From Bacteroidales bacterium (lineage in GTDB: Bacteria; Bacteroidota; Bacteroidia; Bacteroidales; WCHB1-69): a DNA stretch of 64,000 nucleotides. Where the stretch lies: the NCBI GenBank assembly GCA_024400635.1, contig JAKSMI010000002.1, forward strand, positions 1 through 64,000. The letters run 5' to 3'. The notes under the pieces were generated by a model. It ran no database searches, was not told where the DNA came from, and saw only the letters and a list, made by a program, of their open reading frames with translations. The translations under genes and the position numbers were made by a program. This document shows positions 1 through 64,000 of the stretch, piece by piece (position 1 is the stretch's first letter; each line of letters opens with the position of its first letter).

Positions 1-438
1 TTTTCCCCCGGGAATCTCCCCGTTTTGGAAACTTTTTGTTTTTTTTCGCATTTTTAAATTCCAACAAGGGTCATTTTCTAATGTATTACACATCCTTTTG
101 TTTGAGCTTATTAATATCGCATGGTGAAAATTATAGATATGGTTCCGCTTTTGACACAGAATTCTTTCCCCAATACCTTTTTATCTGAAAACTTCTCTCC
201 AGTTTTTAATCGTTTTACTTCTTATACAAATTATCCATTCTATCACTTTTACGCCTTAACATCTTTATTTCTTTACTAAAAACCTCTATAATTAAACAAA
301 AAAAATCCAAAACCTGCTTTTTTTGCAAATTTTTCGTATTTTTGTGTTTTCTAAAAATAACTAATATAAAATACCAAACTATAAAATTTAATAGATATTT
401 TTGACGAAATATAATATATAACGTTTTCGCTCTTCTAA
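1..438. other. AT-rich stretch with no supported gene
   Basis: No reading frame here looks like a protein. The longest one, on the minus strand at 215-448, has low-complexity composition, runs into the structured RNA that follows and lacks any recognisable domain. The right end (about 397-431) may carry the promoter of the downstream RNA: a TTTTTG tract near 397-403 followed by a weak TA-rich -7-like segment near 418-428. Confidence 0.5.
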
Positions 439-580
439 GTGGGTTCAATAATCTCGGTCTTTTTAAAATAGCTACACTATGATGACGGAAATGTTCGCGC
501 GCAATCGTGGACTTTCCTGCTTGTAGCTATAGGTGACCGAGAACCTCTGACCCAAGTTTGTGTTAGCCCACGATTTTTTT
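439..580 (+). ncRNA. Structured small RNA, possibly 6S / Bacteroidales-1 type
   Basis: Three nested stems are visible. 439-445 pairs with 565-571 (GTGGGTT/AGCCCAC, one G-U). 453-459 pairs with 535-541 (CTCGGTC/GACCGAG). 468-476 pairs with 522-530 (ATAGCTACA/TGTAGCTAT). An inner GGAAA/TTTCC helix may extend the last one. The result is a long rod interrupted by an asymmetric bubble (7 against 23 nt) and ends in a run of seven T at 574-580, so it reads as a self-terminating transcript on the plus strand. A long hairpin with a central bubble is the shape of 6S RNA, and the Bacteroidales-1 motif is a proposed 6S-like RNA of this order. The family assignment is inference; the pairing is seen directly. 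Confidence 0.5.
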
Positions 581-736
581 ATTTTAAATGAAAACCCGAA
601 CTGTCATGCTAAATTACCATCTTTAAAAATGTATAGTAAACAGCTGACACAAACATATTCATATTGAAGATCCCAGCATACTGGTTCTCAATTTTCTGTT
701 ATAAACTTAAAATAAATTATTTTGTATATATAATAT

Positions 737-1309
737 TTAGTATACTATAAAACCTATTAATCCACATGCCAAAATCAATAGAATAGGATTAATCTTGATT
801 TTGAATGCAAAAAAGAAAACGGTGATGAAAATGGCTATACTCCATACGAATTGCCACAAACTCTGGGTTGGGGTTCCAAAATTTTCGACCGTGCATAACA
901 CCATTGCTGCTGCAGCTATTACTCCCAATATCGTGACACGAAGTATTGAAAGGACATTTTGAATATCTCGATTGTTTTTATGGTTGACCATAAAACGAGT
1001 AACAACAAGCATCAGAATAAATGGGAGCAATATAACTGCAAAAGAAGCCAGAAACGCACCTGCAATTCCCAACCAACTTTCGTAGCCGGCATTCACCACA
1101 GCCGTGTACCCTGTATATGTAGCCACATTTATACCAATAGGTCCTGGCGTCATCTGACTTACGGCCACAATATCCGTAAATTCACTGGCTGTCATCCAAG
1201 CATTTTTATTGACTACCTCATCCTCGATAAGCGCAATCATTGCATAACCACCACCAAAATTGAAAATTCCAATCTTGCAATAGGTTAAAAACAATTTCAA
1301 AAATATCAT
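737..1309 (-). CDS. Chromate transporter family protein, second half of a ChrA pair
   Basis: This 190-residue protein is a single short CHR domain. Near the N-terminus it has the family signature GGGYAMIALIEDEV, followed by DIVAVSQMTPGPIGINVATY and several hydrophobic segments. The CHR family moves chromate or related anions across the inner membrane. Short-chain members are encoded as adjacent pairs that presumably form one transporter, whereas long ChrA proteins carry both halves. The start overlaps the stop of the upstream CHR gene by four bases (ATGA arrangement), so the two are translationally coupled. It is the last gene of the leftward unit beginning with the OxyR-like regulator. The true substrate cannot be told from sequence. 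Confidence 0.88.
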   Translation of the reverse strand: MIFLKLFLTYCKIGIFNFGGGYAMIALIEDEVVNKNAWMTASEFTDIVAVSQMTPGPIGINVATYTGYTAVVNAGYESWLGIAGAFLASFAVILLPFILMLVVTRFMVNHKNNRDIQNVLSILRVTILGVIAAAAMVLCTVENFGTPTQSLWQFVWSIAIFITVFFFAFKIKINPILLILACGLIGFIVY

Positions 1310-1896
1310 AACTTCACCTCCCCTCCGCTTTTATACCTTCCGTATATCAATCCGCCTAAAGCAGCGACAAGAATCACCCAAACTGGCGACACGCCAAACA
1401 ACCATATCAAGAGGGCTGCCACAATAGGAATCCAACAGTTACGCCAAGTCAAACCAGAATTCTTTGCCAACGTGAAAACAGGAACAGCAATCAAAGCAAC
1501 TACACACGGCCGAATTCCTTTGAAAATCCGTTCAACAATAGAATTATTCTTGAAGTGTTTGAAAAATACCGCTAAAAGCAGCATAATGATAATAGGCATT
1601 AATACATTGGCTGTCACCGCTACTATCGCACCAAATCTTCCTCGGAGTTTATATCCCAAACTGGCAGCAATATTTACCGCCACCACTCCCGGCATAGCCT
1701 GCGACAACGCCACCATGTCCAAATATTCTTCTCGGGTTAACCAATGATTTTTGTCAACGATTTCACGTTCTATCAAAGGCAACATTGCCAAACCACCACC
1801 TATTGTGAAGGTCCCTATCTTGAAAAAAGTCCAAAAAAGCTTGCCATAATCAGCCATAATATTCTTTTCCGAAATATTATTATAATCTGACTGCAT
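1306..1896 (-). CDS. Chromate transporter family protein, first half of a ChrA pair
   Basis: This 196-residue short CHR protein has GGGLAMLPLIEREIV near the N-terminus, then DMVALSQAMPGVVAVNIA and four or five membrane segments, so it is paralogous to the next gene. The first ATG (1896) lies inside the end of the regulator gene. A second ATG at 1857 gives a protein starting MADYGKLFWTFF, which matches the usual CHR N-terminus and may be the real start. Together with the partner it should form a heteromeric inner-membrane anion transporter. Its place directly behind an OxyR-like regulator and opposite hcp suggests expression under oxidative or nitrosative stress, which is inference. Confidence 0.88.
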   Translation of the reverse strand: MQSDYNNISEKNIMADYGKLFWTFFKIGTFTIGGGLAMLPLIEREIVDKNHWLTREEYLDMVALSQAMPGVVAVNIAASLGYKLRGRFGAIVAVTANVLMPIIIMLLLAVFFKHFKNNSIVERIFKGIRPCVVALIAVPVFTLAKNSGLTWRNCWIPIVAALLIWLFGVSPVWVILVAALGGLIYGRYKSGGEVKL

Positions 1897-2803
1897 ATTT
1901 TATAATTCTTTCGTTAAGCATAGATAATGGAATGATTTCTTTAATTCCTTTGACAACAATATTAATAAGGCCCTCTCTGACATAATCTTCACGGACAAAC
2001 AACGACACTTCGCGAGTGGGTACGGGTTTTACCAATGGGCGAAGGTTACACAAATGCTCCTTACGCAACATTGGAACATGCAACTCTGGAATAACGGTAA
2101 ACCCGGAATTCTCATTTACGAGATTCAGCAACGTGGCAACACTTCCCGACTCATATCTCGAACTCCTTTGAGAATCCATGTCACAAAATTCAGAAATTTG
2201 TTTCTGAAAACTTATTTCATTTTTCAATTCCCAAAGATTTTGACGGGGCATCGTGGTGGAATTGATGCTTTTGCGCCGATACAAAGGATCCTTGGGCGAA
2301 ACATACGCCAGCATTTTTTCATTATACAGTGGTATTTCAAGTAATCCTTCTTCCTTATGTGGAAGGGACATGATAGCCATATCCAATTCCGCCGCTTTCA
2401 GTTGTTTGATGATCTGCGAACGGTGCAATTCATGTGCCTGAATGGTTACATCTGGAATCGTATCTATATAATGGAATAATTTTGGCGCGATGTATGGGGC
2501 TATGGTTGGCGTAATACCCAAATTGATATCACCCACCGTCTTATTTCGCTCCGACAAGGACATTTCTTGCAATTGTTTTGAATGAAAGAGCACAACTTTT
2601 GCCTGATTAATGATTTGCTCTCCTGCCAAAGTCGGCTTCACAGGGTGACAATTTCTATCAAAAATAATGATATCAAATTCTTCTTCCAATTTACGAATCA
2701 TCGAACTAAGCGTAGATTGTGTAATTCCACACGCATCAGCAGCCCGCTGAAAATGTCGGTGCTCGTCTACTGCTAATACATACTCTAATTGCTGTAAAGT
2801 CAT
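1880..2803 (-). CDS. LysR-family regulator, OxyR-like but lacking the peroxidatic cysteine
   Basis: From the ATG at 2803 the protein has 307 residues beginning MTLQQLEYVLAVDEHRHFQRAA. It has an N-terminal winged helix and a C-terminal LysR substrate domain ending like OxyR (SGFTVIPE, then REVSLFV). The longer frame starting at 2833 would place its ATG inside the -7 element at 2823-2830, so 2803 is preferred. Aligned without gaps to E. coli OxyR around Cys199/Cys208, this protein keeps the second cysteine (residue 207, in SEFC) but has serine in place of the first (residue 198, in NEIS). It therefore probably cannot form the OxyR disulfide. It is divergent from hcp-ferritin-superoxide reductase and co-directional with the ChrA pair, which makes both plausible targets. 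Confidence 0.85.
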   Translation of the reverse strand: MTLQQLEYVLAVDEHRHFQRAADACGITQSTLSSMIRKLEEEFDIIIFDRNCHPVKPTLAGEQIINQAKVVLFHSKQLQEMSLSERNKTVGDINLGITPTIAPYIAPKLFHYIDTIPDVTIQAHELHRSQIIKQLKAAELDMAIMSLPHKEEGLLEIPLYNEKMLAYVSPKDPLYRRKSINSTTMPRQNLWELKNEISFQKQISEFCDMDSQRSSRYESGSVATLLNLVNENSGFTVIPELHVPMLRKEHLCNLRPLVKPVPTREVSLFVREDYVREGLINIVVKGIKEIIPLSMLNERIIKYAVRL

Positions 2804-3014
2804 AATTTCAATATTTAGATTGCAAAAATACAATTATTATTTAAAAATGAATATTATTTCTTATTGATTTTATCAATATATTTCTAAGATAAATTAGATG
2901 TAATTTGTATAAATCCATGCATTATTTTTGCAGCGTCAATCATTCGGAAAAATCCATGAAAAAACTATGAATGAGAGACATAATATTTATAATACAATAA
3001 TAAAAACAAAAACC
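2804..3014. promoter_or_regulatory. Divergent promoter region between the LysR regulator and hcp
   Basis: Two -7 elements of the Bacteroidota type face outward. The minus strand has TATTTTTG at 2823-2830, giving a short leader for the regulator. The plus strand has TATTTTTG at 2923-2930, giving a leader of roughly 75 bases for hcp. The 90 bases between them are AT-rich and hold the likely regulator binding site. The motif ATTGATTTTATCAAT at 2862-2876 is an inverted repeat of the size LysR proteins bind, and ATTGATTTTATCAAT recurs at 4666-4680 just before the ferritin gene. Confidence 0.6.
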
Positions 3015-4664
3015 ATGAAAACTCAAATGTTTTGCTTCCAATGCCAGGAAACAGCAAAAAACACCGGCTGCACCATTGCCGGTGTTTGCGGCAAAAAAGC
3101 TCAGACAGCAGCAGCAATGGACATGCTTCTGTTCGTCACCCGGGGAATATCTGTCATCAGTACGACTTTAAGGGACAAGCACATCCCATTCTCAGACAAA
3201 GTGGACGAATTCGTACTTGATGCCTTATTCACAACTATCACCAACGCCAATTTTGATACTTCTGAAATCATGACCAAAATCCAGCACGGATTTGACTTGC
3301 GTGATAATCTTGTAAAAATTGCTAAGAAAAATAGCATTGAAATACCTGATGTAGAAGCTGTTTATTGGCATGGCCCTATTTCCAGCTACACTCAAAAAGC
3401 ATCAGAAGTTGGTGTCCTGCGCACAGAAAATGAGGACATCCGCTCTTTGAAGGAACTTATCACTTATGGTTTGAAAGGCATGGCCGCTTATTTGAGCCAC
3501 GCTCGAAATCTTGGCTTTAGAGATGCTAATTTGGATGCTTACATTCAACGTACTCTATCCGATATTTGTACCAAGCAATTATCTTTCGATGACTTGTTTT
3601 CAATAGTGCTACAGACAGGTGAAATGGGCGTGAAAGCCATGGCTTTGCTCGATACCGCTAACACTTCATCATTTGGCAATCCCGAAACCAGCAAGGTGAA
3701 TCTGGGCGTGGGAAAGCGCCCCGGAATTCTTGTCAGCGGCCATGATTACCACGACTTAGAAATGCTTCTGGAACAAAGCATAAATACCGGCGTTGATATT
3801 TATACCCATGGGGAAATGCTGCCCGCACACTACTATCCTCTCTTTAAAAAATATCCTCACCTGGTGGGCAACTACGGCGGCTCATGGTGGCACCAGAAGG
3901 ATGAATTCGCACGCTTCAACGGACCCATACTTTTTACCACCAACTGCATTGTTCCACCTGTGGATGGATCGGTTTACAAAGAACGGATGTTCACTACCAA
4001 TTCCTCCGGTTATCCCGGATGCAGACACATTGAATGTGGTGAAAATGGCAAAAAGGACTTCTCTGAAATCATTGCCATAGCCAGACATTGTGGCAGCCCA
4101 CAAGAAATTGAATCTGGTCATATTATCGGCGGCTTCGCACACAATCAAGTGGAACAAATTGCTGACAAAATCGTAGATGCGGTGAAAAGTGGAAAAATCC
4201 GCAAGTTTGTGGTTATGGCCGGCTGCGACGGACGTATGCCCAGTCGCAATTACTACAGTGAATTCGCACGCAGGCTTCCCAACGATTGTGTCATCCTTAC
4301 CGCTGGTTGTGCCAAATATCGCTACATCAAGATGCCTCTCGGAAACATCAACGGAATTCCAAGGGTGCTCGATGCCGGCCAGTGCAACGATTCCTACTCT
4401 TTAGTATTAACGGCTATTTTACTTCGTGATGCGTTTAAATTACAGGATATCAATCAATTGCCTGTTATTTATAACATTGCTTGGTATGAACAGAAAGCCG
4501 TAATCGTTCTTTTGGCCTTGCTTTCATTAGGCTTAAAAAATATTCATATAGGCCCAACTCTACCCGCCTTTTTATCACCAAAAGTAGTTCAAATTCTATC
4601 AGAAAAATGCAGTTTAAATTCTATCACAACTGTTGATGAAGATATAGATAATTTCAATATATAA
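3015..4664 (+). CDS. hcp: Hybrid cluster protein (hydroxylamine reductase-type)
   Basis: The 549-residue protein starts MKTQMFCFQCQETAK. The start at 3015 is chosen because upstream ATGs fall in or next to the promoter and would add an unusual extension. Cysteines 7, 10, 19 and 25 (C-x2-C-x8-C-x5-C) match the short N-terminal cluster motif of anaerobe-type Hcp. Further landmarks are TNCIVPP, SGYPGCRHIEC, MAGCDGRMPSRNYYSEFA, TAGCAKYRY and LDAGQCNDSYS, which hold the hybrid-cluster ligands. Hcp was first described as a hydroxylamine reductase and is now viewed mainly as an NO reductase and protein S-nitrosylase in the cytoplasm. It heads a stress operon with ferritin and superoxide reductase. 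No Hcr reductase gene lies nearby. Confidence 0.97.
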   Translation: MKTQMFCFQCQETAKNTGCTIAGVCGKKAQTAAAMDMLLFVTRGISVISTTLRDKHIPFSDKVDEFVLDALFTTITNANFDTSEIMTKIQHGFDLRDNLVKIAKKNSIEIPDVEAVYWHGPISSYTQKASEVGVLRTENEDIRSLKELITYGLKGMAAYLSHARNLGFRDANLDAYIQRTLSDICTKQLSFDDLFSIVLQTGEMGVKAMALLDTANTSSFGNPETSKVNLGVGKRPGILVSGHDYHDLEMLLEQSINTGVDIYTHGEMLPAHYYPLFKKYPHLVGNYGGSWWHQKDEFARFNGPILFTTNCIVPPVDGSVYKERMFTTNSSGYPGCRHIECGENGKKDFSEIIAIARHCGSPQEIESGHIIGGFAHNQVEQIADKIVDAVKSGKIRKFVVMAGCDGRMPSRNYYSEFARRLPNDCVILTAGCAKYRYIKMPLGNINGIPRVLDAGQCNDSYSLVLTAILLRDAFKLQDINQLPVIYNIAWYEQKAVIVLLALLSLGLKNIHIGPTLPAFLSPKVVQILSEKCSLNSITTVDEDIDNFNI

Positions 4665-4717
4665 TATTGATTTTATCAATAAATTTTCAATAATATTAAC
4701 CATAAAAACAAACAGCT

Positions 4718-5236
4718 ATGTTAAACAGTAAAATTATCGGTCTGCTGAATGACCAAATCAACAAAGAATTGTATTCAGCCTATCTCTACCTGGACATGAG
4801 CAATTATTTTGAACACAAAGGGCTTTGCGGATTTGCCAACTGGTATTACATCCAAGCCCAGGAAGAACGCGACCACGCAATGCTCATTTACAAATACCTG
4901 CACAACAATGACGTAAAAGTATCTCTTTTGCCCATTGCTAAACCCGACAAAACATTCAATAATGACTTGTCTGTGCTCGAAGAAGCTCTTCGTCACGAAG
5001 AATACGTTACCGCACTGATTCATAAGATTTATGCTGAAACCGAACTTTGCAACGACTACCGGACACGAGAATTCATCAGTTGGTTTGTCACTGAACAGGA
5101 TGAAGAGGAAACAAATGCCCGCGACATGATTAACAAACTTGAACTTTTTGGAACGGACGGTTGTGGACTGTATCTACTCAACAAAGAACTTGCTAAACGT
5201 GAATACGAAGCTCCCAAAGGTGTTAACATCGAATAA
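4718..5236 (+). CDS. ftnA: Non-haem ferritin
   Basis: The 172 residues form a typical bacterial ferritin subunit: a four-helix bundle starting MLNSKIIGLLNDQINKELYS, with ferroxidase residues visible in NKELYSAYLYLDMSNYF (Glu17) and QAQEERDHAM (Glu50, His53), and later Glu in YVTALIHKIYAETE and TEQDEEE. It stores iron in a 24-mer cage and removes ferrous iron that would fuel Fenton chemistry. It lies 53 bases after hcp. The gap contains the same ATTGATTTTATCAAT inverted repeat (4666-4680) seen in the regulator-hcp intergenic region, so it may have its own control point. No haem-binding Met of bacterioferritin was looked for in detail; length and motif favour Ftn. Confidence 0.96.
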   Translation: MLNSKIIGLLNDQINKELYSAYLYLDMSNYFEHKGLCGFANWYYIQAQEERDHAMLIYKYLHNNDVKVSLLPIAKPDKTFNNDLSVLEEALRHEEYVTALIHKIYAETELCNDYRTREFISWFVTEQDEEETNARDMINKLELFGTDGCGLYLLNKELAKREYEAPKGVNIE

Positions 5237-5292
5237 AACACCACATTGAAAAAACAATTAAATCGATTTTTAACCATTAAAAACAAAAAATT

Positions 5293-5673
5293 ATGAGAAC
5301 AACATTTTATCGCTGCAATATTTGTGGCAACGTAATTATCAAAACTTCCGATTCCGGTGTTCAAGTTGAATGCTGCAGCGAATATATGGAAGAACTGGTT
5401 CCAAAAACCAACAACGAAGGCTTAGAAAAACACGTTCCTTTTGTCACCAAAATTGATGACAATACCTGGAAAGTGGAAATCGGAAGCACTCATCATCCTA
5501 TGCTGAAAGAACACCACATCGAATTCATCTACCTGGAAAGTTCCAATGGCGGACAAATTGTTTATTTGAAACCAGGACAAGAACCTGTGGCGATTTTTTA
5601 CACTAAAGAAAAGCCGACTGCATTTTATGAATATTGTAATGTCCACGGTTTGTGGGGAATAGATATTGTATAA
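5293..5673 (+). CDS. dfx: Desulfoferrodoxin (superoxide reductase, 2Fe type)
   Basis: The 126-residue protein has an N-terminal desulforedoxin domain with C-x2-C (YRCNICGN) and a Cys-Cys pair (VECCSEY) that bind the structural rubredoxin-like iron. The superoxide reductase domain follows, with EKHVPF (Glu and His ligand), THHPM, EHHIEF and the C-terminal CNVHGLW that supplies the Cys and final His ligands of the active-site iron. It reduces superoxide to hydrogen peroxide without making oxygen, which suits an anaerobe. It is last in the hcp-ferritin-dfx run and is followed at once by a strong terminator. Confidence 0.97.
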   Translation: MRTTFYRCNICGNVIIKTSDSGVQVECCSEYMEELVPKTNNEGLEKHVPFVTKIDDNTWKVEIGSTHHPMLKEHHIEFIYLESSNGGQIVYLKPGQEPVAIFYTKEKPTAFYEYCNVHGLWGIDIV

Positions 5674-5690
5674 AAATTACGTAATCAGCA

Positions 5691-5720
5691 AAAAGGGACG
5701 AAATACTCGTCCCTTTTTTT
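5691..5720 (+). terminator. Rho-independent terminator after the stress operon
   Basis: Stem GGGACGA (5695-5701) pairs with TCGTCCC (5707-5713) around a five-base loop. It is preceded by four A and followed by seven T. Confidence 0.9.
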
Positions 5721-5784
5721 GTGTCCTTTTTTTCATTCTCCATTTTTTTGAATACAATTTTTAAAATCAATGAAAATTATCATC

Positions 5785-5812
5785 TTGACAAAACGATTTT
5801 TGTTTAAATTTG
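5785..5812 (+). promoter_or_regulatory. Promoter of purC
   Basis: A perfect Bacteroidota -7 element TAAATTTG lies at 5805-5812, with a TTG upstream element at 5785-5787. It predicts transcription starting near 5820, about 26 bases before the purC ATG. Confidence 0.7.
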
Positions 5813-5845
5813 CACCTTTAAAATGATTATTTAAAAATATATTGT

Positions 5846-6784
5846 ATGACTGCTTTAACTAAAACCGATTATCACTTTCCTGGTCAACAAAAGGTTTACC
5901 ACGGAAAAGTTAGAGACGTTTACACCATTAATGACAAATTAGTAATGGTCGCCACTGACCGTATTTCCGCTTTTGATGTCATTCTTCCCAAAGGAATTCC
6001 GTGCAAAGGTCAAATATTGAATCAAATTGCCGCCAAATTTTTGGATGCGACGGCTGACATTTGTCCCAACTGGAAACTTTCCACTCCCGATCCAATGGTT
6101 ACCGTTGGACTTTGCTGCGAAGGTTTTCCCGTTGAAATGATTGTTCGCGGCTATTTGTGCGGCAGCGCTTGGCGCAGCTACAAAAACGGTGCCCGCGAAA
6201 TCTGCGGCGTGAAATTGCCGGAAGGAATGCGTGAAAACCAAAAGTTTCCTCAGCCCATCATCACTCCTACCACCAAGGCCGAACAAGGATTGCATGATGA
6301 AGATATTTCCAAAGAAGAAATCCTGGCTCGCGGTTTGGTTAGCCCTGAAGATTACGCCATTTTGGAAAAATACACGTTGGCCTTATTCCAACGCGGCACC
6401 GAAATTGCAGCACAAAAAGGTCTGATTTTGGTAGATACCAAATACGAATTTGGCAAACATAACGGCAAGATTTATTTGATTGACGAAATCCACACTCCGG
6501 ATTCTTCCCGTTATTTTTATGCCGACGGATACGAAGAAAAGTTTGCCAAAGGCGAAGCTCAACGTCAACTTTCAAAGGAATTTGTCCGCGAATGGCTGAT
6601 GGAAAACGGTTTTCAAGGCAAGGAAGGACAGCAAGTTCCCGAAATGACTCCCGAAATCGTCAACAACATCACCAATCGTTATATTGAGTTGTACGAACAT
6701 ATCACGGGCGACAAATTCCAAAAATGCGAAGATGCCGACTTGGCCCAACGCATTGAAAAAAATGTGACCGATTTCTTGAAATAA
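5846..6784 (+). CDS. purC: Phosphoribosylaminoimidazole-succinocarboxamide synthase
   Basis: The 312-residue protein belongs to the longer class of SAICAR synthetases. Hallmarks are [11 protein letters not shown] (nucleotide-binding loop), [45 protein letters not shown] and [15 protein letters not shown]. It joins CAIR to aspartate with ATP in de novo purine synthesis in the cytoplasm. The start follows directly on the predicted promoter and matches the family N-terminus. An MFS gene follows after only 20 bases, so the two are probably cotranscribed. The reason for that pairing is unclear. Confidence 0.97.
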
Positions 6785-6804
6785 TAATTTCAAACTTTAT
6801 ATTT

Positions 6805-8469
6805 ATGACTGAAAAACTACAAACTTTGAGAGACAACGCCGCCATCAGATGGATTGCGTTGTTGCTGTTGGCGTTGGCTATGTTCTGCGCCTACATTTTT
6901 ATGGACATCCTTTCCCCTATTAAAGAGTTGATGGAATCAACCCGTGGTTGGGACTCCAAGGCTTTCGGTACGATGGAAGGTGCAGAGACTTTCTTGAACG
7001 TATTCGTGTTCTTCCTGATTTTTGCCGGTATCATCTTGGACAAGATGGGTGTTCGTTTCACCGCTATCCTTTCCGGCGCCGTAATGCTTACAGGTGGGTT
7101 AATTAAGTTTTACGCTATTTCCGAGTATTTCATCGGTAGTTCTATGGAAACTTGGTTTACCAACAACCTCAACTGGCACACTGGAATTGGTTTCATCGAT
7201 GATGTTTTGCCATTCTATCAGGGAATGCCCGCATCGGCGAAACTTGCTGCCATCGGCTTTATGATTTTCGGTTGTGGTGCTGAAATGGGCGGTATCACTG
7301 TCTCACGTGGTATTGTGAAATGGTTTAAGGGACGTGAAACCGCTTTGGCTATGGGTTCCGAAATGGCATTGGCCCGTTTGGGTGTAGCCACTTGTATGAT
7401 TTTCTCACCTTTCTTCGCCAAACTGGGTGGAGAAATACACGTTGACAACTCAGTCAAATTCGGTGTTGTCCTCCTCTGCATCGCACTTATGATGTTCATC
7501 ATCTATTTCTTTATGGATAAGAAATTGGATGCTCAAACTGGTGAAGCTGAAGAACAAGACGATCCATTCAAAATCAGCGACATCGGCAAGATTCTCTCCA
7601 GCCTTGGTTTCTGGTTAGTTGCTTTGCTTTGCGTACTCTACTATTCCGCTATTTTCCCATTCCAAAAATATGCCGTCAATATGCTGCAATGCAATTTGAC
7701 CCTTGTTCCCGGTAAAGGTTTCTGGGCAAGTAACGCCGTTACTATTGTTCAATATATTATTATGTTATTGGTTGCTATCGGCGCATTTGCAAGTAACTTC
7801 GCTAAGAAAAAACCAGCTAAATTCGGTTTGATGGCGATGGCAGTGGTTGCTTTGGTTGTTTATTGCTATATGGGTTATATGCGTGGCACGGCAGAAACCA
7901 TCTTCGCCGTATTTCCATTGTTGGCTGTGGCCATTACTCCTATTTTGGGTAACTATGTTGACCACAAGGGCAAAGCTGCTTCTATGCTGATGATTGGTTC
8001 TATCCTTTTGGTTATCTGTCACTTGACATTTGCTTTCATTCTGCCCGAGTTCCAAGGGAATGCAGTAGGCGGTACTATCGTGGCTTACGTCACCATCCTC
8101 GTTTTAGGGGCATCTTTCTCTTTGGTTCCTGCCGCTTTATGGCCTTCCGTTCCAAAGTTGGTTGACGAAAAAATCATCGGTTCTGCTTACGCTTTGATTT
8201 TCTGGATTCAGAATATCGGTTTGTGGCTCTTCCCACTTTTGATTGGCAATGTACTGGAATCAACCAATGCCAACAATGCAGCCGTTGTTGCTGCAAAACA
8301 AGCCATCGAAGCTGGTGAACAAGGCGTTTTCGTACCTTACGACTACAAATGGCCTCTCGTGATGTTGGCTTGCCTGGGTATTGCCGCATTGCTCATCGGT
8401 GTTTACCTCAAGGCCGTTGACAAGAAAAAAGGTCTCGGTTTGGAAGAACCTAACATTAAAGCTGAATAA
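6805..8469 (+). CDS. MFS transporter (12 membrane segments)
   Basis: This 554-residue inner-membrane protein has about twelve hydrophobic helices. Two loops carry periplasm-like insertions, after the third helix (around residues 106-135) and near residue 495, where the stretch is rich in Ala and Asn. The motif ILDKMGVRFTAILSG after helix 2 is a degenerate form of the MFS loop GxxxDrxGrR, and a basic/acidic loop splits the two halves near residue 240. The general layout resembles the MFSD1-like carriers common in Bacteroidota, whose substrates are mostly unknown. It lies 20 bases behind purC and ends at a terminator. No substrate can be assigned. Confidence 0.85.
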   Translation: MTEKLQTLRDNAAIRWIALLLLALAMFCAYIFMDILSPIKELMESTRGWDSKAFGTMEGAETFLNVFVFFLIFAGIILDKMGVRFTAILSGAVMLTGGLIKFYAISEYFIGSSMETWFTNNLNWHTGIGFIDDVLPFYQGMPASAKLAAIGFMIFGCGAEMGGITVSRGIVKWFKGRETALAMGSEMALARLGVATCMIFSPFFAKLGGEIHVDNSVKFGVVLLCIALMMFIIYFFMDKKLDAQTGEAEEQDDPFKISDIGKILSSLGFWLVALLCVLYYSAIFPFQKYAVNMLQCNLTLVPGKGFWASNAVTIVQYIIMLLVAIGAFASNFAKKKPAKFGLMAMAVVALVVYCYMGYMRGTAETIFAVFPLLAVAITPILGNYVDHKGKAASMLMIGSILLVICHLTFAFILPEFQGNAVGGTIVAYVTILVLGASFSLVPAALWPSVPKLVDEKIIGSAYALIFWIQNIGLWLFPLLIGNVLESTNANNAAVVAAKQAIEAGEQGVFVPYDYKWPLVMLACLGIAALLIGVYLKAVDKKKGLGLEEPNIKAE

Positions 8470-8490
8470 TTTTCAATTATTTATCATAGA

Positions 8491-8519
8491 AAAAGGAGAC
8501 TTTCGGGTCTCCTTTTTTT
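8491..8519 (+). terminator. Terminator after the purC-MFS operon
   Basis: GGAGAC (8495-8500) pairs with GTCTCC (8507-8512) around a six-base loop. It has an A run before and seven T after, so it could also work for the convergent ATPase gene. Confidence 0.88.
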
Positions 8520-8545
8520 ATAATACTTTGTTCAAAAGAAAGTTA

Positions 8546-9829
8546 CTACGGCTTTAAGCATCCAATAGGTACCACAAAAATTCCGTCTGGACGACGATAA
8601 GCATATCGACCCACAGCAGTAAGCACCATACAAAAAGAAGGTGCTGGCATTTTGGTTGTATCAATAGATTGGGCTAATTTCTTTAAATTAACACTTCCTT
8701 TTTCAATATTTTCTTTACCGCCAAGTTTAATTTCTATTAATCCATAAGTGCCGTCTCTACGATGTAAAATAGTATCACATTCTAGTCCCGATGCATCTCG
8801 GTAATGAAAAATACTACCATCTAAAACATCTGCATATATTCGCAAATCTCTCACAGCCATAGATTCAAAAAACATTCCAAAAGAAAGCAAATCATTCATC
8901 AAATCGTTAGGACCAAGATACAATGCACTGGTAGCAATACTCGGATCTATACAATAACGTGTATTCGATGATTGAATAGCAATTCTGCTTCGCAGATTAG
9001 GATTCCAAGCCGGCATATCTTCTAAAACAAAGAGTTTTTTTAGAGCATCTACATAATCGGAAATTGTTTCGTAAGATATTGTCTGATTATCATTTTCTTT
9101 TATATCATCAGCAATCTTTGCTAAGCTGACCGCATTCCCTTGATTTCTTGCATAGGAACGTAAAATATTGCGCGTCCTTTCGCTGTTGCGACGAATATTA
9201 TCAATACGATGAATATCTACTTTATATATCGCTTCAAAATAATCGCGAGCTTCATCTAAAGCCAAACTACCTTCAAAATTTGTTGAACGAGGCCATCCTC
9301 CTCTACACAATAAAAAAGCAATTTGATCCAATTCCAATAGATTGGATTGGGGTTCAAATTCTAAATTCAAAAAAAGATTTTGTAAACTTATACTGCCAGT
9401 AGATTCTCCTGATTCCCATAAACTCATAGGTCTCATACAAATTCTACCAATACGTCCAGTTCCACTATGCCGCATTTTTTCTTTTTCTACCGGAACACTA
9501 CTACCTGTAAGAATAAATTGTCCAGATTCTGACCTATCATCAACTGCGGTACGTATCATATCCCATAATTGTGGAAGGGACTGCCATTCATCAATAAGTC
9601 GAGGAACATCACCCAATAATAGCTTCTTTGGCATGATTTGCAATTGTTGTTCCGCTTCTTCTAAAATGCTGGTATCCCCTAAAGCCAATAGACTTGCAGA
9701 CTGTTGTTTTGCCGTCGTTGTTTTGCCACACCATTTCGGTCCTTCAATAAGAACAGCTCCTTTGCTTTTCAATTTACGAGCCAACAAAACATCTGCTATT
9801 CTTGTTTTGTATGTAAATGATTTTGACAT
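8546..9829 (-). CDS. AAA-family ATPase with DUF4143 domain
   Basis: The 427-residue protein has a Walker A loop GPKWCGKTTTA (residues 30-40), a Walker B-like RLIDEWQSLP near residue 93, a sensor-like FILTGSS, and a C-terminal region that matches the AAA_14/DUF4143 family (ECDTILHRRDGTYGLIEIKLG). The last segment has the D...E-x-K pattern of the nuclease-like fold often noted at the end of such proteins. This family occurs in many divergent copies in gut Bacteroidota and its role is unknown. The gene stands alone, convergent with the MFS gene. Its promoter (minus-strand TATTTTTG at 9853-9860) is overlaid by a 23-bp tandem repeat. A broken relative is present near 22.0 kb. Confidence 0.88.
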   Translation of the reverse strand: MSKSFTYKTRIADVLLARKLKSKGAVLIEGPKWCGKTTTAKQQSASLLALGDTSILEEAEQQLQIMPKKLLLGDVPRLIDEWQSLPQLWDMIRTAVDDRSESGQFILTGSSVPVEKEKMRHSGTGRIGRICMRPMSLWESGESTGSISLQNLFLNLEFEPQSNLLELDQIAFLLCRGGWPRSTNFEGSLALDEARDYFEAIYKVDIHRIDNIRRNSERTRNILRSYARNQGNAVSLAKIADDIKENDNQTISYETISDYVDALKKLFVLEDMPAWNPNLRSRIAIQSSNTRYCIDPSIATSALYLGPNDLMNDLLSFGMFFESMAVRDLRIYADVLDGSIFHYRDASGLECDTILHRRDGTYGLIEIKLGGKENIEKGSVNLKKLAQSIDTTKMPAPSFCMVLTAVGRYAYRRPDGIFVVPIGCLKP

Positions 9830-9852
9830 ATCATTATTATTTTTTTAATGTG

Positions 9853-9945
9853 CAAAAATAATAAGAATAATAACATAATCAAAATTATTCCGCAACTTTA
9901 TTGAAAATTATTCCGCAACTTTATTGAAAATTATTCCGCAACTTT
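9853..9945 (-). repeat. Promoter plus 23-bp tandem repeats upstream of the ATPase gene
   Basis: The -7 element (minus strand TATTTTTG) occupies 9853-9860. Directly upstream are two complete 23-bp units, 9881-9903 and 9904-9926, and a third partial copy, 9927-9945. Each contains ATTATTCCGCAACTTT. The first copy overlaps the expected -33 region, so the repeats could be operators for a repressor, possibly the ATPase itself. Confidence 0.8.
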
Positions 9946-9986
9946 TGAAAAACAATCTCTTAGTACACTCCTTTATTCCTTCATTT

Positions 9987-10937
9987 CTACCTTTCAGTTG
10001 GCACTTCTCTCCAAATAAGGAAATTTTCAGAACGGCGACGTTTCTTATCAAATTTACCTTGCAGAACAGTTTCGCCATCGGCATTTTTGTATTGCATCAG
10101 AGAGGCTCCACCCACCAAAGAAATGGCTTCTTCTACGCCAAGGTCAACCAAGGCCTGTGAAAAATCATGGAAAGATTCCTCATCTTGTGTAATAACCACT
10201 TGCAATTCACCTTGGCGGTAACACAATGCCTTTCGTTGAGACTTTCCCTTGGGCGGAATGGAAATCAACTGACCTCCACTAACCAGCGAATATTGACGGA
10301 AGAAACTTCCGTTGTTTTCAATGGCACGCTCCAAAAGCACCGTTTCAAGCTGTCGGCCCAACGTAATATCATCCCCGATAATGGCACAAAAACCATATTT
10401 TGAATGTCCTTTGGATATGAGTTCACCATTATAGACAAACGCACCAACGGGAAGGTCTTTGTCCATGCGGATATCGGCGGCTTGGACAAGCAACATAATA
10501 TTGGTATCTTGTGGCATTTCCCCTAAATGAAGCGACAACTGGCAGCCCATCGGAGTGAAAATTTGCAAAGGAATATCATTGATAATAGTATCTTGAATGG
10601 CAAGACCCGGTTCCACGGTTTTTGTCTCCACGACATTTTTTTCAGAATACACCACCACACTGTCTATGCTGTCGGCAACCGGTTGGGAAGATGTTGTTGC
10701 ACGTTGGGAAAAGACAAGGCAGACCAGCAACACCAAAATGATGAAAATCAGAACGATTAAGGCAAAAATGACCATCTTTTTCTTGTCAAAATTGCGAAAC
10801 AACTTGTGACGATGGGCGGGATTGGTGTCTTCCTCGAACGGACCGCCACCGCCAAGTACGCGAATTTCGTTGTCCGACATTGCGTCTTGTGTTATATCCT
10901 TATTCATTTGTCTGTTCATTTTTGATTCGTTTTTCAA
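9987..10937 (-). CDS. Membrane-anchored protein with possible phosphodiester glycosidase-like domain
   Basis: The 316 residues divide into a polar cytoplasmic N-terminus of about 53 residues, one transmembrane helix (VIFALIVLIFIILVLLVCLV, about 56-75) and a 240-residue outer domain. The outer domain contains AFVYNGELISKG, CAIIGDDITLG, ALCYRQGELQVVITQ and FSQALVDLGVEEAISLVGGAS. This order, ending in a Gly-rich DLG...GGAS segment, resembles the NAGPA/DUF2233 phosphodiester glycosidase fold, but the similarity is faint. The gene overlaps the end of the LytTR gene by 38 bases, so the two are translationally coupled. A LytTR regulator with a membrane partner is a known arrangement in Firmicutes, where the membrane protein restrains the regulator. 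That role here is inference. Confidence 0.7.
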   Translation of the reverse strand: MKNESKMNRQMNKDITQDAMSDNEIRVLGGGGPFEEDTNPAHRHKLFRNFDKKKMVIFALIVLIFIILVLLVCLVFSQRATTSSQPVADSIDSVVVYSEKNVVETKTVEPGLAIQDTIINDIPLQIFTPMGCQLSLHLGEMPQDTNIMLLVQAADIRMDKDLPVGAFVYNGELISKGHSKYGFCAIIGDDITLGRQLETVLLERAIENNGSFFRQYSLVSGGQLISIPPKGKSQRKALCYRQGELQVVITQDEESFHDFSQALVDLGVEEAISLVGGASLMQYKNADGETVLQGKFDKKRRRSENFLIWREVPTER

Positions 10938-11280
10938 TATATTGTTTCAACTCGCGCAATGCCTCCTTGGGAGGAGAAAACTCTTGTTGTACTTTGCCAA
11001 AAGACCTCACAATCAACTGCTGTTTTGGCAAATTGATGACAAACAGATACTCCTGATTGATAATTAAGCCACGACCTATGCGGATGAAAGTGGCGGCTGC
11101 ACTGCCTAATTGCTGGGAAAGCATTTGCTCCACCTGCCCCAACTGATACGTAACCAGGTGTTCATTTCCATCTGACAAAAACAGAACGCAATAATTGCCC
11201 GCCGCTTTAATCGCCAAAACGTCACTGGCCGATACACGTATCAGATCCGTTGCGTTGCTGATGATAATTTCGTTTGTCAT
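10900..11280 (-). CDS. LytTR-domain DNA-binding protein
   Basis: All 126 residues form a single LytTR domain. The characteristic pattern is I.vsasDVLAIKAAGNYCVLFL, then TYQLGQVEQML, FIRIGRGLIIN and KEALRELKQYIE. There is no receiver domain, so it is a one-domain regulator whose activity is probably set by another protein. The obvious candidate is the overlapping downstream membrane protein. LytTR proteins bind direct repeats spaced about two helical turns apart. Such a repeat (21-bp period) lies just upstream at 11342-11373, and a closely matching one at 22113-22144. A good -7 element (minus-strand TAATTTTG, 11297-11304) lies 17 bases before the ATG. Confidence 0.9.
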   Translation of the reverse strand: MTNEIIISNATDLIRVSASDVLAIKAAGNYCVLFLSDGNEHLVTYQLGQVEQMLSQQLGSAAATFIRIGRGLIINQEYLFVINLPKQQLIVRSFGKVQQEFSPPKEALRELKQYIEKRIKNEQTNE

Positions 11281-11296
11281 ATAGAAGAATTTGCTG

Positions 11297-11304
11297 CAAA
11301 ATTA
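11297..11304 (-). promoter_or_regulatory. Promoter -7 element of the LytTR operon
   Basis: The minus strand reads TAATTTTG, a match to TAnnTTTG, leaving a leader of about ten bases. The 21-bp-period direct repeat at 11342-11373 begins about 40 bases upstream, where it could control both this promoter and the rightward one. Confidence 0.65.
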
Positions 11305-11341
11305 CAGCTTTTTTTGGTAATAGATGATAGTACGGAGTTTC

Positions 11342-11420
11342 AATTCATACAGTTGAAACGGCAACTCATACATTCCACAAGGGTAAAATGATTTTAGGAG
11401 CATTATTGCTTGTAATTTTG
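11342..11420 (+). promoter_or_regulatory. Predicted LytTR operator and rightward promoter
   Basis: Two direct repeats, AATTCATACAG (11342-11352) and AACTCATACAT (11363-11373), are spaced exactly 21 bases start to start. They are followed at 11413-11420 by TAATTTTG, a -7 element. The whole block, including the sequence after the promoter, is nearly repeated at 22112-22205. In both places the distance from the second repeat to the -7 element is 50 bases. LytTR regulators are known to bind direct repeats of about 21-bp period; assignment to the neighbouring LytTR gene is inference. Confidence 0.65.
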
Positions 11421-11783
11421 TCGCGGTTTTCAATGGAAAAGGAAAACAAAAAGAAAATTCACATCATATTCTTATTCATTATGAAAAACTTGGAAAAGAT
11501 AAAAAATTTTTACGCTTTTGCAAACCGAAAATATTTGTATTTTTGTGACGTCAATTTTAAGAAATACGAAGCGTTATGCTCGTCTTGCTAATGGAAATGT
11601 GAGAAACTTCTATGATGTGCAAGAAAGTATAACGGTTTGCGCTGTTATAGCGTGGACTGTTTACCATGTCTGCATATCAGGGTCTATCTCACAACCTCCA
11701 TTAGAAGATGCGGTATATCAGTACCACGCTTCTTTTGTATCTCTCCATTTAGGTACTGTGTGGAGATAATTTAATCTAAAAAA
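11421..11783 (+). other. Transcribed leader region without a recognised gene
   Basis: Two promoters read into this stretch: the one ending at 11420 and a second -7 element TATTTTTG at 11538-11545, with TTTTG at 11516-11520 as its upstream element. The short frames here (11388-11591 and 11518-11769) have no recognised domain. The equivalent position in the duplicated promoter at 22.2 kb has only a 14-codon frame, which argues that the leader is not coding. The segment 11560-11770 is less AT-rich than its surroundings and may be a structured leader for the next operon. Confidence 0.4.
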
Positions 11784-12323
11784 ATGAAAATAAAATTAAT
11801 TTGCACTGTGTGGATAGCCGCCATGCTTTCTACTGCGACTTTCGCTAAACAATCAGAACCATCTTCCACTATTATAGAAATTATAAACAGTGGACAACAC
11901 AAAATCAACGGATACAAGTATTTATGTATGGAAAATCAAGGTAATCAATATGATCTTGAAAATAAATTTAATGCCTTTTTTGAAAGCATCGGCTTCACCA
12001 TCCTCACGGAAGATGAAGAAGAAGAACTTCCTGAAAGCGAAAGAATATATGTTCTGTATGGCACATACTTCCATAAAGCTGTCCCTGACGCTCTTAACAA
12101 TACAACTTTAACCTTAAGAAACAAGGATGGAAAAATTATTTTCAGTTCAACTAGAGAATCAGCTTGTTTTATAAGTGTTAAAAATTGTGTTCGAAAAGGC
12201 TCTGACAAAATTATTGAGGAAATTAGGGCACTAAATTATTCTTTTGATCCCTCTATTGTAGCAAAATCAACAAAAAATAAAAATTATGATGATGGGGTTA
12301 ACACAGAAAGTTTTGACAGGTAA
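11784..12323 (+). CDS. Secreted protein of unknown function, paralogue of the protease N-domain
   Basis: The 179-residue protein has a signal peptide (MKIKLICTVWIAAMLSTATFA) and no recognised domain. Its central part matches the N-terminal domain of the next protein: FFESIGFTILTEDE against YFKSIGFKLITEEE, and EIRALNYSFDP against QIDKLNYHFEP, with similar beta-rich sequence between. It thus seems to be a stand-alone copy of that accessory domain. It lies 58 bases before the protease gene, in the same direction. It could be a partner or inhibitor of the protease, or a duplicated lipid- or surface-binding module; none of this can be decided from sequence. Confidence 0.7.
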   Translation: MKIKLICTVWIAAMLSTATFAKQSEPSSTIIEIINSGQHKINGYKYLCMENQGNQYDLENKFNAFFESIGFTILTEDEEEELPESERIYVLYGTYFHKAVPDALNNTTLTLRNKDGKIIFSSTRESACFISVKNCVRKGSDKIIEEIRALNYSFDPSIVAKSTKNKNYDDGVNTESFDR

Positions 12324-12381
12324 AAAAAGCAGGGAAGCCGAAAATTGCATTATAGAGTGGGTAAGCTAACACGTAATAAAT

Positions 12382-13887
12382 ATGAAAAAACAAGTAAAAC
12401 ACATTACATTTATTCTATTGTTTTTATTAGTAATTCCTTCGGCATATTGCCAGAGAGCAAACCTTAATCATTACAACAACATTTTAGTAATGGAACGACC
12501 TGGATGGGATTATAATGATTTAATTGTCGATGATGTTTCTAATTATTTTAAATCAATAGGTTTTAAACTAATTACCGAAGAAGAATTTGAAAAGATTCAA
12601 AAAGAAGATCCTTTGAAATCTTTGCAAATTCTTGTCTTAACCTACAATTATTTCATTAGATATGGGAGTCCAAGCACTTTGACAATTGAACTAATATCAA
12701 TGTCCAATGATAGTTTTCATTTTGAAGGCAATGGCATGAGTTTTACAGGTCGTGGAGATATGAAATTGGCAATGAAAAGTATTTTTAGACAAATTGACAA
12801 GCTCAATTATCATTTCGAACCAATACCATTTACAAAGAAAGCTCTTCCATCGTTAGAAGTTTGTTCATGGTCAGAAGATAGTATTCGTATGTATTATGAT
12901 ACCCATAATTTATCTCCCATTGAAGGAATTTACAAGAACTATAGTACAGATGTTGGCTTGTTATCCTTATATATCATAAAAGATAAGCAGAAATACAATG
13001 GAATCGTATTAACTGCAAAAAACTGGATTTTTGAGAAGGGGGATGCGTTACTAGAATTTGAATTTATTTCTGAAGGAGTATACGATATAGTATGGCGTGA
13101 TTCTGAAGACCCAAATGATAATGTTAGTGGTATAGCTACCTATTCAGATAGAATCCTAACAATAAACACCGTCAATAACAAAGTAGAAGAGCTGAAACTC
13201 ATTAAAACATATCCAAACAAAGGGGAACGACAGAATTTAAGTAGTGTGTCCGAAGAAGGACTTACTTTGTCGGCAACAGGTAGCGGAATAATGATTGCGG
13301 ATGGTATAATTGCCACAAATTATCATGTCATCGAGAATGCAATTAAGACCGAAGTCATACTAAATGTGAATGGAATACAAACTGCTTTTGACTCGCGCAT
13401 ATTATGTGTTGACAAAATAAATGATTTGGCTTTGCTTTCGATTAAAGACAAGCAATACCATGGTTATAATACGCCACCTTTCAAAATTCTCCCCAACGCA
13501 ATGGATGTGGGCACATCGGTCTTTACTATGGGATTCCCTCTGTCTAATTTCCTTGGTGAAGAAATGAAGGTAACAGATGGAATCATAAGTTCAAAATCCG
13601 GATACAATGGCAACATTGTAACATATCAAATCACAGCCCCCATTCAACCAGGCAATAGTGGAGGTGCTTTGTTTGATAAAAAAGGTAATCTTGTAGGCAT
13701 TACTAATGCTGGTGTACCTGGTGCAGAAAACGTAAGTTATGCCATAAAGAGTTCCTATTTGTTGAATTTGATTGATTCTGCCCCAATAAATATTGATGTT
13801 CAAATCGGGCAGGATTCCACAGAACAAGAATTGTCTATATTAGTAAAGAAACTCTCTCCATTTGTTGTTTATATAAAAGTATATTAA
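12382..13887 (+). CDS. Secreted trypsin-like (DegP/S1C-type) serine protease with unique N-domain
   Basis: The 501-residue protein has a signal peptide (about residues 1-23), an N-terminal domain of about 120 residues shared with the preceding protein, a middle beta-rich segment (about 170-285) and a chymotrypsin-fold protease (about 290-480). The catalytic triad is visible as His315 (ATNYHVIEN), Asp348 (KINDLALL) and Ser426 (QPGNSGGALF), all in the HtrA/DegP context. No PDZ domain follows, so it is not a standard DegP. It acts outside the cytoplasm, presumably in the periplasm. Pairing with a free copy of its own N-domain suggests a two-part system in which the domain senses or targets something. 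Confidence 0.88.
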   Translation: MKKQVKHITFILLFLLVIPSAYCQRANLNHYNNILVMERPGWDYNDLIVDDVSNYFKSIGFKLITEEEFEKIQKEDPLKSLQILVLTYNYFIRYGSPSTLTIELISMSNDSFHFEGNGMSFTGRGDMKLAMKSIFRQIDKLNYHFEPIPFTKKALPSLEVCSWSEDSIRMYYDTHNLSPIEGIYKNYSTDVGLLSLYIIKDKQKYNGIVLTAKNWIFEKGDALLEFEFISEGVYDIVWRDSEDPNDNVSGIATYSDRILTINTVNNKVEELKLIKTYPNKGERQNLSSVSEEGLTLSATGSGIMIADGIIATNYHVIENAIKTEVILNVNGIQTAFDSRILCVDKINDLALLSIKDKQYHGYNTPPFKILPNAMDVGTSVFTMGFPLSNFLGEEMKVTDGIISSKSGYNGNIVTYQITAPIQPGNSGGALFDKKGNLVGITNAGVPGAENVSYAIKSSYLLNLIDSAPINIDVQIGQDSTEQELSILVKKLSPFVVYIKVY

Positions 13888-13918
13888 TACCTTTGTCAAT
13901 CTTTCTTCATTCAAAAGC

Positions 13919-14236
13919 TCATTCAAACAAAATGTTTGAATACCGATTTTTGACATTTCGACCATGGTAGGCAACAATCATAGGAACTTCTAATCCATCG
14001 CTCTTTGTGCGATTGTTCTCCCATTGTAGTGGCTGTAAATTAGAAATGTCATCGTCACCACCTTTAGCTTTTGGAATAATATGGTCAATTTCCCAACCAT
14101 ATTCTGAATGTTTACCATAATCGGCAAAACAAATTAAGGCACCACAATTATCAAAGCGCCAATCTCTTTCGTCCCTCCCAGAAACTTTTTCTCCTTTTTC
14201 CCATACAAGTTGAGCAAGTTCTCTTTTATTTGTCAT
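13919..14236 (-). CDS. Small HNH endonuclease-domain protein
   Basis: The 105 residues carry an HNH core, YGWEIDHIIPKAKGGDDDISN followed by LQPLQWENNRTKSD, with the two conserved Asp-His residues, the central Asn and the last Asn. The first part (KVSGRDERDWRFDNCGALICF) resembles the strand that leads into HNH nucleases of the McrA-like type. Such small single-domain proteins occur alone or as parts of mobile elements and restriction systems. It is convergent with the protease and lies 467 bases downstream of the DprA-like gene on the same strand. It may or may not belong to that cluster. The palindrome at 14253-14270 sits just before its start. Confidence 0.85.
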   Translation of the reverse strand: MTNKRELAQLVWEKGEKVSGRDERDWRFDNCGALICFADYGKHSEYGWEIDHIIPKAKGGDDDISNLQPLQWENNRTKSDGLEVPMIVAYHGRNVKNRYSNILFE

Positions 14237-14702
14237 ACTAAATCTGTTTAATAATTGCCATAAGGCAATTAGAATGAATAAAATGGTAGTTGTCAGTTTT
14301 ATGTGGATAATCTAGACGACTTTTACTTCCATTCTGACCTACAAGATTAACACTAAAATGTTCAACAGCACACAAATATTGTTTTAATGAGCTGAACACG
14401 GCAAAAATATACAATTATTCTGAATGTGGTCAAAAAAACTTATTATATGCTTCCTCTGAAAACTGCTGAATTTAAGTTACATTAGAACCCTTAACACATG
14501 ACAAAAATTTGAATATTTTGTTTAATTTATTGTTATACAAATAGTTACTAATAAATTTTGTTAGCATTTTTATTATTTCATTAATAAAGTGATTAATATT
14601 CAATGATTGAGAAGCAAAAACTACTACATCTTTGACTTTCTGATAATTAGCAAAATACAATTGAATGTAAAGAGTGAAAAATGTCATGCACAAAGAGTGT
14701 TG
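14237..14702. other. AT-rich gap with a palindrome before the HNH gene
   Basis: The inverted repeat AATTGCC-ataa-GGCAATT at 14253-14270 lies 17 bases upstream of the HNH start and could be its operator or a weak terminator. The rest is about three-quarters A and T. A minus-strand frame at 14472-14693 has low-complexity composition and is not credited as a gene. Confidence 0.45.
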
Positions 14703-15647
14703 CTAATAAAATGATCGAGAAAAAATGTCCTCTATTTTTGATGAAAACTTGTCATAATCTGTTTTCCCTTGTATTGGAACAATATACGATAGTTCTATCT
14801 TCTTCATAGTCTTTAGGCCAACGAATTTTGCAACACCTTCTTTTTGCTCTGAAATAATAACGCGATTTGCTTCAAACTTTTCTGACTGATATTCTTCAGA
14901 AGACGGGAAATGGATTACTCCTAAAACTCTTGGTAGTTTTGAAAAAGTTGCTAACGTATATTTAGAACCTCCGTTGATTCCACTCTGCACCAATATCAAC
15001 CCTTGAGATAACGCCGCTTGTATTCTACTTGCTTTACTTCCTGAATATTTGTCCTCCGGTTGTTGAGGTGGATATTCCGAAACAATTAAGCCACCAGCAT
15101 TGAGTACATCATCAATTATTTTTGCATGAGCCTTACTGCAAGTTTTTGTGTAATTTAATCCTCCAGAGATTATTCCTATGGCTTTTGGCGTAATTTTACC
15201 ATTATAATAAACAGAATGCTCGTCAATACCTTCTACCAACCCATTGCAAATAGCATATTCTTGGGAGAAATGTTCTCCAAGTCGTTCCGCAATTTTGTCA
15301 CCTAAAGGAGTACTGTGACGAGTACCAATAATCGCAACAACCTTGTTCAACAGCGTTTCGTTACCTTTAATATATAACACGGCAGGAGGATCGTTTATTT
15401 CCAACAATAGTCTAGGGTATTCCGAAGATAGACACGAAATAGGCTTTATACCAAAAGAATCGCAATCGGATAAAACTGTTTCCGCAAAATTTTCATAAAC
15501 AAAATATTCTGATAATGCATCTTCGTTTACTTCTTTGATAAAGCTTTTGCAATCATCACTATGCATTAGTCTTGACCTATTCTTTTTAAAGAAAGCAGGA
15601 CCAATACCTTTTACCTGTGTTAATATAATAATATCTTTCAGTTCCAT
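14703..15647 (-). CDS. DprA/Smf-like protein (SLOG Rossmann fold)
   Basis: The 314-residue protein has a helical N-terminus (TQVKGIGPAFFKK, helix-hairpin-helix-like), then the DprA signature YPRLLLEINDPPAVLYIKG. The Rossmann core follows, with VVAIIGTRHSTPLG (about residues 103-116), NGLVEGIDEHSVYYNG, GIISGGLN, GGLIVSEYPP and RIQAALSQGLILVQSG. True DprA loads RecA onto single-stranded DNA in transformation. The wider SLOG superfamily is also found in predicted anti-phage and nucleotide-signalling operons. The gene starts three bases after the upstream HAD/phosphoribosyltransferase stop and is the last of five genes pointing left. Its linkage to a kinase and receiver makes a role in conflict or stress signalling more likely than competence. 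Confidence 0.85.
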   Translation of the reverse strand: MELKDIIILTQVKGIGPAFFKKNRSRLMHSDDCKSFIKEVNEDALSEYFVYENFAETVLSDCDSFGIKPISCLSSEYPRLLLEINDPPAVLYIKGNETLLNKVVAIIGTRHSTPLGDKIAERLGEHFSQEYAICNGLVEGIDEHSVYYNGKITPKAIGIISGGLNYTKTCSKAHAKIIDDVLNAGGLIVSEYPPQQPEDKYSGSKASRIQAALSQGLILVQSGINGGSKYTLATFSKLPRVLGVIHFPSSEEYQSEKFEANRVIISEQKEGVAKFVGLKTMKKIELSYIVPIQGKTDYDKFSSKIEDIFSRSFY

Positions 15648-15650
15648 ATT

Positions 15651-16976
15651 TTATTGATTAGGAATGTCTATAATAAAGCCACAGCCATTTCCCCCGTATT
15701 CTGGTGGTGTACAAGAATAGAATCTATGACCATCACTTCTTCTTATCTTCGTTATCATAGGTTTGCCACAACTTGGACAAATTATGTCGTCATTGTTCAC
15801 AGCAAGAACCATTTGGAACATTGCTATAAATAATACATTCTTAGCGCCTTTTTCTTTCAATTTGTGAATTACGTGCCAAGCTGTAGCTCCTGTTGTTAAT
15901 TGGTCATCAAGCACAATAATGTTTTCCCCTTGTATTGAAATTGGTTGTTCCGATTCTCCGCCGAACAAGTCTATCACTTTTTCCATAGGGAGTGAAACCG
16001 ATAGAAATTGCTCAAGATAATCTTTACGTTCACTGTATAGGTTTCGGTTTCTCAAAGAACCTTGTGTATTATCACTCCATTTCAATAATTCTATCTTTGG
16101 AATGGTAGTTGACACTATATCAAAAACAGCCTTCATCTTATTTGCTGGAACAGTTGACGCCTTATCTGTCAAATAAGTAAAGTAATCCCATCCTTGATTC
16201 ATCACTGCCGGTTGGTTTATATACGAAGATATACCATTGGCCAAACTTTGCAAGAATTCCTCTGTTCTATTCGGGTTTGACATTTGATAATACTTGTCTG
16301 CCCTTGCATATTTATCGCAAGCTCCTTGTTCCTGTCTTGCTAAACAACGAATGCATGAATATGAGCCATCCATATATCTATTGTACGAGAATTTTATGGC
16401 AGATAATGATTGTCCACCAGCAAAAGATGATTCAATGGAATATAGGTTGTTTAATGGAGAGTCCAAGATTTTTTCCAACTCAGCAAAAGTTTTAATAGTA
16501 TAAGTGGGTCCCATCTTTTTGCTTGCCATTTCATCTCCGATTCCGTCCCTTTCATCTTTGATTTCATCAGTGACCTGATATGGCAATATCCAGCATGTCA
16601 ATGCACCAATTCTTCGACCTAACTCAATATCAAGCTTTGTATCTCCAATAACCATACAGTTCCCTTCCGTAACCATTTGTTTGTATTGAAGGTGTGTATC
16701 AAGGAAACTGTTTATTTTCATCGTGTTGGGTTTGTCGGCAAGAGACAAGGCTTCTAATCCAAACATCTCGGAAATAGGATTAACATAGTTAGGATGTGAA
16801 TCTGAAACAACAACAAGAGAGTCTCCTTTTTCTTTTCTCGAAGCAATAAACTTTTTTACACCTGCAAATACGGGAATTTGAGCAACAGGATAATCCTGCT
16901 GACCATCTTTATACGGTTTCCATCCTGGGTGAACTGTATTTATAAGAGTCCCATCAAGGTCTAAAAGAATTAGCAT
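15651..16976 (-). CDS. HAD phosphatase - phosphoribosyltransferase - zinc-ribbon fusion
   Basis: Starting at 16976 (MLILLDLDGTLIN) the protein has about 441 residues. A longer frame from 17036 overlaps the upstream gene and lacks support. Domain one is a HAD hydrolase: DLDGT nucleophile loop at the start, VVVSDSHP, and NCMVIGDTKLDIELGRR. The middle part has C-x2-C (IRCLARQ region) and is otherwise unclear. Domain two is a ComF-like phosphoribosyltransferase with the PRPP loop IIVLDDQLTTGATAWHVI. The C-terminus is a four-cysteine ribbon (CPSCGKP, then YSCTPP and CGF) like those of topoisomerases. Together it may make or break a phosphoribosyl compound. It sits between the receiver gene (11-base gap) and the DprA-like gene (3-base gap). 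Confidence 0.82.
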   Translation of the reverse strand: MLILLDLDGTLINTVHPGWKPYKDGQQDYPVAQIPVFAGVKKFIASRKEKGDSLVVVSDSHPNYVNPISEMFGLEALSLADKPNTMKINSFLDTHLQYKQMVTEGNCMVIGDTKLDIELGRRIGALTCWILPYQVTDEIKDERDGIGDEMASKKMGPTYTIKTFAELEKILDSPLNNLYSIESSFAGGQSLSAIKFSYNRYMDGSYSCIRCLARQEQGACDKYARADKYYQMSNPNRTEEFLQSLANGISSYINQPAVMNQGWDYFTYLTDKASTVPANKMKAVFDIVSTTIPKIELLKWSDNTQGSLRNRNLYSERKDYLEQFLSVSLPMEKVIDLFGGESEQPISIQGENIIVLDDQLTTGATAWHVIHKLKEKGAKNVLFIAMFQMVLAVNNDDIICPSCGKPMITKIRRSDGHRFYSCTPPEYGGNGCGFIIDIPNQ

Positions 16977-16987
16977 AGAGAATAGTT

Positions 16988-17938
16988 TTACAATTGTGCT
17001 TCCCAGTTGATGATTGTCAACAAGTCGTATAGACAACTTTTGAGCAAATATGGGGCTTTGCCCTCAAACGTGTCTTTGTCAACGACAAAAAGCGGCTGTT
17101 TCTCATCCCTATGAGAACCGTTGTTTAAAATTTCCGTGAGGGAGTGAAAAGCACGCTGAATGTAAATTGGAAAACGATTGCTGTTGTCTTCATCGTCTTT
17201 GCCTCTCTTTTTTTCACCAACATAACAACTTCTCACATTTATAGAATCTTTTTTCCCTTCATTCTTGAGGTATTCAGGATAATCGTTCATTAAGCCTACT
17301 TCTTCTATACGTTTGTAAAGATCAGATTCCACGATTTTTCTCATGTCATTATAGAGGCTGTAGTTTGTGTTCTCATCGTTGTACTCTATACAACGAATCA
17401 GTTTTAATATACTATTTATATTGTCTCGACTCCAACCAGCCCTTTCAATAAAATCTATAATGTTCTTGTATTTTGTATATATCGCATATATCTGCGAAGA
17501 ATTAGCTACTTTTTTTATGTCTTCAAACAACACTTTTGTATCGTCTGGTTTCATATATACCTCTTTTGTCTGCAAATCCGTGTCTTTAATAAAATATCTT
17601 TTTGCATCAGAAATCGTAACAGCATCTGCAGAAAACACGAATATGAATGGTTCAACACTATTTCCATGCTCCTTTCTAAAATTTTCAATCTTCCTTCTCA
17701 TGCTAAGATAGTCTTTATTTTCATTGCCTTCCGAGGCCTTATCATTTCTGACATCAAGAATGATGGCAATCCATTTTGAAGGATTTGCTACGATAGCATT
17801 ATAAGCTTCATCGTAAGTGGCAAAAGGAGTAATATCAATGCCTTCGTCGTAAGCACTATTGACTATTGAGTTACATAAATCCGTTTGGCTTCCATCTGGA
17901 TTTAAAATAAGGTCATCGACCCAGATTACGTTAATCAT
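16988..17938 (-). CDS. Response-regulator-like protein with receiver domain
   Basis: The first 140 of 316 residues form a receiver domain. The acidic pair is in VIWVDDL (Asp8, Asp9), the phosphoacceptor Asp62 in AIILDVRND, the switch Ser103 in FVFSAD and the conserved Lys130 in VYMKPDD. The receiver is longer than usual, with an insertion after Asp62. The rest is helical, shows no DNA-binding motif that I recognise, and may be an effector or partner-binding region. The ATG overlaps the kinase stop by four bases, so kinase and receiver form a cognate pair. With no HTH its output is probably protein contact, perhaps with the HAD/PRTase protein encoded next. Confidence 0.85.
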   Translation of the reverse strand: MINVIWVDDLILNPDGSQTDLCNSIVNSAYDEGIDITPFATYDEAYNAIVANPSKWIAIILDVRNDKASEGNENKDYLSMRRKIENFRKEHGNSVEPFIFVFSADAVTISDAKRYFIKDTDLQTKEVYMKPDDTKVLFEDIKKVANSSQIYAIYTKYKNIIDFIERAGWSRDNINSILKLIRCIEYNDENTNYSLYNDMRKIVESDLYKRIEEVGLMNDYPEYLKNEGKKDSINVRSCYVGEKKRGKDDEDNSNRFPIYIQRAFHSLTEILNNGSHRDEKQPLFVVDKDTFEGKAPYLLKSCLYDLLTIINWEAQL

Positions 17939-20331
17939 TTCTTTTCTATATTTAATATTGGCAATGAAATTCTAACACAAACCGCCCATCCGTTTTCGTC
18001 AATTGGCAAAGTGACTTCTCCACCCATTGCGTTGACGGTGTCTTTTACATCAGCTCCACCTATACCAGAGTGTCCCGTATTTCCGGCGATACCACCACGC
18101 TTAAAGTAATTATCACGTGCAAGTTCACTCATGGGTGCGCCATTGTTTTTGATGCAGAGAACACAGTTTCCGTTACCATCTTGTGTAATGGAAACTTCAA
18201 TTGTATAATCTCCTTTTGTCTTATCTACAAATCCATGACGAATTGCATTATCTACGATATTTCGCATGATGCTGCGAATCATATTTGAAGAACCATTGAC
18301 AATAATGTGTTCTTCTGGAACTTTTAGACTGAATTTGAAAAGTTCGCCAGATGCAGAATCTCTTACAAAATCTTTCACGACCGAAATGATGTCAACAGGC
18401 TTCAAATCATTCTTGTCTATTGTTCGAGTGAGATCCTGAAGACTTTCAGAAATAATATCAACGTCTCTGGATAAGCGTTCAAGTATTTTTGAAACTTTTT
18501 CGTTCTTGCCACGAATAGTGTTAAGTGTGACACCTTCAGGATGATTCTGAAACAATTTCAGAAATGCATCCAAATCAGTCTTCACCGGAACTAATTCATT
18601 TCTAATGCGATGCTTGATATTGCGGATATGCTCCTCGTTTAACCATGTCTTTTCTGCAAGGAGCTGTTCCAAAGCCCTTTCACGATCAACCACTGATGCA
18701 TTGATAAATTGTGCATCTTCAATTTCTTTACGCTGGATGTCCTTTGAAGGTATCTGTATAGAGCATTGAATGTGACCTGTCTTCATCTCTGGAGTAATTA
18801 ATATCTCATTCCCCGCATCATCGAAAATGTCACAGTCCGTATAATGGAAGCATTCTCGGTCATATGACGCGGAATCGAACAAGGATTCGAAGATGCCCTT
18901 TGCGTATAGAATGTACAAATATTCTGGGGTTAACAGCTCCGTATTCAAATCAAGTACAATAAACTGACCTCCTACGCATGCGGGACATTCAGAAGAGGCT
19001 TTTAAGAAAGCCACTTGAATCTTATCGTTACCAACGTAAAAAACCACTTTGTCTTCTGTGACGATTTTGAACCATCCGGAAATCTCACATACATCTAATT
19101 GTGAGCTTTCTTTTACGAAATTGGAAAGATTAGTCGGCATATCCTTCATTTGAAATACATGATATGCTCCAGAAATTTTCCTTTCCTCAACACCAGACTT
19201 GGGTACCGAGAACAAATCACGAAATGAATATGCCTTTCCTTTTTGACCAGGAATCAAATCAGATGCGGCATGAAAATCATAATCAACGCTTTCCACATCC
19301 GATTTTGACAGTTTTTGGTGCGCAGTTATCATGTTCTCATAACAAGAATTATGACCGCCTACAAAATTGAATTTTGTGTTCTCTGTCTGGCTTGAGGAAT
19401 AAAGGATGTAAATATCTCCACTTTCAAGTCCACAATCTCCACTAAGGAATATGTCAAGTAGGTTTTCATCAATCAGTTTCTTTCTGAAAGCAAACATTTC
19501 TTTGGATGCAAGTATGCGCTTGTCGTCAAGCAAGATAATGCGTCTTGAATATTTACCTTTGTCAGTAGGGTCAGTGAGCTTTGAATAAAAAGATTCAAAT
19601 TCTTCCACTGTTTGGCATGGACAAGAAGACACCGGCACAATGACGAGAGAATATTTCCCATTTTGAGGAATCAAAGCTTCAGCATTAAAACGCATCACTT
19701 TGGACTCTGACTCATTCAAATCGCGAATAATTTTTGAAATAAGAAAATCATATTCATCAGACATCATTTTAGTGCTGTCTGAATAAAAGTTAGTGTCTAT
19801 TTCAAGGACATCTTTGCCATTCCAGCCATCGTATCCTAAAATAAGATTTTTCGCTCCATCGAATGCAAAATCAAGAGAACGATTGTGAAGGAGATATGGG
19901 GAGTAGGCATCAATAACCATTTTGTTGACAACCTGATTAAAATCCAATGCCAATTCACGAAGTTGCAAAGAATTGACCAATGCCAAATCAGATGGATTGT
20001 CTTTTGCAAACTCGTTTTTCCAACATGCAAACAATACGGCAATACAGAAATCTTCGTCCATACGTTTGGGGATGTTTCGAGAAACCAACCTCTCACGAGA
20101 TCTCTTCATTTTCTCCTCAATATAACTAGAAGAATAATTTTCTGGATCATTTTCCATATTTTTTCTGACGACTTCCAATCTGCTTTCAATTTTGGCTTTA
20201 GTCTCTTTCAACCTCTTTTCACCAATTATAGTGAACATGAAATCACGATTCTGATACTGCTCGCGAAGAGTTTCAATGTAGAGTTTGCACTTGAGATCTT
20301 GAACTGTCAAATTTTCCATATCAATCAACAA
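17935..20331 (-). CDS. Soluble histidine kinase fused to type I restriction M/S-like regions
   Basis: This 798-residue protein has no membrane segment. The C-terminal third is a histidine kinase: dimerisation helix with candidate His574 (NIKHRIRNEL), N-box RNIVDNAIRHG (about 690-700), KNNGAP (G1-like, usual Asp replaced) and GHSGIGG (G2, about 753-759). The rest is unusual. Residues about 260-325 (LLDDKRILASKEMFAFRKKL, then IDENLLDIFL) look like the C-terminal part of HsdM-type N6 methylases. The catalytic NPPF position seems to be VPVS, so no methylation is expected. Residues about 385-560 follow the pattern of an HsdS target-recognition domain (TPEYLYILYAKG, then QIPSKDIQRKEIEDAQFI). A second Met at 20319 is an alternative start. 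Promoter candidate: minus strand TACTTTTG at 20366-20373. Confidence 0.78.
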   Translation of the reverse strand: MLIDMENLTVQDLKCKLYIETLREQYQNRDFMFTIIGEKRLKETKAKIESRLEVVRKNMENDPENYSSSYIEEKMKRSRERLVSRNIPKRMDEDFCIAVLFACWKNEFAKDNPSDLALVNSLQLRELALDFNQVVNKMVIDAYSPYLLHNRSLDFAFDGAKNLILGYDGWNGKDVLEIDTNFYSDSTKMMSDEYDFLISKIIRDLNESESKVMRFNAEALIPQNGKYSLVIVPVSSCPCQTVEEFESFYSKLTDPTDKGKYSRRIILLDDKRILASKEMFAFRKKLIDENLLDIFLSGDCGLESGDIYILYSSSQTENTKFNFVGGHNSCYENMITAHQKLSKSDVESVDYDFHAASDLIPGQKGKAYSFRDLFSVPKSGVEERKISGAYHVFQMKDMPTNLSNFVKESSQLDVCEISGWFKIVTEDKVVFYVGNDKIQVAFLKASSECPACVGGQFIVLDLNTELLTPEYLYILYAKGIFESLFDSASYDRECFHYTDCDIFDDAGNEILITPEMKTGHIQCSIQIPSKDIQRKEIEDAQFINASVVDRERALEQLLAEKTWLNEEHIRNIKHRIRNELVPVKTDLDAFLKLFQNHPEGVTLNTIRGKNEKVSKILERLSRDVDIISESLQDLTRTIDKNDLKPVDIISVVKDFVRDSASGELFKFSLKVPEEHIIVNGSSNMIRSIMRNIVDNAIRHGFVDKTKGDYTIEVSITQDGNGNCVLCIKNNGAPMSELARDNYFKRGGIAGNTGHSGIGGADVKDTVNAMGGEVTLPIDENGWAVCVRISLPILNIEKK

Positions 20332-20365
20332 ATTAAATTAAACATTGCTAAACTGAATTGCGCTG

Positions 20366-20436
20366 CAAAAGTACATCAACTTTTTTATTCTCGTATCGGA
20401 TTTCTCTCATTATATGGTTCCTTTGTGAGAGGAACC
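20366..20436 (-). promoter_or_regulatory. Promoter and inverted repeat upstream of the kinase gene
   Basis: On the minus strand TACTTTTG (20366-20373) fits a -7 element 35 bases before the kinase ATG. Upstream lies the inverted repeat GGTTCCT (20416-20422) and AGGAACC (20430-20436) around seven bases. It could be an operator, for instance for the WYL protein, or a weak terminator of the WYL gene. Confidence 0.45.
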
Positions 20437-20449
20437 GTTTTGTTGTAAT

Positions 20450-21520
20450 TTATTGGTATTGAATATATAAATTTTCTACAATGTCTTTAATTTGAGACCT
20501 TAAAGATTCTGGCTTTACCACTTCTACGTACTGCCCGTATGCTAAGATTTTTCCTCTCAGCTCTCGGTTTGGTTCTATCAGTAATGAGATTTCGCCATAA
20601 TATTGCCCGTTATACTCTCCGTATGGAAGCGTCTCTTTCTGTGAATGATGAAATGGCTTAGTAAGAATGAGGCCATGTTGATATTCAGTTTTTGTTCTTA
20701 TAATCACAATTTCTTCTTGAGCATCTCTCTCGTGTGTGACACCTACTATATTGTTAAAATGATTCTGATAAAAACCCTTTTCAGGAGGAATATATTCAAT
20801 ATTATCCAATACTGCCATTTCACCTTTTATTCTATCCAATGGAATGTTATATGCGTGATATGGTGCTCTGTTTGCTTCTCCTAATACAAACCATCTCCCG
20901 TTATATTCTTTGAGAAACTGTGGATGAAAAACAATCTCAAGAGAATCTTGACCGAAACTCTGATATGATATTCGCAATACCTGCTTATCGGTTATCGCTC
21001 GATGGAGGATGGGAAGAAGTTCTATATTTGTTAAGTTTTGCTCTAAACTAGACCGTATAAAATTGTTTCCTTCTATCTTTTGTTTATTCGTATCCAAAAG
21101 TAATTGTGTATTTTCGAAAAAAGACGAGAACCAACTTGGCGGAACTAATCCTGCGGTGTCTTTGCAGAAAATCACATAATCTTCAATGGTTTTTTGAACA
21201 ACTGCTTTGCGCTCATCGGCCAAAGGATCATCAATTGTACCTATATATTTCTTGGCAGCTCCTTTGCCCGTCTTCCCGTTATCTATTATACTATTTGGGC
21301 AAACCGAGTTGATAGCACGGACAACTTCGGGAAAAGCTTTCTTAAGCTCGCCATAACCAGGCTCTTTTGAATATGAAACTTTGTCGTAGTATTCCTTATT
21401 CCGATTATAGTATATAAGCAAAATGTCACACAATGAAACAAATTCTCGCTTCATAAGTTCATTATAAATAATGTGTGCAAATTTGACTTTAAGACCATTG
21501 CCAATAAATATATTACTCAT
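20450..21520 (-). CDS. WYL-domain transcriptional regulator
   Basis: The 356-residue protein has an N-terminal helical part and a clear WYL domain near residues 165-235 (ILHRAITDKQVLRISYQSFG, then FHPQFLKEYNGRWFVLGEAN). The C-terminal WCX-like region follows, ending EVVKPESLRSQIKDIVENL. WYL proteins sense small ligands or nucleic acids and often control defence islands (for example BrxR/CapW types). It is 119 bases upstream of the kinase gene, same strand. The gap has a separate promoter and an inverted repeat, so it may repress the kinase operon. Its own -7 element is minus-strand TATATTTG at 21571-21578. The N-terminus resembles no standard HTH that I can name with confidence. Confidence 0.88.
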   Translation of the reverse strand: MSNIFIGNGLKVKFAHIIYNELMKREFVSLCDILLIYYNRNKEYYDKVSYSKEPGYGELKKAFPEVVRAINSVCPNSIIDNGKTGKGAAKKYIGTIDDPLADERKAVVQKTIEDYVIFCKDTAGLVPPSWFSSFFENTQLLLDTNKQKIEGNNFIRSSLEQNLTNIELLPILHRAITDKQVLRISYQSFGQDSLEIVFHPQFLKEYNGRWFVLGEANRAPYHAYNIPLDRIKGEMAVLDNIEYIPPEKGFYQNHFNNIVGVTHERDAQEEIVIIRTKTEYQHGLILTKPFHHSQKETLPYGEYNGQYYGEISLLIEPNRELRGKILAYGQYVEVVKPESLRSQIKDIVENLYIQYQ

Positions 21521-21570
21521 AATATTGTATTCATATAATTTGAAAGAATGAACGTAAGAATATTATGCTA

Positions 21571-21578
21571 CAAATATA
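21571..21578 (-). promoter_or_regulatory. Promoter -7 element of the WYL gene
   Basis: The minus strand reads TATATTTG, matching TAnnTTTG, about 50 bases before the ATG at 21520. Confidence 0.6.
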
Positions 21579-21619
21579 CAAAAAATTATTACTGTCCGAT
21601 AAAACTTATTTTTGAGAGC

Positions 21620-21660
21620 AAAAAAGAAGGACTGATTTTCCAAATAGAAATCAGCCCTTT
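21620..21660 (-). terminator. Hairpin with T-run, terminator-like on the minus strand
   Basis: GGACTGATTT (21629-21638) pairs with AAATCAGCCC (21648-21657), with one G-T pair. On the minus strand it is followed by TTCTTTTTT. It would end leftward transcription from the degraded ATPase remnant before it enters the WYL promoter. Confidence 0.6.
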
Positions 21661-21894
21661 GTGTTCTTTGTACATGACATTTTTTATCCTGTCACATCTA
21701 ACTGTATTTTATTGATTATCAATAAATAAAAGAACTGCATTGGGTGATCATTCCTTCCACTTATAAAAACTTTAGTAAGGATATCTCAAACGTTGCGGAA
21801 GGTGAAAAACATCTTCCGCCCGTGTCGTAGAATCCAGATTGGTTTCAGGTTGTGATTGACGTATTACAGGTCGATAAGCAGACAATCAATGCTA

Positions 21895-22045
21895 TCGGCA
21901 GTTCAGCGTGTCAAATTGTCGTTGCACAGAATCAGTGCTTCAGGAAGAATATACTCTCTGCAATCCATAATATTGGCCAACGCGCGATGCTGACCATAAT
22001 CCTTGCCCGATTTGACCTCTATGGGCAACACTTTTCCAAGGTATT
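21895..22045 (-). pseudogene. Remnant of an AAA/DUF4143 ATPase (C-terminal fragment)
   Basis: Read on the minus strand, the stretch encodes VLPIEVKSGKDYGQHRALAN followed by IMDCREYILPEALILCNDNL and then a stop. This is the conserved C-terminal end of DUF4143 ATPases (IEVKSGKDY...LCNDN). Everything upstream of it is missing and the reading frame decays after it, so it is a fragment of a former gene. It is not a broken copy of the 8.5-kb ATPase, whose C-terminus differs. Confidence 0.75.
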
Positions 22046-22112
22046 TTTGTCGAAAATTTCCACTTTTCCAAGAATCTCATTTTTTTATTTGCACTTTTTT
22101 TCTGTTTTTTTC

Positions 22113-22191
22113 AATTCATACATTTTGACCTATAATTCATACATTCCACAAGGGTAAAATTATTTTAGAGGCATTATTGCTTGTAATTTTG
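22113..22191 (+). promoter_or_regulatory. Second predicted LytTR operator and promoter
   Basis: Two identical 12-mers AATTCATACATT at 22113-22124 and 22134-22145 are spaced 21 bases. The promoter -7 element TAATTTTG follows at 22184-22191. The block matches 11341-11435 over about 95 bases with few differences. Here it drives the WG-repeat membrane protein, 85 bases downstream. Confidence 0.68.
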
Positions 22192-22275
22192 TCGCGGTTT
22201 TCAATGAAAATCATATTGAAACACAAGGCGACGAAAAGAACATTCCAATAATTTTTATCAATTAAACCTTATAAA

Positions 22276-23346
22276 ATGAAAAATTTTGACAAAACAGAAG
22301 AAAAAATGAACGAGAACTTGAATGAAGAATCTCAAACAGCAGTTTTTACCGACAATGATATGCCGGAAGAAGATCAAAATGAAACAGACAGAAAAAAATG
22401 GTATAAAAAACCGAGAAAAATTTTTATTGTCGGCGGAATTGTACTTCTTTTATTAGGAGTTTTGAGTTTCATAATTTGGAAAAATATGGGCAGATCCCAC
22501 CACAAAGCGGAGCCTATTCCCGAATATGTAGAAGAACCCAATTCATCCTCTATTTCATACGAAAGCAGTAAAATTAATATTGTCAACCCTTCCACAAAAA
22601 AAATCATTGTAGAGGACGTCGAATGGTATCACGGAGGGGATGACTATAAAGACTCCATCGTTTTATTTGCCAAGAACGGCAAACGCGGATTTTGCAACAT
22701 CATTACCAATCAAGTTATTGTCGAACCCTTGAAATATACCAAAGCATGGCAATTTTCTGAGGGTTTGGCCGCGGTTGAAAAAAATGGATTCATCGGGTTC
22801 GTCAACACCAGCGGAAAAGTGGTCATTGGATTCCGTTTCCCCTTTCGCGGCAATCCGCTTTATGAATTTGTATTCCATAATGGACATTGCGTAGTAGCAG
22901 ATAGCAACAATAAAATAGGAATAATTAATAACAAAGGACAATGGATTGTGAAACCTTTATATGACGATATAGATCTCACCAAAGAGTATGCCATTGTTTA
23001 CAAAGAGGGAGATTTCAAAAAACAGGTCGATTATAATGGCAACATTCTGAAAGATGGAATTATCGATGACATTAACGACATTTACTACGCCACTTCTTAC
23101 ACAGATGCTGAAACCGGACGCCCAATGAAAGGAGAAATAAGAAATCCTGATTTTTACGAATACCGTGTTGGAAACCATTCCGGTCTCATCAATAGTCAGG
23201 GAAAGTTCATCACCCGGCCCATATACACCTCTATTACAGGCATTTCCAAAACATTATTTTGCGCAACACTGCAAGATTACCGTTCAAAAGTCTTCATCGA
23301 CCAAAACGGTACTGTGATTTCCGGAAAAAGTTTTTATAAAATATAA
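22276..23346 (+). CDS. WG-repeat protein with one transmembrane helix
   Basis: The 356-residue protein has a polar cytoplasmic N-terminus of about 48 residues rich in Glu and Asn, one transmembrane helix (IFIVGGIVLLLLGVLSFIIW, about 49-68) and an outer domain of WG-type beta repeats. Examples are GKRGFCNIITNQVIV, EKNGFIGFVNTSGKVVIGF, NNKIGIINNKGQWIVKPLYD and GNHSGLINSQGKFITRPIY. WG repeats form beta-propeller-like surfaces found in exported proteins of gut bacteria, with no common biochemical role. Topology and size resemble the membrane partner next to the LytTR gene. The upstream LytTR-type operator makes it a likely member of that regulon. Confidence 0.82.
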   Translation: MKNFDKTEEKMNENLNEESQTAVFTDNDMPEEDQNETDRKKWYKKPRKIFIVGGIVLLLLGVLSFIIWKNMGRSHHKAEPIPEYVEEPNSSSISYESSKINIVNPSTKKIIVEDVEWYHGGDDYKDSIVLFAKNGKRGFCNIITNQVIVEPLKYTKAWQFSEGLAAVEKNGFIGFVNTSGKVVIGFRFPFRGNPLYEFVFHNGHCVVADSNNKIGIINNKGQWIVKPLYDDIDLTKEYAIVYKEGDFKKQVDYNGNILKDGIIDDINDIYYATSYTDAETGRPMKGEIRNPDFYEYRVGNHSGLINSQGKFITRPIYTSITGISKTLFCATLQDYRSKVFIDQNGTVISGKSFYKI

Positions 23347-23481
23347 TCTCCGATTTTGACTGTCCGTTATAATTTTACTTTTTTGATAATATTGGTCCTC
23401 AATTAAACCGTGTACAAAAAGAATGGAATGAGTGCCCACGTGCGGGCAGGCCCGACGACAGGAGGATGCGAAGAGATTCCT

Positions 23482-23603
23482 TTGAGTTTTTTCCAGAATT
23501 GATGTTTTTTATATCATTTTGGAAAAAACTCAATTGAGATTTTTCCAAAATTAGTGTTTTTTATATGGTTTTGGAAAAAACTCAGATTTATTTATTATCT
23601 TTG
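23482..23603 (+). repeat. Tandem 52-bp hairpin repeats and promoter before an ATPase gene
   Basis: Two tandem units, 23482-23533 and 23534-23585, each have inverted ends. TTGAGTTTTTTCCA pairs with TGGAAAAAACTCAA in the first, and the second is nearly the same, around a T-rich middle. The -7 element TATCTTTG follows at 23596-23603, so the second hairpin covers the -33 position. Like the 23-bp repeats at 9.9 kb, they are well placed to be operators. Confidence 0.8.
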
Positions 23604-23627
23604 CACTTTCAAAAAATAAAATTTGAT

Positions 23628-25052
23628 ATGCAGAAAATAATTGGCAGAGAGGCGCAAATAAAGCAGTTGAATGAATATATTTATTCGTCAAATGCTGAAT
23701 TTGTGGCCATTTATGGTCGCCGTCGTGTGGGAAAAACCTACTTGGTGAATCAATTGTACGGAAAGGATTTCTCATTTTCCGTAACGGGAATATTGTCAGG
23801 TACTTACGATGAACAAATGACTTCTTTTGTGGAGGCACTCAAAGATTTCGGATGCGATGTACCTGCTGTGCCTGAAAATTGGATGAATGCTTTTATTTTG
23901 CTGAAGAACTTACTGAAAACCAAGATTTCAAAAGAAAAGCCGCTGATAATCTTTATAGATGAGTTGCCGAGTTTTGATACTCAACGTTCGGGATTTGTTC
24001 GTGCATTGGGTTACTTTTGGAACAGTTGGGCTTGTATGCAAGACAACTTGACGTTAATTGTATGCGGTTCTGCCACGTCGTGGATGATCAACAACATTAT
24101 CAATAACAAAGGTGGTTTGCATAATAGGATTACTCACGAAATACATCTTCATCCTTTTTCACTGAAAGAAACAGAAAAACTTTTACAAAATAATGAATTT
24201 CAATGGAATAGAAAACAAATACTCTATGCTTATATGGCAATGGGCGGAATTCCATACTATTTGTGTATGCTGAGAAAAGATGAAAGTTTCGCGCAAAATA
24301 TCGACCGCCTGTTCTTTTCCGAAGATTCAACTTTGCGTCGCGAGTATAAACGATTGTATGAAACCTTGTTTAATTCCCCGGCAATCTATATGGAAATCGT
24401 GCGCATTTTGGCTACAAACAAAACGGGATTGTCACGTGAAGATATTGCAAATCAATTGAATATAGATTCTTCTGGAAATTTAAGCACTAAACTGGAAGAC
24501 CTCATCAATTGTGACATCATTAGAAAATATTGTGTTAGAACAAAGAAAATAAAATCTACTTCCGCAATCTATCAGTTAGTGGATTTCTTTTCGCTTTTTT
24601 ATCTAACTTTCAATCCGAAAGCTGAAAGAGAAAACAATTATTGGCAAAACCATTTGGGCAATCCCGAATTGAACACTTGGATGGGCTTGGCTTTTGAAAA
24701 GGTATGCCTGTCTCACATTGTTCCCATCAAAAAAGCATTGAAAATAGACGGGATTGCCACTCAACATTATTCCTGGAGAAGCAAACAGAAAGAAAACCGC
24801 ACACAAATAGATTTAATCATTGAGCGTGCCGATAAAATTGTAAATCTTTGTGAAATAAAGTTTTCCAATGAAAAATATTTGTTGAAGAAAGAAGAAGCGG
24901 AAAAGTTGCAGCATAGAATTGCAACTTTCCGTGCGGAAACGGAACTGGCTTGTCCCATTTGGTTGACTATGATTACCACCAGCGGTCTGGCACCGTCTGT
25001 TTACAACGCAGATGTGGTAAAGGAACTGACATTGACCGATTTATTTGAATAA
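23628..25052 (+). CDS. ATP-binding protein with AAA and DUF234-like nuclease-fold domains
   Basis: The start at 23628 (MQKIIGREAQIKQLN) is chosen because the longer frame from 23565 begins inside the hairpin repeat, upstream of the promoter. The 474-residue protein has Walker A GRRRVGKTYL (about residues 29-38), Walker B PLIIFIDELPSF, a sensor segment LIVCGSATSWM, a helical lid, a winged-helix-like part (GLSREDIANQL) and a C-terminal segment TQIDLIIERADKIVNLCEIKF. The last shows the D...E-x-K pattern of PD-(D/E)XK folds. This is the AAA/DUF234 type related to archaeal ATPases, abundant and uncharacterised in Bacteroidota. It stands alone, followed by a broken gene and an IS remnant. Confidence 0.88.
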   Translation: MQKIIGREAQIKQLNEYIYSSNAEFVAIYGRRRVGKTYLVNQLYGKDFSFSVTGILSGTYDEQMTSFVEALKDFGCDVPAVPENWMNAFILLKNLLKTKISKEKPLIIFIDELPSFDTQRSGFVRALGYFWNSWACMQDNLTLIVCGSATSWMINNIINNKGGLHNRITHEIHLHPFSLKETEKLLQNNEFQWNRKQILYAYMAMGGIPYYLCMLRKDESFAQNIDRLFFSEDSTLRREYKRLYETLFNSPAIYMEIVRILATNKTGLSREDIANQLNIDSSGNLSTKLEDLINCDIIRKYCVRTKKIKSTSAIYQLVDFFSLFYLTFNPKAERENNYWQNHLGNPELNTWMGLAFEKVCLSHIVPIKKALKIDGIATQHYSWRSKQKENRTQIDLIIERADKIVNLCEIKFSNEKYLLKKEEAEKLQHRIATFRAETELACPIWLTMITTSGLAPSVYNADVVKELTLTDLFE

Positions 25053-25084
25053 AGATACTTAAATATCGCACGGATTTCTTATGT

Positions 25085-25455
25085 CTAATTTTCGGCAATG
25101 TATTCGTCAATTTGCGACAATTCCAACGCATCCGTGGTCGGTTTCATCTTCCCGATTGACAACGGAACATTGCAATAATAATACAGCGAATCTACCGGTG
25201 CGGCAAAGTAATCCCGCTCGTGACTAATTAGGAAATCTGCCGCCGCCTGCTCCAGTTTTATTTTCTCATCACAATTTTTAAGCTCTTCACAATTTACAGC
25301 CAATTCTTTTTTGATCAGATTTAATGATTCATTCACTGCCTTTTTTTCCGCTCGCACATCTATGGCCTTCTGTACCATAAAAGTAATGGCAATACCCAAA
25401 ATAACAGCAGTCAGATTCGTCAAAAACGATGACCAATCCCATTTGAATTTTTTAG
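25085..25455 (-). pseudogene. Small membrane protein gene truncated at its 5' end by an IS30 element
   Basis: The readable part encodes a helix (FLTNLTAVILGIAITFMVQK) followed by a coiled, charged segment of about 80 residues. The frame stays open upstream of the first Met (KKFKWDWSSF) and ends abruptly at the left boundary of the IS30 remnant near 25455, so the native start is lost. The ATG at 25423 may allow an internal start. No function is recognised. Many Bacteroidota encode proteins with this N-terminal W-W-SSFLTNLTAVILGI pattern. Confidence 0.65.
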
Positions 25456-26090
25456 GCCGGATTCAACTTGTAAACGCAATTTTTGAGAAAGAATCTGTGA
25501 GATAAAGGTTTATATTAAGTATAAATCTTTACATCTGGGCGGTCTGCCCGCAAAACAGGTTCAAAAATGACGCATTTAAGAGAGTGGCAGCGGTATCAGA
25601 TCGCTGCAAAACTGGAGGCCGGATGCACAAAGAAGGAGATAGCGGAATATCCTCTCGTTGAACGACAGGAAGACCGGGAAAGTATGGCTAAGGAAACTTG
25701 AGAACCCAACCGCTGCTGAAGCTGCCGACCAGATCATCGGCATCCTCGAATGTCTCAAGCAGTATGACCTTGTGAAGACCATCACTGCTGACAACGGCTT
25801 GCAGTTCGCAGAGCACGAACGCGTTTCCAGAGCAACAAGTGTGGGCTTCTTCTTTGCCAGACCTTACCATTCCTGGGAGCGTGGAGCCAACGAGAACACC
25901 AACGGACTCATCCGTCAGTACATTCCCAAGGGTTCCGACTTCACAAATATCACGCAGGAGTTCCTTGAAGAAATTGAGCGCAAACTGAACGAGCGACCGA
26001 GGAAGAGGCGCGGATTCCTATCTCCAAATCAGGTGTTCAGCAAATCGACTGGGCTGGATGCAGGGGCGTTCGTATAAATCGGTCACCGTT
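25456..26090 (+). mobile_element. IS30-family element remnant with internally deleted transposase
   Basis: An ATG at 25567 opens the IS30 N-terminal HTH region (MTHLREWQRYQIAAKLEAG, then CTKKEIAEY). After about 27 codons it jumps to the DDE-domain segment (SLNDRKTGKVWLRKLENP) in another frame. The C-terminal part, to 26077, has ITADNGLQF, FFARPYHSWERGANENTNG and KLNERPRKRRG, typical of IS30. Roughly half the gene is missing, so it cannot be active by itself. I could not identify a matching right terminal repeat, so the right end is probably also lost. Its base composition is richer in G and C than its surroundings. Confidence 0.85.
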
Positions 26091-26098
26091 CCTCATCG

Positions 26099-26128
26099 CA
26101 AAAAAACTCAGCACCTTTCGATGCTGAG
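26099..26128 (-). terminator. Terminator of the lipocalin-like lipoprotein gene
   Basis: CTCAGCA (26107-26113) pairs with TGCTGAG (26122-26128). On the minus strand it is followed by seven or more T. Confidence 0.85.
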
Positions 26129-26171
26129 CCCATTATTTATCGTGTCTTCTGACATCCAAAGGATAAGATCA

Positions 26172-26999
26172 TTATTGCAACTGAATCTTCTTCCAAGTGA
26201 AGGTAGTGGTGTAGCGTGTTTTGTCTCCTTTCTCACGGAGTGCAGACCATTTCATTGTGCCGTTCTTGATTTCGTCGATGTCCCACCACTCGTATTCGTA
26301 GTCAGCGCCAGCAGCAGGACGCCACCTTGTTGCGAGCCAGTCACCATCCACGTTGTATTCGTTATCTACATTCTCGCTTGGCTTCCAGTTTTCACCATCT
26401 TTATTGTAATACACATAAGTTCCGTCAGCCTTATACTCAATGCGGTGGTTTGCGTCTCCGTAGGTCTCATCACCTGTCATCTCCACGCCTTCCCACATAC
26501 CGATGATGTCCTGGGAGTAGTCGGCAGTGACTTTATGGAAATTGCAATTATCATTTTCAGCTTTTTCCCCTCCTTCAGGAGTGATGCTTTTATAGGAATG
26601 ATAACACAATGTGGCTTCATTGATAGATGTAACCTTTGATAGAAGAAGCCTCAAAGTCCCATCCTCTCCTAAATTCTCCGTCAATTCATTTCCTTTAATC
26701 TCATATTGGTACGGAACTTTATTTTGCCATAAAAACTTACCATTGTAATAACGTGAAGTGGAATGAATGCATTTATTATTAGAGAGAAAAGTCTTTACAA
26801 CTTTGTTATTGGTCAAATCTTCCTTTCCATTCATTGAAGTTGACTTCCACTTCCCTATAATCTTCGTCTCGATTTCTTCCTGGGACAGGACGTCCTCGTC
26901 TTTTGAGCACGATGTGCATGTGAGTGCGACAGAGAGTACGACGATTTCAACGATGCTCCAAAAGGCCAGTTTGAGTGTTTTATCCATTATCTTTTTCAT
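26172..26999 (-). CDS. Lipoprotein with two lipocalin-like repeats
   Basis: The 275-residue protein has a long N-terminal signal with a lipoprotein-type end (VALTCTSCSKDED; Cys28 or Cys31 could be lipidated). Two related modules follow, each opening with a conserved Gly-x-Trp: IIGKWKSTSMNGKEDL near residue 47 and IIGMWEGVEMTGDETYGD near residue 165. This is the pattern of the lipocalin-like domains common in Bacteroides lipoproteins. It is probably anchored in the outer membrane; ligand unknown. A longer leader precedes it: minus-strand TATCTTTG at 27093-27100 is the likely -7 element. The 30 bases before the ATG are shared with the DUF3089 lipoprotein gene at 28.4 kb. The start could also be Met5. 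Confidence 0.78.
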   Translation of the reverse strand: MKKIMDKTLKLAFWSIVEIVVLSVALTCTSCSKDEDVLSQEEIETKIIGKWKSTSMNGKEDLTNNKVVKTFLSNNKCIHSTSRYYNGKFLWQNKVPYQYEIKGNELTENLGEDGTLRLLLSKVTSINEATLCYHSYKSITPEGGEKAENDNCNFHKVTADYSQDIIGMWEGVEMTGDETYGDANHRIEYKADGTYVYYNKDGENWKPSENVDNEYNVDGDWLATRWRPAAGADYEYEWWDIDEIKNGTMKWSALREKGDKTRYTTTFTWKKIQLQ

Positions 27000-27100
27000 A
27001 ATATACTTTTTTTTAGTGAAAACAAATTATAAATTTAAATTTCAGGACAATAAACGTTTTGAGCGCATCATGCCTTCTCACTAAACCAATTGCAAAGATA
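27000..27100 (-). promoter_or_regulatory. Promoter and leader of the lipocalin-like lipoprotein
   Basis: The -7 element is minus-strand TATCTTTG (27093-27100). The proximal leader, about 26996-27030, is nearly identical to that upstream of the gene at 28405, with TTTGTTTTCACTAAAAAAA then GTATATTATGAAA on the minus strand. Confidence 0.55.
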
Positions 27101-27186
27101 GTGAAAGTTTTCGAACAAAACAAATGATTAGGGAATTTTTTCTGTAATTGATAATAAAAAAACTCCATTACCGGTTGCAAATATAT

Positions 27187-27230
27187 GGTTGATGGTTGAT
27201 AGTTGATGGTTGAGGGTTGAGGGTTGATGG
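27187..27230. repeat. Seven-base minisatellite (GGTTGAT/GGTTGAG)
   Basis: About six tandem copies of GGTTGAT, GGTTGAG or GTTGATA run across this stretch. The following 90 bases are also low-complexity, built from ATCGT and CATC words. No gene is seen between 27100 and 27358. Confidence 0.75.
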
Positions 27231-27357
27231 GTCATCGTTATCGTAGCCGCAGGCGTATCGTCATCGTCCATCGTTATCCCCATCTCTCTTATCTCTCCCG
27301 TCATCGTTATTTGATCATTCGTCAATTCATCCTTCTCCGACAGGAAACGCGAGGGGC

Positions 27358-27389
27358 AATAAAAAAAATCCAGCCTTTTCGGGCTGGAT
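27358..27389 (-). terminator. Terminator of the DUF3089 lipoprotein gene
   Basis: AATCCAGCC (27366-27374) pairs with GGCTGGATT (27381-27389) around six bases. On the minus strand eight T follow. Confidence 0.9.
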
Positions 27390-27439
27390 TGATATGGGAT
27401 TTTAATTTTGACAAACAACCTATAAGGGTTTGCGTCGCA

Positions 27440-28405
27440 CTATCTATAGGCTCTGTCCTTGATGTTCTTTCTGAGGAAGGGCGCATACATTCTCACCTCA
27501 TAGACGTGCAGGTTGTGCTCGGGCCATCGGGGGGAGCAACCGGGCAGGACGCTGGGATGGGTGTCGAAGTCGAACCCGTCGACAAAGAGCACATGGGTTT
27601 CGGCATCAATATGGTTGGTCAGGCTCATACCGTCGTAGGTGTAGTGGCCCGGAGTGGCGTCGGTCTTCCAATTGACGGGGTTGATGCAATAATGGGTGTT
27701 TGCCAGGATGTTGTTCCAAATGTCAGCCCTGCTTGCTGCGGAATTGAATGAGATGGTGACCCCTTTGTCAAATTCACCGGTGGCGGGTTTGATATGGGGG
27801 TTATTCAACGCCTGATCATCCAGGCCAAAACCAATCATATAGGCAGCCTTCATGAGCGCGTACTCCTCGTCCGTCAACGAGGCCAGAATGGCTCTCACCA
27901 TGATTGCTCCTTGGCTGAAACCGGCAATGATGAAGGGTCGGCCGTTGTTGATGTGGTCCATATAATACCGGAAAATCTTAAGTGCATCCTCACTGGAGGT
28001 CGCGAGGGCCTTGGGTGCCGTCTCCTCTTTCGTGATGGCTGAGAAGGTGCCCTGGTGATAATACGGAGCAAAGAAATTCACGGAATCGGGGCACATCAGC
28101 GTCCAAGCGGTCTTGTATTCGTCAGCAATCTTGGCCTTCTGAGCCTCGGTAAGGGTGATGTTCAACAGTTCGTTGCCATCCTTGTCAAACTCCGTTTCAA
28201 TATTAGTGCCGGCGAAGAACAGCACATCGACAAAGTCTTTGTTCATGGGGGTTGCCGTCTCAAACCATTCGGGGAAAGGCTGTGAGGGCTGTGAGGGCTG
28301 TGAGGGCTGAGTGGGCTGAGTGGGCTGAGGGTCGTCTTTCTGACAGGATGCGAGGGCGGCAACTACCGCGAGGGCAAAAAGGGTCAGTTGGAGTGTTTTT
28401 TTCAT
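27440..28405 (-). CDS. DUF3089 alpha/beta-hydrolase lipoprotein
   Basis: The 321-residue protein has a lipoprotein signal (VAALASC, lipid on Cys21), a Pro-Thr-Ser linker of TQP/SQP repeats (residues 28-42) and a DUF3089 hydrolase domain. The nucleophile elbow is GFSQG with Ser164 (PFIIAGFSQGAIMVRAI). A C-terminal HNLHVYEVRM may supply the catalytic His, and DGFD or DTHP the acid. The protein would work on the cell surface or in the periplasm as an esterase or lipase-like enzyme; the substrate is unknown. The linker is encoded by tandem nine-base repeats that could vary by slippage. The leader near the ATG is shared with the neighbouring lipoprotein gene. Confidence 0.85.
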   Translation of the reverse strand: MKKTLQLTLFALAVVAALASCQKDDPQPTQPTQPSQPSQPSQPFPEWFETATPMNKDFVDVLFFAGTNIETEFDKDGNELLNITLTEAQKAKIADEYKTAWTLMCPDSVNFFAPYYHQGTFSAITKEETAPKALATSSEDALKIFRYYMDHINNGRPFIIAGFSQGAIMVRAILASLTDEEYALMKAAYMIGFGLDDQALNNPHIKPATGEFDKGVTISFNSAASRADIWNNILANTHYCINPVNWKTDATPGHYTYDGMSLTNHIDAETHVLFVDGFDFDTHPSVLPGCSPRWPEHNLHVYEVRMYAPFLRKNIKDRAYR

Positions 28406-28568
28406 AATATACTTTTTTTAGTGAAAACAAATTAGGTGGGTTCTATAAATTCATTTTTTGACCTAAAGATGGCATAGAACCCTTTATTCCTCCTTTTAGG
28501 TTATTTAACTTCTTTTACAGCCTCATTTATCAAATAGGTTTCGAGGACTGATTTCGGTTGCAAAGTTA
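28406..28568 (-). promoter_or_regulatory. Promoter and structured leader of the DUF3089 lipoprotein gene
   Basis: Minus-strand TAACTTTG at 28561-28568 is the likely -7 element, giving a leader of about 150 bases. Inside it GGGTTCTAT (28438-28446) pairs with ATAGAACCC (28474-28482), a nine-base stem. The last 30 bases before the ATG match the leader at 26996-27030. Confidence 0.55.
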
Positions 28569-28638
28569 CACTTTTTTCTTCATTTACGACAATAATTAAT
28601 CAAAAAATAACTATTATTTATGGGGGGGTGATTATCAG

Positions 28639-29275
28639 TTAGTTAGCAGTAATCCAATCTTTATGCAATCTTACTACTTGACCTAATCGACACATGTTAT
28701 ATACCAGGTTGGTCATCGCAATATTGGCTTTTGCCCGCACAATTCCCACCCCTCGAAAAATCAGACCATGCATTGTTTGCTCCATAAATCCGAACACATG
28801 TTCAACGCGGCTTCTCGTGGATGATTTCTTTCTGTTGTTCTCTTTCTGCTTTTCTGTCAAGGGATGGCCACGGTAACCTTTTTCGCACACGATAGGCACT
28901 ATACCATTTGCCCTAAGCTCATCCTCAGTACCCACATATCCTGCGTCCTCCCAAGCCAGCTCTCCCACCTTGGTGGTACGTTTAAGTAGCCGGACTGCCA
29001 CCTTGGAATCATGGACATTGGCAGCTGTCACCTCGTAGTCTCGGACGAACTTGGTTTTTTGGCATACAACGACATGATCCTTATAGCCGTACTCAGTCTC
29101 ACCACGCTTCTTTGTCCAACGAGCATCCACATCTTTATGGCACTTCTTGTGAGGCTTATCGTTCCACAACTCGCTTCCCTTTCCTTCCTTTATCTGATTG
29201 TTTTCATCCCTACTATTGCGCTGTCTTGGGGCAAGTACGAAACTCGCGTCTTTGTTCTCCGCTTCGCTATCGAAG
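28639..29275 (-). mobile_element. IS5-family transposase remnant, N-terminal half missing
   Basis: The open frame continues upstream of the Met at 29169 through ASFVLAPRQRNSRDENNQIK, typical of IS5-group transposases, back to a stop near 29275. The readable part contains WNDKPHKKCHKDVDARWTKK, GYKDHVVV, WEDAGYVGTEDELR (second acidic residue) and RSRVEHVFGFMEQ (the final Glu), ending at 28639. The N-terminal region and first catalytic Asp context are degraded (the usual IVDA reads KDA). The remnant cannot move by itself. Flanking terminal repeats were not identified. It separates the lipoprotein pair from the toxin-like gene. Confidence 0.82.
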
Positions 29276-29481
29276 ATTCACAGAATCTTCTTCATCCTCA
29301 TTGACTATAAGGCCGAGAGAGTCCAAGTACTTGTTGAATCTGCAGGCTCAATTTTTCTACACCCGTTCGCGATTTTTATCTCCGTTTGTAGTATTTTTGC
29401 ACTTGCTAGTTGAATCTGCATATTTAATTTCGCCAATAAATCAACTTTTATGTTTATTTTTGCATCCTTGAATACTACACT
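29276..29481. promoter_or_regulatory. Gap with promoter of the toxin-like gene
   Basis: TATTTTTG at 29455-29462 is a good -7 element, 20 bases before the ATG at 29482. The rest looks like decayed transposon sequence, with TTGAATCTGCAGG near 29335 and TTGAATCTGCATA near 29410 as a short imperfect direct repeat. Confidence 0.5.
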
Positions 29482-29847
29482 ATGAAGAAGAATTTATTAA
29501 TTGAACTATTAGAAGATAATGAAAATGTTTCACTCTATTCGCCACGCTATGAAGGTGAGGAATTTACAGAATTTGAAAAATTCTTATTGCAATACAAAGA
29601 TTTGTATCCTAATGATATAGCTCAACTCGTGTATAGACTCGACATAATAAAAAGGGATGGTGCAAACGACAGACATTTTCGGTATGAGGGAACAAAACGT
29701 GATAGGGTTATGGCTCTTCCCTCTCATTTAGAAACGACTTCTTTACGTTTCTATCTGCTTAACATACAATCTAAAATACTGATATTGGGAAATGGTGGTC
29801 TCAAACACTCAACTACATATCAAGAAGATGATTTTCTAAATAAATGA
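29482..29847 (+). CDS. Orphan small protein, possibly toxin-like
   Basis: The 121 residues have no membrane segment or signal. The C-terminal half (SLRFYLLNIQSKILILGNGG, then LKHSTTYQEDDFL) follows a pattern I associate with short Bacteroidota proteins in toxin-antitoxin-like pairs, where it is preceded by a charged helical N-terminus as here. In such pairs an HTH or helical partner usually follows. None is present: the next 150 bases hold no gene. It has its own promoter and lies right beside an IS5 remnant, which may have removed a partner. Assignment as a toxin is tentative. Confidence 0.6.
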   Translation: MKKNLLIELLEDNENVSLYSPRYEGEEFTEFEKFLLQYKDLYPNDIAQLVYRLDIIKRDGANDRHFRYEGTKRDRVMALPSHLETTSLRFYLLNIQSKILILGNGGLKHSTTYQEDDFLNK

Positions 29848-30000
29848 GAAGACATTATCCAAACCACTCTGTCTAAGAACCGTAAAGTACAAAACAAAAA
29901 AATAGCATTATTATAATATGCTTATTTTCAAATATTTATCACTCAATAAAAATCTAAGTTTGTCAACACTTAAGAACATCAACCTATATCATTACCTAAA

Positions 30001-30990
30001 ATGAAAAAGACATATTGGTATCTTATTGTATCTATTTTGCTTATTATCAGTACTTTATCTATAACTTTTGCCATTACGCAGCAATATTCACATCATAACA
30101 ACAACGACTTGATTCCCAACTACTACCGCAATTCCGGTTCCACTCCTCCCCTGCCCTCCCATTTGCAGTTCGCCGGCGAAGAGGTTCCCATAAACGTGTA
30201 TTATGTGCGAGAAACTTTAGACAAAGAGCTCATTATCAACTGCTACCAGCATTCAAAAACACTCCAAATCATTAAGCGTTCGGCTCGTTTTTTCCCAATT
30301 ATCGAACCGATTTTAAAAGAAGAAGGCGTTCCCGATGATTTCAAATACCTATGCGTGGCGGAAAGCGGACTCGACAATGTGGTTTCTCCAGCCAAGGCAG
30401 CGGGTTTTTGGCAGTTTATTCCTTCAACGGGTAAATTATACGGCCTGGAAATCAGCGACGATGTAGATGAGCGTTATCATTTGGAAAAAGCCACTCACGC
30501 CGCCTGCAAATACCTGAAAAACGCGAAAAACAGTCTGGGTTCGTGGGCATTGGCGGCCGCCGCCTACAATATGGGCGAAGTCAATTTGAAAAAAGGCATC
30601 GAAAATCAAAAAGTGGATAACTACTGGGACTTATACCTCAACCAGGAAACTTCGCGCTACGTTTATCGTATCCTTTCCTACAAACTGATTATGGACAATC
30701 CTCGTGTTTACGGCTACGACTATTGTCAAGCACAAGTTTATCACAGCATTCCCTGCACCGAAGTTGAAATCTCCGGTCCCCTACCCTCTTTGTACGATTT
30801 TGCGCAAGACAACAAAGTTACTTACAAGGAATTGCGTATGCTGAATCCTTGGATCAGAAATTCCAGAATATCTACTTCCGGAAAAATATATAAAATCAAA
30901 GTGCCGAAAAAGAGCAAGGATATTTTTTCCGACCTATACAAAAACCTGCAAAACCCCTATATAGTGGTTGGGGATACTTTATTAAAATAA
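30001..30990 (+). CDS. Lytic transglycosylase (SLT domain, MltD-like)
   Basis: The 329-residue protein has an N-terminal signal or anchor (YWYLIVSILLIISTLSITF) and an SLT domain from about residue 95 to 230. Catalytic Glu is in LCVAESGLDN, followed by AAGFWQFIPSTGKLYGL, the helix with ATHAACKYLKNA, and AAAYNMGEVNLKK. The C-terminal segment resembles a degenerate LysM (SLYDFAQDNKVTYKELRMLN and KIYKIKVPK). It cuts peptidoglycan between MurNAc and GlcNAc in the periplasm to make anhydro ends during wall growth. The gene stands alone and converges with the DsrE gene ten bases later. Confidence 0.92.
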   Translation: MKKTYWYLIVSILLIISTLSITFAITQQYSHHNNNDLIPNYYRNSGSTPPLPSHLQFAGEEVPINVYYVRETLDKELIINCYQHSKTLQIIKRSARFFPIIEPILKEEGVPDDFKYLCVAESGLDNVVSPAKAAGFWQFIPSTGKLYGLEISDDVDERYHLEKATHAACKYLKNAKNSLGSWALAAAAYNMGEVNLKKGIENQKVDNYWDLYLNQETSRYVYRILSYKLIMDNPRVYGYDYCQAQVYHSIPCTEVEISGPLPSLYDFAQDNKVTYKELRMLNPWIRNSRISTSGKIYKIKVPKKSKDIFSDLYKNLQNPYIVVGDTLLK

Positions 30991-31000
30991 ATTAATGTTT

Positions 31001-31453
31001 TTAGAAAGTTACGGTCTTATCTGCCCACATCACCATTTCCACACAGGTCATCATATTGGACATGGGGCAAGTTTCCGTGCCCTGCAAGTTTCGGCTTCTT
31101 AAGCACGTGCCACAAGCGAGTACGGTGCCGCCTATTTCCACAAATTCATTCAATTTTTCATCTACGTTATAGACTTCGTGGGTGAGTCCGACGCACTCTA
31201 CCCCTTCACCCATCAAAAAGACTTTCACTTCACATCCTTCTTCTTTGGCGACAATGGCAAAACGAAAAGCATTCCACGCCTTTTCATATTCTTTTGTTTC
31301 TATAATAATACCGATTTTCATAGGGATTTCTTTTTTTATGTTATCTATAATTTTCTGATTATCCGTGTTTTGTGCAAAACAAATTGAAGATTTAAAGCCT
31401 CCGGAAACGCAAAGAAGCAGCATTAAAACCAAAGTAAGAATTTTCTGTTTCAT
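31001..31453 (-). CDS. Exported DsrE-family protein
   Basis: The 150-residue protein has a signal peptide (about residues 1-27) and then a DsrE/DsrF fold: MKIGIIIETKEYEKAWNAFR, KVFLMGEGVECVG and GGTVLACGTCLRSRN. The two cysteines of ACGTC lie where DsrE-type proteins hold the sulfur-carrying Cys. The usual family is cytoplasmic; an exported version is common in anaerobes and its partners are unknown. It probably handles sulfur or acts as a small redox carrier. A possible -7 element is minus-strand TACTTTTG at 31493-31500. Confidence 0.82.
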   Translation of the reverse strand: MKQKILTLVLMLLLCVSGGFKSSICFAQNTDNQKIIDNIKKEIPMKIGIIIETKEYEKAWNAFRFAIVAKEEGCEVKVFLMGEGVECVGLTHEVYNVDEKLNEFVEIGGTVLACGTCLRSRNLQGTETCPMSNMMTCVEMVMWADKTVTF

Positions 31454-31523
31454 AAGACATATAACTTTTTAAATTTCAAATGAATGATTTGGCAAAAGTA
31501 CGGAATTTTTTATAATGATGCGT

Positions 31524-31618
31524 GCGTTAGGGATTGAAGCGGTTACGAGCCTGCCGTAGGCAGGCGAAGTTTGAGCGGAAAGCCCGACGGCGACCGACAG
31601 GGAGCCGGAACGCCCTAA
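31524..31618. repeat. Structured intergenic repeat of the kind scattered in Bacteroidota genomes
   Basis: The element begins GCGTTAGGGATTGAAGCGG and ends GGAGCCGGAACGCCCTAA. TTAGGG (31527-31532) pairs with CCCTAA (31613-31618), and a strong inner hairpin GCCTGC-cgtag-GCAGGC lies at 31549-31565. It is much richer in G and C than the surroundings. I recognise the general type (GCGTTAGGGATTG ... GCCGGAACGCCCTAA) as a widely scattered, presumably mobile palindromic unit. Only this copy is in the window. Confidence 0.65.
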
Positions 31619-31635
31619 TGTAAAAGAAAATTTTG

Positions 31636-31643
31636 TAACTTTG
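31636..31643 (+). promoter_or_regulatory. Promoter -7 element of ettA
   Basis: TAACTTTG matches TAnnTTTG and lies 37 bases before the ettA ATG. Confidence 0.6.
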
Positions 31644-31679
31644 CATTTCATTAGTTATCATTCACACAAATAAAAAATT

Positions 31680-33353
31680 ATGGCCGACGACAAAAAGATT
31701 ATCTTTTCGATGGTAGGGGTAAGCAAAATCTATCCTCCTCAAAAACAAGTTCTTAAAAACATCTATCTTTCTTTTTATTATGGGGCGAAAATTGGCGTTT
31801 TGGGATTGAACGGCGCGGGAAAATCCTCATTGCTTAAAATTATCGCCGGACTTGACAAATCCTATCAGGGAGAGGTTGTTTTTTCGCCAGGCTACTCCGT
31901 CGGTTACCTTCCTCAGGAACCTCAATTGGACGATAATCTTACCGTCAAGGAAGAAGTAATGAAAGGGGTTCAGGAGGTGGTTGATATTTTGAAAGAATAT
32001 GAGGAAGTCAATATGAAGTTTATGGAACCGATGAGTGATGAGGAAATGAACAAACTCATTGAGCGCCAAGGCGAATTGACGGAATTGATTGAGCAACACG
32101 ATGCTTGGGAACTGGATTCCAAATTGGAAAGGGCTATGGACGCTTTAAGATGTCCGGAAGGGGATACACCTGTTAAGAATTTGTCCGGAGGAGAACGACG
32201 CCGCGTGGCTCTTTGCCGGCTGTTGCTTTCCGAACCCGATATTTTGTTGTTGGACGAACCCACCAACCATTTGGACGCGGAATCGGTTCAATGGTTGGAA
32301 ATGCACTTACAGCAATACAAAGGCACGGTAATAGCCGTAACCCATGACCGTTATTTCTTGGACAATGTGGCAGGATGGATTCTTGAATTGGATAGGGGAG
32401 AAGGCATTCCTTGGCAAGGAAACTATTCTTCGTGGCTCGAACAAAAGACCAATCGTTTGGCAATGGAAGAAAAACAGGAATCCAAGCGAATGAAAACCCT
32501 GCAGAAAGAATTGGAATGGGTACATATGACTCCAAAGGCACGACAAGCCAAGGGAAAAGCCCGTTTGAACGCCTACGATAAACTGCTTAATGAAGACGTT
32601 AAAGAGAAAGAAGAAAAACTGCAGATTTTTATTCCAAACGGTCCCCGTTTGGGAACCAATGTCATTGAAGCGGAAAGCGTTTCCAAGGCATTTGGCGATA
32701 AATTATTGTTTGATAACCTTAATTTCAATCTTCCGCCCAACGGAATTGTGGGTGTTATCGGACCCAACGGAGCTGGTAAAACTACACTTTTCAGGTTGAT
32801 TATGGGATTGGAAAAACCAGATAGCGGCAATTTTAGGGTAGGGGAGACGGTAAAAGTGGGATATGTTGACCAACAACATACCGTCATTAACCCCGAAAAA
32901 ACGGTTTGGGAAGTGGTTTCGGAAGGAAATGAACAAATTACCTTAGGCGGAAAATTAATTAATTCCAGGGCTTATATTTCACGTTTTAATTTTAGCGGAA
33001 CCGACCAAAACAAAAAAGCTGGGGTTTTATCCGGGGGAGAAAGAAATAGGCTGCATCTCGCATTGACCTTGAAATCGGAGGCCAATGTTTTGCTTTTGGA
33101 TGAACCCACCAACGACATAGATATTAATACCTTGCGTGCTTTGGAAGAGGCCTTGGACGATTTTGCGGGATGTGCGGTGGTGATTTCGCACGACCGCTGG
33201 TTTTTGGACCGCATTTGCACGCATATTCTGGCCTTTGAAGGAAATTCAAGCGTATATTTCTTTGAGGGCTCTTATTCAGAATATGAAGAAAACAAGAAAA
33301 AACGCTTAGGCAATGAGGAACCCAAACGCATTCATTATAGAAAATTAATGTAG
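31680..33353 (+). CDS. ettA: Energy-dependent translational throttle protein EttA (ABC-F)
   Basis: At 557 residues it has the length of EttA. It has two ABC ATPase domains: Walker A GLNGAGKSS and GPNGAGKTT, signatures LSGGERRRVALCRLLL and LSGGERNRLHLAL, Walker B ILLLDEPTNHLD and VLLLDEPTNDID. Between them is the charged linker (EKQESKRMKTLQKELEWV, then ARQAKGKARL) typical of ABC-F proteins. There is no membrane domain. EttA binds the ribosomal E site and gates entry into elongation according to the ATP/ADP ratio. The start MADDKKIIFSMVGVSK agrees with family N-termini. It is a single gene convergent with the acetyltransferase. Confidence 0.95.
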   Translation: MADDKKIIFSMVGVSKIYPPQKQVLKNIYLSFYYGAKIGVLGLNGAGKSSLLKIIAGLDKSYQGEVVFSPGYSVGYLPQEPQLDDNLTVKEEVMKGVQEVVDILKEYEEVNMKFMEPMSDEEMNKLIERQGELTELIEQHDAWELDSKLERAMDALRCPEGDTPVKNLSGGERRRVALCRLLLSEPDILLLDEPTNHLDAESVQWLEMHLQQYKGTVIAVTHDRYFLDNVAGWILELDRGEGIPWQGNYSSWLEQKTNRLAMEEKQESKRMKTLQKELEWVHMTPKARQAKGKARLNAYDKLLNEDVKEKEEKLQIFIPNGPRLGTNVIEAESVSKAFGDKLLFDNLNFNLPPNGIVGVIGPNGAGKTTLFRLIMGLEKPDSGNFRVGETVKVGYVDQQHTVINPEKTVWEVVSEGNEQITLGGKLINSRAYISRFNFSGTDQNKKAGVLSGGERNRLHLALTLKSEANVLLLDEPTNDIDINTLRALEEALDDFAGCAVVISHDRWFLDRICTHILAFEGNSSVYFFEGSYSEYEENKKKRLGNEEPKRIHYRKLM

Positions 33354-33360
33354 GCGCTTT

Positions 33361-33783
33361 TTACATATTAATGCTATAATAAAGAACGTCATGTCGCTCT
33401 TCCCATCCTTGTGAACGCCAAAAAGCTTTTCCTATTTCATTATCCTGAATTACCAAAAGACCGTTTTTGCGTATGCCAGCAGCTCTAATTGCTTTGTAAA
33501 CTTCTTGTAATAAAGCTTTTCCAATGCCTTTGTTTCGGAGGGATTCTTTTACGGTGGTATGATAAATGTAAGCTCGACGACCATCCATGCCACATAATAT
33601 CACGCCAACGATTTCTCCGTCTATGAGAGCTACAAAATTAGATGTTGGATTTTTTTCCAAGAATTTTGCAATACCTTCTTCGCTATCATCTCCACCACGG
33701 AGACGCATGCCTGGAGTAGAATACCAAAGATTATAAACAGCGTCATAATCTTCTATTTTCATCAGTCTGATTTCAATATTCAT
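33361..33783 (-). CDS. GNAT-family N-acetyltransferase
   Basis: The 140-residue protein is one GNAT domain. IEDYDAVYNLWYSTPGMRL opens it, VALIDGEIVGVILCG forms the central strands, and YHTTVKESLRNKGIGKALLQ holds the acetyl-CoA-binding RxxGxG loop (Arg-Asn-Lys-Gly-Ile-Gly). FWRSQGWEERHDVLYYSI closes it. It transfers an acetyl group from acetyl-CoA to an unknown amine. The nearest general family is the YpeA-like acetyltransferases. It ends eight bases after the convergent ettA stop, so the two genes share the little space between them. Confidence 0.9.
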   Translation of the reverse strand: MNIEIRLMKIEDYDAVYNLWYSTPGMRLRGGDDSEEGIAKFLEKNPTSNFVALIDGEIVGVILCGMDGRRAYIYHTTVKESLRNKGIGKALLQEVYKAIRAAGIRKNGLLVIQDNEIGKAFWRSQGWEERHDVLYYSINM

Positions 33784-33802
33784 ATTATTATTTTTTATTA
33801 TG

Positions 33803-33838
33803 CAAAAAAAAAAGACACTCTTGGAGTGTCTTTTTTTT
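33803..33838 (-). terminator. Terminator of the small acidic lipoprotein gene
   Basis: GACACTC (33814-33820) pairs with GAGTGTC (33824-33830), loop TTG. It is flanked by an A run on the left (T run on the minus strand) and eight T on the right, so it would work in both directions. It insulates the lipoprotein gene from the acetyltransferase gene. Confidence 0.9.
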
Positions 33839-33855
33839 GGTTGTGTTGGATAAAA

Positions 33856-34044
33856 TTATTCAGCAACAACTTCAGCAGTTTCTTCTGCAGGAACTTCAGC
33901 AGTTTCTTCTTCAACTACTGGTTCTTCTACAACAGCTTCTTCTACAACAGCTTCTTCTACAACTGGTTCTTCAGTTTCAGCTTTTTGACCGCAAGCTGCG
34001 AAAACGAATGCAGATACTGCAAGGATAGCAAATAATTTCTTCAT
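33856..34044 (-). CDS. Small acidic-repeat lipoprotein
   Basis: The 62-residue protein has a lipoprotein signal ending VFAACGQ (lipid on Cys18) and a tail built almost only of Glu, Val, Ala, Pro and Thr: EEPVVEEAVVEEAVVEE and so on. The repeats are encoded by 18-bp tandem units that alternate AVVEE and PVVEE. A good promoter (minus-strand TATTTTTG, 34093-34100) and a strong terminator bracket it, which supports a real and perhaps highly expressed gene. A similar acidic stretch (QTEETVEATEEAPVEQ) occurs in the ExbB-like protein at 45.6 kb. Function unknown. Confidence 0.82.
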   Translation of the reverse strand: MKKLFAILAVSAFVFAACGQKAETEEPVVEEAVVEEAVVEEPVVEEETAEVPAEETAEVVAE

Positions 34045-34164
34045 TTTTTTTCTTTTTTAATTGGTTGATAATGTTCGTTAATTTTGATGCAGCAAAAATA
34101 CTACTTTTTTCTATTACAATAATTCAAAAAAATTTTTTATTGTTAATTATTGTTAATATATTGA

Positions 34165-35187
34165 TTAACAATCAATTATAGTGCACCAACCATACTTGTC
34201 TTCGACTTCTCCGTACTGAATTCCCATCAAAATGCTGCGCATTTTAGTACTCCAAGGACCAGGTTTGCCATCTTTTGATATAACATATTCTTTTCCTGAT
34301 TCACGATCCTGGATCATATTGATAGGAGAAATAACGGCTGCGGTACCGCAAGCACCAGCTTCTTCAAAAGTACCTATTTCATCCAACATAATGTGGCGAC
34401 GTTCAACAACCAAACCAAGATCTGCGGCAATTTGGGTTAAACTCTTATTGGTAATTGAAGGAAGAATTGAACCTGAGTCAGGGGTTACATATTTTCCATC
34501 TTTAATACCAAAGAAGTTGGCTGGGCCTGCTTCATCGATATATGTCTTAGTTTTAGCATCAGCAAAAATAGAAGCACTAAAACCTTCGTGGTGAGCTCTT
34601 TCACCTGCGCGCAAAGAAGCAGCATAGTTACCACCAACTTTAACGTGACCTGTTCCAAGTGGTGCGGCTCTATCATAATCCAATGCTATTTGCATATTGG
34701 TGGGTTTGAAACCTTCTTTGAAATAAGGTCCTACGGGTGTAACAAATACGATGAAAAGATATTCGTTAGCTGGTTTTACACCTACGGTTGCACCTGTACC
34801 TATCAAAAGAGGACGAATATACAAAGAACCATCAGTTCCATAAGGAGGAATATAGTCAGCATTCAATTTAATAACCTTTTCCATAGCTGCGAAAAACAAT
34901 TCCTTTGGAATAGGAGCCAACATAATGCAATCAGCTGAATTGTTTAATCTCTTCCAGTTTTCTTCCCAACGGAACAAACGAACTTTACCATCTTTGCCTC
35001 TAAAAGCCTTCATACCTTCGAAAGCTTCCTGACCATAGTGCAAGCAAGAGGCAGCCATGTGCATTGGAATATATTCTGAAGAAGAAACTTCCAACTGTCC
35101 CCATTCACCATCTCTAAAATAGCAACGAACGTTGTAATCGGTTTTCACATAACCAAAACCAAGGTTTTTCCAATCAATATTTTTCAT
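34165..35187 (-). CDS. ilvE: Branched-chain amino acid aminotransferase
   Basis: The 340-residue PLP enzyme of fold type IV matches the longer, class II IlvE form. It has HYGQEAFEGMKAFRGKDGKV, LYIRPLLIGTG, LGTGHVKVGGNYAASL (the catalytic Lys in HVKVGGNYA), TYIDEAGPANFFGIKDG and EEAGACGTAAVISPI. It interconverts leucine, isoleucine and valine with their 2-oxo acids using glutamate in the cytoplasm. It is monocistronic, with a -7 element on the minus strand (TATCTTTG, 35233-35240). No other branched-chain pathway gene is nearby. Confidence 0.97.
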   Translation of the reverse strand: MKNIDWKNLGFGYVKTDYNVRCYFRDGEWGQLEVSSSEYIPMHMAASCLHYGQEAFEGMKAFRGKDGKVRLFRWEENWKRLNNSADCIMLAPIPKELFFAAMEKVIKLNADYIPPYGTDGSLYIRPLLIGTGATVGVKPANEYLFIVFVTPVGPYFKEGFKPTNMQIALDYDRAAPLGTGHVKVGGNYAASLRAGERAHHEGFSASIFADAKTKTYIDEAGPANFFGIKDGKYVTPDSGSILPSITNKSLTQIAADLGLVVERRHIMLDEIGTFEEAGACGTAAVISPINMIQDRESGKEYVISKDGKPGPWSTKMRSILMGIQYGEVEDKYGWCTIIDC

Positions 35188-35282
35188 TTCTTATAGTTTT
35201 GAATATTTTATGTTATTACAAAATAAGGATTGCAAAGATAAGTTTTTTTTGCATATAAAAATCAACAAAATACTTTTATTTT

Positions 35283-35492
35283 TTACTCTTTTCTATTCAC
35301 CGCATTTTTAACAAGGTCAGCAATAATATATCCTACAAGCAAACCCCATACAATCATTAGAAATAAGTTATTTTGTAAAAAATTATCACTGAACTGTCCT
35401 TTTTTATACCAATAAAAAACTGCAATAAACTCAAAAAAAACAATTCCAACAATATGATATAAGTTAAAATTCTTCTTTAAGAAATCTTTCAT
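35283..35492 (-). CDS. Small two-helix membrane protein
   Basis: The 69 residues contain two hydrophobic helices, IVGIVFFEFIAVFYWY (about 15-30) and LFLMIVWGLLVGYIIADLV (about 44-62), with basic ends. I do not recognise a family. Its ATG overlaps the stop of the preceding exported protein gene by four bases (ATGA), so the pair is coupled and the small protein may anchor or assist it. Confidence 0.7.
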   Translation of the reverse strand: MKDFLKKNFNLYHIVGIVFFEFIAVFYWYKKGQFSDNFLQNNLFLMIVWGLLVGYIIADLVKNAVNRKE

Positions 35493-36274
35493 TTTTTTTG
35501 TTTATTTAATTTTTCATATTCATAACTGAAATATTTCTGCTTAATGTTTTCTGAGACCTGAACAGGGGACCATCTCACCAAATCATAATAACTAAAATGA
35601 CAATACATCATGAAATTAAGCACTTCTTCCTCCGGTAAACCTGTCAAATCCATCACCAATTGCTTATTATATTTAAGAGGAACTTCATCCAAGCGGTCTT
35701 CATACTGCATCATTTCATAATACAATCTCTTATTTTTACATTTTCTGTTATATTTTGAATACAAATAAGAAATTGGATGGGCAATTGCCGGTGCATATTT
35801 AAATAAATCAGGACCTTTACCATAATCCGCATTAGCTTTATCCATATCAGAAATTTCTGTTCCTTTTATTCGTTTATAAGCATCTGGAATTTCAATTTTT
35901 GAAAGATCCCTTTTAAATCCTTCATACGTTGGATTAAGAGCAATAACATTTACTTCCCTCAAGAGTATTGCCTTATAGTAAAGCAAAAAATCCTCTCTTC
36001 CCTTCAAAATCATTTTTTCATCTAAAACAACTATAATCTGACGGTATATGGATTTCGAAATAATAATGGTGTCGTTTATTTTGCAGTCAATGGAAAAACT
36101 TCCATCTTCCTTAGTGAAAACAAAGGTTCTTTTGCAAGTATTATAAATACTTGCACCTTCAACAGGCATGAAATTGATGCCGTCAAAAACCTTGCCCTCA
36201 AACTTTTTGTTTTGGGCAAACGCTGTTAGAGATACCAAACTCAATAAAACAATAAAAAATACTGTTTTTTTCAT
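35489..36274 (-). CDS. Exported protein with carboxypeptidase-regulatory-like beta domain
   Basis: The 261-residue protein has a signal peptide (MKKTVFFIVLLSLVSLTAFA) followed by a CarboxypepD-reg-like beta-sandwich of about 80 residues: FEGKVFDGINFMPVEGASIY, FVFTKEDGSFSIDCKINDTI and IYRQIIVVLD. The C-terminal 150 residues are helical and basic and match no family that I can name, although proteins with this two-part layout are common in Bacteroidota. It is likely periplasmic. Its promoter is minus-strand TAAATTTG at 36279-36286, at the left edge of the oriC candidate, and the gene points away from it. Confidence 0.78.
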   Translation of the reverse strand: MKKTVFFIVLLSLVSLTAFAQNKKFEGKVFDGINFMPVEGASIYNTCKRTFVFTKEDGSFSIDCKINDTIIISKSIYRQIIVVLDEKMILKGREDFLLYYKAILLREVNVIALNPTYEGFKRDLSKIEIPDAYKRIKGTEISDMDKANADYGKGPDLFKYAPAIAHPISYLYSKYNRKCKNKRLYYEMMQYEDRLDEVPLKYNKQLVMDLTGLPEEEVLNFMMYCHFSYYDLVRWSPVQVSENIKQKYFSYEYEKLNKQKK

Positions 36275-36286
36275 ATTGCAAATTTA

Positions 36287-36850
36287 CATTTTTTTCTTCA
36301 CAAAAACGTTTTTCCTTCAAAAATATTTTTAAGACTTGCCAACCTTTTTATCTCTTTTTCATTTTAAAATTTTAAAGAAGAAAAATAATAAATGATATAA
36401 GTTTTGTTGATACGTTGATTTTTTTATTTTCCAAAACTTGCTTTTTAAGTTATCTTCATTTATCAACAGTTTTTCAACACAAAAAAAAAAACTAAGTTTT
36501 TGATTTTTAATATAATTGTTTTTTTTATAAAATTAATCCATTTTATTATTTGTTGATATTTTCATCTTTTTTCCGAGGTGATTTTTTGTTGAAAATTTTG
36601 TTTTTTTTATTGATTTTTTTGTGGAAATTGTGTTGATTTCTCGTATGTGATTTTAATTTATTTGATGGTATTATTTTTAATGTGTATAAGTATTGATTTT
36701 AATCACATTTTTCAACAATTTGATGTTTATAAATAGACTTTGTATTGAGTATTAGATACTTTAATATTCAATCATTTGTAACTTTAATATTCAATCATTT
36801 GTAATCGTTTAAATTTTTTGTTTTTTATTATATTGTAAATCATAATATAT
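36287..36850. other. Candidate chromosomal replication origin (oriC)
   Basis: The region is about four-fifths A and T with long T runs and no gene. Eight nonamers resemble DnaA boxes (TTATCCACA-like, here TTWTCAACA or its complement): 36405-36413, 36460-36468, 36471-36479, 36551-36559, 36587-36595, 36620-36628, 36631-36639 and 36709-36717. TTATCAACA at 36460 is one base from the classical box. A perfect 23-bp tandem repeat lies at 36758-36803. Genes on the left (33361-36274) all point left; nearly all to the right point right. mnmG, often close to oriC, and two parS-like sites lie within 7 kb. The boxes depart from the strict consensus, so the call is inference. Confidence 0.55.
36758..36803. 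repeat. Perfect 23-bp tandem repeat in the oriC candidate
   Basis: Units 36758-36780 and 36781-36803 are identical; each begins ACTTTAATATTCAATC and ends TTTGTA. They could be iteron-like binding sites at the origin or operators for rpiB, whose promoter lies 50 bases on. Confidence 0.85.
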
Positions 36851-36853
36851 TTG

Positions 36854-36861
36854 TATTTTTG
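36854..36861 (+). promoter_or_regulatory. Promoter -7 element of the rpiB operon
   Basis: TATTTTTG lies 25 bases before the RpiB ATG at 36886. An earlier in-frame ATG (36859) falls inside this element and is therefore not the start. Confidence 0.7.
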
Positions 36862-36885
36862 CAAACGTACAAAAAAATTGCAAAA

Positions 36886-37314
36886 ATGAAAGTTGTTATT
36901 GCCTCAGATCACGCCGGTTACGAATTAAAAGAAAAAATCATAGCTCATTTTAATAATGATTTTGAATGGGTGAATAACGGACCATTTTCTTCAGAAAGTG
37001 TTGATTATCCAGATTTTGCTCATCCGTTAGCCAATTCTATAGCTAATGGGGAATATGAATTTGGAATATTAATTTGTGGAACTGGTAATGGTATAGGAAT
37101 GACAGCCAACAAACATGCAAATGTTCGTGCTGCTCTCTGTTGGATTCCCGAAATTGCAAGCTTGTCTCGTCAGCATAATAATGCCAACATTTTGGTTATG
37201 CCGGCGCGCTTCATTTCAGATAATGTTGCTTTTGAAGTGGTTAAGGCATTTTTCTCTACTGATTTTGAAGGAGGAAGACACCAACGAAGGGTGGAAAAAA
37301 TCAATATTCAATAG
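36886..37314 (+). CDS. rpiB: Ribose 5-phosphate isomerase B
   Basis: Starting at MKVVIASDHAGYELKEK the protein has 142 residues, the usual RpiB length. It has the RpiB/LacAB fold: ASDHAGYELK, DYPDFAHPLA, FGILICGTGNGIGMTANK (active-site Cys in ICGTGNG), NANILVMPARFIS and the C-terminal GRHQRRVEKI. It interconverts ribose 5-phosphate and ribulose 5-phosphate in the pentose phosphate pathway. The usual HDxxxAR stretch reads NANVRAALCW, an acceptable variant. It is the first gene right of the oriC candidate and is followed after 12 bases by the LUD protein gene. Confidence 0.95.
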   Translation: MKVVIASDHAGYELKEKIIAHFNNDFEWVNNGPFSSESVDYPDFAHPLANSIANGEYEFGILICGTGNGIGMTANKHANVRAALCWIPEIASLSRQHNNANILVMPARFISDNVAFEVVKAFFSTDFEGGRHQRRVEKINIQ

Positions 37315-37326
37315 TATATATTTGTC

Positions 37327-38403
37327 ATGAATAATAATATTCACAAAAGAGCATATTTTATCCGATATTCTTATATTGAGAATATGGAAACAAACCTCTC
37401 TTCTTTTGAAAAGAAGCTTTGTGATAATGGAATTGATGTAAGATGGATAGATAATAATGACCAATTAGTTGATTTTTTAAGGTCTGATAGTGTTTGCACA
37501 AAACGCATCAACAATAAGATGTGTTTTGATATGCCCATCCCTAATGGATTGATAGACAGTTCTTCTAATGTAATAAAGTCTGTTTCTCTTGATGATTTGG
37601 AAAATAATATTGATTCCGCAGAGGTTTTAATAACGAAAGCTGATTTTGGAATCGTTGAGACTGGTTCGGTCGTTCTTTTTAACCATCAATCTTGTCATTG
37701 TTTTAATAAAATTGAGCATTTAATTATTATATTGAATATCAATGATTTATTAATTAAAAATGAAGATTTGGGTATTATGTTGTCTCTCTATGATTTTGAT
37801 ACTTTAAATGGAAAACAACATGTGATAAATGTAATTAGCAAACCTTACGATGTAATTACTTCCAACAACTATGGTTATGACCAAGAAGAATTGTATACAA
37901 CTCAAAAAGTCAAAGTGACTTTGTTGTTTTATAACAATGGAATTACCGACATTTTGAATAATGAAAAAATAAGAGAAAGTCTTTATTGTATCAATTGTGG
38001 TCGTTGTAGCGAGGTTTGTCCCGTTTATAATATCAATCATGAACAATCACCAATTGATCTTATAAAAAATAATTGTTTTTCAAAATCGCAAAAGGATTCC
38101 AGTATTTTTTCTGCATGCATGCTTTGTGGCAATTGCGACAACGTTTGTCCCGTAATGATTTCATTTTCAGATCTTTTGCTTGCCGAAATGGAAACCATTG
38201 CTACACATGATCCCGAAAGTGTATGGCACGAATTTGGCAAGAATTCTTGTAAGCGTCAAAAAATAAACAAATACAACGGTAAGATTTTAAAGTTCATTTT
38301 ATTGAAAAGGCTTTATAAAAATAATAAAACCCTTTATAATTATTATTTGAGTCAGCCTGAAGAATTTTTCAATATTCAGAACGAAAAGGAAAATGCAGAA
38401 TAA
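37327..38403 (+). CDS. LUD-domain protein with two 4Fe-4S motifs (LutB-like)
   Basis: The first 210 of 358 residues are a diverged LUD domain (AEVLITKADFGIVETGSVVL, LNINDLLIKNED). After it come two ferredoxin motifs, CINCGRCSEVCPVY (about residues 222-235) and CMLCGNCDNVCPVM (about 260-273). In order this resembles LutB/YkgF of the lactate utilisation complex, but it is shorter and some LUD residues are missing. The linked genes are not LutA or LutC. It might carry electrons in another oxidation. The last 11 bases overlap the DUF4175 gene, so it is coupled to it. Alternative start MNN/METNLSS at 37384 is possible. Confidence 0.8.
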   Translation: MNNNIHKRAYFIRYSYIENMETNLSSFEKKLCDNGIDVRWIDNNDQLVDFLRSDSVCTKRINNKMCFDMPIPNGLIDSSSNVIKSVSLDDLENNIDSAEVLITKADFGIVETGSVVLFNHQSCHCFNKIEHLIIILNINDLLIKNEDLGIMLSLYDFDTLNGKQHVINVISKPYDVITSNNYGYDQEELYTTQKVKVTLLFYNNGITDILNNEKIRESLYCINCGRCSEVCPVYNINHEQSPIDLIKNNCFSKSQKDSSIFSACMLCGNCDNVCPVMISFSDLLLAEMETIATHDPESVWHEFGKNSCKRQKINKYNGKILKFILLKRLYKNNKTLYNYYLSQPEEFFNIQNEKENAE

Positions 38404-41400
38404 TAATACGGAATTAATCAATAAAATCAAGGAATTTGGAAGAAAATACCAACTTAACAAACTCTACAAAGGTGGTATTTTATTTGTATTCATTACGATT
38501 TTAACTTTCCTGATTTCAGTTGTGCTGGAGTATTTTTCTTATTTCACTCCAATGGTGAGAAAGGTTATTTTCTTTTCTTACATTGCCTTTTTTTCGCTTT
38601 TATTGATTTTCTTTGTAATTATTCCACTTTTGAAATATTTTGGTTTGGGAAAGCAGCTTACCAGAGAACAAATTGCCAAAATGGTGGGTGATTATTTTCC
38701 CGAAATTGACGATAAATTATTGAATTTATTGCAATTGCAAAATCAATTGGAAAAGGGAGACTATAAAAGTTACGAACTTTTACAGACGGCCATAGATACG
38801 AAAACAGAAAATATTAAACCATTTTCATTTGTTAAGGCCATCCATTTTGAAAAAACAACAAAATATTTGAAATGGGCGGTTATTCCAATATTAATATTCG
38901 TGCTTGTTTTTTCTATTAAAAGTGAAGTTATAACAGAACCGACAAAACGAATAGTTAACTATGAAACAGTATATGAAAAGCCAGCTCCTTATGCTTTTGA
39001 AATTGTCAATGACCGACTATTGGCTTTTCAGCATGATGATTTTACAATAAATGTTAAGGTAATAGGGGAGGAGTTGCCCGAAAATATCTATATCGTTTAT
39101 CAGAAAAAGAATTTCAAATGTTCAAAAAATAGTAATTCAGAATTCAGTTATTCTTTTTCAAATTTACAACAAGATATTGATTTTCAAATATATACCGATG
39201 AGGTTTCATCTCAAAACTATACTTTAAAGGTATTGCCCAAGCCTGTCACCATTGGTTTTTCATTGAAATTGAAATATCCTTCTTACTTGAACAAGAATGA
39301 TGAAGTTCTGGAAAATGTGGGAAGCACAGCTATTCCGGAAGGAACTAAAATCACTTGGCAGTTTTATACTAAAAATACTGATAATCTGAAGTTTGTATAT
39401 CAGGATAATGAAATGATGCTAACTTCTGAAAGCGATAATTTTTCAGCTGCATTAACCGTTAAATCCTCTTTTGATTATTATATTATCAACAAAAATAAGT
39501 ATTTTTCATCCAAAGATACCCTGAAACATAGTATTTCTGTAGTAAAAGATTTATATCCAGAAATTTATGTGGAAAGTAAAGTGGATTCGTTTTTTATAGA
39601 TCGCTATTATTTTAAAGGAAATATAAAAGACGATTATGGTTTTTCAAATTTGTACTTTGTTTATTCAAAATTTGACGATAGGGGACAGTTGGTGCAATCA
39701 AATGAAAAAGTCCCCATACAGATAGATAAAAACGCTGTAATTCAAGATTTTTACTATTCATTTGATGCGGCCACGCTACAAATGCAGCCCGGTTATTCTT
39801 TGAGCTATCATTTTGAGGTTTATGACAATGATGGTGTGAATGGTCATAAAATGAGTAAAAGTGGACAATTGGAATATAAGGTAAAAACACAGGAAGAAAT
39901 AGATAAGGATCTTGAAAAAAGTGCGGTTCATTCAAAAACAGAAATGGATGATTTGATGAAGGAATCAGCTCAAATAATAAAGGATATTGAAAAATTCAAC
40001 AAGCAGTTGAAAGAAACCAATAATCCGTCATGGCAGGACAAGAAGAGAATGGAAGAGCTGATGAACAAATTCAATGATTTGAAAAAGCAGATTGAGGATT
40101 TGCAACGCCAACAGAGTATTGATAATATGAAGGAAAACCAGTATAAGGATTATACTGATGAAATTATTGAAAAACAGAAAGAATTAGAGCGTAGAATGGA
40201 AGAAATTCTTTCTGATGAGATGAAACAGATGTTGCAACAGATGCAGCAGATGATGGAAAATATGAACAAGGATCAGATGCAGCAGAACATTGATAAGATG
40301 AAAATGAATGCCCAAGATATTAATCAATCTTTGGACCAGCAGCTGCAAATATTCAAGGAGTTGGAAATAGAAAAGAAAGTCAATGATTTTCTCAACAAAA
40401 CAAGAGAACTTTCACAGGAACAGAAGAATTTGTCTTTACAAACTCCTAAAAAGGATATTTCTAAAGATAATTTGCTAAAGCAACAAAAGGATATTCAGGA
40501 TAAGTACAATGATTTGAAGAAAGATTTGAAGGATATTGAACAGTTGAATAGCGAACTCGAAAAACCCAATAAATTGTCCAATATGGATACTTTGCAGCAG
40601 CAGTTGGAACAAAATTTGAATGATGCACAACAACAGCTTTCCAAGGACAATCGTTCCAAAGCCAGTGGAAACCAAAAATCAGCTTCTGAAAAGATGGAAG
40701 AAATGGCGAATAGATTAGAGCAGGATATGAATGAAAGTGAACTAGAAGAGGTAACCGAAGATATTGCGGTTTTGCGGCAAATATTAGATAATTTAGTGCT
40801 AATTTCGTTCGACCAGGAAGATGTATTAAAAAGCACCAGCAAATTGTCTCCACGCGCGGCTAATTACAACGAGGTAACATTGGCGCAGCATAAGATTAAG
40901 GATAATATGAAAATGATTGAGGATTCGCTCTTGGCTTTAGCTCGTCGTCAAATGGCTGTTCAGCCATTTATAACCAAAGAAGTGTCGAAAATAAATAATT
41001 ATATCCAGTCTGTTGAAAGTAATTTTGAGTCCCGAAATGTTAAAACCATAGGCAAGAGTCAGCAGTTTGTTTTGACGTCTATGAATAATTTATCTTTGAT
41101 GTTGGCCGAATCCATGAAGGAGATGAAGCAAAAGCAAAATGAATGTAAATCAAAGTGTAAGAAGGCGGGCAATGGTTCGTGTAACAATCCTGGCGGCAAA
41201 GGTAAGAGCAAAAAGACGCGCGCAAAGGAATTGCAACAACAATTGAATCGTCAGATGGAAGCTATGAAGCGTTCGATGGAGCAGGGGCAGCCCCAGCAGG
41301 GACAGGCTGGACAGAAGCAGATGAGTGAACAATTTGCAAAGATGGCAGCACAACAAGAAGCCATTAGAAAAATGATGCAAGACTATCAGGATCAGTTGAA

Positions 41401-41743
41401 ATCCCAGAATGGAGTGGGGGATAAGTCCGTTGAACAGATGATAGAGGATATGCAGAAAACCGAAAAGGAATTGGTTAACAGAATTTTGAATCAGCAGACA
41501 ATCAATAGACAGAAAAATATCGAAACTCGTTTGTTGGAAAGTGAAAAAGCCGATCGTAAGCAAGATGAGGAAAAGAAACGCGAGTCAACAGAAGGAAGAG
41601 AAATTCTGAATACAAATCCTCCCAAAGACTGGAATTTGGATAAGGCTAAACAGGCTCAACAAGAGATGTTAAAGACTGTCCCTGTTGACTTGAATTATTA
41701 TTATAAAGAAAAAGTCAACAGCTATTTTTATAACATTGAATAA
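38393..41743 (+). CDS. DUF4175-family large membrane and coiled-coil protein
   Basis: The 1116-residue protein has two or three N-terminal membrane helices (about residues 24-45, 52-80 and 163-180). A long beta-rich periplasmic part (about 190-490) follows. After that comes some 600 residues of Gln-, Lys- and Met-rich coiled coil (KEMKQKQNE, QQLNRQMEAMKRSMEQGQPQ). This layout fits the DUF4175 family of Bacteroidota and other groups, which is of unknown function and often sits near MoxR/BatA-type genes. Here no BatA gene is nearby. A short Cys cluster with CKSKCKKAGNGSC lies near residue 915. It may be a scaffold in the cell envelope. Confidence 0.75.
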   Translation: MQNNNTELINKIKEFGRKYQLNKLYKGGILFVFITILTFLISVVLEYFSYFTPMVRKVIFFSYIAFFSLLLIFFVIIPLLKYFGLGKQLTREQIAKMVGDYFPEIDDKLLNLLQLQNQLEKGDYKSYELLQTAIDTKTENIKPFSFVKAIHFEKTTKYLKWAVIPILIFVLVFSIKSEVITEPTKRIVNYETVYEKPAPYAFEIVNDRLLAFQHDDFTINVKVIGEELPENIYIVYQKKNFKCSKNSNSEFSYSFSNLQQDIDFQIYTDEVSSQNYTLKVLPKPVTIGFSLKLKYPSYLNKNDEVLENVGSTAIPEGTKITWQFYTKNTDNLKFVYQDNEMMLTSESDNFSAALTVKSSFDYYIINKNKYFSSKDTLKHSISVVKDLYPEIYVESKVDSFFIDRYYFKGNIKDDYGFSNLYFVYSKFDDRGQLVQSNEKVPIQIDKNAVIQDFYYSFDAATLQMQPGYSLSYHFEVYDNDGVNGHKMSKSGQLEYKVKTQEEIDKDLEKSAVHSKTEMDDLMKESAQIIKDIEKFNKQLKETNNPSWQDKKRMEELMNKFNDLKKQIEDLQRQQSIDNMKENQYKDYTDEIIEKQKELERRMEEILSDEMKQMLQQMQQMMENMNKDQMQQNIDKMKMNAQDINQSLDQQLQIFKELEIEKKVNDFLNKTRELSQEQKNLSLQTPKKDISKDNLLKQQKDIQDKYNDLKKDLKDIEQLNSELEKPNKLSNMDTLQQQLEQNLNDAQQQLSKDNRSKASGNQKSASEKMEEMANRLEQDMNESELEEVTEDIAVLRQILDNLVLISFDQEDVLKSTSKLSPRAANYNEVTLAQHKIKDNMKMIEDSLLALARRQMAVQPFITKEVSKINNYIQSVESNFESRNVKTIGKSQQFVLTSMNNLSLMLAESMKEMKQKQNECKSKCKKAGNGSCNNPGGKGKSKKTRAKELQQQLNRQMEAMKRSMEQGQPQQGQAGQKQMSEQFAKMAAQQEAIRKMMQDYQDQLKSQNGVGDKSVEQMIEDMQKTEKELVNRILNQQTINRQKNIETRLLESEKADRKQDEEKKRESTEGREILNTNPPKDWNLDKAKQAQQEMLKTVPVDLNYYYKEKVNSYFYNIE

Positions 41744-41754
41744 TGTTTTTTTTC

Positions 41755-41770
41755 TTTTTCACGTGAAACA
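41755..41770. promoter_or_regulatory. parS-like centromere site
   Basis: The 16-mer TTTTTCACGTGAAACA differs by one base from the classical parS site TGTTTCACGTGAAACA bound by ParB. It lies in the gap between two genes, about 5 kb from the oriC candidate, where parS sites usually cluster. Confidence 0.75.
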
Positions 41771-41800
41771 ATAGGACAAAAATTTAAATATCAATCAATT

Positions 41801-42853
41801 GTGAACCGTATGAAAAAACTGAAACAATTTTTAGTTTTATTTTTTGTTTTCTGGAGTGGAATTACCTTTGCAGATGGTTATAAAGTTTTATATTTGGGCA
41901 ACAGCTATGTCTATACCAATGACCTTCCCTTGCAAGTGGCAAAAATGGCTGAATCCACAGGTGATAATTTGATTTACGAGTCCAATTCTCCGGGTGGTTG
42001 TTTCTTTAGTGGTCATACGCAAAATGGGACTTCCATATCTTTGATTCAACAGGGCGACTGGGATTATGTGGTTTTGCAGGGACAAAGCCAGGAACCATCA
42101 TTTCCTGATGTACAGTTTTATAGTCAGACCTATCCGTATGCCCAACAGCTTTGTCAAATGGTAAGTACTTACAACCCGAGAAGTCATGCGGTCTTTTTTA
42201 TGACATGGGGAAGAAAAGACGGTGACGCAATCAATTGTTTAAATTTTCCACCACTTTGTACTTACGAAGGAATGGATAGCCTTTTGTACTTGCGATATAT
42301 GATTATGGGTGAAGATTTTGGTGCCTGGGTGTCGCCGGTGGGTGCTTTGTGGCATTATTTGCGGGATAATCACCCTGAAATAAATCTTTATAGTTCGGAC
42401 GGAAGTCACCCCAATGAATATGGAACCTATGTGGCAGCCTGTTGTTTTTATACGATTTTTTTCCAAAAAAATCCTACCGCGATAACTTACCATTCTAATC
42501 TTTCAAGTGAGCAGGCTCAAATTATCAAAGATGCGGCGAAAACTGTTGTTTATGATAATTTGTCACTATGGATGAATCCACATGTTTCAACATCGATTGC
42601 TGATTACGAATCTAAGAATGAATTTTCGGTTCTGATTCAACCTAATCCCGTTGAAGAAGAATTGTCGATAGTGTCTGATAATTCCATTTCTGAAATTGTC
42701 ATTTATTCTATCGATGGTAAAGAAATTTATCGAAAAATTATAGGTTCGAATGAAGAAATAATCAATGTATCTAACTTAAAATCAGCAATTTATATTATTT
42801 CCATAAGTGATAAACAACAAAATATGGTTTATAGGAAATTTTTCAAGAAATAA
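41801..42853 (+). CDS. Secreted SGNH hydrolase with T9SS sorting domain
   Basis: The 350 residues form a signal peptide (to about residue 24), an SGNH/DUF4886-type hydrolase and a C-terminal T9SS signal. The nucleophile is in VLYLGNSYVY (GNSY replaces GDS), the second block is in DYVVLQGQSQEP, and the acid-His pair is in SDGSHPNEYGTYVAA. The tail (LIQPNPVEEELSI, IYSIDGKEIYRKI, LKSAIYIISISDKQQN) is a type A sorting domain that directs the protein through the outer membrane and to the surface. It probably removes acyl or acetyl groups from glycans. If Met4 is used instead of Met1 the signal is more typical. Confidence 0.88.
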   Translation: MNRMKKLKQFLVLFFVFWSGITFADGYKVLYLGNSYVYTNDLPLQVAKMAESTGDNLIYESNSPGGCFFSGHTQNGTSISLIQQGDWDYVVLQGQSQEPSFPDVQFYSQTYPYAQQLCQMVSTYNPRSHAVFFMTWGRKDGDAINCLNFPPLCTYEGMDSLLYLRYMIMGEDFGAWVSPVGALWHYLRDNHPEINLYSSDGSHPNEYGTYVAACCFYTIFFQKNPTAITYHSNLSSEQAQIIKDAAKTVVYDNLSLWMNPHVSTSIADYESKNEFSVLIQPNPVEEELSIVSDNSISEIVIYSIDGKEIYRKIIGSNEEIINVSNLKSAIYIISISDKQQNMVYRKFFKK

Positions 42854-42859
42854 ACAACC

Positions 42860-43294
42860 ATGATAAAGTTTAGCAATTTGCCGTGCGAAATTGAAGGTCA
42901 AAAGAAAGAATTGAAACACTGGTTGCTCAAAGTGGTCGAGTCAGAGGGTTTCATTCTTGGTGACGTGTTGTATTTTTTTCTTAATGATGAACAATTGCTG
43001 AAAGTAAATATGCAGTTTCTGAATCACGACACCTATACCGACATCATTACTTTCGATTATGACGACGGAAATATTGTAAATGGAGAAATATATATCAGTG
43101 AAGACAGAATACGTGATAACTCAAAACAAATGGATGTTTTGCTTCAGGATGAGATGCTTCGGGTTATCGTCCATGGCGTGTTGCATTTATGCGGGTACAA
43201 GGATAAAACAGATTTAGACGCAGCTGTTATGAGACAAAAGGAAGATGATTATATTTTATTCTATAAAAATCTAAACAACTATAAATCAAACTAA
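42860..43294 (+). CDS. ybeY: Endoribonuclease YbeY (rRNA maturation factor)
   Basis: The 144-residue metalloprotein has the YbeY pattern: DTYTDIITFDYDDG, NGEIYISEDRI and the zinc site HGVLHLCGYKDKTDLD. Two His of the H-x3-H motif are visible; the third His of E. coli YbeY (GYDH) is replaced in a way usual for Bacteroidota (GYKD). It trims 16S rRNA 3' ends and helps ribosome quality control. It starts six bases after the SGNH gene and ends seven bases before mnmG, so the three look cotranscribed. Confidence 0.93.
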   Translation: MIKFSNLPCEIEGQKKELKHWLLKVVESEGFILGDVLYFFLNDEQLLKVNMQFLNHDTYTDIITFDYDDGNIVNGEIYISEDRIRDNSKQMDVLLQDEMLRVIVHGVLHLCGYKDKTDLDAAVMRQKEDDYILFYKNLNNYKSN

Positions 43295-43301
43295 TAAAAT
43301 A

Positions 43302-45182
43302 ATGTTCCACGTGGAAAAAGATAATTTTTTTAATGTTATTGTAGTCGGTGCGGGCCATGCTGGTTGTGAAGCGGCCATGGCATCAGCGCGGTTAGGTAGC
43401 CGGACTTTGCTCATTACAATGCACTTGGGTTTGGTGGCGCAGATGTCGTGTAATCCAGCCATGGGTGGTATTGCCAAGGGTCAAATCGTGCGTGAAATTG
43501 ATGCTTTGGGAGGTTTTTCCGGCATTGTCGCCGACCAGTCCACGATACAATTCCGTATGTTGAATCGCTCCAAAGGTCCTGCCATGTGGAGTCCGCGAAC
43601 TCAAAATGACAAATATTTGTTTTCTCAATGTTGGAAAAATATAATTGAAAACCAACCCAATTTAGAATTGCGACAAGATACGGTATCCGATATTCTAATA
43701 GAACAAAATCAGGTTAAAGGGGTCAAAACACAACAAGGTTCTACTTTTTATGCTTCTAAAGTCATTCTGACCAATGGTACTTTTTTGAATGGTAGAATCC
43801 ATATAGGTGAAGTGAATTTTTCTGGTGGAAGAATGGGTGAGAATAATTCTTTATACCTTTCCGATAAGCTCAAGGATTTTGGTCTGACAGTGAAAAAACT
43901 GAAAACGGGTACGCCAGTGAGAATTGATAAAAGAACTATCGATTTTTCTAAAATGGAAGAACAATGTGGCGATGAAAATCCTGGTAAGTTTTCCTTTACT
44001 TCAACCGTTGCCGTACAACAACAAATGAGTTGTTGGATTACTTATACCAATGAGGCCGTTCATGATGTTTTGCGGACAGGTTTCGAATTTTCCCCCATGT
44101 TCCAAGGACGAATCCAAGGCGTCGGGCCGCGTTATTGTCCATCTATTGAAGATAAAATTAATAGATTTGCCGATAGGGAACGACACCAGCTTTTTTTGGA
44201 ACCCGAAGGCAGGTTCACTAATGAATATTATCTGAATGGCTTTTCTTCTTCTCTTCCCGAGAAGGTTCAAATTGACGCTATGCACTTGATTCCCGGTTTG
44301 GAAAATGCCAAAGTTTTTAGACCGGGTTATGCTATAGAATACGATTTTTTCGATCCAATGCAGTTGAAATTTTCCCTTGAATCCAAGTTGATTTCAGGTT
44401 TGTATTTGGCAGGTCAAGTGAATGGAACAACGGGTTATGAAGAAGCTGCCTGTCAGGGTCTGATGGCTGGCATCAATGCTCATTTGGCAGTGAACGAAAA
44501 AGAACCATTGATATTGAAACGCTCTGAAGCTTATATTGGTGTTTTGATAGACGATTTGATTACCAAAGGTGTTGAGGATCCATATCGGATGTTTACTTCC
44601 CGAGCAGAATACCGTATCCTTTTACGTCAGGATAATGCCGATGAACGATTGACACCTATCGGTCATAATTTGGGTTTGATTGATGAAGAACGGTACGAAA
44701 AGATGTGTACTAAATATGAAAAACAGACTCGTTTTGTGGAATTTTTGTCTGAACATCACGCCAAACCAGATGAAGTAAATGTCTATTTGGCAGAGGCTGA
44801 ATCTTCCGAAATCAATCAGAGAACGAAATATGCCAACCTATTGCTTCGTCCACAAGTGGCTTTGTCAAAATTAAAAGAATGTTGTACACGCATAGAGGAG
44901 TTTATCAATGAAAATTTCTTAAGTATCGAAGAACAGGAAAATGCGGAAATTCTCATCAAGTATGCCAACTATATTGAAAAGGAAAAAGAAATGGCAGATA
45001 AATTGATGAATTTGGACAACATCAAAATTTCACCGGATTTCGATTATAAGAATTTTCCATCCTTGTCATTGGAGGCGAGAGAAAAATTGTCAAGGGTGAA
45101 ACCAGAAAATTTAGGACAGGCCTCCAGAATTAGCGGTGTAAGTCCCTCAGATGTTGCTGCCTTAATGATTTACTTAAGATAA
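43302..45182 (+). CDS. mnmG: tRNA uridine 5-carboxymethylaminomethyl modification enzyme MnmG (GidA)
   Basis: The 626-residue flavoprotein is full length. The N-terminus has the FAD Rossmann motif VIVVGAGHAGCEAAMASARLG. Then come the MnmG signatures SCNPAMGGIAKGQIVREIDALGG, MLNRSKGPAMWSPRTQ and FLNGRIHIG. The second motif region is PGYAIEYDFFDP and GQVNGTTGYEEAACQGLMAG. The C-terminal helical domain ends EARERLSRVKPENLGQASRI-like. With MnmE it adds the carboxymethylaminomethyl group to U34 of certain tRNAs. The gene is often close to oriC, as would be true here. The partner mnmE is not in this window. Confidence 0.97.
   Translation: MFHVEKDNFFNVIVVGAGHAGCEAAMASARLGSRTLLITMHLGLVAQMSCNPAMGGIAKGQIVREIDALGGFSGIVADQSTIQFRMLNRSKGPAMWSPRTQNDKYLFSQCWKNIIENQPNLELRQDTVSDILIEQNQVKGVKTQQGSTFYASKVILTNGTFLNGRIHIGEVNFSGGRMGENNSLYLSDKLKDFGLTVKKLKTGTPVRIDKRTIDFSKMEEQCGDENPGKFSFTSTVAVQQQMSCWITYTNEAVHDVLRTGFEFSPMFQGRIQGVGPRYCPSIEDKINRFADRERHQLFLEPEGRFTNEYYLNGFSSSLPEKVQIDAMHLIPGLENAKVFRPGYAIEYDFFDPMQLKFSLESKLISGLYLAGQVNGTTGYEEAACQGLMAGINAHLAVNEKEPLILKRSEAYIGVLIDDLITKGVEDPYRMFTSRAEYRILLRQDNADERLTPIGHNLGLIDEERYEKMCTKYEKQTRFVEFLSEHHAKPDEVNVYLAEAESSEINQRTKYANLLLRPQVALSKLKECCTRIEEFINENFLSIEEQENAEILIKYANYIEKEKEMADKLMNLDNIKISPDFDYKNFPSLSLEAREKLSRVKPENLGQASRISGVSPSDVAALMIYLR
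43303..43318. promoter_or_regulatory. Second parS-like site, at the start of mnmG
   Basis: TGTTCCACGTGGAAAA overlaps codons 1-6 of mnmG. Its core TTCCACGTGGAA is a perfect palindrome, and the 16-mer differs from the symmetrical variant TGTTCCACGTGGAACA by one base. parS sites within or beside gidA/mnmG are known in other bacteria. Confidence 0.65.
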
Positions 45183-45409
45183 ATAATTGAATATCAGTAC
45201 TTTATAAACAACAATTTTGATAGAGCGATTTTTTTCAAAAAGATGAGTTTTACTATCAAAAAGTAAAAATCATTGCTTAAAACGCAGATTTTTTGTAAAT
45301 GTTTGATAATTAATAGATTTGAAAAAAATCAACAAATTGGACAATAAAAAAAATAATTTGCCGAGAGTAAAAATATTTTTTGTATTTTTGACCGCTCAAA
45401 GTTTACAAT

Positions 45410-45497
45410 GGAGAGATGGCCGAGTGGTCGAAGGCGCACGCCTGGAAAGTGTGTAAACGCCGAAAGCGTTTCAAGGGTTCGAATCCCTTTCTCTCCG
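45410..45497 (+). tRNA. tRNA-Ser (anticodon GGA)
   Basis: Acceptor arms GGAGAGA (45410-45416) and TCTCTCC (45490-45496) pair fully, with G as discriminator base. The anticodon loop reads CTGGAAA, anticodon GGA. A long variable arm (AACGCCGAAAGCGTT) identifies a class II tRNA, and the T arm is GGGTTCGAATCCC. The 3' CCA is not encoded. TATTTTTG at 45383-45390 is its promoter element. Confidence 0.97.
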
Positions 45498-45577
45498 CAC
45501 TTTTTATCTTGTTAATAATCAATAGAATATAAGAAAGAAAATAAACAAAATTACAAATTTAAACAGTTAAAATCATT

Positions 45578-46399
45578 ATGAAAAAACTGATCGCATTATT
45601 GACCGTTGCAGGTTTTTTGACCTTCGGTGTGGCAAACACTGCGTTTGCACAAAATGAACAAAAAGATGACAATTCGGCAGCCCAGACTGAGGAAACAGTT
45701 GAAGCTACTGAAGAAGCTCCAGTGGAACAGGCAGTTTTGATGGAAGATGCTGACGAAGCTCCATCACAGGGTTTACACTATGTTTTGAAAGAAAAATACA
45801 TTCAGGGTGGTGCTTTGTGGATGACCCCGGTTTTGATCTGCTTGATTTTAGGTTTGGCTCTCGTTATCGAAAGAATATTCTATTTAAACTTAGCTTCTGT
45901 TAATTCTGAAAAATTATTGAAGAAAGTGGAAGACGCACTCCAGAATGGTGGTATTGAAAAGGCAAAAGAACTCTGCCGCGATTCAAAAGGCCCCTTGGCT
46001 TCTGTATTCTATCAAGGCTTGGATCGTTACGATGAAGGTCTCGATTCAGTAGAAAAATCAGTTGAATCTTATGGTGCCGTTCAGATGGGTCGCCTGGAAA
46101 CCAACTTGAGCTGGATTGGTTTGTTCTTGGCTTTGGCTCCTTCACTCGGTTTCTTGGGAACAGTTGTTGGTATGGTTCAGGCATTCGATGATATCGAAAG
46201 AGCTGGTGATATTTCTCCGACCATCGTTGCTGGTGGTATGAAAGTGGCTTTGTTGACAACCGTATTTGGTTTGATCACCGCTATCATCCTTCAGATTTTC
46301 TACAACTATATCCTTTCAAAAATCGACTCTATCGTTAACGATATGGAAAACGCCACGATTTCATTCATGGATATTCTTGTTAAAAACAAACAAAAATAA
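45578..46399 (+). CDS. exbB: MotA/TolQ/ExbB-family proton channel protein
   Basis: The 273 residues open with a signal-like helix (MKKLIALLTVAGFLTFGVA), then an acidic linker (about residues 27-60, EETVEATEEAPVEQ). The ExbB/TolQ core has helix one GALWMTPVLICLILGLALVI, a cytoplasmic loop, and the last two helices LSWIGLFLALAPSLGFLGTV and VALLTTVFGLITAIILQIF. LGFLGTVVGM and the Thr in TTVFGL match the proton-path residues of the family. With ExbD-like partners encoded two genes on it turns proton flow into work on outer membrane or periplasmic proteins. The N-terminal extension with a cleavable-looking signal is usual in Bacteroidota. Confidence 0.93.
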   Translation: MKKLIALLTVAGFLTFGVANTAFAQNEQKDDNSAAQTEETVEATEEAPVEQAVLMEDADEAPSQGLHYVLKEKYIQGGALWMTPVLICLILGLALVIERIFYLNLASVNSEKLLKKVEDALQNGGIEKAKELCRDSKGPLASVFYQGLDRYDEGLDSVEKSVESYGAVQMGRLETNLSWIGLFLALAPSLGFLGTVVGMVQAFDDIERAGDISPTIVAGGMKVALLTTVFGLITAIILQIFYNYILSKIDSIVNDMENATISFMDILVKNKQK

Positions 46400-46432
46400 T
46401 CCGCATAATCAAATTTTAAAAATTCTCTGATT

Positions 46433-47377
46433 ATGAAGAAAATCGTTAATATAGCAATTTTTGTGGTAGCCATCATCACTTGTGTGCTTGCCGTTTGTTT
46501 TGCTTCAGCATTTGACCAGGACAAAATGGCAAACTACAACGAGGCTCAGATGGTGAATGCCGACAATCCGCAAATGATTGCCGACTTCGAGGCCACAACG
46601 CCGGAAACTCTTCCCGCATTCGTTGACCAATATCGCAGCGAAGGCGCTACTCTTTCTGAAAATCTGAAAGCTCAGCAACTTCAAAAAGATATCCTTTATA
46701 CTTATATCGTAGAATTGGGTGAATTGACAGAGGAAACTTTCCCAGAATATCAGGCAAATTTCCCAAGCCACGCAAAATCTTTGTTTGCACAGGCCGACAA
46801 CGCTCAAAAATATACCGATGGTTTTGCAGCTGTTCAAGATTTCTCAAAACTTGAAAACTACATTTCAAAATTAAATGATGAATATTCTGTTATTAAACAA
46901 GACTATATCCATCAGAAAAACTACAACAAGGCTTACAATTCCATCGTCAATCAAGCTGATGGTGTAAACCAAGTTGTATCAGAAACGAAGAAAGCCGAAG
47001 ACTTGTCAACATTGAAAGTGGACATCGCTGGTTATGTTTCCCAAGGCAAACTTTTAAATGTCACCGTGATGTTTGGTTACTTATTGTTCTTTGTGACCAT
47101 TGCCATGTTGCTGTACTTCGCTCTTAAAGCTATTTTCTCAAATATCAAAAATTCGTACAAGTCACTTTTGGTTATCGTTGCTTTCGTTATCCTCGTTTTC
47201 ATCGGATATCTGATTGCTTCACCCGAAATGACACCATCAGCCATCAAAATGCAGCATACTGTACAACAGGTTAAATGGATAGGTGCAGGTATGTTCGTAT
47301 TTTATATTGCTTTCATTGGTGCTATTTGTGCAATTGTTGGTACTGCAATTTCGTCTGCAATAAAAAATAGAAAATAA
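46433..47377 (+). CDS. Membrane protein of the ExbB-ExbD operon, function unknown
   Basis: The 314-residue protein has an N-terminal helix (IVNIAIFVVAIITCVLAVCF), a periplasmic helical domain of about 180 residues and three C-terminal helices (VTVMFGYLLFFVTIAMLLYF near 207-226; SLLVIVAFVILVFIGYLI near 243-260; MFVFYIAFIGAICAIVGTAI near 288-307). I recognise no domain. It lies between the proton-channel gene and the two ExbD genes, with gaps of 33 and one base. That strongly suggests it is a dedicated fourth subunit. Similar position-conserved proteins occur in Bacteroidales. Confidence 0.82.
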   Translation: MKKIVNIAIFVVAIITCVLAVCFASAFDQDKMANYNEAQMVNADNPQMIADFEATTPETLPAFVDQYRSEGATLSENLKAQQLQKDILYTYIVELGELTEETFPEYQANFPSHAKSLFAQADNAQKYTDGFAAVQDFSKLENYISKLNDEYSVIKQDYIHQKNYNKAYNSIVNQADGVNQVVSETKKAEDLSTLKVDIAGYVSQGKLLNVTVMFGYLLFFVTIAMLLYFALKAIFSNIKNSYKSLLVIVAFVILVFIGYLIASPEMTPSAIKMQHTVQQVKWIGAGMFVFYIAFIGAICAIVGTAISSAIKNRK

Positions 47378-47378
47378 A

Positions 47379-47957
47379 ATGGCAAGAAAAACTCCAGGAA
47401 TCAATACAGGATCGTCGGCAGACATTTCGTTCTTGCTGCTGACTTTTTTCTTGTTGACATCGTCCATCAATACCGAACAAGGTATTCCACGTCGTCTTCC
47501 ACCACCAAAGGAGAAAGACGCCAAGGAGCAGAAAGTCGATATCAACCAAAGAAACGTTCTTAATGTGTTGGTGAATTTCCAGGATCAGATTTCCGTTAAC
47601 GGCGAACAAATGGATATTTCGCAGTTGAAACAAACCGCTATGGATTTTCTTGAAAACCCCACCAACGATCCACATAAGCCGGAAAAGAAATACGTTGACA
47701 TTGAAAACATGGGTGAATATGCTGTTTCTCAGGGTGTTATCTCATTGACTAACGACCAGGGAACAACCTATAACATGTATGTTCAGGTGCAAAACGAATT
47801 GCAGCGCGCCGTCAACGAACTTCGTGATAAGGTTTCTACCGGCTATTTCGGCAAAAAATATGATAATTTGGATACCGCTCTTCAGAAAGCAGTTCAAAAG
47901 GCTGTCCCAATGAACATTTCCGAAGCTCCTCCTATTGATTACGGTAAAACAGAATAA
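47379..47957 (+). CDS. exbD: ExbD/TolR-family biopolymer transport protein, first copy
   Basis: The 192-residue protein has the ExbD/TolR helix near the N-terminus (SSADISFLLLTFFLLTSSIN) with the essential Asp in SADISFLLLTFF. A periplasmic domain of about 150 residues follows and is longer than usual (NVLVNFQDQISVNGEQMDI; then EYAVSQGVISLTNDQGTT). With the ExbB-like protein it forms the proton channel that energises outer-membrane or cell-surface work. It begins two bases after the preceding gene and ends three bases before a second ExbD, so two different ExbD-like subunits serve one ExbB. Confidence 0.92.
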   Translation: MARKTPGINTGSSADISFLLLTFFLLTSSINTEQGIPRRLPPPKEKDAKEQKVDINQRNVLNVLVNFQDQISVNGEQMDISQLKQTAMDFLENPTNDPHKPEKKYVDIENMGEYAVSQGVISLTNDQGTTYNMYVQVQNELQRAVNELRDKVSTGYFGKKYDNLDTALQKAVQKAVPMNISEAPPIDYGKTE

Positions 47958-47960
47958 GTT

Positions 47961-48449
47961 ATGGCAAGATTTAGAAAAGAAGAGAAAAAAGAGGTTCCCG
48001 AACTGAATATGGGTTCCATGTCTGACATCATCTTTATGTTCTTGTTCTTCTTTATGGTTATCACAACCATGCGTGAGGCTACTTTGAAAGTTAAATTTCA
48101 GCCACCAAAAGCTACTGAAATTCAGAAACTTGAGAAGAAATCTCTCGTTGCCAACATTTACATTGGTGCCCCAATCAGCAAAAACGAAAACACCCTTCCT
48201 CCTGGAAAAGTATCCGTTCAGCTTAACGACCAAACCATCAAGGCCGAGGACCTGGCAGCCGATGTTAGAGACTTTATCGGTACCGAAAAAGAATCAAGAA
48301 GTGAAGAAGATAAAAACAAGCTGACCTTCTCACTGAAAGTTGATAAAGATGTTCAAATGCGTTACGTGAACACTATTAAAAACGAATTGCGTCAAAATAA
48401 CGCCTTGAAAATCAACTATGCAACTGGTAAAAAATCAGAAATGAATTAA
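47961..48449 (+). CDS. exbD: ExbD/TolR-family biopolymer transport protein, second copy
   Basis: The 162-residue protein has a cytoplasmic N-terminus rich in Lys and Glu, the helix MSDIIFMFLFFFMVITTMRE with Asp in MGSMSDIIFMFLFF, and a periplasmic domain ending VQMRYVNTIKNELRQNNALK. It differs from the first copy in length and in having the NMGSMSDI motif typical of Bacteroidota ExbD. The gene closes the operon and is followed by a terminator at 48496. Confidence 0.92.
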   Translation: MARFRKEEKKEVPELNMGSMSDIIFMFLFFFMVITTMREATLKVKFQPPKATEIQKLEKKSLVANIYIGAPISKNENTLPPGKVSVQLNDQTIKAEDLAADVRDFIGTEKESRSEEDKNKLTFSLKVDKDVQMRYVNTIKNELRQNNALKINYATGKKSEMN

Positions 48450-48495
48450 TATGTTCTTGAACATATGATTCATATCGAAAGATAAATGAACTAAT

Positions 48496-48523
48496 GAGGG
48501 CGGCGCTTTGTCGCCCTCTTTTT
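48496..48523 (+). terminator. Terminator after the ExbB-ExbD operon
   Basis: GAGGGCG (48496-48502) pairs with CGCCCTC (48512-48518) and five T follow. It lies in front of yicC, whose frame from 48494 overlaps this hairpin and is therefore started at 48539 instead. Confidence 0.85.
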
Positions 48524-48538
48524 ATAAACAAATTGATT

Positions 48539-49405
48539 ATGATACAATCTATGACCGGTTTTGGCAAAACTTCCCTCCAAATTGAAGGAAAGTCTGTCAA
48601 TGTTGAAATTAGAAGTTTGAATAGTAAGCAGTTGGACTTATCACTGCGCCTCTCATCCATTTTCCGCGAAAAGGAAAATGAAATCCGAAATATCGTGGCA
48701 AGCAAGCTTGTCCGTGGTAAAATCGATGTTGCCGTCTATGTTGAAAAGACAGAAAAGCCACAGGTTTCCATCAACACCGAATTGGCAAAATCCTACTACC
48801 AAACCTTGGTAAATCTTTCCAAGGAACTTGATAATCCTGTGGAAAGCGATATTTTCTGCCAGCTGCTGCGTTTGCCCGAAGTTGTTACTACCGGCAATGA
48901 TGAAATGACGGATACGCTCTGGAACGCCGTTGAAAAGGCCGTCAATGAAAGCTGTGACAAAGTGGTGGCATTCCGCATTAATGAAGGTAAACACTTGGCC
49001 GCCGATTTTGAAAAACGAGTGAAAATGATTGATGCCATGGTGGATGAAATCACACCATTTGAACAGAATCGCATCGTTAGCATTCGTGAAAAATTCATTT
49101 CTTCATTATCAGAATTGCCAGTACAATACGACAGCAACCGCTTTGAGCAGGAGATGATTTTCTATCTGGAAAAATTAGATATCACAGAGGAAAAAGTCCG
49201 CCTGCGCAAGCATTGCTCCTATTTTATGGATACAATGGCCGAAGAACAATCGCAAGGCAAAAAGTTGGGTTTTATTGTGCAGGAAATAGGTCGTGAGGTG
49301 AATACTACGGGCTCCAAAGCCTGTGATTTCAATATCCAGCAAATTGTAGTGAGAATGAAAGACGAAGTGGAGAAATTGAAGGAACAGCTGGCGAATGTGC
49401 TATAG
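48539..49405 (+). CDS. yicC: YicC-family endoribonuclease
   Basis: The 288-residue protein has the usual N-terminus MIQSMTGFGKTSLQIEGKSV with NVEIRSLNSKQLDLSLRLS. The C-terminal DUF1732 part is RLRKHCSYFMDTMAEEQSQG-like and KLGFIVQEIGREVNTTGSKA. The start 48539 is taken because the 15 residues before it come from the terminator hairpin and are not conserved. YicC proteins are ribonucleases that promote decay of certain small RNAs and mRNAs. In many bacteria gmk follows yicC; here the next sequence is a repeat island, so that link is broken. Confidence 0.94.
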   Translation: MIQSMTGFGKTSLQIEGKSVNVEIRSLNSKQLDLSLRLSSIFREKENEIRNIVASKLVRGKIDVAVYVEKTEKPQVSINTELAKSYYQTLVNLSKELDNPVESDIFCQLLRLPEVVTTGNDEMTDTLWNAVEKAVNESCDKVVAFRINEGKHLAADFEKRVKMIDAMVDEITPFEQNRIVSIREKFISSLSELPVQYDSNRFEQEMIFYLEKLDITEEKVRLRKHCSYFMDTMAEEQSQGKKLGFIVQEIGREVNTTGSKACDFNIQQIVVRMKDEVEKLKEQLANVL

Positions 49406-49453
49406 AGAAGATTAATCGTTTAGCAGTTTAGTTGTTTAATCGTTTAGGTGTTC

Positions 49454-49852
49454 TGCCTGAAGGGCAATACCATTTCCTGATACTTTCTTTGAAACCCAAA
49501 GAAAGTATCGCAAAGAAAGGTTTCCCGCTGCACAAGCGTTTGCTACAAATCGGGCAGCTGCAGGCTAAACGCAGAAACTCGCAGGCTCCACTTCGTTCCG
49601 CCCGCTCAAACAGTCTGCGTTCTTAACGCCTCCACCCGCCACGATTTGTCACGCAAAGCGCTTGTAAGGCGGAGGATATAAATGGGATGTTGGAGATGCT
49701 GCCGGAAATGTGACGATGAGTTGACAATGTGACGGTGAGATAGCATTGTGACGATGCTTCGGCGGTGTCTGAAAGACACCACAATTAGTAACCGGGGACG
49801 AAGTCCTCGGAGGGAATGGCGTTGTGGATACTTGTTGCCTGAAGGGCAATAC
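49454..49852. repeat. Palindromic repeat segment, copy A, with REP hairpins
   Basis: Positions 49454-49823 are repeated almost base for base at 50862-51231. The segment holds: a hairpin GATACTTTCTTTG/CAAAGAAAGTATC (49479-49509); a large imperfect palindrome with arms 49532-49552 and 49642-49665 plus inner arms ACGCAGA/TCTGCGT (49569-49575, 49614-49620); short GTGACGATG-type repeats (49706-49756); and three hairpins with GAA loops: GGTGTCT/AGACACC (49764-49780), CCGGGGAC/GTCCTCGG (49792-49810) and TTGCC/GGCAA (49835-49849). Frames here are not gene-like. This is the left side of the transposase gene that follows. Confidence 0.85.
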
Positions 49853-50302
49853 CTAATCTTTGGAAATGAAATATTGAGCATCGATACCAAACTCCTTAAC
49901 CAGTTCCTCAAGCTCCTCTTGAAAGGACTTTTTGTGATGATGCTCTTTTTGATGCTTGACATACGCTATGATTTTGTCTCTTTCTTTCTTGGAATAACTG
50001 AATCCGGCATAGCCATTTCCCCACGAATTGAATTTTGGGAACCAATCTTTGTGCTGTTTCATCCATTTCGAGGATTCTTGCTTGATTAATTTAACAAAGT
50101 CGCTGATGGCAATTGTCGGTGATATTTCCAAACATAGGTGCATGTGGTCTGGCATTGAATTTATCCTATAGAGTGTACACTTTTTGGCTTTGCATATACC
50201 GTGGATATATGCATACAAGTCACGTTCATGAACTTCATTGATGGTGTTCTCCGATTTTTTAGTACGCCAAATGATGTGGTAGGTAAAAGATACATTGCTC
50301 AT
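49853..50302 (-). CDS. REP-associated tyrosine transposase (IS200-like Y1)
   Basis: The 149-residue protein is a Y1 HUH transposase. The HUH pair is in MPDHMHLCLE, and the catalytic Tyr in GYAGFSYSKKERDKIIAYVK with QKEHH behind it. VSFTYHIIWRTKKSEN forms the first strand. Short hairpins with GAA or TTC loops flank the gene in opposite orientation: CCGGGGACGAAGTCCTCGG at left (49792-49810) and its reverse complement at right (50361-50379), plus GCCTGAA/GCCTTTC hairpins on each side. That is the usual setting of RAYT genes, which mobilise REP sequences. Size and motif are complete, so it may be active. Confidence 0.9.
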   Translation of the reverse strand: MSNVSFTYHIIWRTKKSENTINEVHERDLYAYIHGICKAKKCTLYRINSMPDHMHLCLEISPTIAISDFVKLIKQESSKWMKQHKDWFPKFNSWGNGYAGFSYSKKERDKIIAYVKHQKEHHHKKSFQEELEELVKEFGIDAQYFISKD

Positions 50303-50323
50303 ATAGGTATTGGTTTTAGGTAC

Positions 50324-50406
50324 TGCCTTTCAGGCAGCAGTCATTGTAGTTGCGCTTCCACCGAGGACTTCGTCCCCGGTTACTATGTTGTACTGCCTTT
50401 CAGGCA
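50324..50406. repeat. REP hairpins on the right of the transposase gene, inverted
   Basis: TGCCTTTCAGGCA (50324-50336), CCGAGGACTTCGTCCCCGG (50361-50379) and TGCCTTTCAGGCA (50394-50406) are reverse complements of the elements on the left side, giving a mirror arrangement around the gene. Confidence 0.85.
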
Positions 50407-50718
50407 GAGACTAGTTCTCAGCAAGAAACTTGCCAACCAGTATCGAAACAAATTTACAAAAGAGATTATTACAATTACACGCAGAGCTGTTTTTTTTAAT
50501 TCATTGATTAACAACAATCAAAGTATTGATTATTAACATAATATGTTGATTTGTTAATGTATGAAAGAATGAATGGAAGAAAAAATGTTTTTTTATGTAA
50601 TCTGTCTGAAAGGACAATGTTCAGTTCAATGGCTTTGCCTCTTTAGTCGTTTAATTGTTTAGCCGTTTAATTGTTCTGCTTGAAGGCAGAATTTGAGTAA
50701 GCGCTTGCACTGACGTAT
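50407..50718. other. Gap without gene inside the repeat island
   Basis: An AT-rich stretch with no supported gene. Around 50643-50675 GTTTAATTGTTTAGCCG words recur and resemble those at 49417-49447 before copy A, and GCTTGAAGGCAG near 50678 is a worn REP hairpin. Confidence 0.6.
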
Positions 50719-51262
50719 GAGATGCTGCCGGAAATGTGACGATGAGTTGACAATGTGACGGTGAGATAGCATTGTGACGATGCTTCGGCGGTGTCTGAAA
50801 GACACCACAATTAGTAACCGGGGACGAAGTCCTCGGAGGGAATGGCGTTGTGGATACTTGTTGCCTGAAGGGCAATACCATTTCCTGATACTTTCTTTGA
50901 GACCCAAAGAAAGTATCGCAAAGAAAGGTTTCCCGCTGCACAAGCGTTTGCTACAAATCGGGCAGCTGCAGGCTAAACGCAGAAACTCGCAGGCTCCACT
51001 TCGTTCCGCCCGCTCAAACAGTCTGCGTTCTTAACGCCTCCACCCGCCACGATTTGTCACGCAAAGCGCTTGTAAGGCGGAGGATATAAATGGGATGTTG
51101 GAGATGCTGCCGGAAATGTGACGATGAGTTGACAATGTGACGGTGAGATAGCATTGTGACGATGCTTCGGCGGTGTCTGAAAGACACCACAATTAGTAAC
51201 CGGGGACGAAGTCCTCGGAGGGAATGGCGTTATTGAAATCCCTTGCCTGAAAGGCAATACCA
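50719..51262. repeat. Repeat copies B (partial) and C (full) in tandem
   Basis: Copy B (50719-50878) matches 49693-49852 and shares its last REP with the start of copy C. Copy C (50862-51231) matches 49454-49823 at a constant offset of 1408 bases with very few differences; one falls in the loop of the GATACTTTCTTTG hairpin, leaving the stem intact. A further TTGCCTGAAAGGCAA hairpin ends the block at 51243-51257. Confidence 0.88.
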
Positions 51263-51374
51263 CAAACAGAAAAGTCATCTTTCGGGGTATTACTTCCCTT
51301 CAAGCTAGTAACATATTACTCCTAAAAAAATTTTATGTAAAAAAATTTTTGAATGCTTTGTAAAAAATATTTTG

Positions 51375-51382
51375 TATATTTG
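51375..51382 (+). promoter_or_regulatory. Promoter -7 element of the giant T9SS protein gene
   Basis: TATATTTG matches TAnnTTTG and gives a leader of about 160 AT-rich bases before the ATG at 51551. Confidence 0.6.
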
Positions 51383-51550
51383 CTCGCTTTTTGTATAGTG
51401 CGAAGTAGAATTGAAATTATAGTTTCAATGCTGCAATTTCGTTTTTATTTTGACGTACAAATAGTTGAAAATGATAAAGTTATAATAAAAAACTAAAATA
51501 GAAAATAAATAAACAAAGTAAATTTATAGTATTAATTAAAATCAAATCTC

Positions 51551-54500
51551 ATGAAAAAAATTGACAAATTGAGAGTTACTTTATTAGGCTTCTTGGTATG
51601 CCTGATGAGTATGTCCTTGATGGCTCAACGAGTCACGATGGACTTTACAACCAATGAGTGGGGATTGCCAGTAGGAAGTTCGGCTGGCATTACGGCTTCT
51701 ACTCCTTACACAAATGCTGATGGTTATACGATAACCTTGGCAGCTTCAACCAAATTTTATTTCCACAATGAAGGATATTTGATGCTGGGTAAAAGTGGTT
51801 CTACCTTAACACTGCCTGCATTTGATTTCAATGTTGAAAAAATTGAAATCGTAGGAACTTCTGGTGCTTCCGAAAGTGTAAAGCAAAATATTTATGTTGG
51901 CGATGCTGCTGTCAGTACAGAGACGACTGGTGCAAAGAATGTTACCAATGTATATCAAATTGCGGATGCTTATCAGGCAGCTGGCAATGTTTATACCATT
52001 AAGGTTACTTCAGCCCACAATACTCAAATTACTTACATTAAAGTTTACGAAGCTGCTTCTCCCGCCGCAGTCGCCGCTCCTACTTTCAATCCCGCTGCTG
52101 GCAATTATTTTGCCGCTCAGAATCTTACTATCACTACTACAACTTCTGGTGCTGCTATCTATTACACTCTTGACAGTTCGGATCCAAAAACCAATGGTAT
52201 CCTTTATGGCGATAATCAGGTTATTCCTATTAATCAAAATACAGTGGTTAAAGCTATTGCCGTTTTGGGCGAAGATACCAGCAATGTAACAACCGCTACT
52301 TATACTTTGAATATTCCTGTTGAAGTTGCCACTATCGCGGAGTTCAAGGCTGCTGAACATAGCGACAATACGATCTATAAAATCACAGGTGACGTAAAAG
52401 TTCTTGGCCAATATGAATATAATAATGAGAAATACACTTTCATTCAAGATATGGGAGAAGGAACTTATGCGGCTTTGTGTATTTATGACAATAATGGATC
52501 AAATATTAATAACTACAATCCTGGTGATGTTATTTCCGGTGGTGTTTATGGAACATACTACCTTTATCATAACTTGATTGAAATGAATCCGGTTGAAGGT
52601 CTTCCTTCTGCTGAAGGAACTCCTGGCGAAGTCATTGCACCAGATGTTCGCACTTTGGCTAATGTAAGTGCTTACCCTGATTGGTTTGAAAGCAAATTGG
52701 TAACCATTAAGGGCCTTACCTTTACTGAATCAAGAACTTTTGGAACAACGTCTGCTACAAGAGGTGTCGTTGCTGTCAATGGTGATGATACTATTAATGT
52801 TTATAATGGCTGGGGTGCCATCACTGGTGTTGAAGTGAGCGAAGGTATGACGGCCGATGTAACAGGTTTTATCAGTAGATATAACGATATTCTTGAAATC
52901 ATTCCTCGTGGAAGCGAAGACATCGTTGAAGTAGTTGGACCCGCCGTTGCTCCTTGGACCGCTACTTTTGAAGACGCTCTCGAAAACAGCGCTTGGGAAA
53001 TTGAAAATGGTAATGCCAACAAATGGTTTATCGGTCAGGCACAAGGTTTCGATAATAATAAATTGTATATATCATCTAACAATGGTACAACCAACAAATA
53101 CATTGCCGAATATTCTTTCGTAAAAGCTTCACGCGCTATCGTTATTCCGCAAAATGGTGCTGTTTTGTCATTCGATTACCGTGTTAATGGTAATAATAAT
53201 GATTATATGCAGGTTTCTATTGTAAAAGGTGGCGAAAGCACTCCTTTGGAAAGATTGAGTGGCGCCAATGAATGGACTAACGCAACTTATACTATTAGTC
53301 CTGATATGGCAGGCGAAGCCACTCTCGTATTCTTATGGACCAACCAAGTCGGTAATGCCAATCAGTTCCCAGCTGCTATCGACAATGTTTCCTTGATGGA
53401 ATCATCTTGCAGCCAACCTACCGCTTTACAACCTACCGTTGAAGGAACCACCGCTACCATTAGCTGGACCGGTGATGCCGAAGCTTATTTGTTGCAGTAC
53501 AAGTTGGCCGACCATAGCGAATGGTATTCCGTTAACACTACAGAAAATACCGTGGTGTTGAACAACCTCCAAGGCAATAGCAACTACAATGTTCGCGTAC
53601 AAAGCGTTTGCGGCGATGATGCCAGTGCTTGGGTTGAAGGTAATTTTGTTGTGAAATGCCAAAATCTTATAATAGATGAAGAAGAAGTAACTTTTGGAAA
53701 TGGAACAAGCACATATTATTATCATTTTCCATTAAGTGCATATTATTACCATTCATACACTCAGCAATTGTTTACCGAAGAAGAATTAGCTGCAATGGGT
53801 ATTACAGCTGGTTCACAAATGAGTGCTATTTCTTTCAATTATTTTTGGGGGACCGCAACAACTCGTCCTATTACGATTTGGTTGGGAACGACAACAATGA
53901 CATCTTTATCAAGTGCGTTTGTTCCTAAAGATGAAAATTTTGTACAAGTATATTCAAATAATTGCCAAGAATTTAGTAATAGTAACGAAAATTGGGTAAA
54001 ATTATCATTTGATCAATCATTTACCTATAATGGTGGAAGTTTAGTTGTAGCTGTTCTTTCAAATAAAGAAAATGGTGAATGTTTCACACAATATGGTAGC
54101 ACATCTCGTTTTTATTTAAATTCTCAGCAAGGAAAAGCGAGATATCATTCAGATGATTATAATGAAATTACATTTGATGCTTCTGGTATGCCTCAATCGG
54201 GTTATAATAGAACAGTCAGTAGTAGTGATTATCGAAATAACATTAAATTTGATGCTACAAAATTTGTTTGCGGTGACGTTGAAGCTTGTCCAGCGGTTAC
54301 AAACGTACAGGTGGATAACATCACTCCAAATTCTGCCGAATTGACTTGGAATCGTGGTAACGAAAGCGAAACCAACTTCAAAGTTGAATATTATGCAGAG
54401 GGTAGTACCGATGTTCAATCTGTTTTGGTTGAAGATACCGCATACACATTGAGTTATCTTGCGCAATTGACCAACTACACGGTGAAGGTACAAGCCCTTT

Positions 54501-57500
54501 GTGGTGAAAACAACACCAGCGAACCTGTTGAAATTGAATTTGCCACATCTGGCATTTGTCCTCCGGTAAGCGACATCCAATCTTCCAATGCTTCTAATAC
54601 TACTACTTTGACTTGGATTCCAGGAGGAGAAGAAAGAGCTTGGTTGGTACAATTCAAACCTGCGGAAGCTGGTGACAATGAATGGATTTCTATTAATGTA
54701 AACGCATTGCCAACAACTACCTTTGGCGGTTTGTTGGCCACTACTGCATACGAAGTTCGCGTGAAAGCTATATGCGACCCTGAAGATGAAGAAAACCAAA
54801 GTACTTGGACAAATTACGAATTCACTTCCGGTTGTGCTGCTTTTGACGTTCCTTTCGCAGAAACTTTTGATAGTTATAGTATGCCTACTTGTTGGGATGT
54901 TGACGGATTTAGATTTAGCAGTGGTTATGCTTATAGCTATGACCTTGATGCCTGGATTATGACTCCGGCCATTAACATTCCTTCCGACGAAACCACTTAT
55001 CTTGCTTTTGATGTAAAAGGTTATGGTAACTTCAGTGTGATGGCTTCTTATAGAGGTACGGATGCAAGTCGTTTTGCCGAAATTTATTCAGGTGAAATAG
55101 AAAGCGGTAGCAACTATACTCAGGTGGTTGTTCCAATGGCTGACAACTTGAAAGGTCGTCAGGTTTATTTCAAAATCGTAAACAATGCTGATCAATATCA
55201 GTATATCGACAATCTTTCTGTGGATTATTGCCCATTTGTTCCAGCCAATTTGACTGTTTCTAATATTACGGAAAATTCGGCAGTTCTTGCTTGGACTGCT
55301 GATGAAGCTGTAAATAATTTCCAAGTTAAAGTTGGTGAAAACATTATTGATGTGGAAGGTGCTAAGACCTACACTTTGACAGGTTTGGATGCTTCTACAA
55401 CATATACTTTCTTTGTTCGTACTCAATGCGGTGAAGACAGCTATGGTGACTGGTCTGCAGAAAAGACATTTACTACAGCTTGTCCAGCAGTAACCCTTCC
55501 ATATACAGAAGATTTTGAATCAAGTACTTGTCCAGCCGATTGTTGGACTATAATTTACGCTTCTGGTGATCCTTCTACCAATACAATGATGCATACCACA
55601 GATCAACATTCAGTTGGTCAAAAGTCTTTCAGATTCTCTTCTATGGCTAGAGTTTCTCCACTTGATCAGTATTTGATTTCTCCGGAATTGGCAAATCATG
55701 GTGAATTATTGTTGACATTTGATTATAAAAAATCTTCAAGCGGTTCTGAACAATTCCGTGTTGGATATTCTACGACGACCAATAATATTAGTGCTTTCAC
55801 TTGGGGTTCATATATTACAAATGCGACTACTTCTTGGCAAGAATATTCCCAAACATTACCAGCAGGAGTTAAATATATTGCAATCGATTACAATTCAGAT
55901 TATCAATATTATTTGTACATTGATAATTTTAATGTGATGGCTGCTCCCACCTGCGGTACTCCTACCCTCGCTGTAAATGGTACTACAGCTACCATTACAC
56001 CAAGTACTATTGGTGAACCAGCATCATACGAATTGAAGATTGGTGAAGAAACTCGAACCGTACCGGAAACGGAAACCACTGTTGACTTGGCATCTATTTT
56101 CACTTTGGCACCTCAAACTACTTATTCAGTTAGCGTAAGAGCCAATTGCGGCGAAGGAGATTACTCCGAATGGTCTGCAGAAGTAAGCTTTACTACACCT
56201 TGTATGGCTGTAGAATTGCCATTTGTTGAAAACTTCAATACTTTAACTTCTGGTATTCCAGAATGTTGGGATAATAGTGAAGGTACAACCACGGATGCCA
56301 GTTATAAATGGAATTATTGGAATGGAGGTAAGACAGGTGCTTGCGTGAAATTTAATTCATACACTAATTCTTCAAATAAAACTAACTTTTTAAAGACTCC
56401 TGCTGTTGTTTTGTCTGGAAATGCTACCTTGACGTTTAGTTATAAAAATCCTACTGGTGGCGATTTTTCAGTGTATATTGAATCCAATGGACAAAGAACC
56501 TTGTTGGCCAGTGGTTTGACAGGCCAATCTTCTTGGAAAGAAAAAACTTACGATTTAACAGCATATACTGGTCAGGAAGTAGTAGTTATCTTCAAAGGAA
56601 CAAGTAATTGGGGTTACGGTGATGCTTATATTTATTTGGACGATATTACCATTCAAGCACCACCTACCTGCGGTACTCCTACCCTTGCTGTAAATGGTAC
56701 TACAGCTACCATTACACCCAAAACTCCTGGCACTCCCGAATCTTACGAATTGAAGATTGGTGAAGAAACTCGAACCGTACCGGAAACGGAAACCACCGTT
56801 GACTTGGCTTCAATTTTCACTTTGGCACCAAGTACAACTTATTCTGTTAGCGTAAGAGCCAACTGCGGAGGAGGAGATTACTCTGAATGGTCTGCAGAAG
56901 TAAGCTTTACTACACCTTGTATGGCTGTAGAATTGCCATTTGTTGAAAACTTCAATACTTTAACTTCTGGTATTCCAGAATGTTGGGATAATAGTGAAGG
57001 TACAACCACGGATGCCAGTTATAAATGGAATTATTGGAATGGAGGTAAGACAGGTGCTTGCGTGAAATTTAATTCATACACTAATTCTTCAAATAAAACT
57101 AACTTTTTAAAGACTCCTGCTGTTGTTTTGTCTGGAAATGCTACCTTGACGTTTAGTTATAAAAATCCTACTGGTGGCGATTTTTCAGTGTATATTGAAT
57201 CCAATGGACAAAGAACCTTGTTGGCCAGTGGTTTGACAGGCCAATCTTCTTGGAAAGAAAAAACTTACGATTTAACAGAATATACTGGTCAGGAAGTAGT
57301 AGTTATCTTCAAAGGAACAAGTAATTGGGGCAGTGGTGATGCTTATATTTATTTGGACGATATTTCAATCACTGAAATTCCTTTCTGTGTTACTCCATCT
57401 ATTGCATCTGTGGTTCCTGGTACAACAAATGCTACCGTAACTGTGGCTGCTTCTGAAAATGCCCAAAGCTATAAAGTGGTTTGTGTTTTGCATGGTGAAG

Positions 57501-60500
57501 ATATTGAAACAGGAACACCCGTTGCAGCAGAAGAATTGACGGCAATCATTACTGGTTTGACTCCTGCTACCCAATATGATGTTTATGCTCGTGCTATCTG
57601 CAGCGAAACTGAAACCAGCGATTGGAGTGATGCATATTCATTCTTCACCGAATGTGCTGCTTATGCACTTCCATATACCGAAAACTTCGACAGTTATACT
57701 TCCTCAACAACACTTTCTTCTTCTACTATGCCAATTTGCTGGAGCAGATTGTTTACAGGTACTTCTACTTCTTATGGAGCAGGTATATATCCTTCAACAT
57801 CATATTCTCGTTCGGGAGCTAATTCATTAAGATTTTACAATTATGGTTCTGGAACTTCTGCTTCATACGGTGATGCCTACGCTATTTTGCCAGAAATGGC
57901 CGCAAATATCAATGTTTTGGGTATGGAATTGTATGCTCGTAAATATTCTTCTTCATATTCTTCAAATTTTGAGGTGGGTGTTGTAACCGATGTTGACAAT
58001 CCGGCAAGCTCATTCGTACCAGTTCAAACAATTGTTCCAACTTCTACATCATACGAAAAATTTGAAGTATCGTTTGCCGAATATACTGGTACCAACGGAC
58101 ATATTGCTTTCCGTATGTTGAAACCTACTTCGTCATATGCTTATGCATATATCGATGACATCACGGTTAAACAAGCTGTATTTGAAAAAGACTTGGCTAT
58201 TAACAGCATTGATCCTATTGCCTGGGCATGCGATCAAAGCGATGCCAAAGTTACTATCAATGTAGAAAATGCCGGTAGTGCAGCTACCATTACTTCTTTT
58301 GTTGCCAACTATGTGATTAATACACAAGAACCAGTTAGCGAAACCGTGAACTGCAACCTGGCTCCAGGCGAAAAGATGAGCTATACTTTCAATACAACTC
58401 CAGTATTTGAATATGGTGAAAACACTGTTGATGCATACGTAGAAATGGAAGGTGATATGAAGGAAGAAAACAACGCTGCTGATTCTATCATCGTTAGTTT
58501 ACTTGAACCCAAAACCGTTCCTTATACTCCTACATTAAGTGCAAACCTTGTTAACAAGGGTTGGAACGTGGTTGATGCCAACAATGACGGTATCACTATG
58601 GATATTAATAATGCTGCCATCGTTTATTCTTTCAACGATACTTTGGATGCCGACGATTGGATGTTCACTCCTTGTATCGAAATGGCTGCTGGTTCATACA
58701 ATGTTTATTTCGATTACAAAGCCAACAGCTCATTGACCGAAACATTCGGAGTATATTATGGCCAGGGTGCCAATGTGGACGCTATGACCAATAATATTGC
58801 TTATCTCGATTTCAACAATACAGACTATGAAACTGCTATGTTGACCATCACTGTTGCAGAAGACGGTATTTACAACTTCGGTTTCCGTGCTATGAGTTTG
58901 GAAGGTAACTTGGGCTTCAGCATTACCAAATTCGAAGTTTATCCTGTTGTTAACGTAACTGTTACTTCAGGTGCAAACGGTACCGTTACTCCTAATGGTG
59001 TTGTTCCTGTCAACTATGGTGAAAACCTCAGCTTAAGCATTGTTCCTAATACTATGTATCACGTGGCTGGCGTTTGGGTTGACGACGTTCAGGTAATGAG
59101 CGAAGATCCATACAACTCAAACTTCATGATTTACACTTTGGAAAATGTTACCAAACCTCACAATGTATTTGTTGACTACAAACTTGAATATCATATCATC
59201 AAGTCCGTGGCTAATTACAATCCTGCTTACACTGATGTTCCTGGTGAATTTATTCCAGCTGCAACCGATACTTTGATTGATCCGGATCCTGTAACCGTTA
59301 ATTTCGCCGCTGCTCCTCATTATCATCTCTATAGCTTAGAAATGGCTATGATGAATGAAGAAGATATGGTTGACGTTACTGCTGATGTTGTTGACAATGA
59401 AGATCATACTTATTCTTATTTAACTGGTGAATTAGAAGTTGCCAATTACTATTTCAAAGCTACTTTCAGAAGAGACACCGTTGCGGTTAATTACCTTGTA
59501 AATACCGGTAAGGGTTATGCCGACGCAAGTGATGTATTGGCACAAGGCGCACGATATGCTACTTGGTGGGATTACTCAGTTGCTAACGATGTGAATGCAG
59601 TAGCCAATATTCGTCCTTATACTACCGGTGATGCCCATTCAGATTATCATATCGTGAATGTGAACGTCAATGGTGAAGATATGGGTGTAATTGACACTTA
59701 TACTTTCGAAAATATTCAGGAAGATCAAAACATTGCTATTGACTTCGGTTATCAGGTTACCACTTCAATCAGAAACTATGTTGATACTTACCTTGGCCGC
59801 GACGAAGTAAGAGGTACGATTACCCCTGACACCCAATTGGTGGCTGAAGGTTATCCTACTGTTGTAACCGGTACTGTTCAAGAACACTTCCACCTCTACA
59901 ATCTCTTTGTTGACGGTGTGGATATGATTGACCAAGTTGTATTTGACGGTAACAACTATTCATTGACTATCGACTCAACGATTGCCAACTACAACATTGA
60001 AGCCGTTGTGAAGATTGACACATTCGGTATATATTATGCTGTAATGGATGGTCAAGGTTATGCCGATGCCAGCAACTTGTTGGTTGCTCCTGCTGAATAT
60101 ACCACTTGGATTAACTACGGCGACGACTTTATGATGAATTTGTCTCCTGACAGAGGATTCTCAATTGGCAGCGTGATTGTTGACGGTGAAAATATGTACA
60201 CCGCAAACAATTATTTATTCGAGTATGTTGAAGAACACCATTATGTTGCCGTAACATTCGTTCCTAATGATTACACCATCACTACCAACGCTTACGGTCA
60301 TGGTACAGTAACGGATGGTATGAGCTTCACTTACGATCCTGAAAGCCCGGTTAACTACCAGTTCACTGCTACCGCAGAAGAAGGTTATCATATCTCAGCT
60401 ATCGTTATCAATGATGCTACAGTTGATTTGACCGGTGTTACAGATACCTATACGCTGACATTAGAAGATGTGGCTGCCAACTATGTTATCAACGCTCATT

Positions 60501-62200
60501 TTGCAATTAACACTTACACTGTTGACGTAACTGCCCATAATGGTGGTACAACCAATATTCAAGGTGTAGTTTCCTACAACTATGGTGAAAATGTAACTGT
60601 AATTGCTACCGCCGATGAAGGTCATTATATTTCATCTATCAGCATTGATGGTGAAGTTACTGAATACACTCAGGATGACAATAGAACTACTTATTCTATC
60701 GATTTCGAAGCTATTCATGAAAATCACGTAGTAATTGTTGATTTTGGTGTTCAGAAGTTTAACATCACCGCTACTGTTGATGCAGATGCAAATCACGGTA
60801 CAATCAATTATGCTTCTTCTTTCGAGGCAAATCTGTCCTATGGTAATAGTATTACTTTGAACTTCATTCCTGAAGAAAATTACCAAGTATCTGATGTTGT
60901 TGTTGACGGACAAAGCGTAGGTGCAGTTGATTCTTACGAATTTGCCAACATCACAGCAGATCACAACTTAGTTGTTTCATTCGCTCCTATCCAGTACACT
61001 TTGACCGCAACTTCTAACGTGGATGCTTGCACTATCACTCCTGCTTCTACTACAGTTCAGGCTGGTAGCGATGTCAACTACACTTTGAACGTTGCCACTG
61101 GATATCATTTGTTGAATGTTATCGCCAACGGTGAAGAAGTAAGCGTAAGCGGCAATGCATTCACTATCGCTAATGTTCAGGAAGATTATGAAATCTTCGC
61201 CAACTTTGCTCCTAACAATGTTACTGTAACTGTTGCTCAACCTGCAAACGCTACCATCACTCCTGGTACGATGACTTACGCATATGGTGCAACTCCTACC
61301 TACGTAATCATGCCTCAGGCTGGTTATGAAGTAGTAAGCGTAACCGCTGGTGGTGCTGTTGTTCCTGTAACCTACAACAATGGCGTAGGTACCTTCACTT
61401 TGGCACCTGTAACTGCTGATATTACCTTGACGGCTACTACAGCCATTAAGACTTTCACCATCACAGTTATCAACAATGCTCACGGTACAATTGCACCTGC
61501 AACTCAAACCGTCAACTATGGTGATAACGTAACCTTCACCATCACTCCTGAACAATTCTACGCAATCAGCGACGTTAAGGTTGACGGTGCAAGCAGAGGT
61601 GCTATCTCTTCATACACATTCAACAATGTTACTGGTAACCATACTATCGAAGCATTATTCGAAGCTGCTTGCTACGAACCTACCAACTTAACAGCTATGG
61701 ATATCACTACCACTTCAGCTGTTTTGTCATGGGTTGGCACTGCTCCAAGCTACGAAGTTCGTTATCGCAAAGCTGCTGATGCTAACTGGAATACTCAAAC
61801 CGTTACTGTTCCTACCGTTACTCTGACTGGTTTGGATTCCAATACGCTCTATGCTTGGGAAGTTCGTGCATACTGCACCGCTCAGCTCCAATCAGAATGG
61901 GTTGCCAATTCATTCATGACCAAGGCTGGTGCACAACCTTACGATCCAACAAGCATTGCTTCAGCAGAATTCAATACTGTTAAAGTTTACAGCCACTTGA
62001 ACAATGTTTACGTTGTTAACGAAAATGGTGTTGCTATTTCTTCAATCGCCATCTTCGACATCAATGGTAAACAAGTTTACACTGGTAGCGTAAACGGTTC
62101 AACAGAAGTGATTTCGTTGAATGTTGCCAACGGCAGCTACATTGTAAGATTAGCTTCTGAAAACGGAGTTGGTATTTACAAAGTATCTATCGTACGCTAA
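51551..62200 (+). CDS. Giant T9SS-secreted multidomain adhesin-like protein
   Basis: The 3549-residue protein begins with a signal peptide (about 1-25) and ends with a type A T9SS sorting domain (about 3475-3549, IFDINGKQVYTGS, NGSYIVRLAS). Between them: a chitobiase C-terminal-like repeat (APTFNPAAGNY..., about 177-250), an OB-like region (about 255-465), then alternating MAM or cleaved-adhesin-like modules and fibronectin III domains to about residue 2210. After a CARDB-like segment (LAINSIDPIAWACDQSDAKV) come about nine Gly/Tyr-rich bacterial repeats (YGENVTV...DGE motifs) to about 3370, and a last fibronectin III. DNA 55951-56667 is repeated at 56668-57384. It should be exposed on the surface or released. 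It probably binds glycans or proteins and could be cut by gingipain-like proteases. Confidence 0.9.
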   Translation: MKKIDKLRVTLLGFLVCLMSMSLMAQRVTMDFTTNEWGLPVGSSAGITASTPYTNADGYTITLAASTKFYFHNEGYLMLGKSGSTLTLPAFDFNVEKIEIVGTSGASESVKQNIYVGDAAVSTETTGAKNVTNVYQIADAYQAAGNVYTIKVTSAHNTQITYIKVYEAASPAAVAAPTFNPAAGNYFAAQNLTITTTTSGAAIYYTLDSSDPKTNGILYGDNQVIPINQNTVVKAIAVLGEDTSNVTTATYTLNIPVEVATIAEFKAAEHSDNTIYKITGDVKVLGQYEYNNEKYTFIQDMGEGTYAALCIYDNNGSNINNYNPGDVISGGVYGTYYLYHNLIEMNPVEGLPSAEGTPGEVIAPDVRTLANVSAYPDWFESKLVTIKGLTFTESRTFGTTSATRGVVAVNGDDTINVYNGWGAITGVEVSEGMTADVTGFISRYNDILEIIPRGSEDIVEVVGPAVAPWTATFEDALENSAWEIENGNANKWFIGQAQGFDNNKLYISSNNGTTNKYIAEYSFVKASRAIVIPQNGAVLSFDYRVNGNNNDYMQVSIVKGGESTPLERLSGANEWTNATYTISPDMAGEATLVFLWTNQVGNANQFPAAIDNVSLMESSCSQPTALQPTVEGTTATISWTGDAEAYLLQYKLADHSEWYSVNTTENTVVLNNLQGNSNYNVRVQSVCGDDASAWVEGNFVVKCQNLIIDEEEVTFGNGTSTYYYHFPLSAYYYHSYTQQLFTEEELAAMGITAGSQMSAISFNYFWGTATTRPITIWLGTTTMTSLSSAFVPKDENFVQVYSNNCQEFSNSNENWVKLSFDQSFTYNGGSLVVAVLSNKENGECFTQYGSTSRFYLNSQQGKARYHSDDYNEITFDASGMPQSGYNRTVSSSDYRNNIKFDATKFVCGDVEACPAVTNVQVDNITPNSAELTWNRGNESETNFKVEYYAEGSTDVQSVLVEDTAYTLSYLAQLTNYTVKVQALCGENNTSEPVEIEFATSGICPPVSDIQSSNASNTTTLTWIPGGEERAWLVQFKPAEAGDNEWISINVNALPTTTFGGLLATTAYEVRVKAICDPEDEENQSTWTNYEFTSGCAAFDVPFAETFDSYSMPTCWDVDGFRFSSGYAYSYDLDAWIMTPAINIPSDETTYLAFDVKGYGNFSVMASYRGTDASRFAEIYSGEIESGSNYTQVVVPMADNLKGRQVYFKIVNNADQYQYIDNLSVDYCPFVPANLTVSNITENSAVLAWTADEAVNNFQVKVGENIIDVEGAKTYTLTGLDASTTYTFFVRTQCGEDSYGDWSAEKTFTTACPAVTLPYTEDFESSTCPADCWTIIYASGDPSTNTMMHTTDQHSVGQKSFRFSSMARVSPLDQYLISPELANHGELLLTFDYKKSSSGSEQFRVGYSTTTNNISAFTWGSYITNATTSWQEYSQTLPAGVKYIAIDYNSDYQYYLYIDNFNVMAAPTCGTPTLAVNGTTATITPSTIGEPASYELKIGEETRTVPETETTVDLASIFTLAPQTTYSVSVRANCGEGDYSEWSAEVSFTTPCMAVELPFVENFNTLTSGIPECWDNSEGTTTDASYKWNYWNGGKTGACVKFNSYTNSSNKTNFLKTPAVVLSGNATLTFSYKNPTGGDFSVYIESNGQRTLLASGLTGQSSWKEKTYDLTAYTGQEVVVIFKGTSNWGYGDAYIYLDDITIQAPPTCGTPTLAVNGTTATITPKTPGTPESYELKIGEETRTVPETETTVDLASIFTLAPSTTYSVSVRANCGGGDYSEWSAEVSFTTPCMAVELPFVENFNTLTSGIPECWDNSEGTTTDASYKWNYWNGGKTGACVKFNSYTNSSNKTNFLKTPAVVLSGNATLTFSYKNPTGGDFSVYIESNGQRTLLASGLTGQSSWKEKTYDLTEYTGQEVVVIFKGTSNWGSGDAYIYLDDISITEIPFCVTPSIASVVPGTTNATVTVAASENAQSYKVVCVLHGEDIETGTPVAAEELTAIITGLTPATQYDVYARAICSETETSDWSDAYSFFTECAAYALPYTENFDSYTSSTTLSSSTMPICWSRLFTGTSTSYGAGIYPSTSYSRSGANSLRFYNYGSGTSASYGDAYAILPEMAANINVLGMELYARKYSSSYSSNFEVGVVTDVDNPASSFVPVQTIVPTSTSYEKFEVSFAEYTGTNGHIAFRMLKPTSSYAYAYIDDITVKQAVFEKDLAINSIDPIAWACDQSDAKVTINVENAGSAATITSFVANYVINTQEPVSETVNCNLAPGEKMSYTFNTTPVFEYGENTVDAYVEMEGDMKEENNAADSIIVSLLEPKTVPYTPTLSANLVNKGWNVVDANNDGITMDINNAAIVYSFNDTLDADDWMFTPCIEMAAGSYNVYFDYKANSSLTETFGVYYGQGANVDAMTNNIAYLDFNNTDYETAMLTITVAEDGIYNFGFRAMSLEGNLGFSITKFEVYPVVNVTVTSGANGTVTPNGVVPVNYGENLSLSIVPNTMYHVAGVWVDDVQVMSEDPYNSNFMIYTLENVTKPHNVFVDYKLEYHIIKSVANYNPAYTDVPGEFIPAATDTLIDPDPVTVNFAAAPHYHLYSLEMAMMNEEDMVDVTADVVDNEDHTYSYLTGELEVANYYFKATFRRDTVAVNYLVNTGKGYADASDVLAQGARYATWWDYSVANDVNAVANIRPYTTGDAHSDYHIVNVNVNGEDMGVIDTYTFENIQEDQNIAIDFGYQVTTSIRNYVDTYLGRDEVRGTITPDTQLVAEGYPTVVTGTVQEHFHLYNLFVDGVDMIDQVVFDGNNYSLTIDSTIANYNIEAVVKIDTFGIYYAVMDGQGYADASNLLVAPAEYTTWINYGDDFMMNLSPDRGFSIGSVIVDGENMYTANNYLFEYVEEHHYVAVTFVPNDYTITTNAYGHGTVTDGMSFTYDPESPVNYQFTATAEEGYHISAIVINDATVDLTGVTDTYTLTLEDVAANYVINAHFAINTYTVDVTAHNGGTTNIQGVVSYNYGENVTVIATADEGHYISSISIDGEVTEYTQDDNRTTYSIDFEAIHENHVVIVDFGVQKFNITATVDADANHGTINYASSFEANLSYGNSITLNFIPEENYQVSDVVVDGQSVGAVDSYEFANITADHNLVVSFAPIQYTLTATSNVDACTITPASTTVQAGSDVNYTLNVATGYHLLNVIANGEEVSVSGNAFTIANVQEDYEIFANFAPNNVTVTVAQPANATITPGTMTYAYGATPTYVIMPQAGYEVVSVTAGGAVVPVTYNNGVGTFTLAPVTADITLTATTAIKTFTITVINNAHGTIAPATQTVNYGDNVTFTITPEQFYAISDVKVDGASRGAISSYTFNNVTGNHTIEALFEAACYEPTNLTAMDITTTSAVLSWVGTAPSYEVRYRKAADANWNTQTVTVPTVTLTGLDSNTLYAWEVRAYCTAQLQSEWVANSFMTKAGAQPYDPTSIASAEFNTVKVYSHLNNVYVVNENGVAISSIAIFDINGKQVYTGSVNGSTEVISLNVANGSYIVRLASENGVGIYKVSIVR
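55951..57384 (+). repeat. 717-bp in-frame tandem duplication inside the giant gene
   Basis: Units 55951-56667 and 56668-57384 are nearly identical over most of their length. They encode a fibronectin III domain (CGTPTLAVNGTTATI) and a MAM-like module (ELPFVENFNTLTSGIPECWD). The offset of 717 bases equals 239 codons, so the frame is kept. Confidence 0.9.
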
Positions 62201-62247
62201 TGCTAATTAGAAGTGTAGGGCTATAGCCTTGCACATTTCATACCAAA

Positions 62248-62279
62248 ATCTCCGCTGCATTCCGCAGCGGAGATTTTTT
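62248..62279 (+). terminator. Terminator of the giant protein gene
   Basis: ATCTCCGCTGC (62248-62258) pairs with GCAGCGGAGAT (62264-62274) around ATTCC, followed by six T. An 11-base GC-rich stem makes it one of the strongest in the window. Confidence 0.93.
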
Positions 62280-62333
62280 GTTTAAGCGATTTGTCTGACT
62301 AATACTATTTCATAATTGAGACTTTAGGGGTTC

Positions 62334-62460
62334 TGCCTGAAAGGCAATACCATTAGTACCCGCTTGCACTGACGTATGAGATGCTGTCGCAATGTGACGA
62401 TGCTTCGGCGGTGTCTGAAAGACAATACAACAAGTAACCGGGGACGAAGTCCTCGGAGGC
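62334..62460. repeat. Diverged REP copy D
   Basis: TGCCTGAAAGGCA (62334-62346), a GTGTCTGAAAGAC hairpin (62411-62423) and CCGGGGACGAAGTCCTCGG (62438-62456) repeat the REP set of the 49-51 kb island. The left flank CGCTTGCACTGACGTATGAG is shared with copy B at 50702-50721. It lies between the giant gene and secA. Confidence 0.85.
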
Positions 62461-62531
62461 AGAAGATTAAGATTAGAAAATTCCGAAGACAACCTTCGAA
62501 AATTTCTAAGCCTAAATCCAAAAAAATTGTG

Positions 62532-62539
62532 TAGTTTTG
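62532..62539 (+). promoter_or_regulatory. Promoter -7 element of secA
   Basis: TAGTTTTG matches TAnnTTTG and lies 23 bases before the secA ATG at 62563, just past the REP copy. Confidence 0.6.
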
Positions 62540-62562
62540 CAAACTATTTAAAATTATTGTTT

Positions 62563-64000
62563 ATGGCAAATTTTTTAAGTAAAATTTTCGGGACAAAGTC
62601 TGATAGAGACCTTAAAGAATTGAAACCCTATCTCGAAAAATCTCTTGCAGCATACGAAACCATTAAAAACCTAACCAACGACGAATTGCGCCACAAGACG
62701 GTCGAATTTCGCCAGCTGATATCTGATACCATTTGCGAAGAAGAAGCCCGTATAAGCGAAATTAAGGCCTATATGGACGAAAATTATGATATGCCTATTG
62801 ATGAGAAAGAGGATTTCTATAAAGAACTCGAAAATCTGGAGAAACGCTCTTACAATAAGACGCAGGAAGTGCTCGACCAGATTCTGCCTCAGGCTTTCGC
62901 AGTTATGAAAGAAACCGCCCGTCGTTTCAAAGACAATGAAATCGTAGAAGTGACGGCTACGCAAATGGATAGGGATATCGCAGCATACAGAACTTGCATC
63001 GAAATTGTTGACGACAAGGCTTTGTATCATAATACCTGGTCTGCGGGAGGCAATATGATAAAATGGGATATGTGCCATTATGATGTCCAGTTGATTGGTG
63101 GTACAGTGCTTCATCAAGGTAAAATCGCGGAAATGGCTACGGGTGAAGGTAAGACCTTGGTGGCCACCTTGCCGGTTTATCTCAACGCACTTCCAGGGAA
63201 AGGTGTTCACGTGGTCACCGTCAACGATTATCTCGCCAAGCGTGACTCGGAATGGATGGGTCTCCTGTATGAATTCCATGGCTTGACTGTTGACTGCATC
63301 GACAAGCACGAACCTAACTCGGAAGAACGCCGTAAAGCTTACGCTGCCGATATCACTTACGGTACGAACAATGAATTCGGTTTCGACTACCTTCGTGACA
63401 ATATGGCGCGAAACACTACCGAACTGGTACAGCGCCCCCACAATTTCGCTATCGTTGACGAGGTTGACTCTGTGCTTATTGATGATGCCCGTACGCCTTT
63501 GATTATTTCTGGTCCAACGCCCCGCGGCGACCAGCAGGAATTCGACCTTTATAAGCCTATCGTTGAAAAACTTTATAACGCCCAGAAGATTTATGTAGCT
63601 GAAATTCTGACTAAAGCTAAAAAATTGTTAGCCGACAATCCTGACCCTAAACCTACGGATGAAGGTGCTATGCTGTTGCTTCGTGCACAGCGTGGTCTGC
63701 CCAAAAATAAAGCTCTGATAAAGTTTCTCAGCGAGCAAGGTATGAAACAGGTGTTGCTGAAAACAGAAGGCTTTTTTATGCAGGAACAAAATAGAAATAT
63801 GCATCTTATTGATGATGAACTTTACTTCGTCATCGATGAAAAATTGAATACTGTCGATATTATGGACAAAGGTATCGATTTGATTTCAAAGGATGCGGAA
63901 GAAGCTAAGATGTTCATTATGCCCGACGTGGGTGCTGAAATTGCGGAACTTGAAAAGGAAAATTTGGATGAAAAAGAGAAACTCGAACGCAAAAACGAGA
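62563..64000 (+). CDS. secA: Preprotein translocase ATPase SecA (3' part beyond the window)
   Basis: The frame opens at 62563 ([20 protein letters not shown]) and is still open at the window edge, giving 479 codons here. SecA marks are [20 protein letters not shown] (Walker A, MATGEGKT), [37 protein letters not shown] and [20 protein letters not shown] (Walker B region). An insertion after motif II (about residues 325-420), with [17 protein letters not shown] and a charged coil, is usual for the long SecA of Bacteroidota. It drives protein export through SecYEG. It points right, as expected on the leading strand of a rightward fork from the oriC candidate. Confidence 0.97.

Follow-up and report, generated by a model that had tools for sequence, protein, structure and literature searches.

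WYL regulators of the BrxR/CapW kind set the transcription of other defence loci, and in ShosTA, PsyrTA and RqlHI a phosphoribosyltransferase (PRTase) toxin is paired with a DprA-like antitoxin, ShosTA being a known anti-phage system whose two genes adjoin each other. In Detocs, the third protein is an effector joined to a receiver, a PNP in the best-described case. The accessible part of PMC11249213 presents Detocs as a three-gene defence family built on a defensive two-component system, in which histidine kinase and receiver are linked to an immune effector. CapK/CapS, according to the available portion of PMC13373217, consists of a GHKL kinase with HTH and STAS domains and a STAS-wHTH repressor, is located upstream of diverse immune operons, was shown to be triggered by single-stranded DNA, and has also been co-opted into toxin-antitoxin systems.

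Here, we analysed a 64-kb stretch of DNA from a Bacteroidales bacterium (the window), in which five genes on the minus strand form a cluster with the following features.

20450..21520, minus strand: WYL/WCX transcription regulator, first gene (356 aa)
17935..20319, minus strand: histidine kinase (794 aa from ATG 20319; the ORF from TTG 20331 has 798 aa)
16988..17938, minus strand: predicted receiver protein (316 aa)
15651..16976, minus strand: ShosT-like HAD-phosphoribosyltransferase with a C4 zinc ribbon (441 aa)
14703..15647, minus strand: DprA-like (SLOG), ShosA-like protein (314 aa)
21571..21578 (read 21578-21571), minus strand: promoter-like -7 box TATATTTG before the WYL gene, pattern TAnnTTTG
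20366..20373 (read 20373-20366), minus strand: promoter-like -7 box TACTTTTG in the 118-base gap before the kinase gene, pattern TAnnTTTG
20414..20438, no strand assigned: 11-pair hairpin between the WYL and kinase genes, T-run on the plus strand, possible operator

As in Detocs, a kinase and a predicted receiver are present; however, a PNP domain occurs in none of the five proteins, the kinase sensor appears HsdM/HsdS-like, and the enzyme belongs to a separate ShosTA-like pair. CapK/CapS is alike in that a GHKL-type kinase precedes immune operons of various kinds and in its DNA trigger, shown there and predicted here, but the candidate substrate here has a predicted receiver fold with a conserved Asp, and the kinase carries a restriction-type front and gave no STAS or HTH match in domain scans. 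Type I restriction-modification enters the comparison because the kinase front is, through the kinase family, homologous to HsdM plus a target-recognition domain, whereas the NPPF motif is lost, the output is a kinase, and the HsdR nuclease/translocase is found in none of the five proteins.

Layout and domain content of the cluster

The five same-strand genes were confirmed where the original prediction had placed them. Its overlap of 4 bases between kinase and receiver and the subsequent gaps of 11 and 3 also stood, but the distance from the WYL gene to the kinase TTG is 118 bases, not 119. Among 17 kinase homologues, 13 begin at the column of ATG 20319, although kinase residues are numbered here from TTG 20331; the PRTase start was set at the M at 16976, which is invariant in 37/37 homologues, whereas the mechanical ORF begins at TTG 17036.

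The -7 promoter consensus of Bacteroidota is TAnnTTTG. Since the two boxes fit it, a separate kinase promoter in the WYL-kinase gap, as predicted, is plausible; the pattern occurs 100 times in the 64 kb with both strands counted, approximately one per 1280 bases per strand. The hairpin in the same gap has its T-run on the plus strand and is thus not a terminator for the operon strand, and it is weak because the region holds 4 terminator-like sites against 4.7 expected. The proposed flanking mobile-element debris was not borne out: none of the ten other window proteins scanned is encoded by a mobile-element gene, and no unusual G+C was seen.

Of the predicted domains, WYL, HATPase_c, HAD and DprA held. 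Pfam WYL matched the first protein at 1.5e-7, over the cut-off, with WCX just under it (5.8e-5), and PADLOC WYL gave 1.1e-19; the kinase matched Pfam HATPase_c at 1.2e-10, the HAD-PRTase matched HAD_2 at 1.1e-5 (over the cut-off), and the DprA-like protein matched DNA_processg_A at 1.4e-32. The PRTase domain, however, gave only sub-cut-off matches, located at its PRPP loop, in Pfam and NCBIfam, and Pfam Response_reg found no match in the window receiver and one in 19 family members (E 0.16).

The kinase, the receiver and the PRTase-DprA pair

Domain boundaries and key residues were placed as follows.

19249..19941, minus strand: kinase residues 131-361, degenerate HsdM-like N6-methyltransferase domain, predicted by family profile comparison
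18697..19248, minus strand: kinase residues 362-545, HsdS-like target-recognition domain, predicted from an HsdS-type target-recognition fold
18610..18612, minus strand: kinase His574, predicted phosphorylation site (H in 30/31 rows with the column)
17480-17938, minus strand: receiver domain, residues 1-153, predicted from invariant residues and predicted fold
within 16988..17938, minus strand: helical C-terminal domain of the receiver protein, residues 155-316
17753..17755, minus strand: receiver Asp62, predicted phosphoacceptor from residue conservation
15882..15914, minus strand: PRPP-binding loop VLDDQLTTGAT of the PRTase, from alignment of homologues

The wider kinase family, together with the predicted fold, shows the front half of the kinase to share ancestry with the subunits by which type I restriction enzymes read DNA. 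The family profile matched HsdM over residues 131-361 with probability 99.9 and E 1.8e-36 (whole kinase, E 7.1e-35), and its match to HsdS was significant when 33 kinase rows and 12 HsdS sequences were used, with no signal against four HsdS sequences only (probability 0.5). The window-type subfamily alone gave no HsdM or HsdS signal (probabilities 1.3 and 4.6), and it joined the rest of the family with probability 98.3 and E 1.6e-14. The predicted fold of the front has low overall confidence (mean pLDDT 62). The methyltransferase motif NPP[FYW] is absent from the window kinase, which has IVPVSS at that place, and a PDB sequence search with the kinase middle returned two matches (E 0.15 and 0.76) that were taken as chance. 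In the available portions of the open-licence literature, no histidine kinase with a methyltransferase/specificity front, or one beside type I genes, is described. We also considered that, at loci where HsdS lies beside the kinase, the kinase recognition domain duplicates the specificity of that HsdS; however, its best blastp partners were HsdS proteins of other loci, the own-locus HsdS ranking lower, and therefore no shared specificity was visible.

Two-component residues are conserved in both proteins, namely His, N and G boxes in the kinase (H574, N695 and a GxG motif family-wide) and DD, D, S/T and K in the receiver. The sole row lacking H at kinase position 574 belongs to L073, whose ORF was not recognised as a kinase, and two further rows are incomplete. 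The assignment of the third protein as a receiver is a prediction from its invariant residues and modelled fold. It has no recognised DNA-binding domain, a PDB sequence search with it returned nothing, no relative was confirmed in viral contigs, and its profile matched once in the whole genome, a search that might overlook a second receiver if it is distant.

The fourth and fifth genes are similar to ShosTA. PADLOC ShosA matched the DprA-like protein at 2.7e-36 over residues 9-265, and PsyrA matched it at 8.9e-17; ShosT matched the HAD-PRTase at 9e-7, confined to approximately 44 residues at the PRPP loop, and by hhalign the P2_4C9 ShosT (probability 44.5) and the SopEPhi PRTase (probability 89.0) aligned only around this loop. 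The genes adjoin each other, with 3 bases between them, as in ShosTA, and the P2_4C9 ShosT (PADLOC ShosT 3.4e-294) is of similar length (424 aa) with, by eye, an HAD-like front. The HAD active-site motifs are nevertheless intact and invariant in the window-type PRTase but look degenerate, by eye, in P2_4C9; the window PRTase, unlike ShosTA, has a C-terminal C4 zinc ribbon; the order is PRTase then DprA here and the reverse in phage P2_4C9; and the window pair has an upstream sensor module of kinase and receiver, which the accessible literature on ShosTA does not mention.

A single-sequence search with the HAD-PRTase in 393 genomes of the order found its own genome and short matches in four others (E 4e-5 to 8e-4), and a profile search in 345 genomes of the phylum found its own genome and one partial match, in G681. 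Profile search of genome contigs found at least 12 PRTase loci. The HAD motifs, the DDQ.T loop and four Cys are invariant in 13 HAD-PRTase sequences, the others being 40-86% identical to the window protein, and among the matches listed DprA lies immediately 3' of the PRTase in 10/12 loci; of the remaining two, one is cut or both are incomplete as cut or fragmentary loci. No relative was confirmed in viral contigs, and neither plasmids nor a PDB sequence search gave a match.

Recurrence and exchange of modules

Two other genomes (L018 and L020) also carry WYL, kinase, receiver, PRTase and DprA in this order, which is thus more than chance. The receivers of these loci are only 24-25% identical and branch separately in the receiver tree, so that the order persists with a very different kinase-receiver pair. 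The kinase lies immediately 5' of the receiver in 20 of the 22 other loci, as expected of the single unit that the original prediction had proposed. Its five-gene set stood in part: a conserved order exists and, given L018 and L020, the kinase-receiver pair does not always occur alone, but mostly it lacks PRTase-DprA. None of 22 loci from the order and phylum draws, and none of 8 from the family draw, had both, and among the matches listed the kinase-receiver pair accompanied PRTase-DprA in 2/10 loci. A system with this set is, as predicted, absent from the available portions of the open-licence literature.

Elsewhere, the kinase-receiver pair is followed by the genes of type I restriction, by Shedu or by RmuC. 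Among the downstream neighbours that were identified, type I hsdM is the most frequent (directly downstream in 7/22 loci), and a Shedu nuclease, an AAA_15 gene and a UvrD gene were also found. PRTase-DprA, for its part, occurs behind other modules. The five genes were therefore rejected as one obligate unit, because each half also occurs alone or with other partners, and the L027 genome carries a WYL-kinase-receiver locus apart from its PRTase pair. Two exchangeable modules meet in the window cluster.

A candidate alarm mechanism and its alternatives

Our tentative reading, which we put slightly short of an even chance, is that the cluster raises an alarm leading to abortive infection, a restriction-type DNA reader that lacks a nuclease being coupled by phosphorelay to a ShosTA-like pair. 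We infer the sensing of DNA, the transfer of phosphate, the toxicity and the role in defence. The degenerate methyltransferase and recognition domain would bind DNA but leave it unmethylated, and the kinase would be switched on by a site or a state of modification that is characteristic of phage DNA. Phosphate would then pass from His574 to Asp62, and the phosphorylated receiver, via its helical C-terminal domain, might act on the DprA-like antitoxin or on the PRTase directly, a receiver-toxin link that this reading predicts, so that the PRTase would be released from its DprA-like partner. The freed enzyme would attack a PRPP- or nucleotide-linked target, and growth would stop, with the WYL protein presumably setting operon transcription as BrxR/CapW-kind regulators do at other defence loci. 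The original interpretation thus survives in part, in its kinase-receiver unit, its gene order and its DNA-associated kinase (the front appears DNA-reader-like, as seen via the wider kinase family), but not in its mobile debris; nor is a phosphoribosyl metabolite sensed by the DprA-like protein the nearest reading, because ShosTA is a known pair to which the final two genes are similar.

It is possible, albeit doubtful, that kinases with a dead restriction methyltransferase and recognition domain constitute a new class of immune signalling, which would recognise the sequence or the modification of phage DNA and, by way of the receiver, set off interchangeable effectors, be it a complete type I restriction enzyme or, in this cluster, a ShosTA-like suicide pair. 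If so, the part of restriction enzymes that reads sequence would serve bacteria as a phosphorelay sensor, separating restriction-type recognition from DNA cutting, and DNA sequence or methylation would be the candidate ligand of the kinase family. This would account for the kinase-receiver pairs that precede several type I restriction operons in the genomes sampled. Some ShosTA-like pairs would thereby gain a trigger, and abortive infection would be tied to restriction-type recognition in a way open to direct test.

The WYL gene adjoins the kinase in 13 of the 22 other loci and is one gene away in a fourteenth, and WYL-kinase-receiver is kept while the downstream genes vary widely. Such an arrangement would also suit a pair that acts on transcription only, an explanation we hold to be rather unlikely: the phosphorylated receiver would bind the WYL repressor and raise the downstream immune operon, PRTase-DprA having its own trigger, for which CapK/CapS, a DNA-activated kinase and repressor ahead of diverse immune operons, provides a precedent (available portion of PMC13373217). 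However, among the matches listed, WYL lies 5' of PRTase-DprA without the kinase-receiver pair in L019, L021, L023, L025 and L027, and thus does not need the receiver; furthermore, the WYL gene is not beside the kinase in 8/22 loci (L070 ends near the kinase) and is on the opposite strand in 3 loci of the 22.

The alarm reading lets the receiver act through the downstream pair. That the receiver is itself the effector, through a C-terminal HEPN-like RNase or a phosphorylation-set dimer switch, with PRTase-DprA a separate addiction module sharing the operon by chance, seems improbable. The conservation of R200 (32/32 rows with the column) and H276 (31/31) would fit it, as would a weak DUF4145 match in 2/19 family members (best E 0.016), DUF4145 belonging to the HEPN group; but the C-terminal domain has no strong Pfam match, a distance of 76 residues separates the R from the H, unlike the RX4-6H motif of HEPN RNases, and the same domain precedes restriction systems, which need no further effector.

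We regard it as very improbable that the cluster serves no defence, with the kinase tracking how the cell's own DNA is methylated and regulating neighbouring genes, and PRTase-DprA stabilising the region as an ordinary toxin-antitoxin. The prevalence of hsdM downstream would suit this, as would the precedent mentioned for two-component control of type I restriction-modification in Helicobacter pylori (accessible part of PMC12323599), but the downstream partners include the Shedu nuclease, AAA_15 and UvrD genes, and a pair resembling anti-phage ShosTA lies downstream in two loci plus the window.

Layout of the five-gene cluster

The cluster and the start codon of its phosphoribosyltransferase gene are located as follows:

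14703-21520, minus strand: WYL regulator, histidine kinase, receiver, HAD-phosphoribosyltransferase (HAD-PRTase) and DprA-like genes
16976, minus strand: ATG start codon of HAD-PRTase

The gene spacing in the original prediction held, except that the gap after the WYL gene is 118 bases rather than 119. A hairpin lies between the WYL and kinase genes, and promoter-like boxes resembling the known Bacteroidota-type consensus precede both. The G+C content of the cluster (0.366, versus 0.383 for the window) is ordinary, as about one-third of 6.8-kb stretches are equally low or lower. A small HNH endonuclease gene (1.5e-8; 13919-14236) lies just downstream of the DprA-like gene on the same strand, and an ATPase_2/DUF234 protein (1.6e-18; 23565-25052) adjoins a WG-repeat protein past the WYL end.

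Two exchangeable modules

The cluster is a meeting of two modules, WYL-kinase-receiver and PRTase-DprA, each of which is exchangeable. A receiver profile was searched against 393 genomes from the order and 395 from the phylum, draws that partly overlap and both include the window's own genome; besides the window, 12 and 10 loci, respectively, were found at E 1e-8 or better. Of these 22 loci, 20 had a same-strand kinase directly preceding the receiver (split in two ORFs in L066); L083 carried an ORF with weak HATPase_c (0.0026), and no kinase was recognised beside the L073 receiver. WYL adjoined the kinase in 13 loci and was one gene off in L067. A type I hsdM directly followed in seven (L069, L074, L075, L076, L077, L079 and L080), while the partner was Shedu in L070 and AAA_15 plus a UvrD helicase in L081. 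None of the 22 loci carried HAD-PRTase, and partners may go unnoticed in L063, L066, L070 and L073 because those stretches stop soon past the receiver. The family draw contained the receiver in 9 of 104 genomes, the window's own included. All eight other loci had the kinase and six had WYL beside it; hsdM followed directly in three and one gene further in another, HsdR occurred in one, RmuC in two and an unassigned gene in one, and none of the eight had HAD-PRTase.

By scanning genome contigs, at least 12 HAD-PRTase loci were found. The L028 contig stops within the PRTase, and in L029 a 75-aa fragment is all that is present, with no DprA; the remaining 10 loci among the matches listed carry DprA immediately behind PRTase (truncated by the end of the contig in L026). 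L018 and L020 had kinase-receiver upstream of the pair, L021 an AAA_15 ATPase with a weakly PLD-like protein, L027 DUF4062-HATPase_c_4 and L025 WYL alone; no sensor-like gene was recognised upstream in L022 or L026. L023 carried type I restriction genes and an AAA_15 ATPase by Pfam, and L024 the same set, judged from similar lengths, order and the HsdM motif. In both (L023:643-12212), PRTase-DprA ends a type I restriction operon, 49 (L023) and 3 (L024) bases past a 993/992-aa gene that is HsdR by Pfam in L023. Seven of these 10 loci (L018, L019, L020, L021, L023, L025 and L027) had WYL upstream in the same orientation, at a distance of several kb in L019 and L023. In L019, a reverse transcriptase nearest retron RTs (PADLOC RT-Protease_XI, 5.2e-96) and 300- and 938-aa genes (2637-7769) sit between WYL and PRTase-DprA, making it a candidate retron using the same pair.

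On the PRTase tree (the ten loci among the matches listed plus the window), upstream type took 7 changes, versus 3 for kinase-receiver presence; on the receiver tree, built by a quick method with some long branches, PRTase state took 2. Furthermore, the L027 genome has a WYL-kinase-receiver locus elsewhere, apart from its PRTase. In other loci, the genes that follow WYL-kinase-receiver are those of type I restriction, Shedu or RmuC, and PRTase-DprA comes after a type I restriction operon, a reverse transcriptase or an AAA ATPase; type I restriction thus recurs beside both modules. Window-type receivers are rare (28 proteins found, versus 623 PRTases). Because only three loci showed the five-gene order, two separate associations underlie the putative functional tie of receiver and PRTase. 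A metagenome may hold a near-identical window-type cluster: the longest contig has 12163 bases for each of receiver P0001, PRTase P0029 and kinase P0149, which suggests that they may share one contig.

Relation of the PRTase-DprA pair to ShosTA

The PRTase-DprA half is related to a known kind and resembles the ShosTA anti-phage toxin-antitoxin pair, its PRTase being a possible ShosT. The DprA-like protein matched DNA_processg_A (1.4e-32) and the PADLOC ShosA model (2.7e-36); HAD-PRTase matched HAD_2 over the cut-off and ShosT at 9e-7, the latter confined to the PRPP loop region. Thirteen HAD-PRTases, the window's own and others with 40-86% identity to it that range from Bacteroidales to a cyanobacterial MAG, show no variation in HAD motifs D6, D8, G111-D112 and D116, in the four cysteines of the zinc ribbon or in the DDQ.T loop. 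The 424-aa ShosT of phage P2_4C9 likewise begins, by eye, with a HAD-like stretch, but one that has seemingly lost its catalytic residues. A DprA+PRTase system of P2-like phages, which may differ from that of P2_4C9, conferred protection from T7 and lambda, and the authors linked DprA homologues with the shosTA, syrTA and rqlHI antitoxins (PMC9122126). Among the matches listed, 14 of 120 PRTase homologues, P0033, P0036 and P0050 among them, exceed 500 aa (mostly 560-570 aa; P0130, 678 aa), with an additional C-terminal ~120 aa, helical-looking by eye.

Kinase reader part and proposed mechanism

The kinase is constructed like a type I restriction reader, with strong homology across the family and divergence in the window's own subfamily. 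In the simplest account, PRTase-DprA would be an abortive effector in need of a foreign-DNA trigger, which the kinase would supply without a nuclease; the binding to DNA, phosphotransfer, toxicity and defensive function that this implies are all predicted. Published work offers precedents for parts of this scheme: CapK, a GHKL kinase upstream of immune operons that is activated by single-stranded DNA and has relatives co-opted into toxin-antitoxin (PMC13373217); a type I system with embedded DarTG2 (PMC12255303); WYL regulators adjoining BREX and type I systems (PMC9122601); an Enterococcus faecium type I system with an adjoining kinase and response regulator, left unexplained there (PMC12323599); and Detocs, a defensive two-component system (PMC11249213). 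Fusions of Schlafen RNases with a minimal histidine kinase are mentioned for BREX loci (PMC12839542). A kinase whose front combines methyltransferase and specificity parts was described in none of the open-licence passages covered.

The L031, L035 and L036 kinases are almost double length (1463-1472 aa); that of L031 matches N6_Mtase over residues 921-1047 and Methylase_S over 1140-1223, behind ~900 unexplained residues. In the L070 and L071 kinases, the methyltransferase region is swapped for a stretch with CPVCNQNKRNHFP-like letters, by eye an HNH-type-looking motif; thus, even the reader part may be open to exchange.
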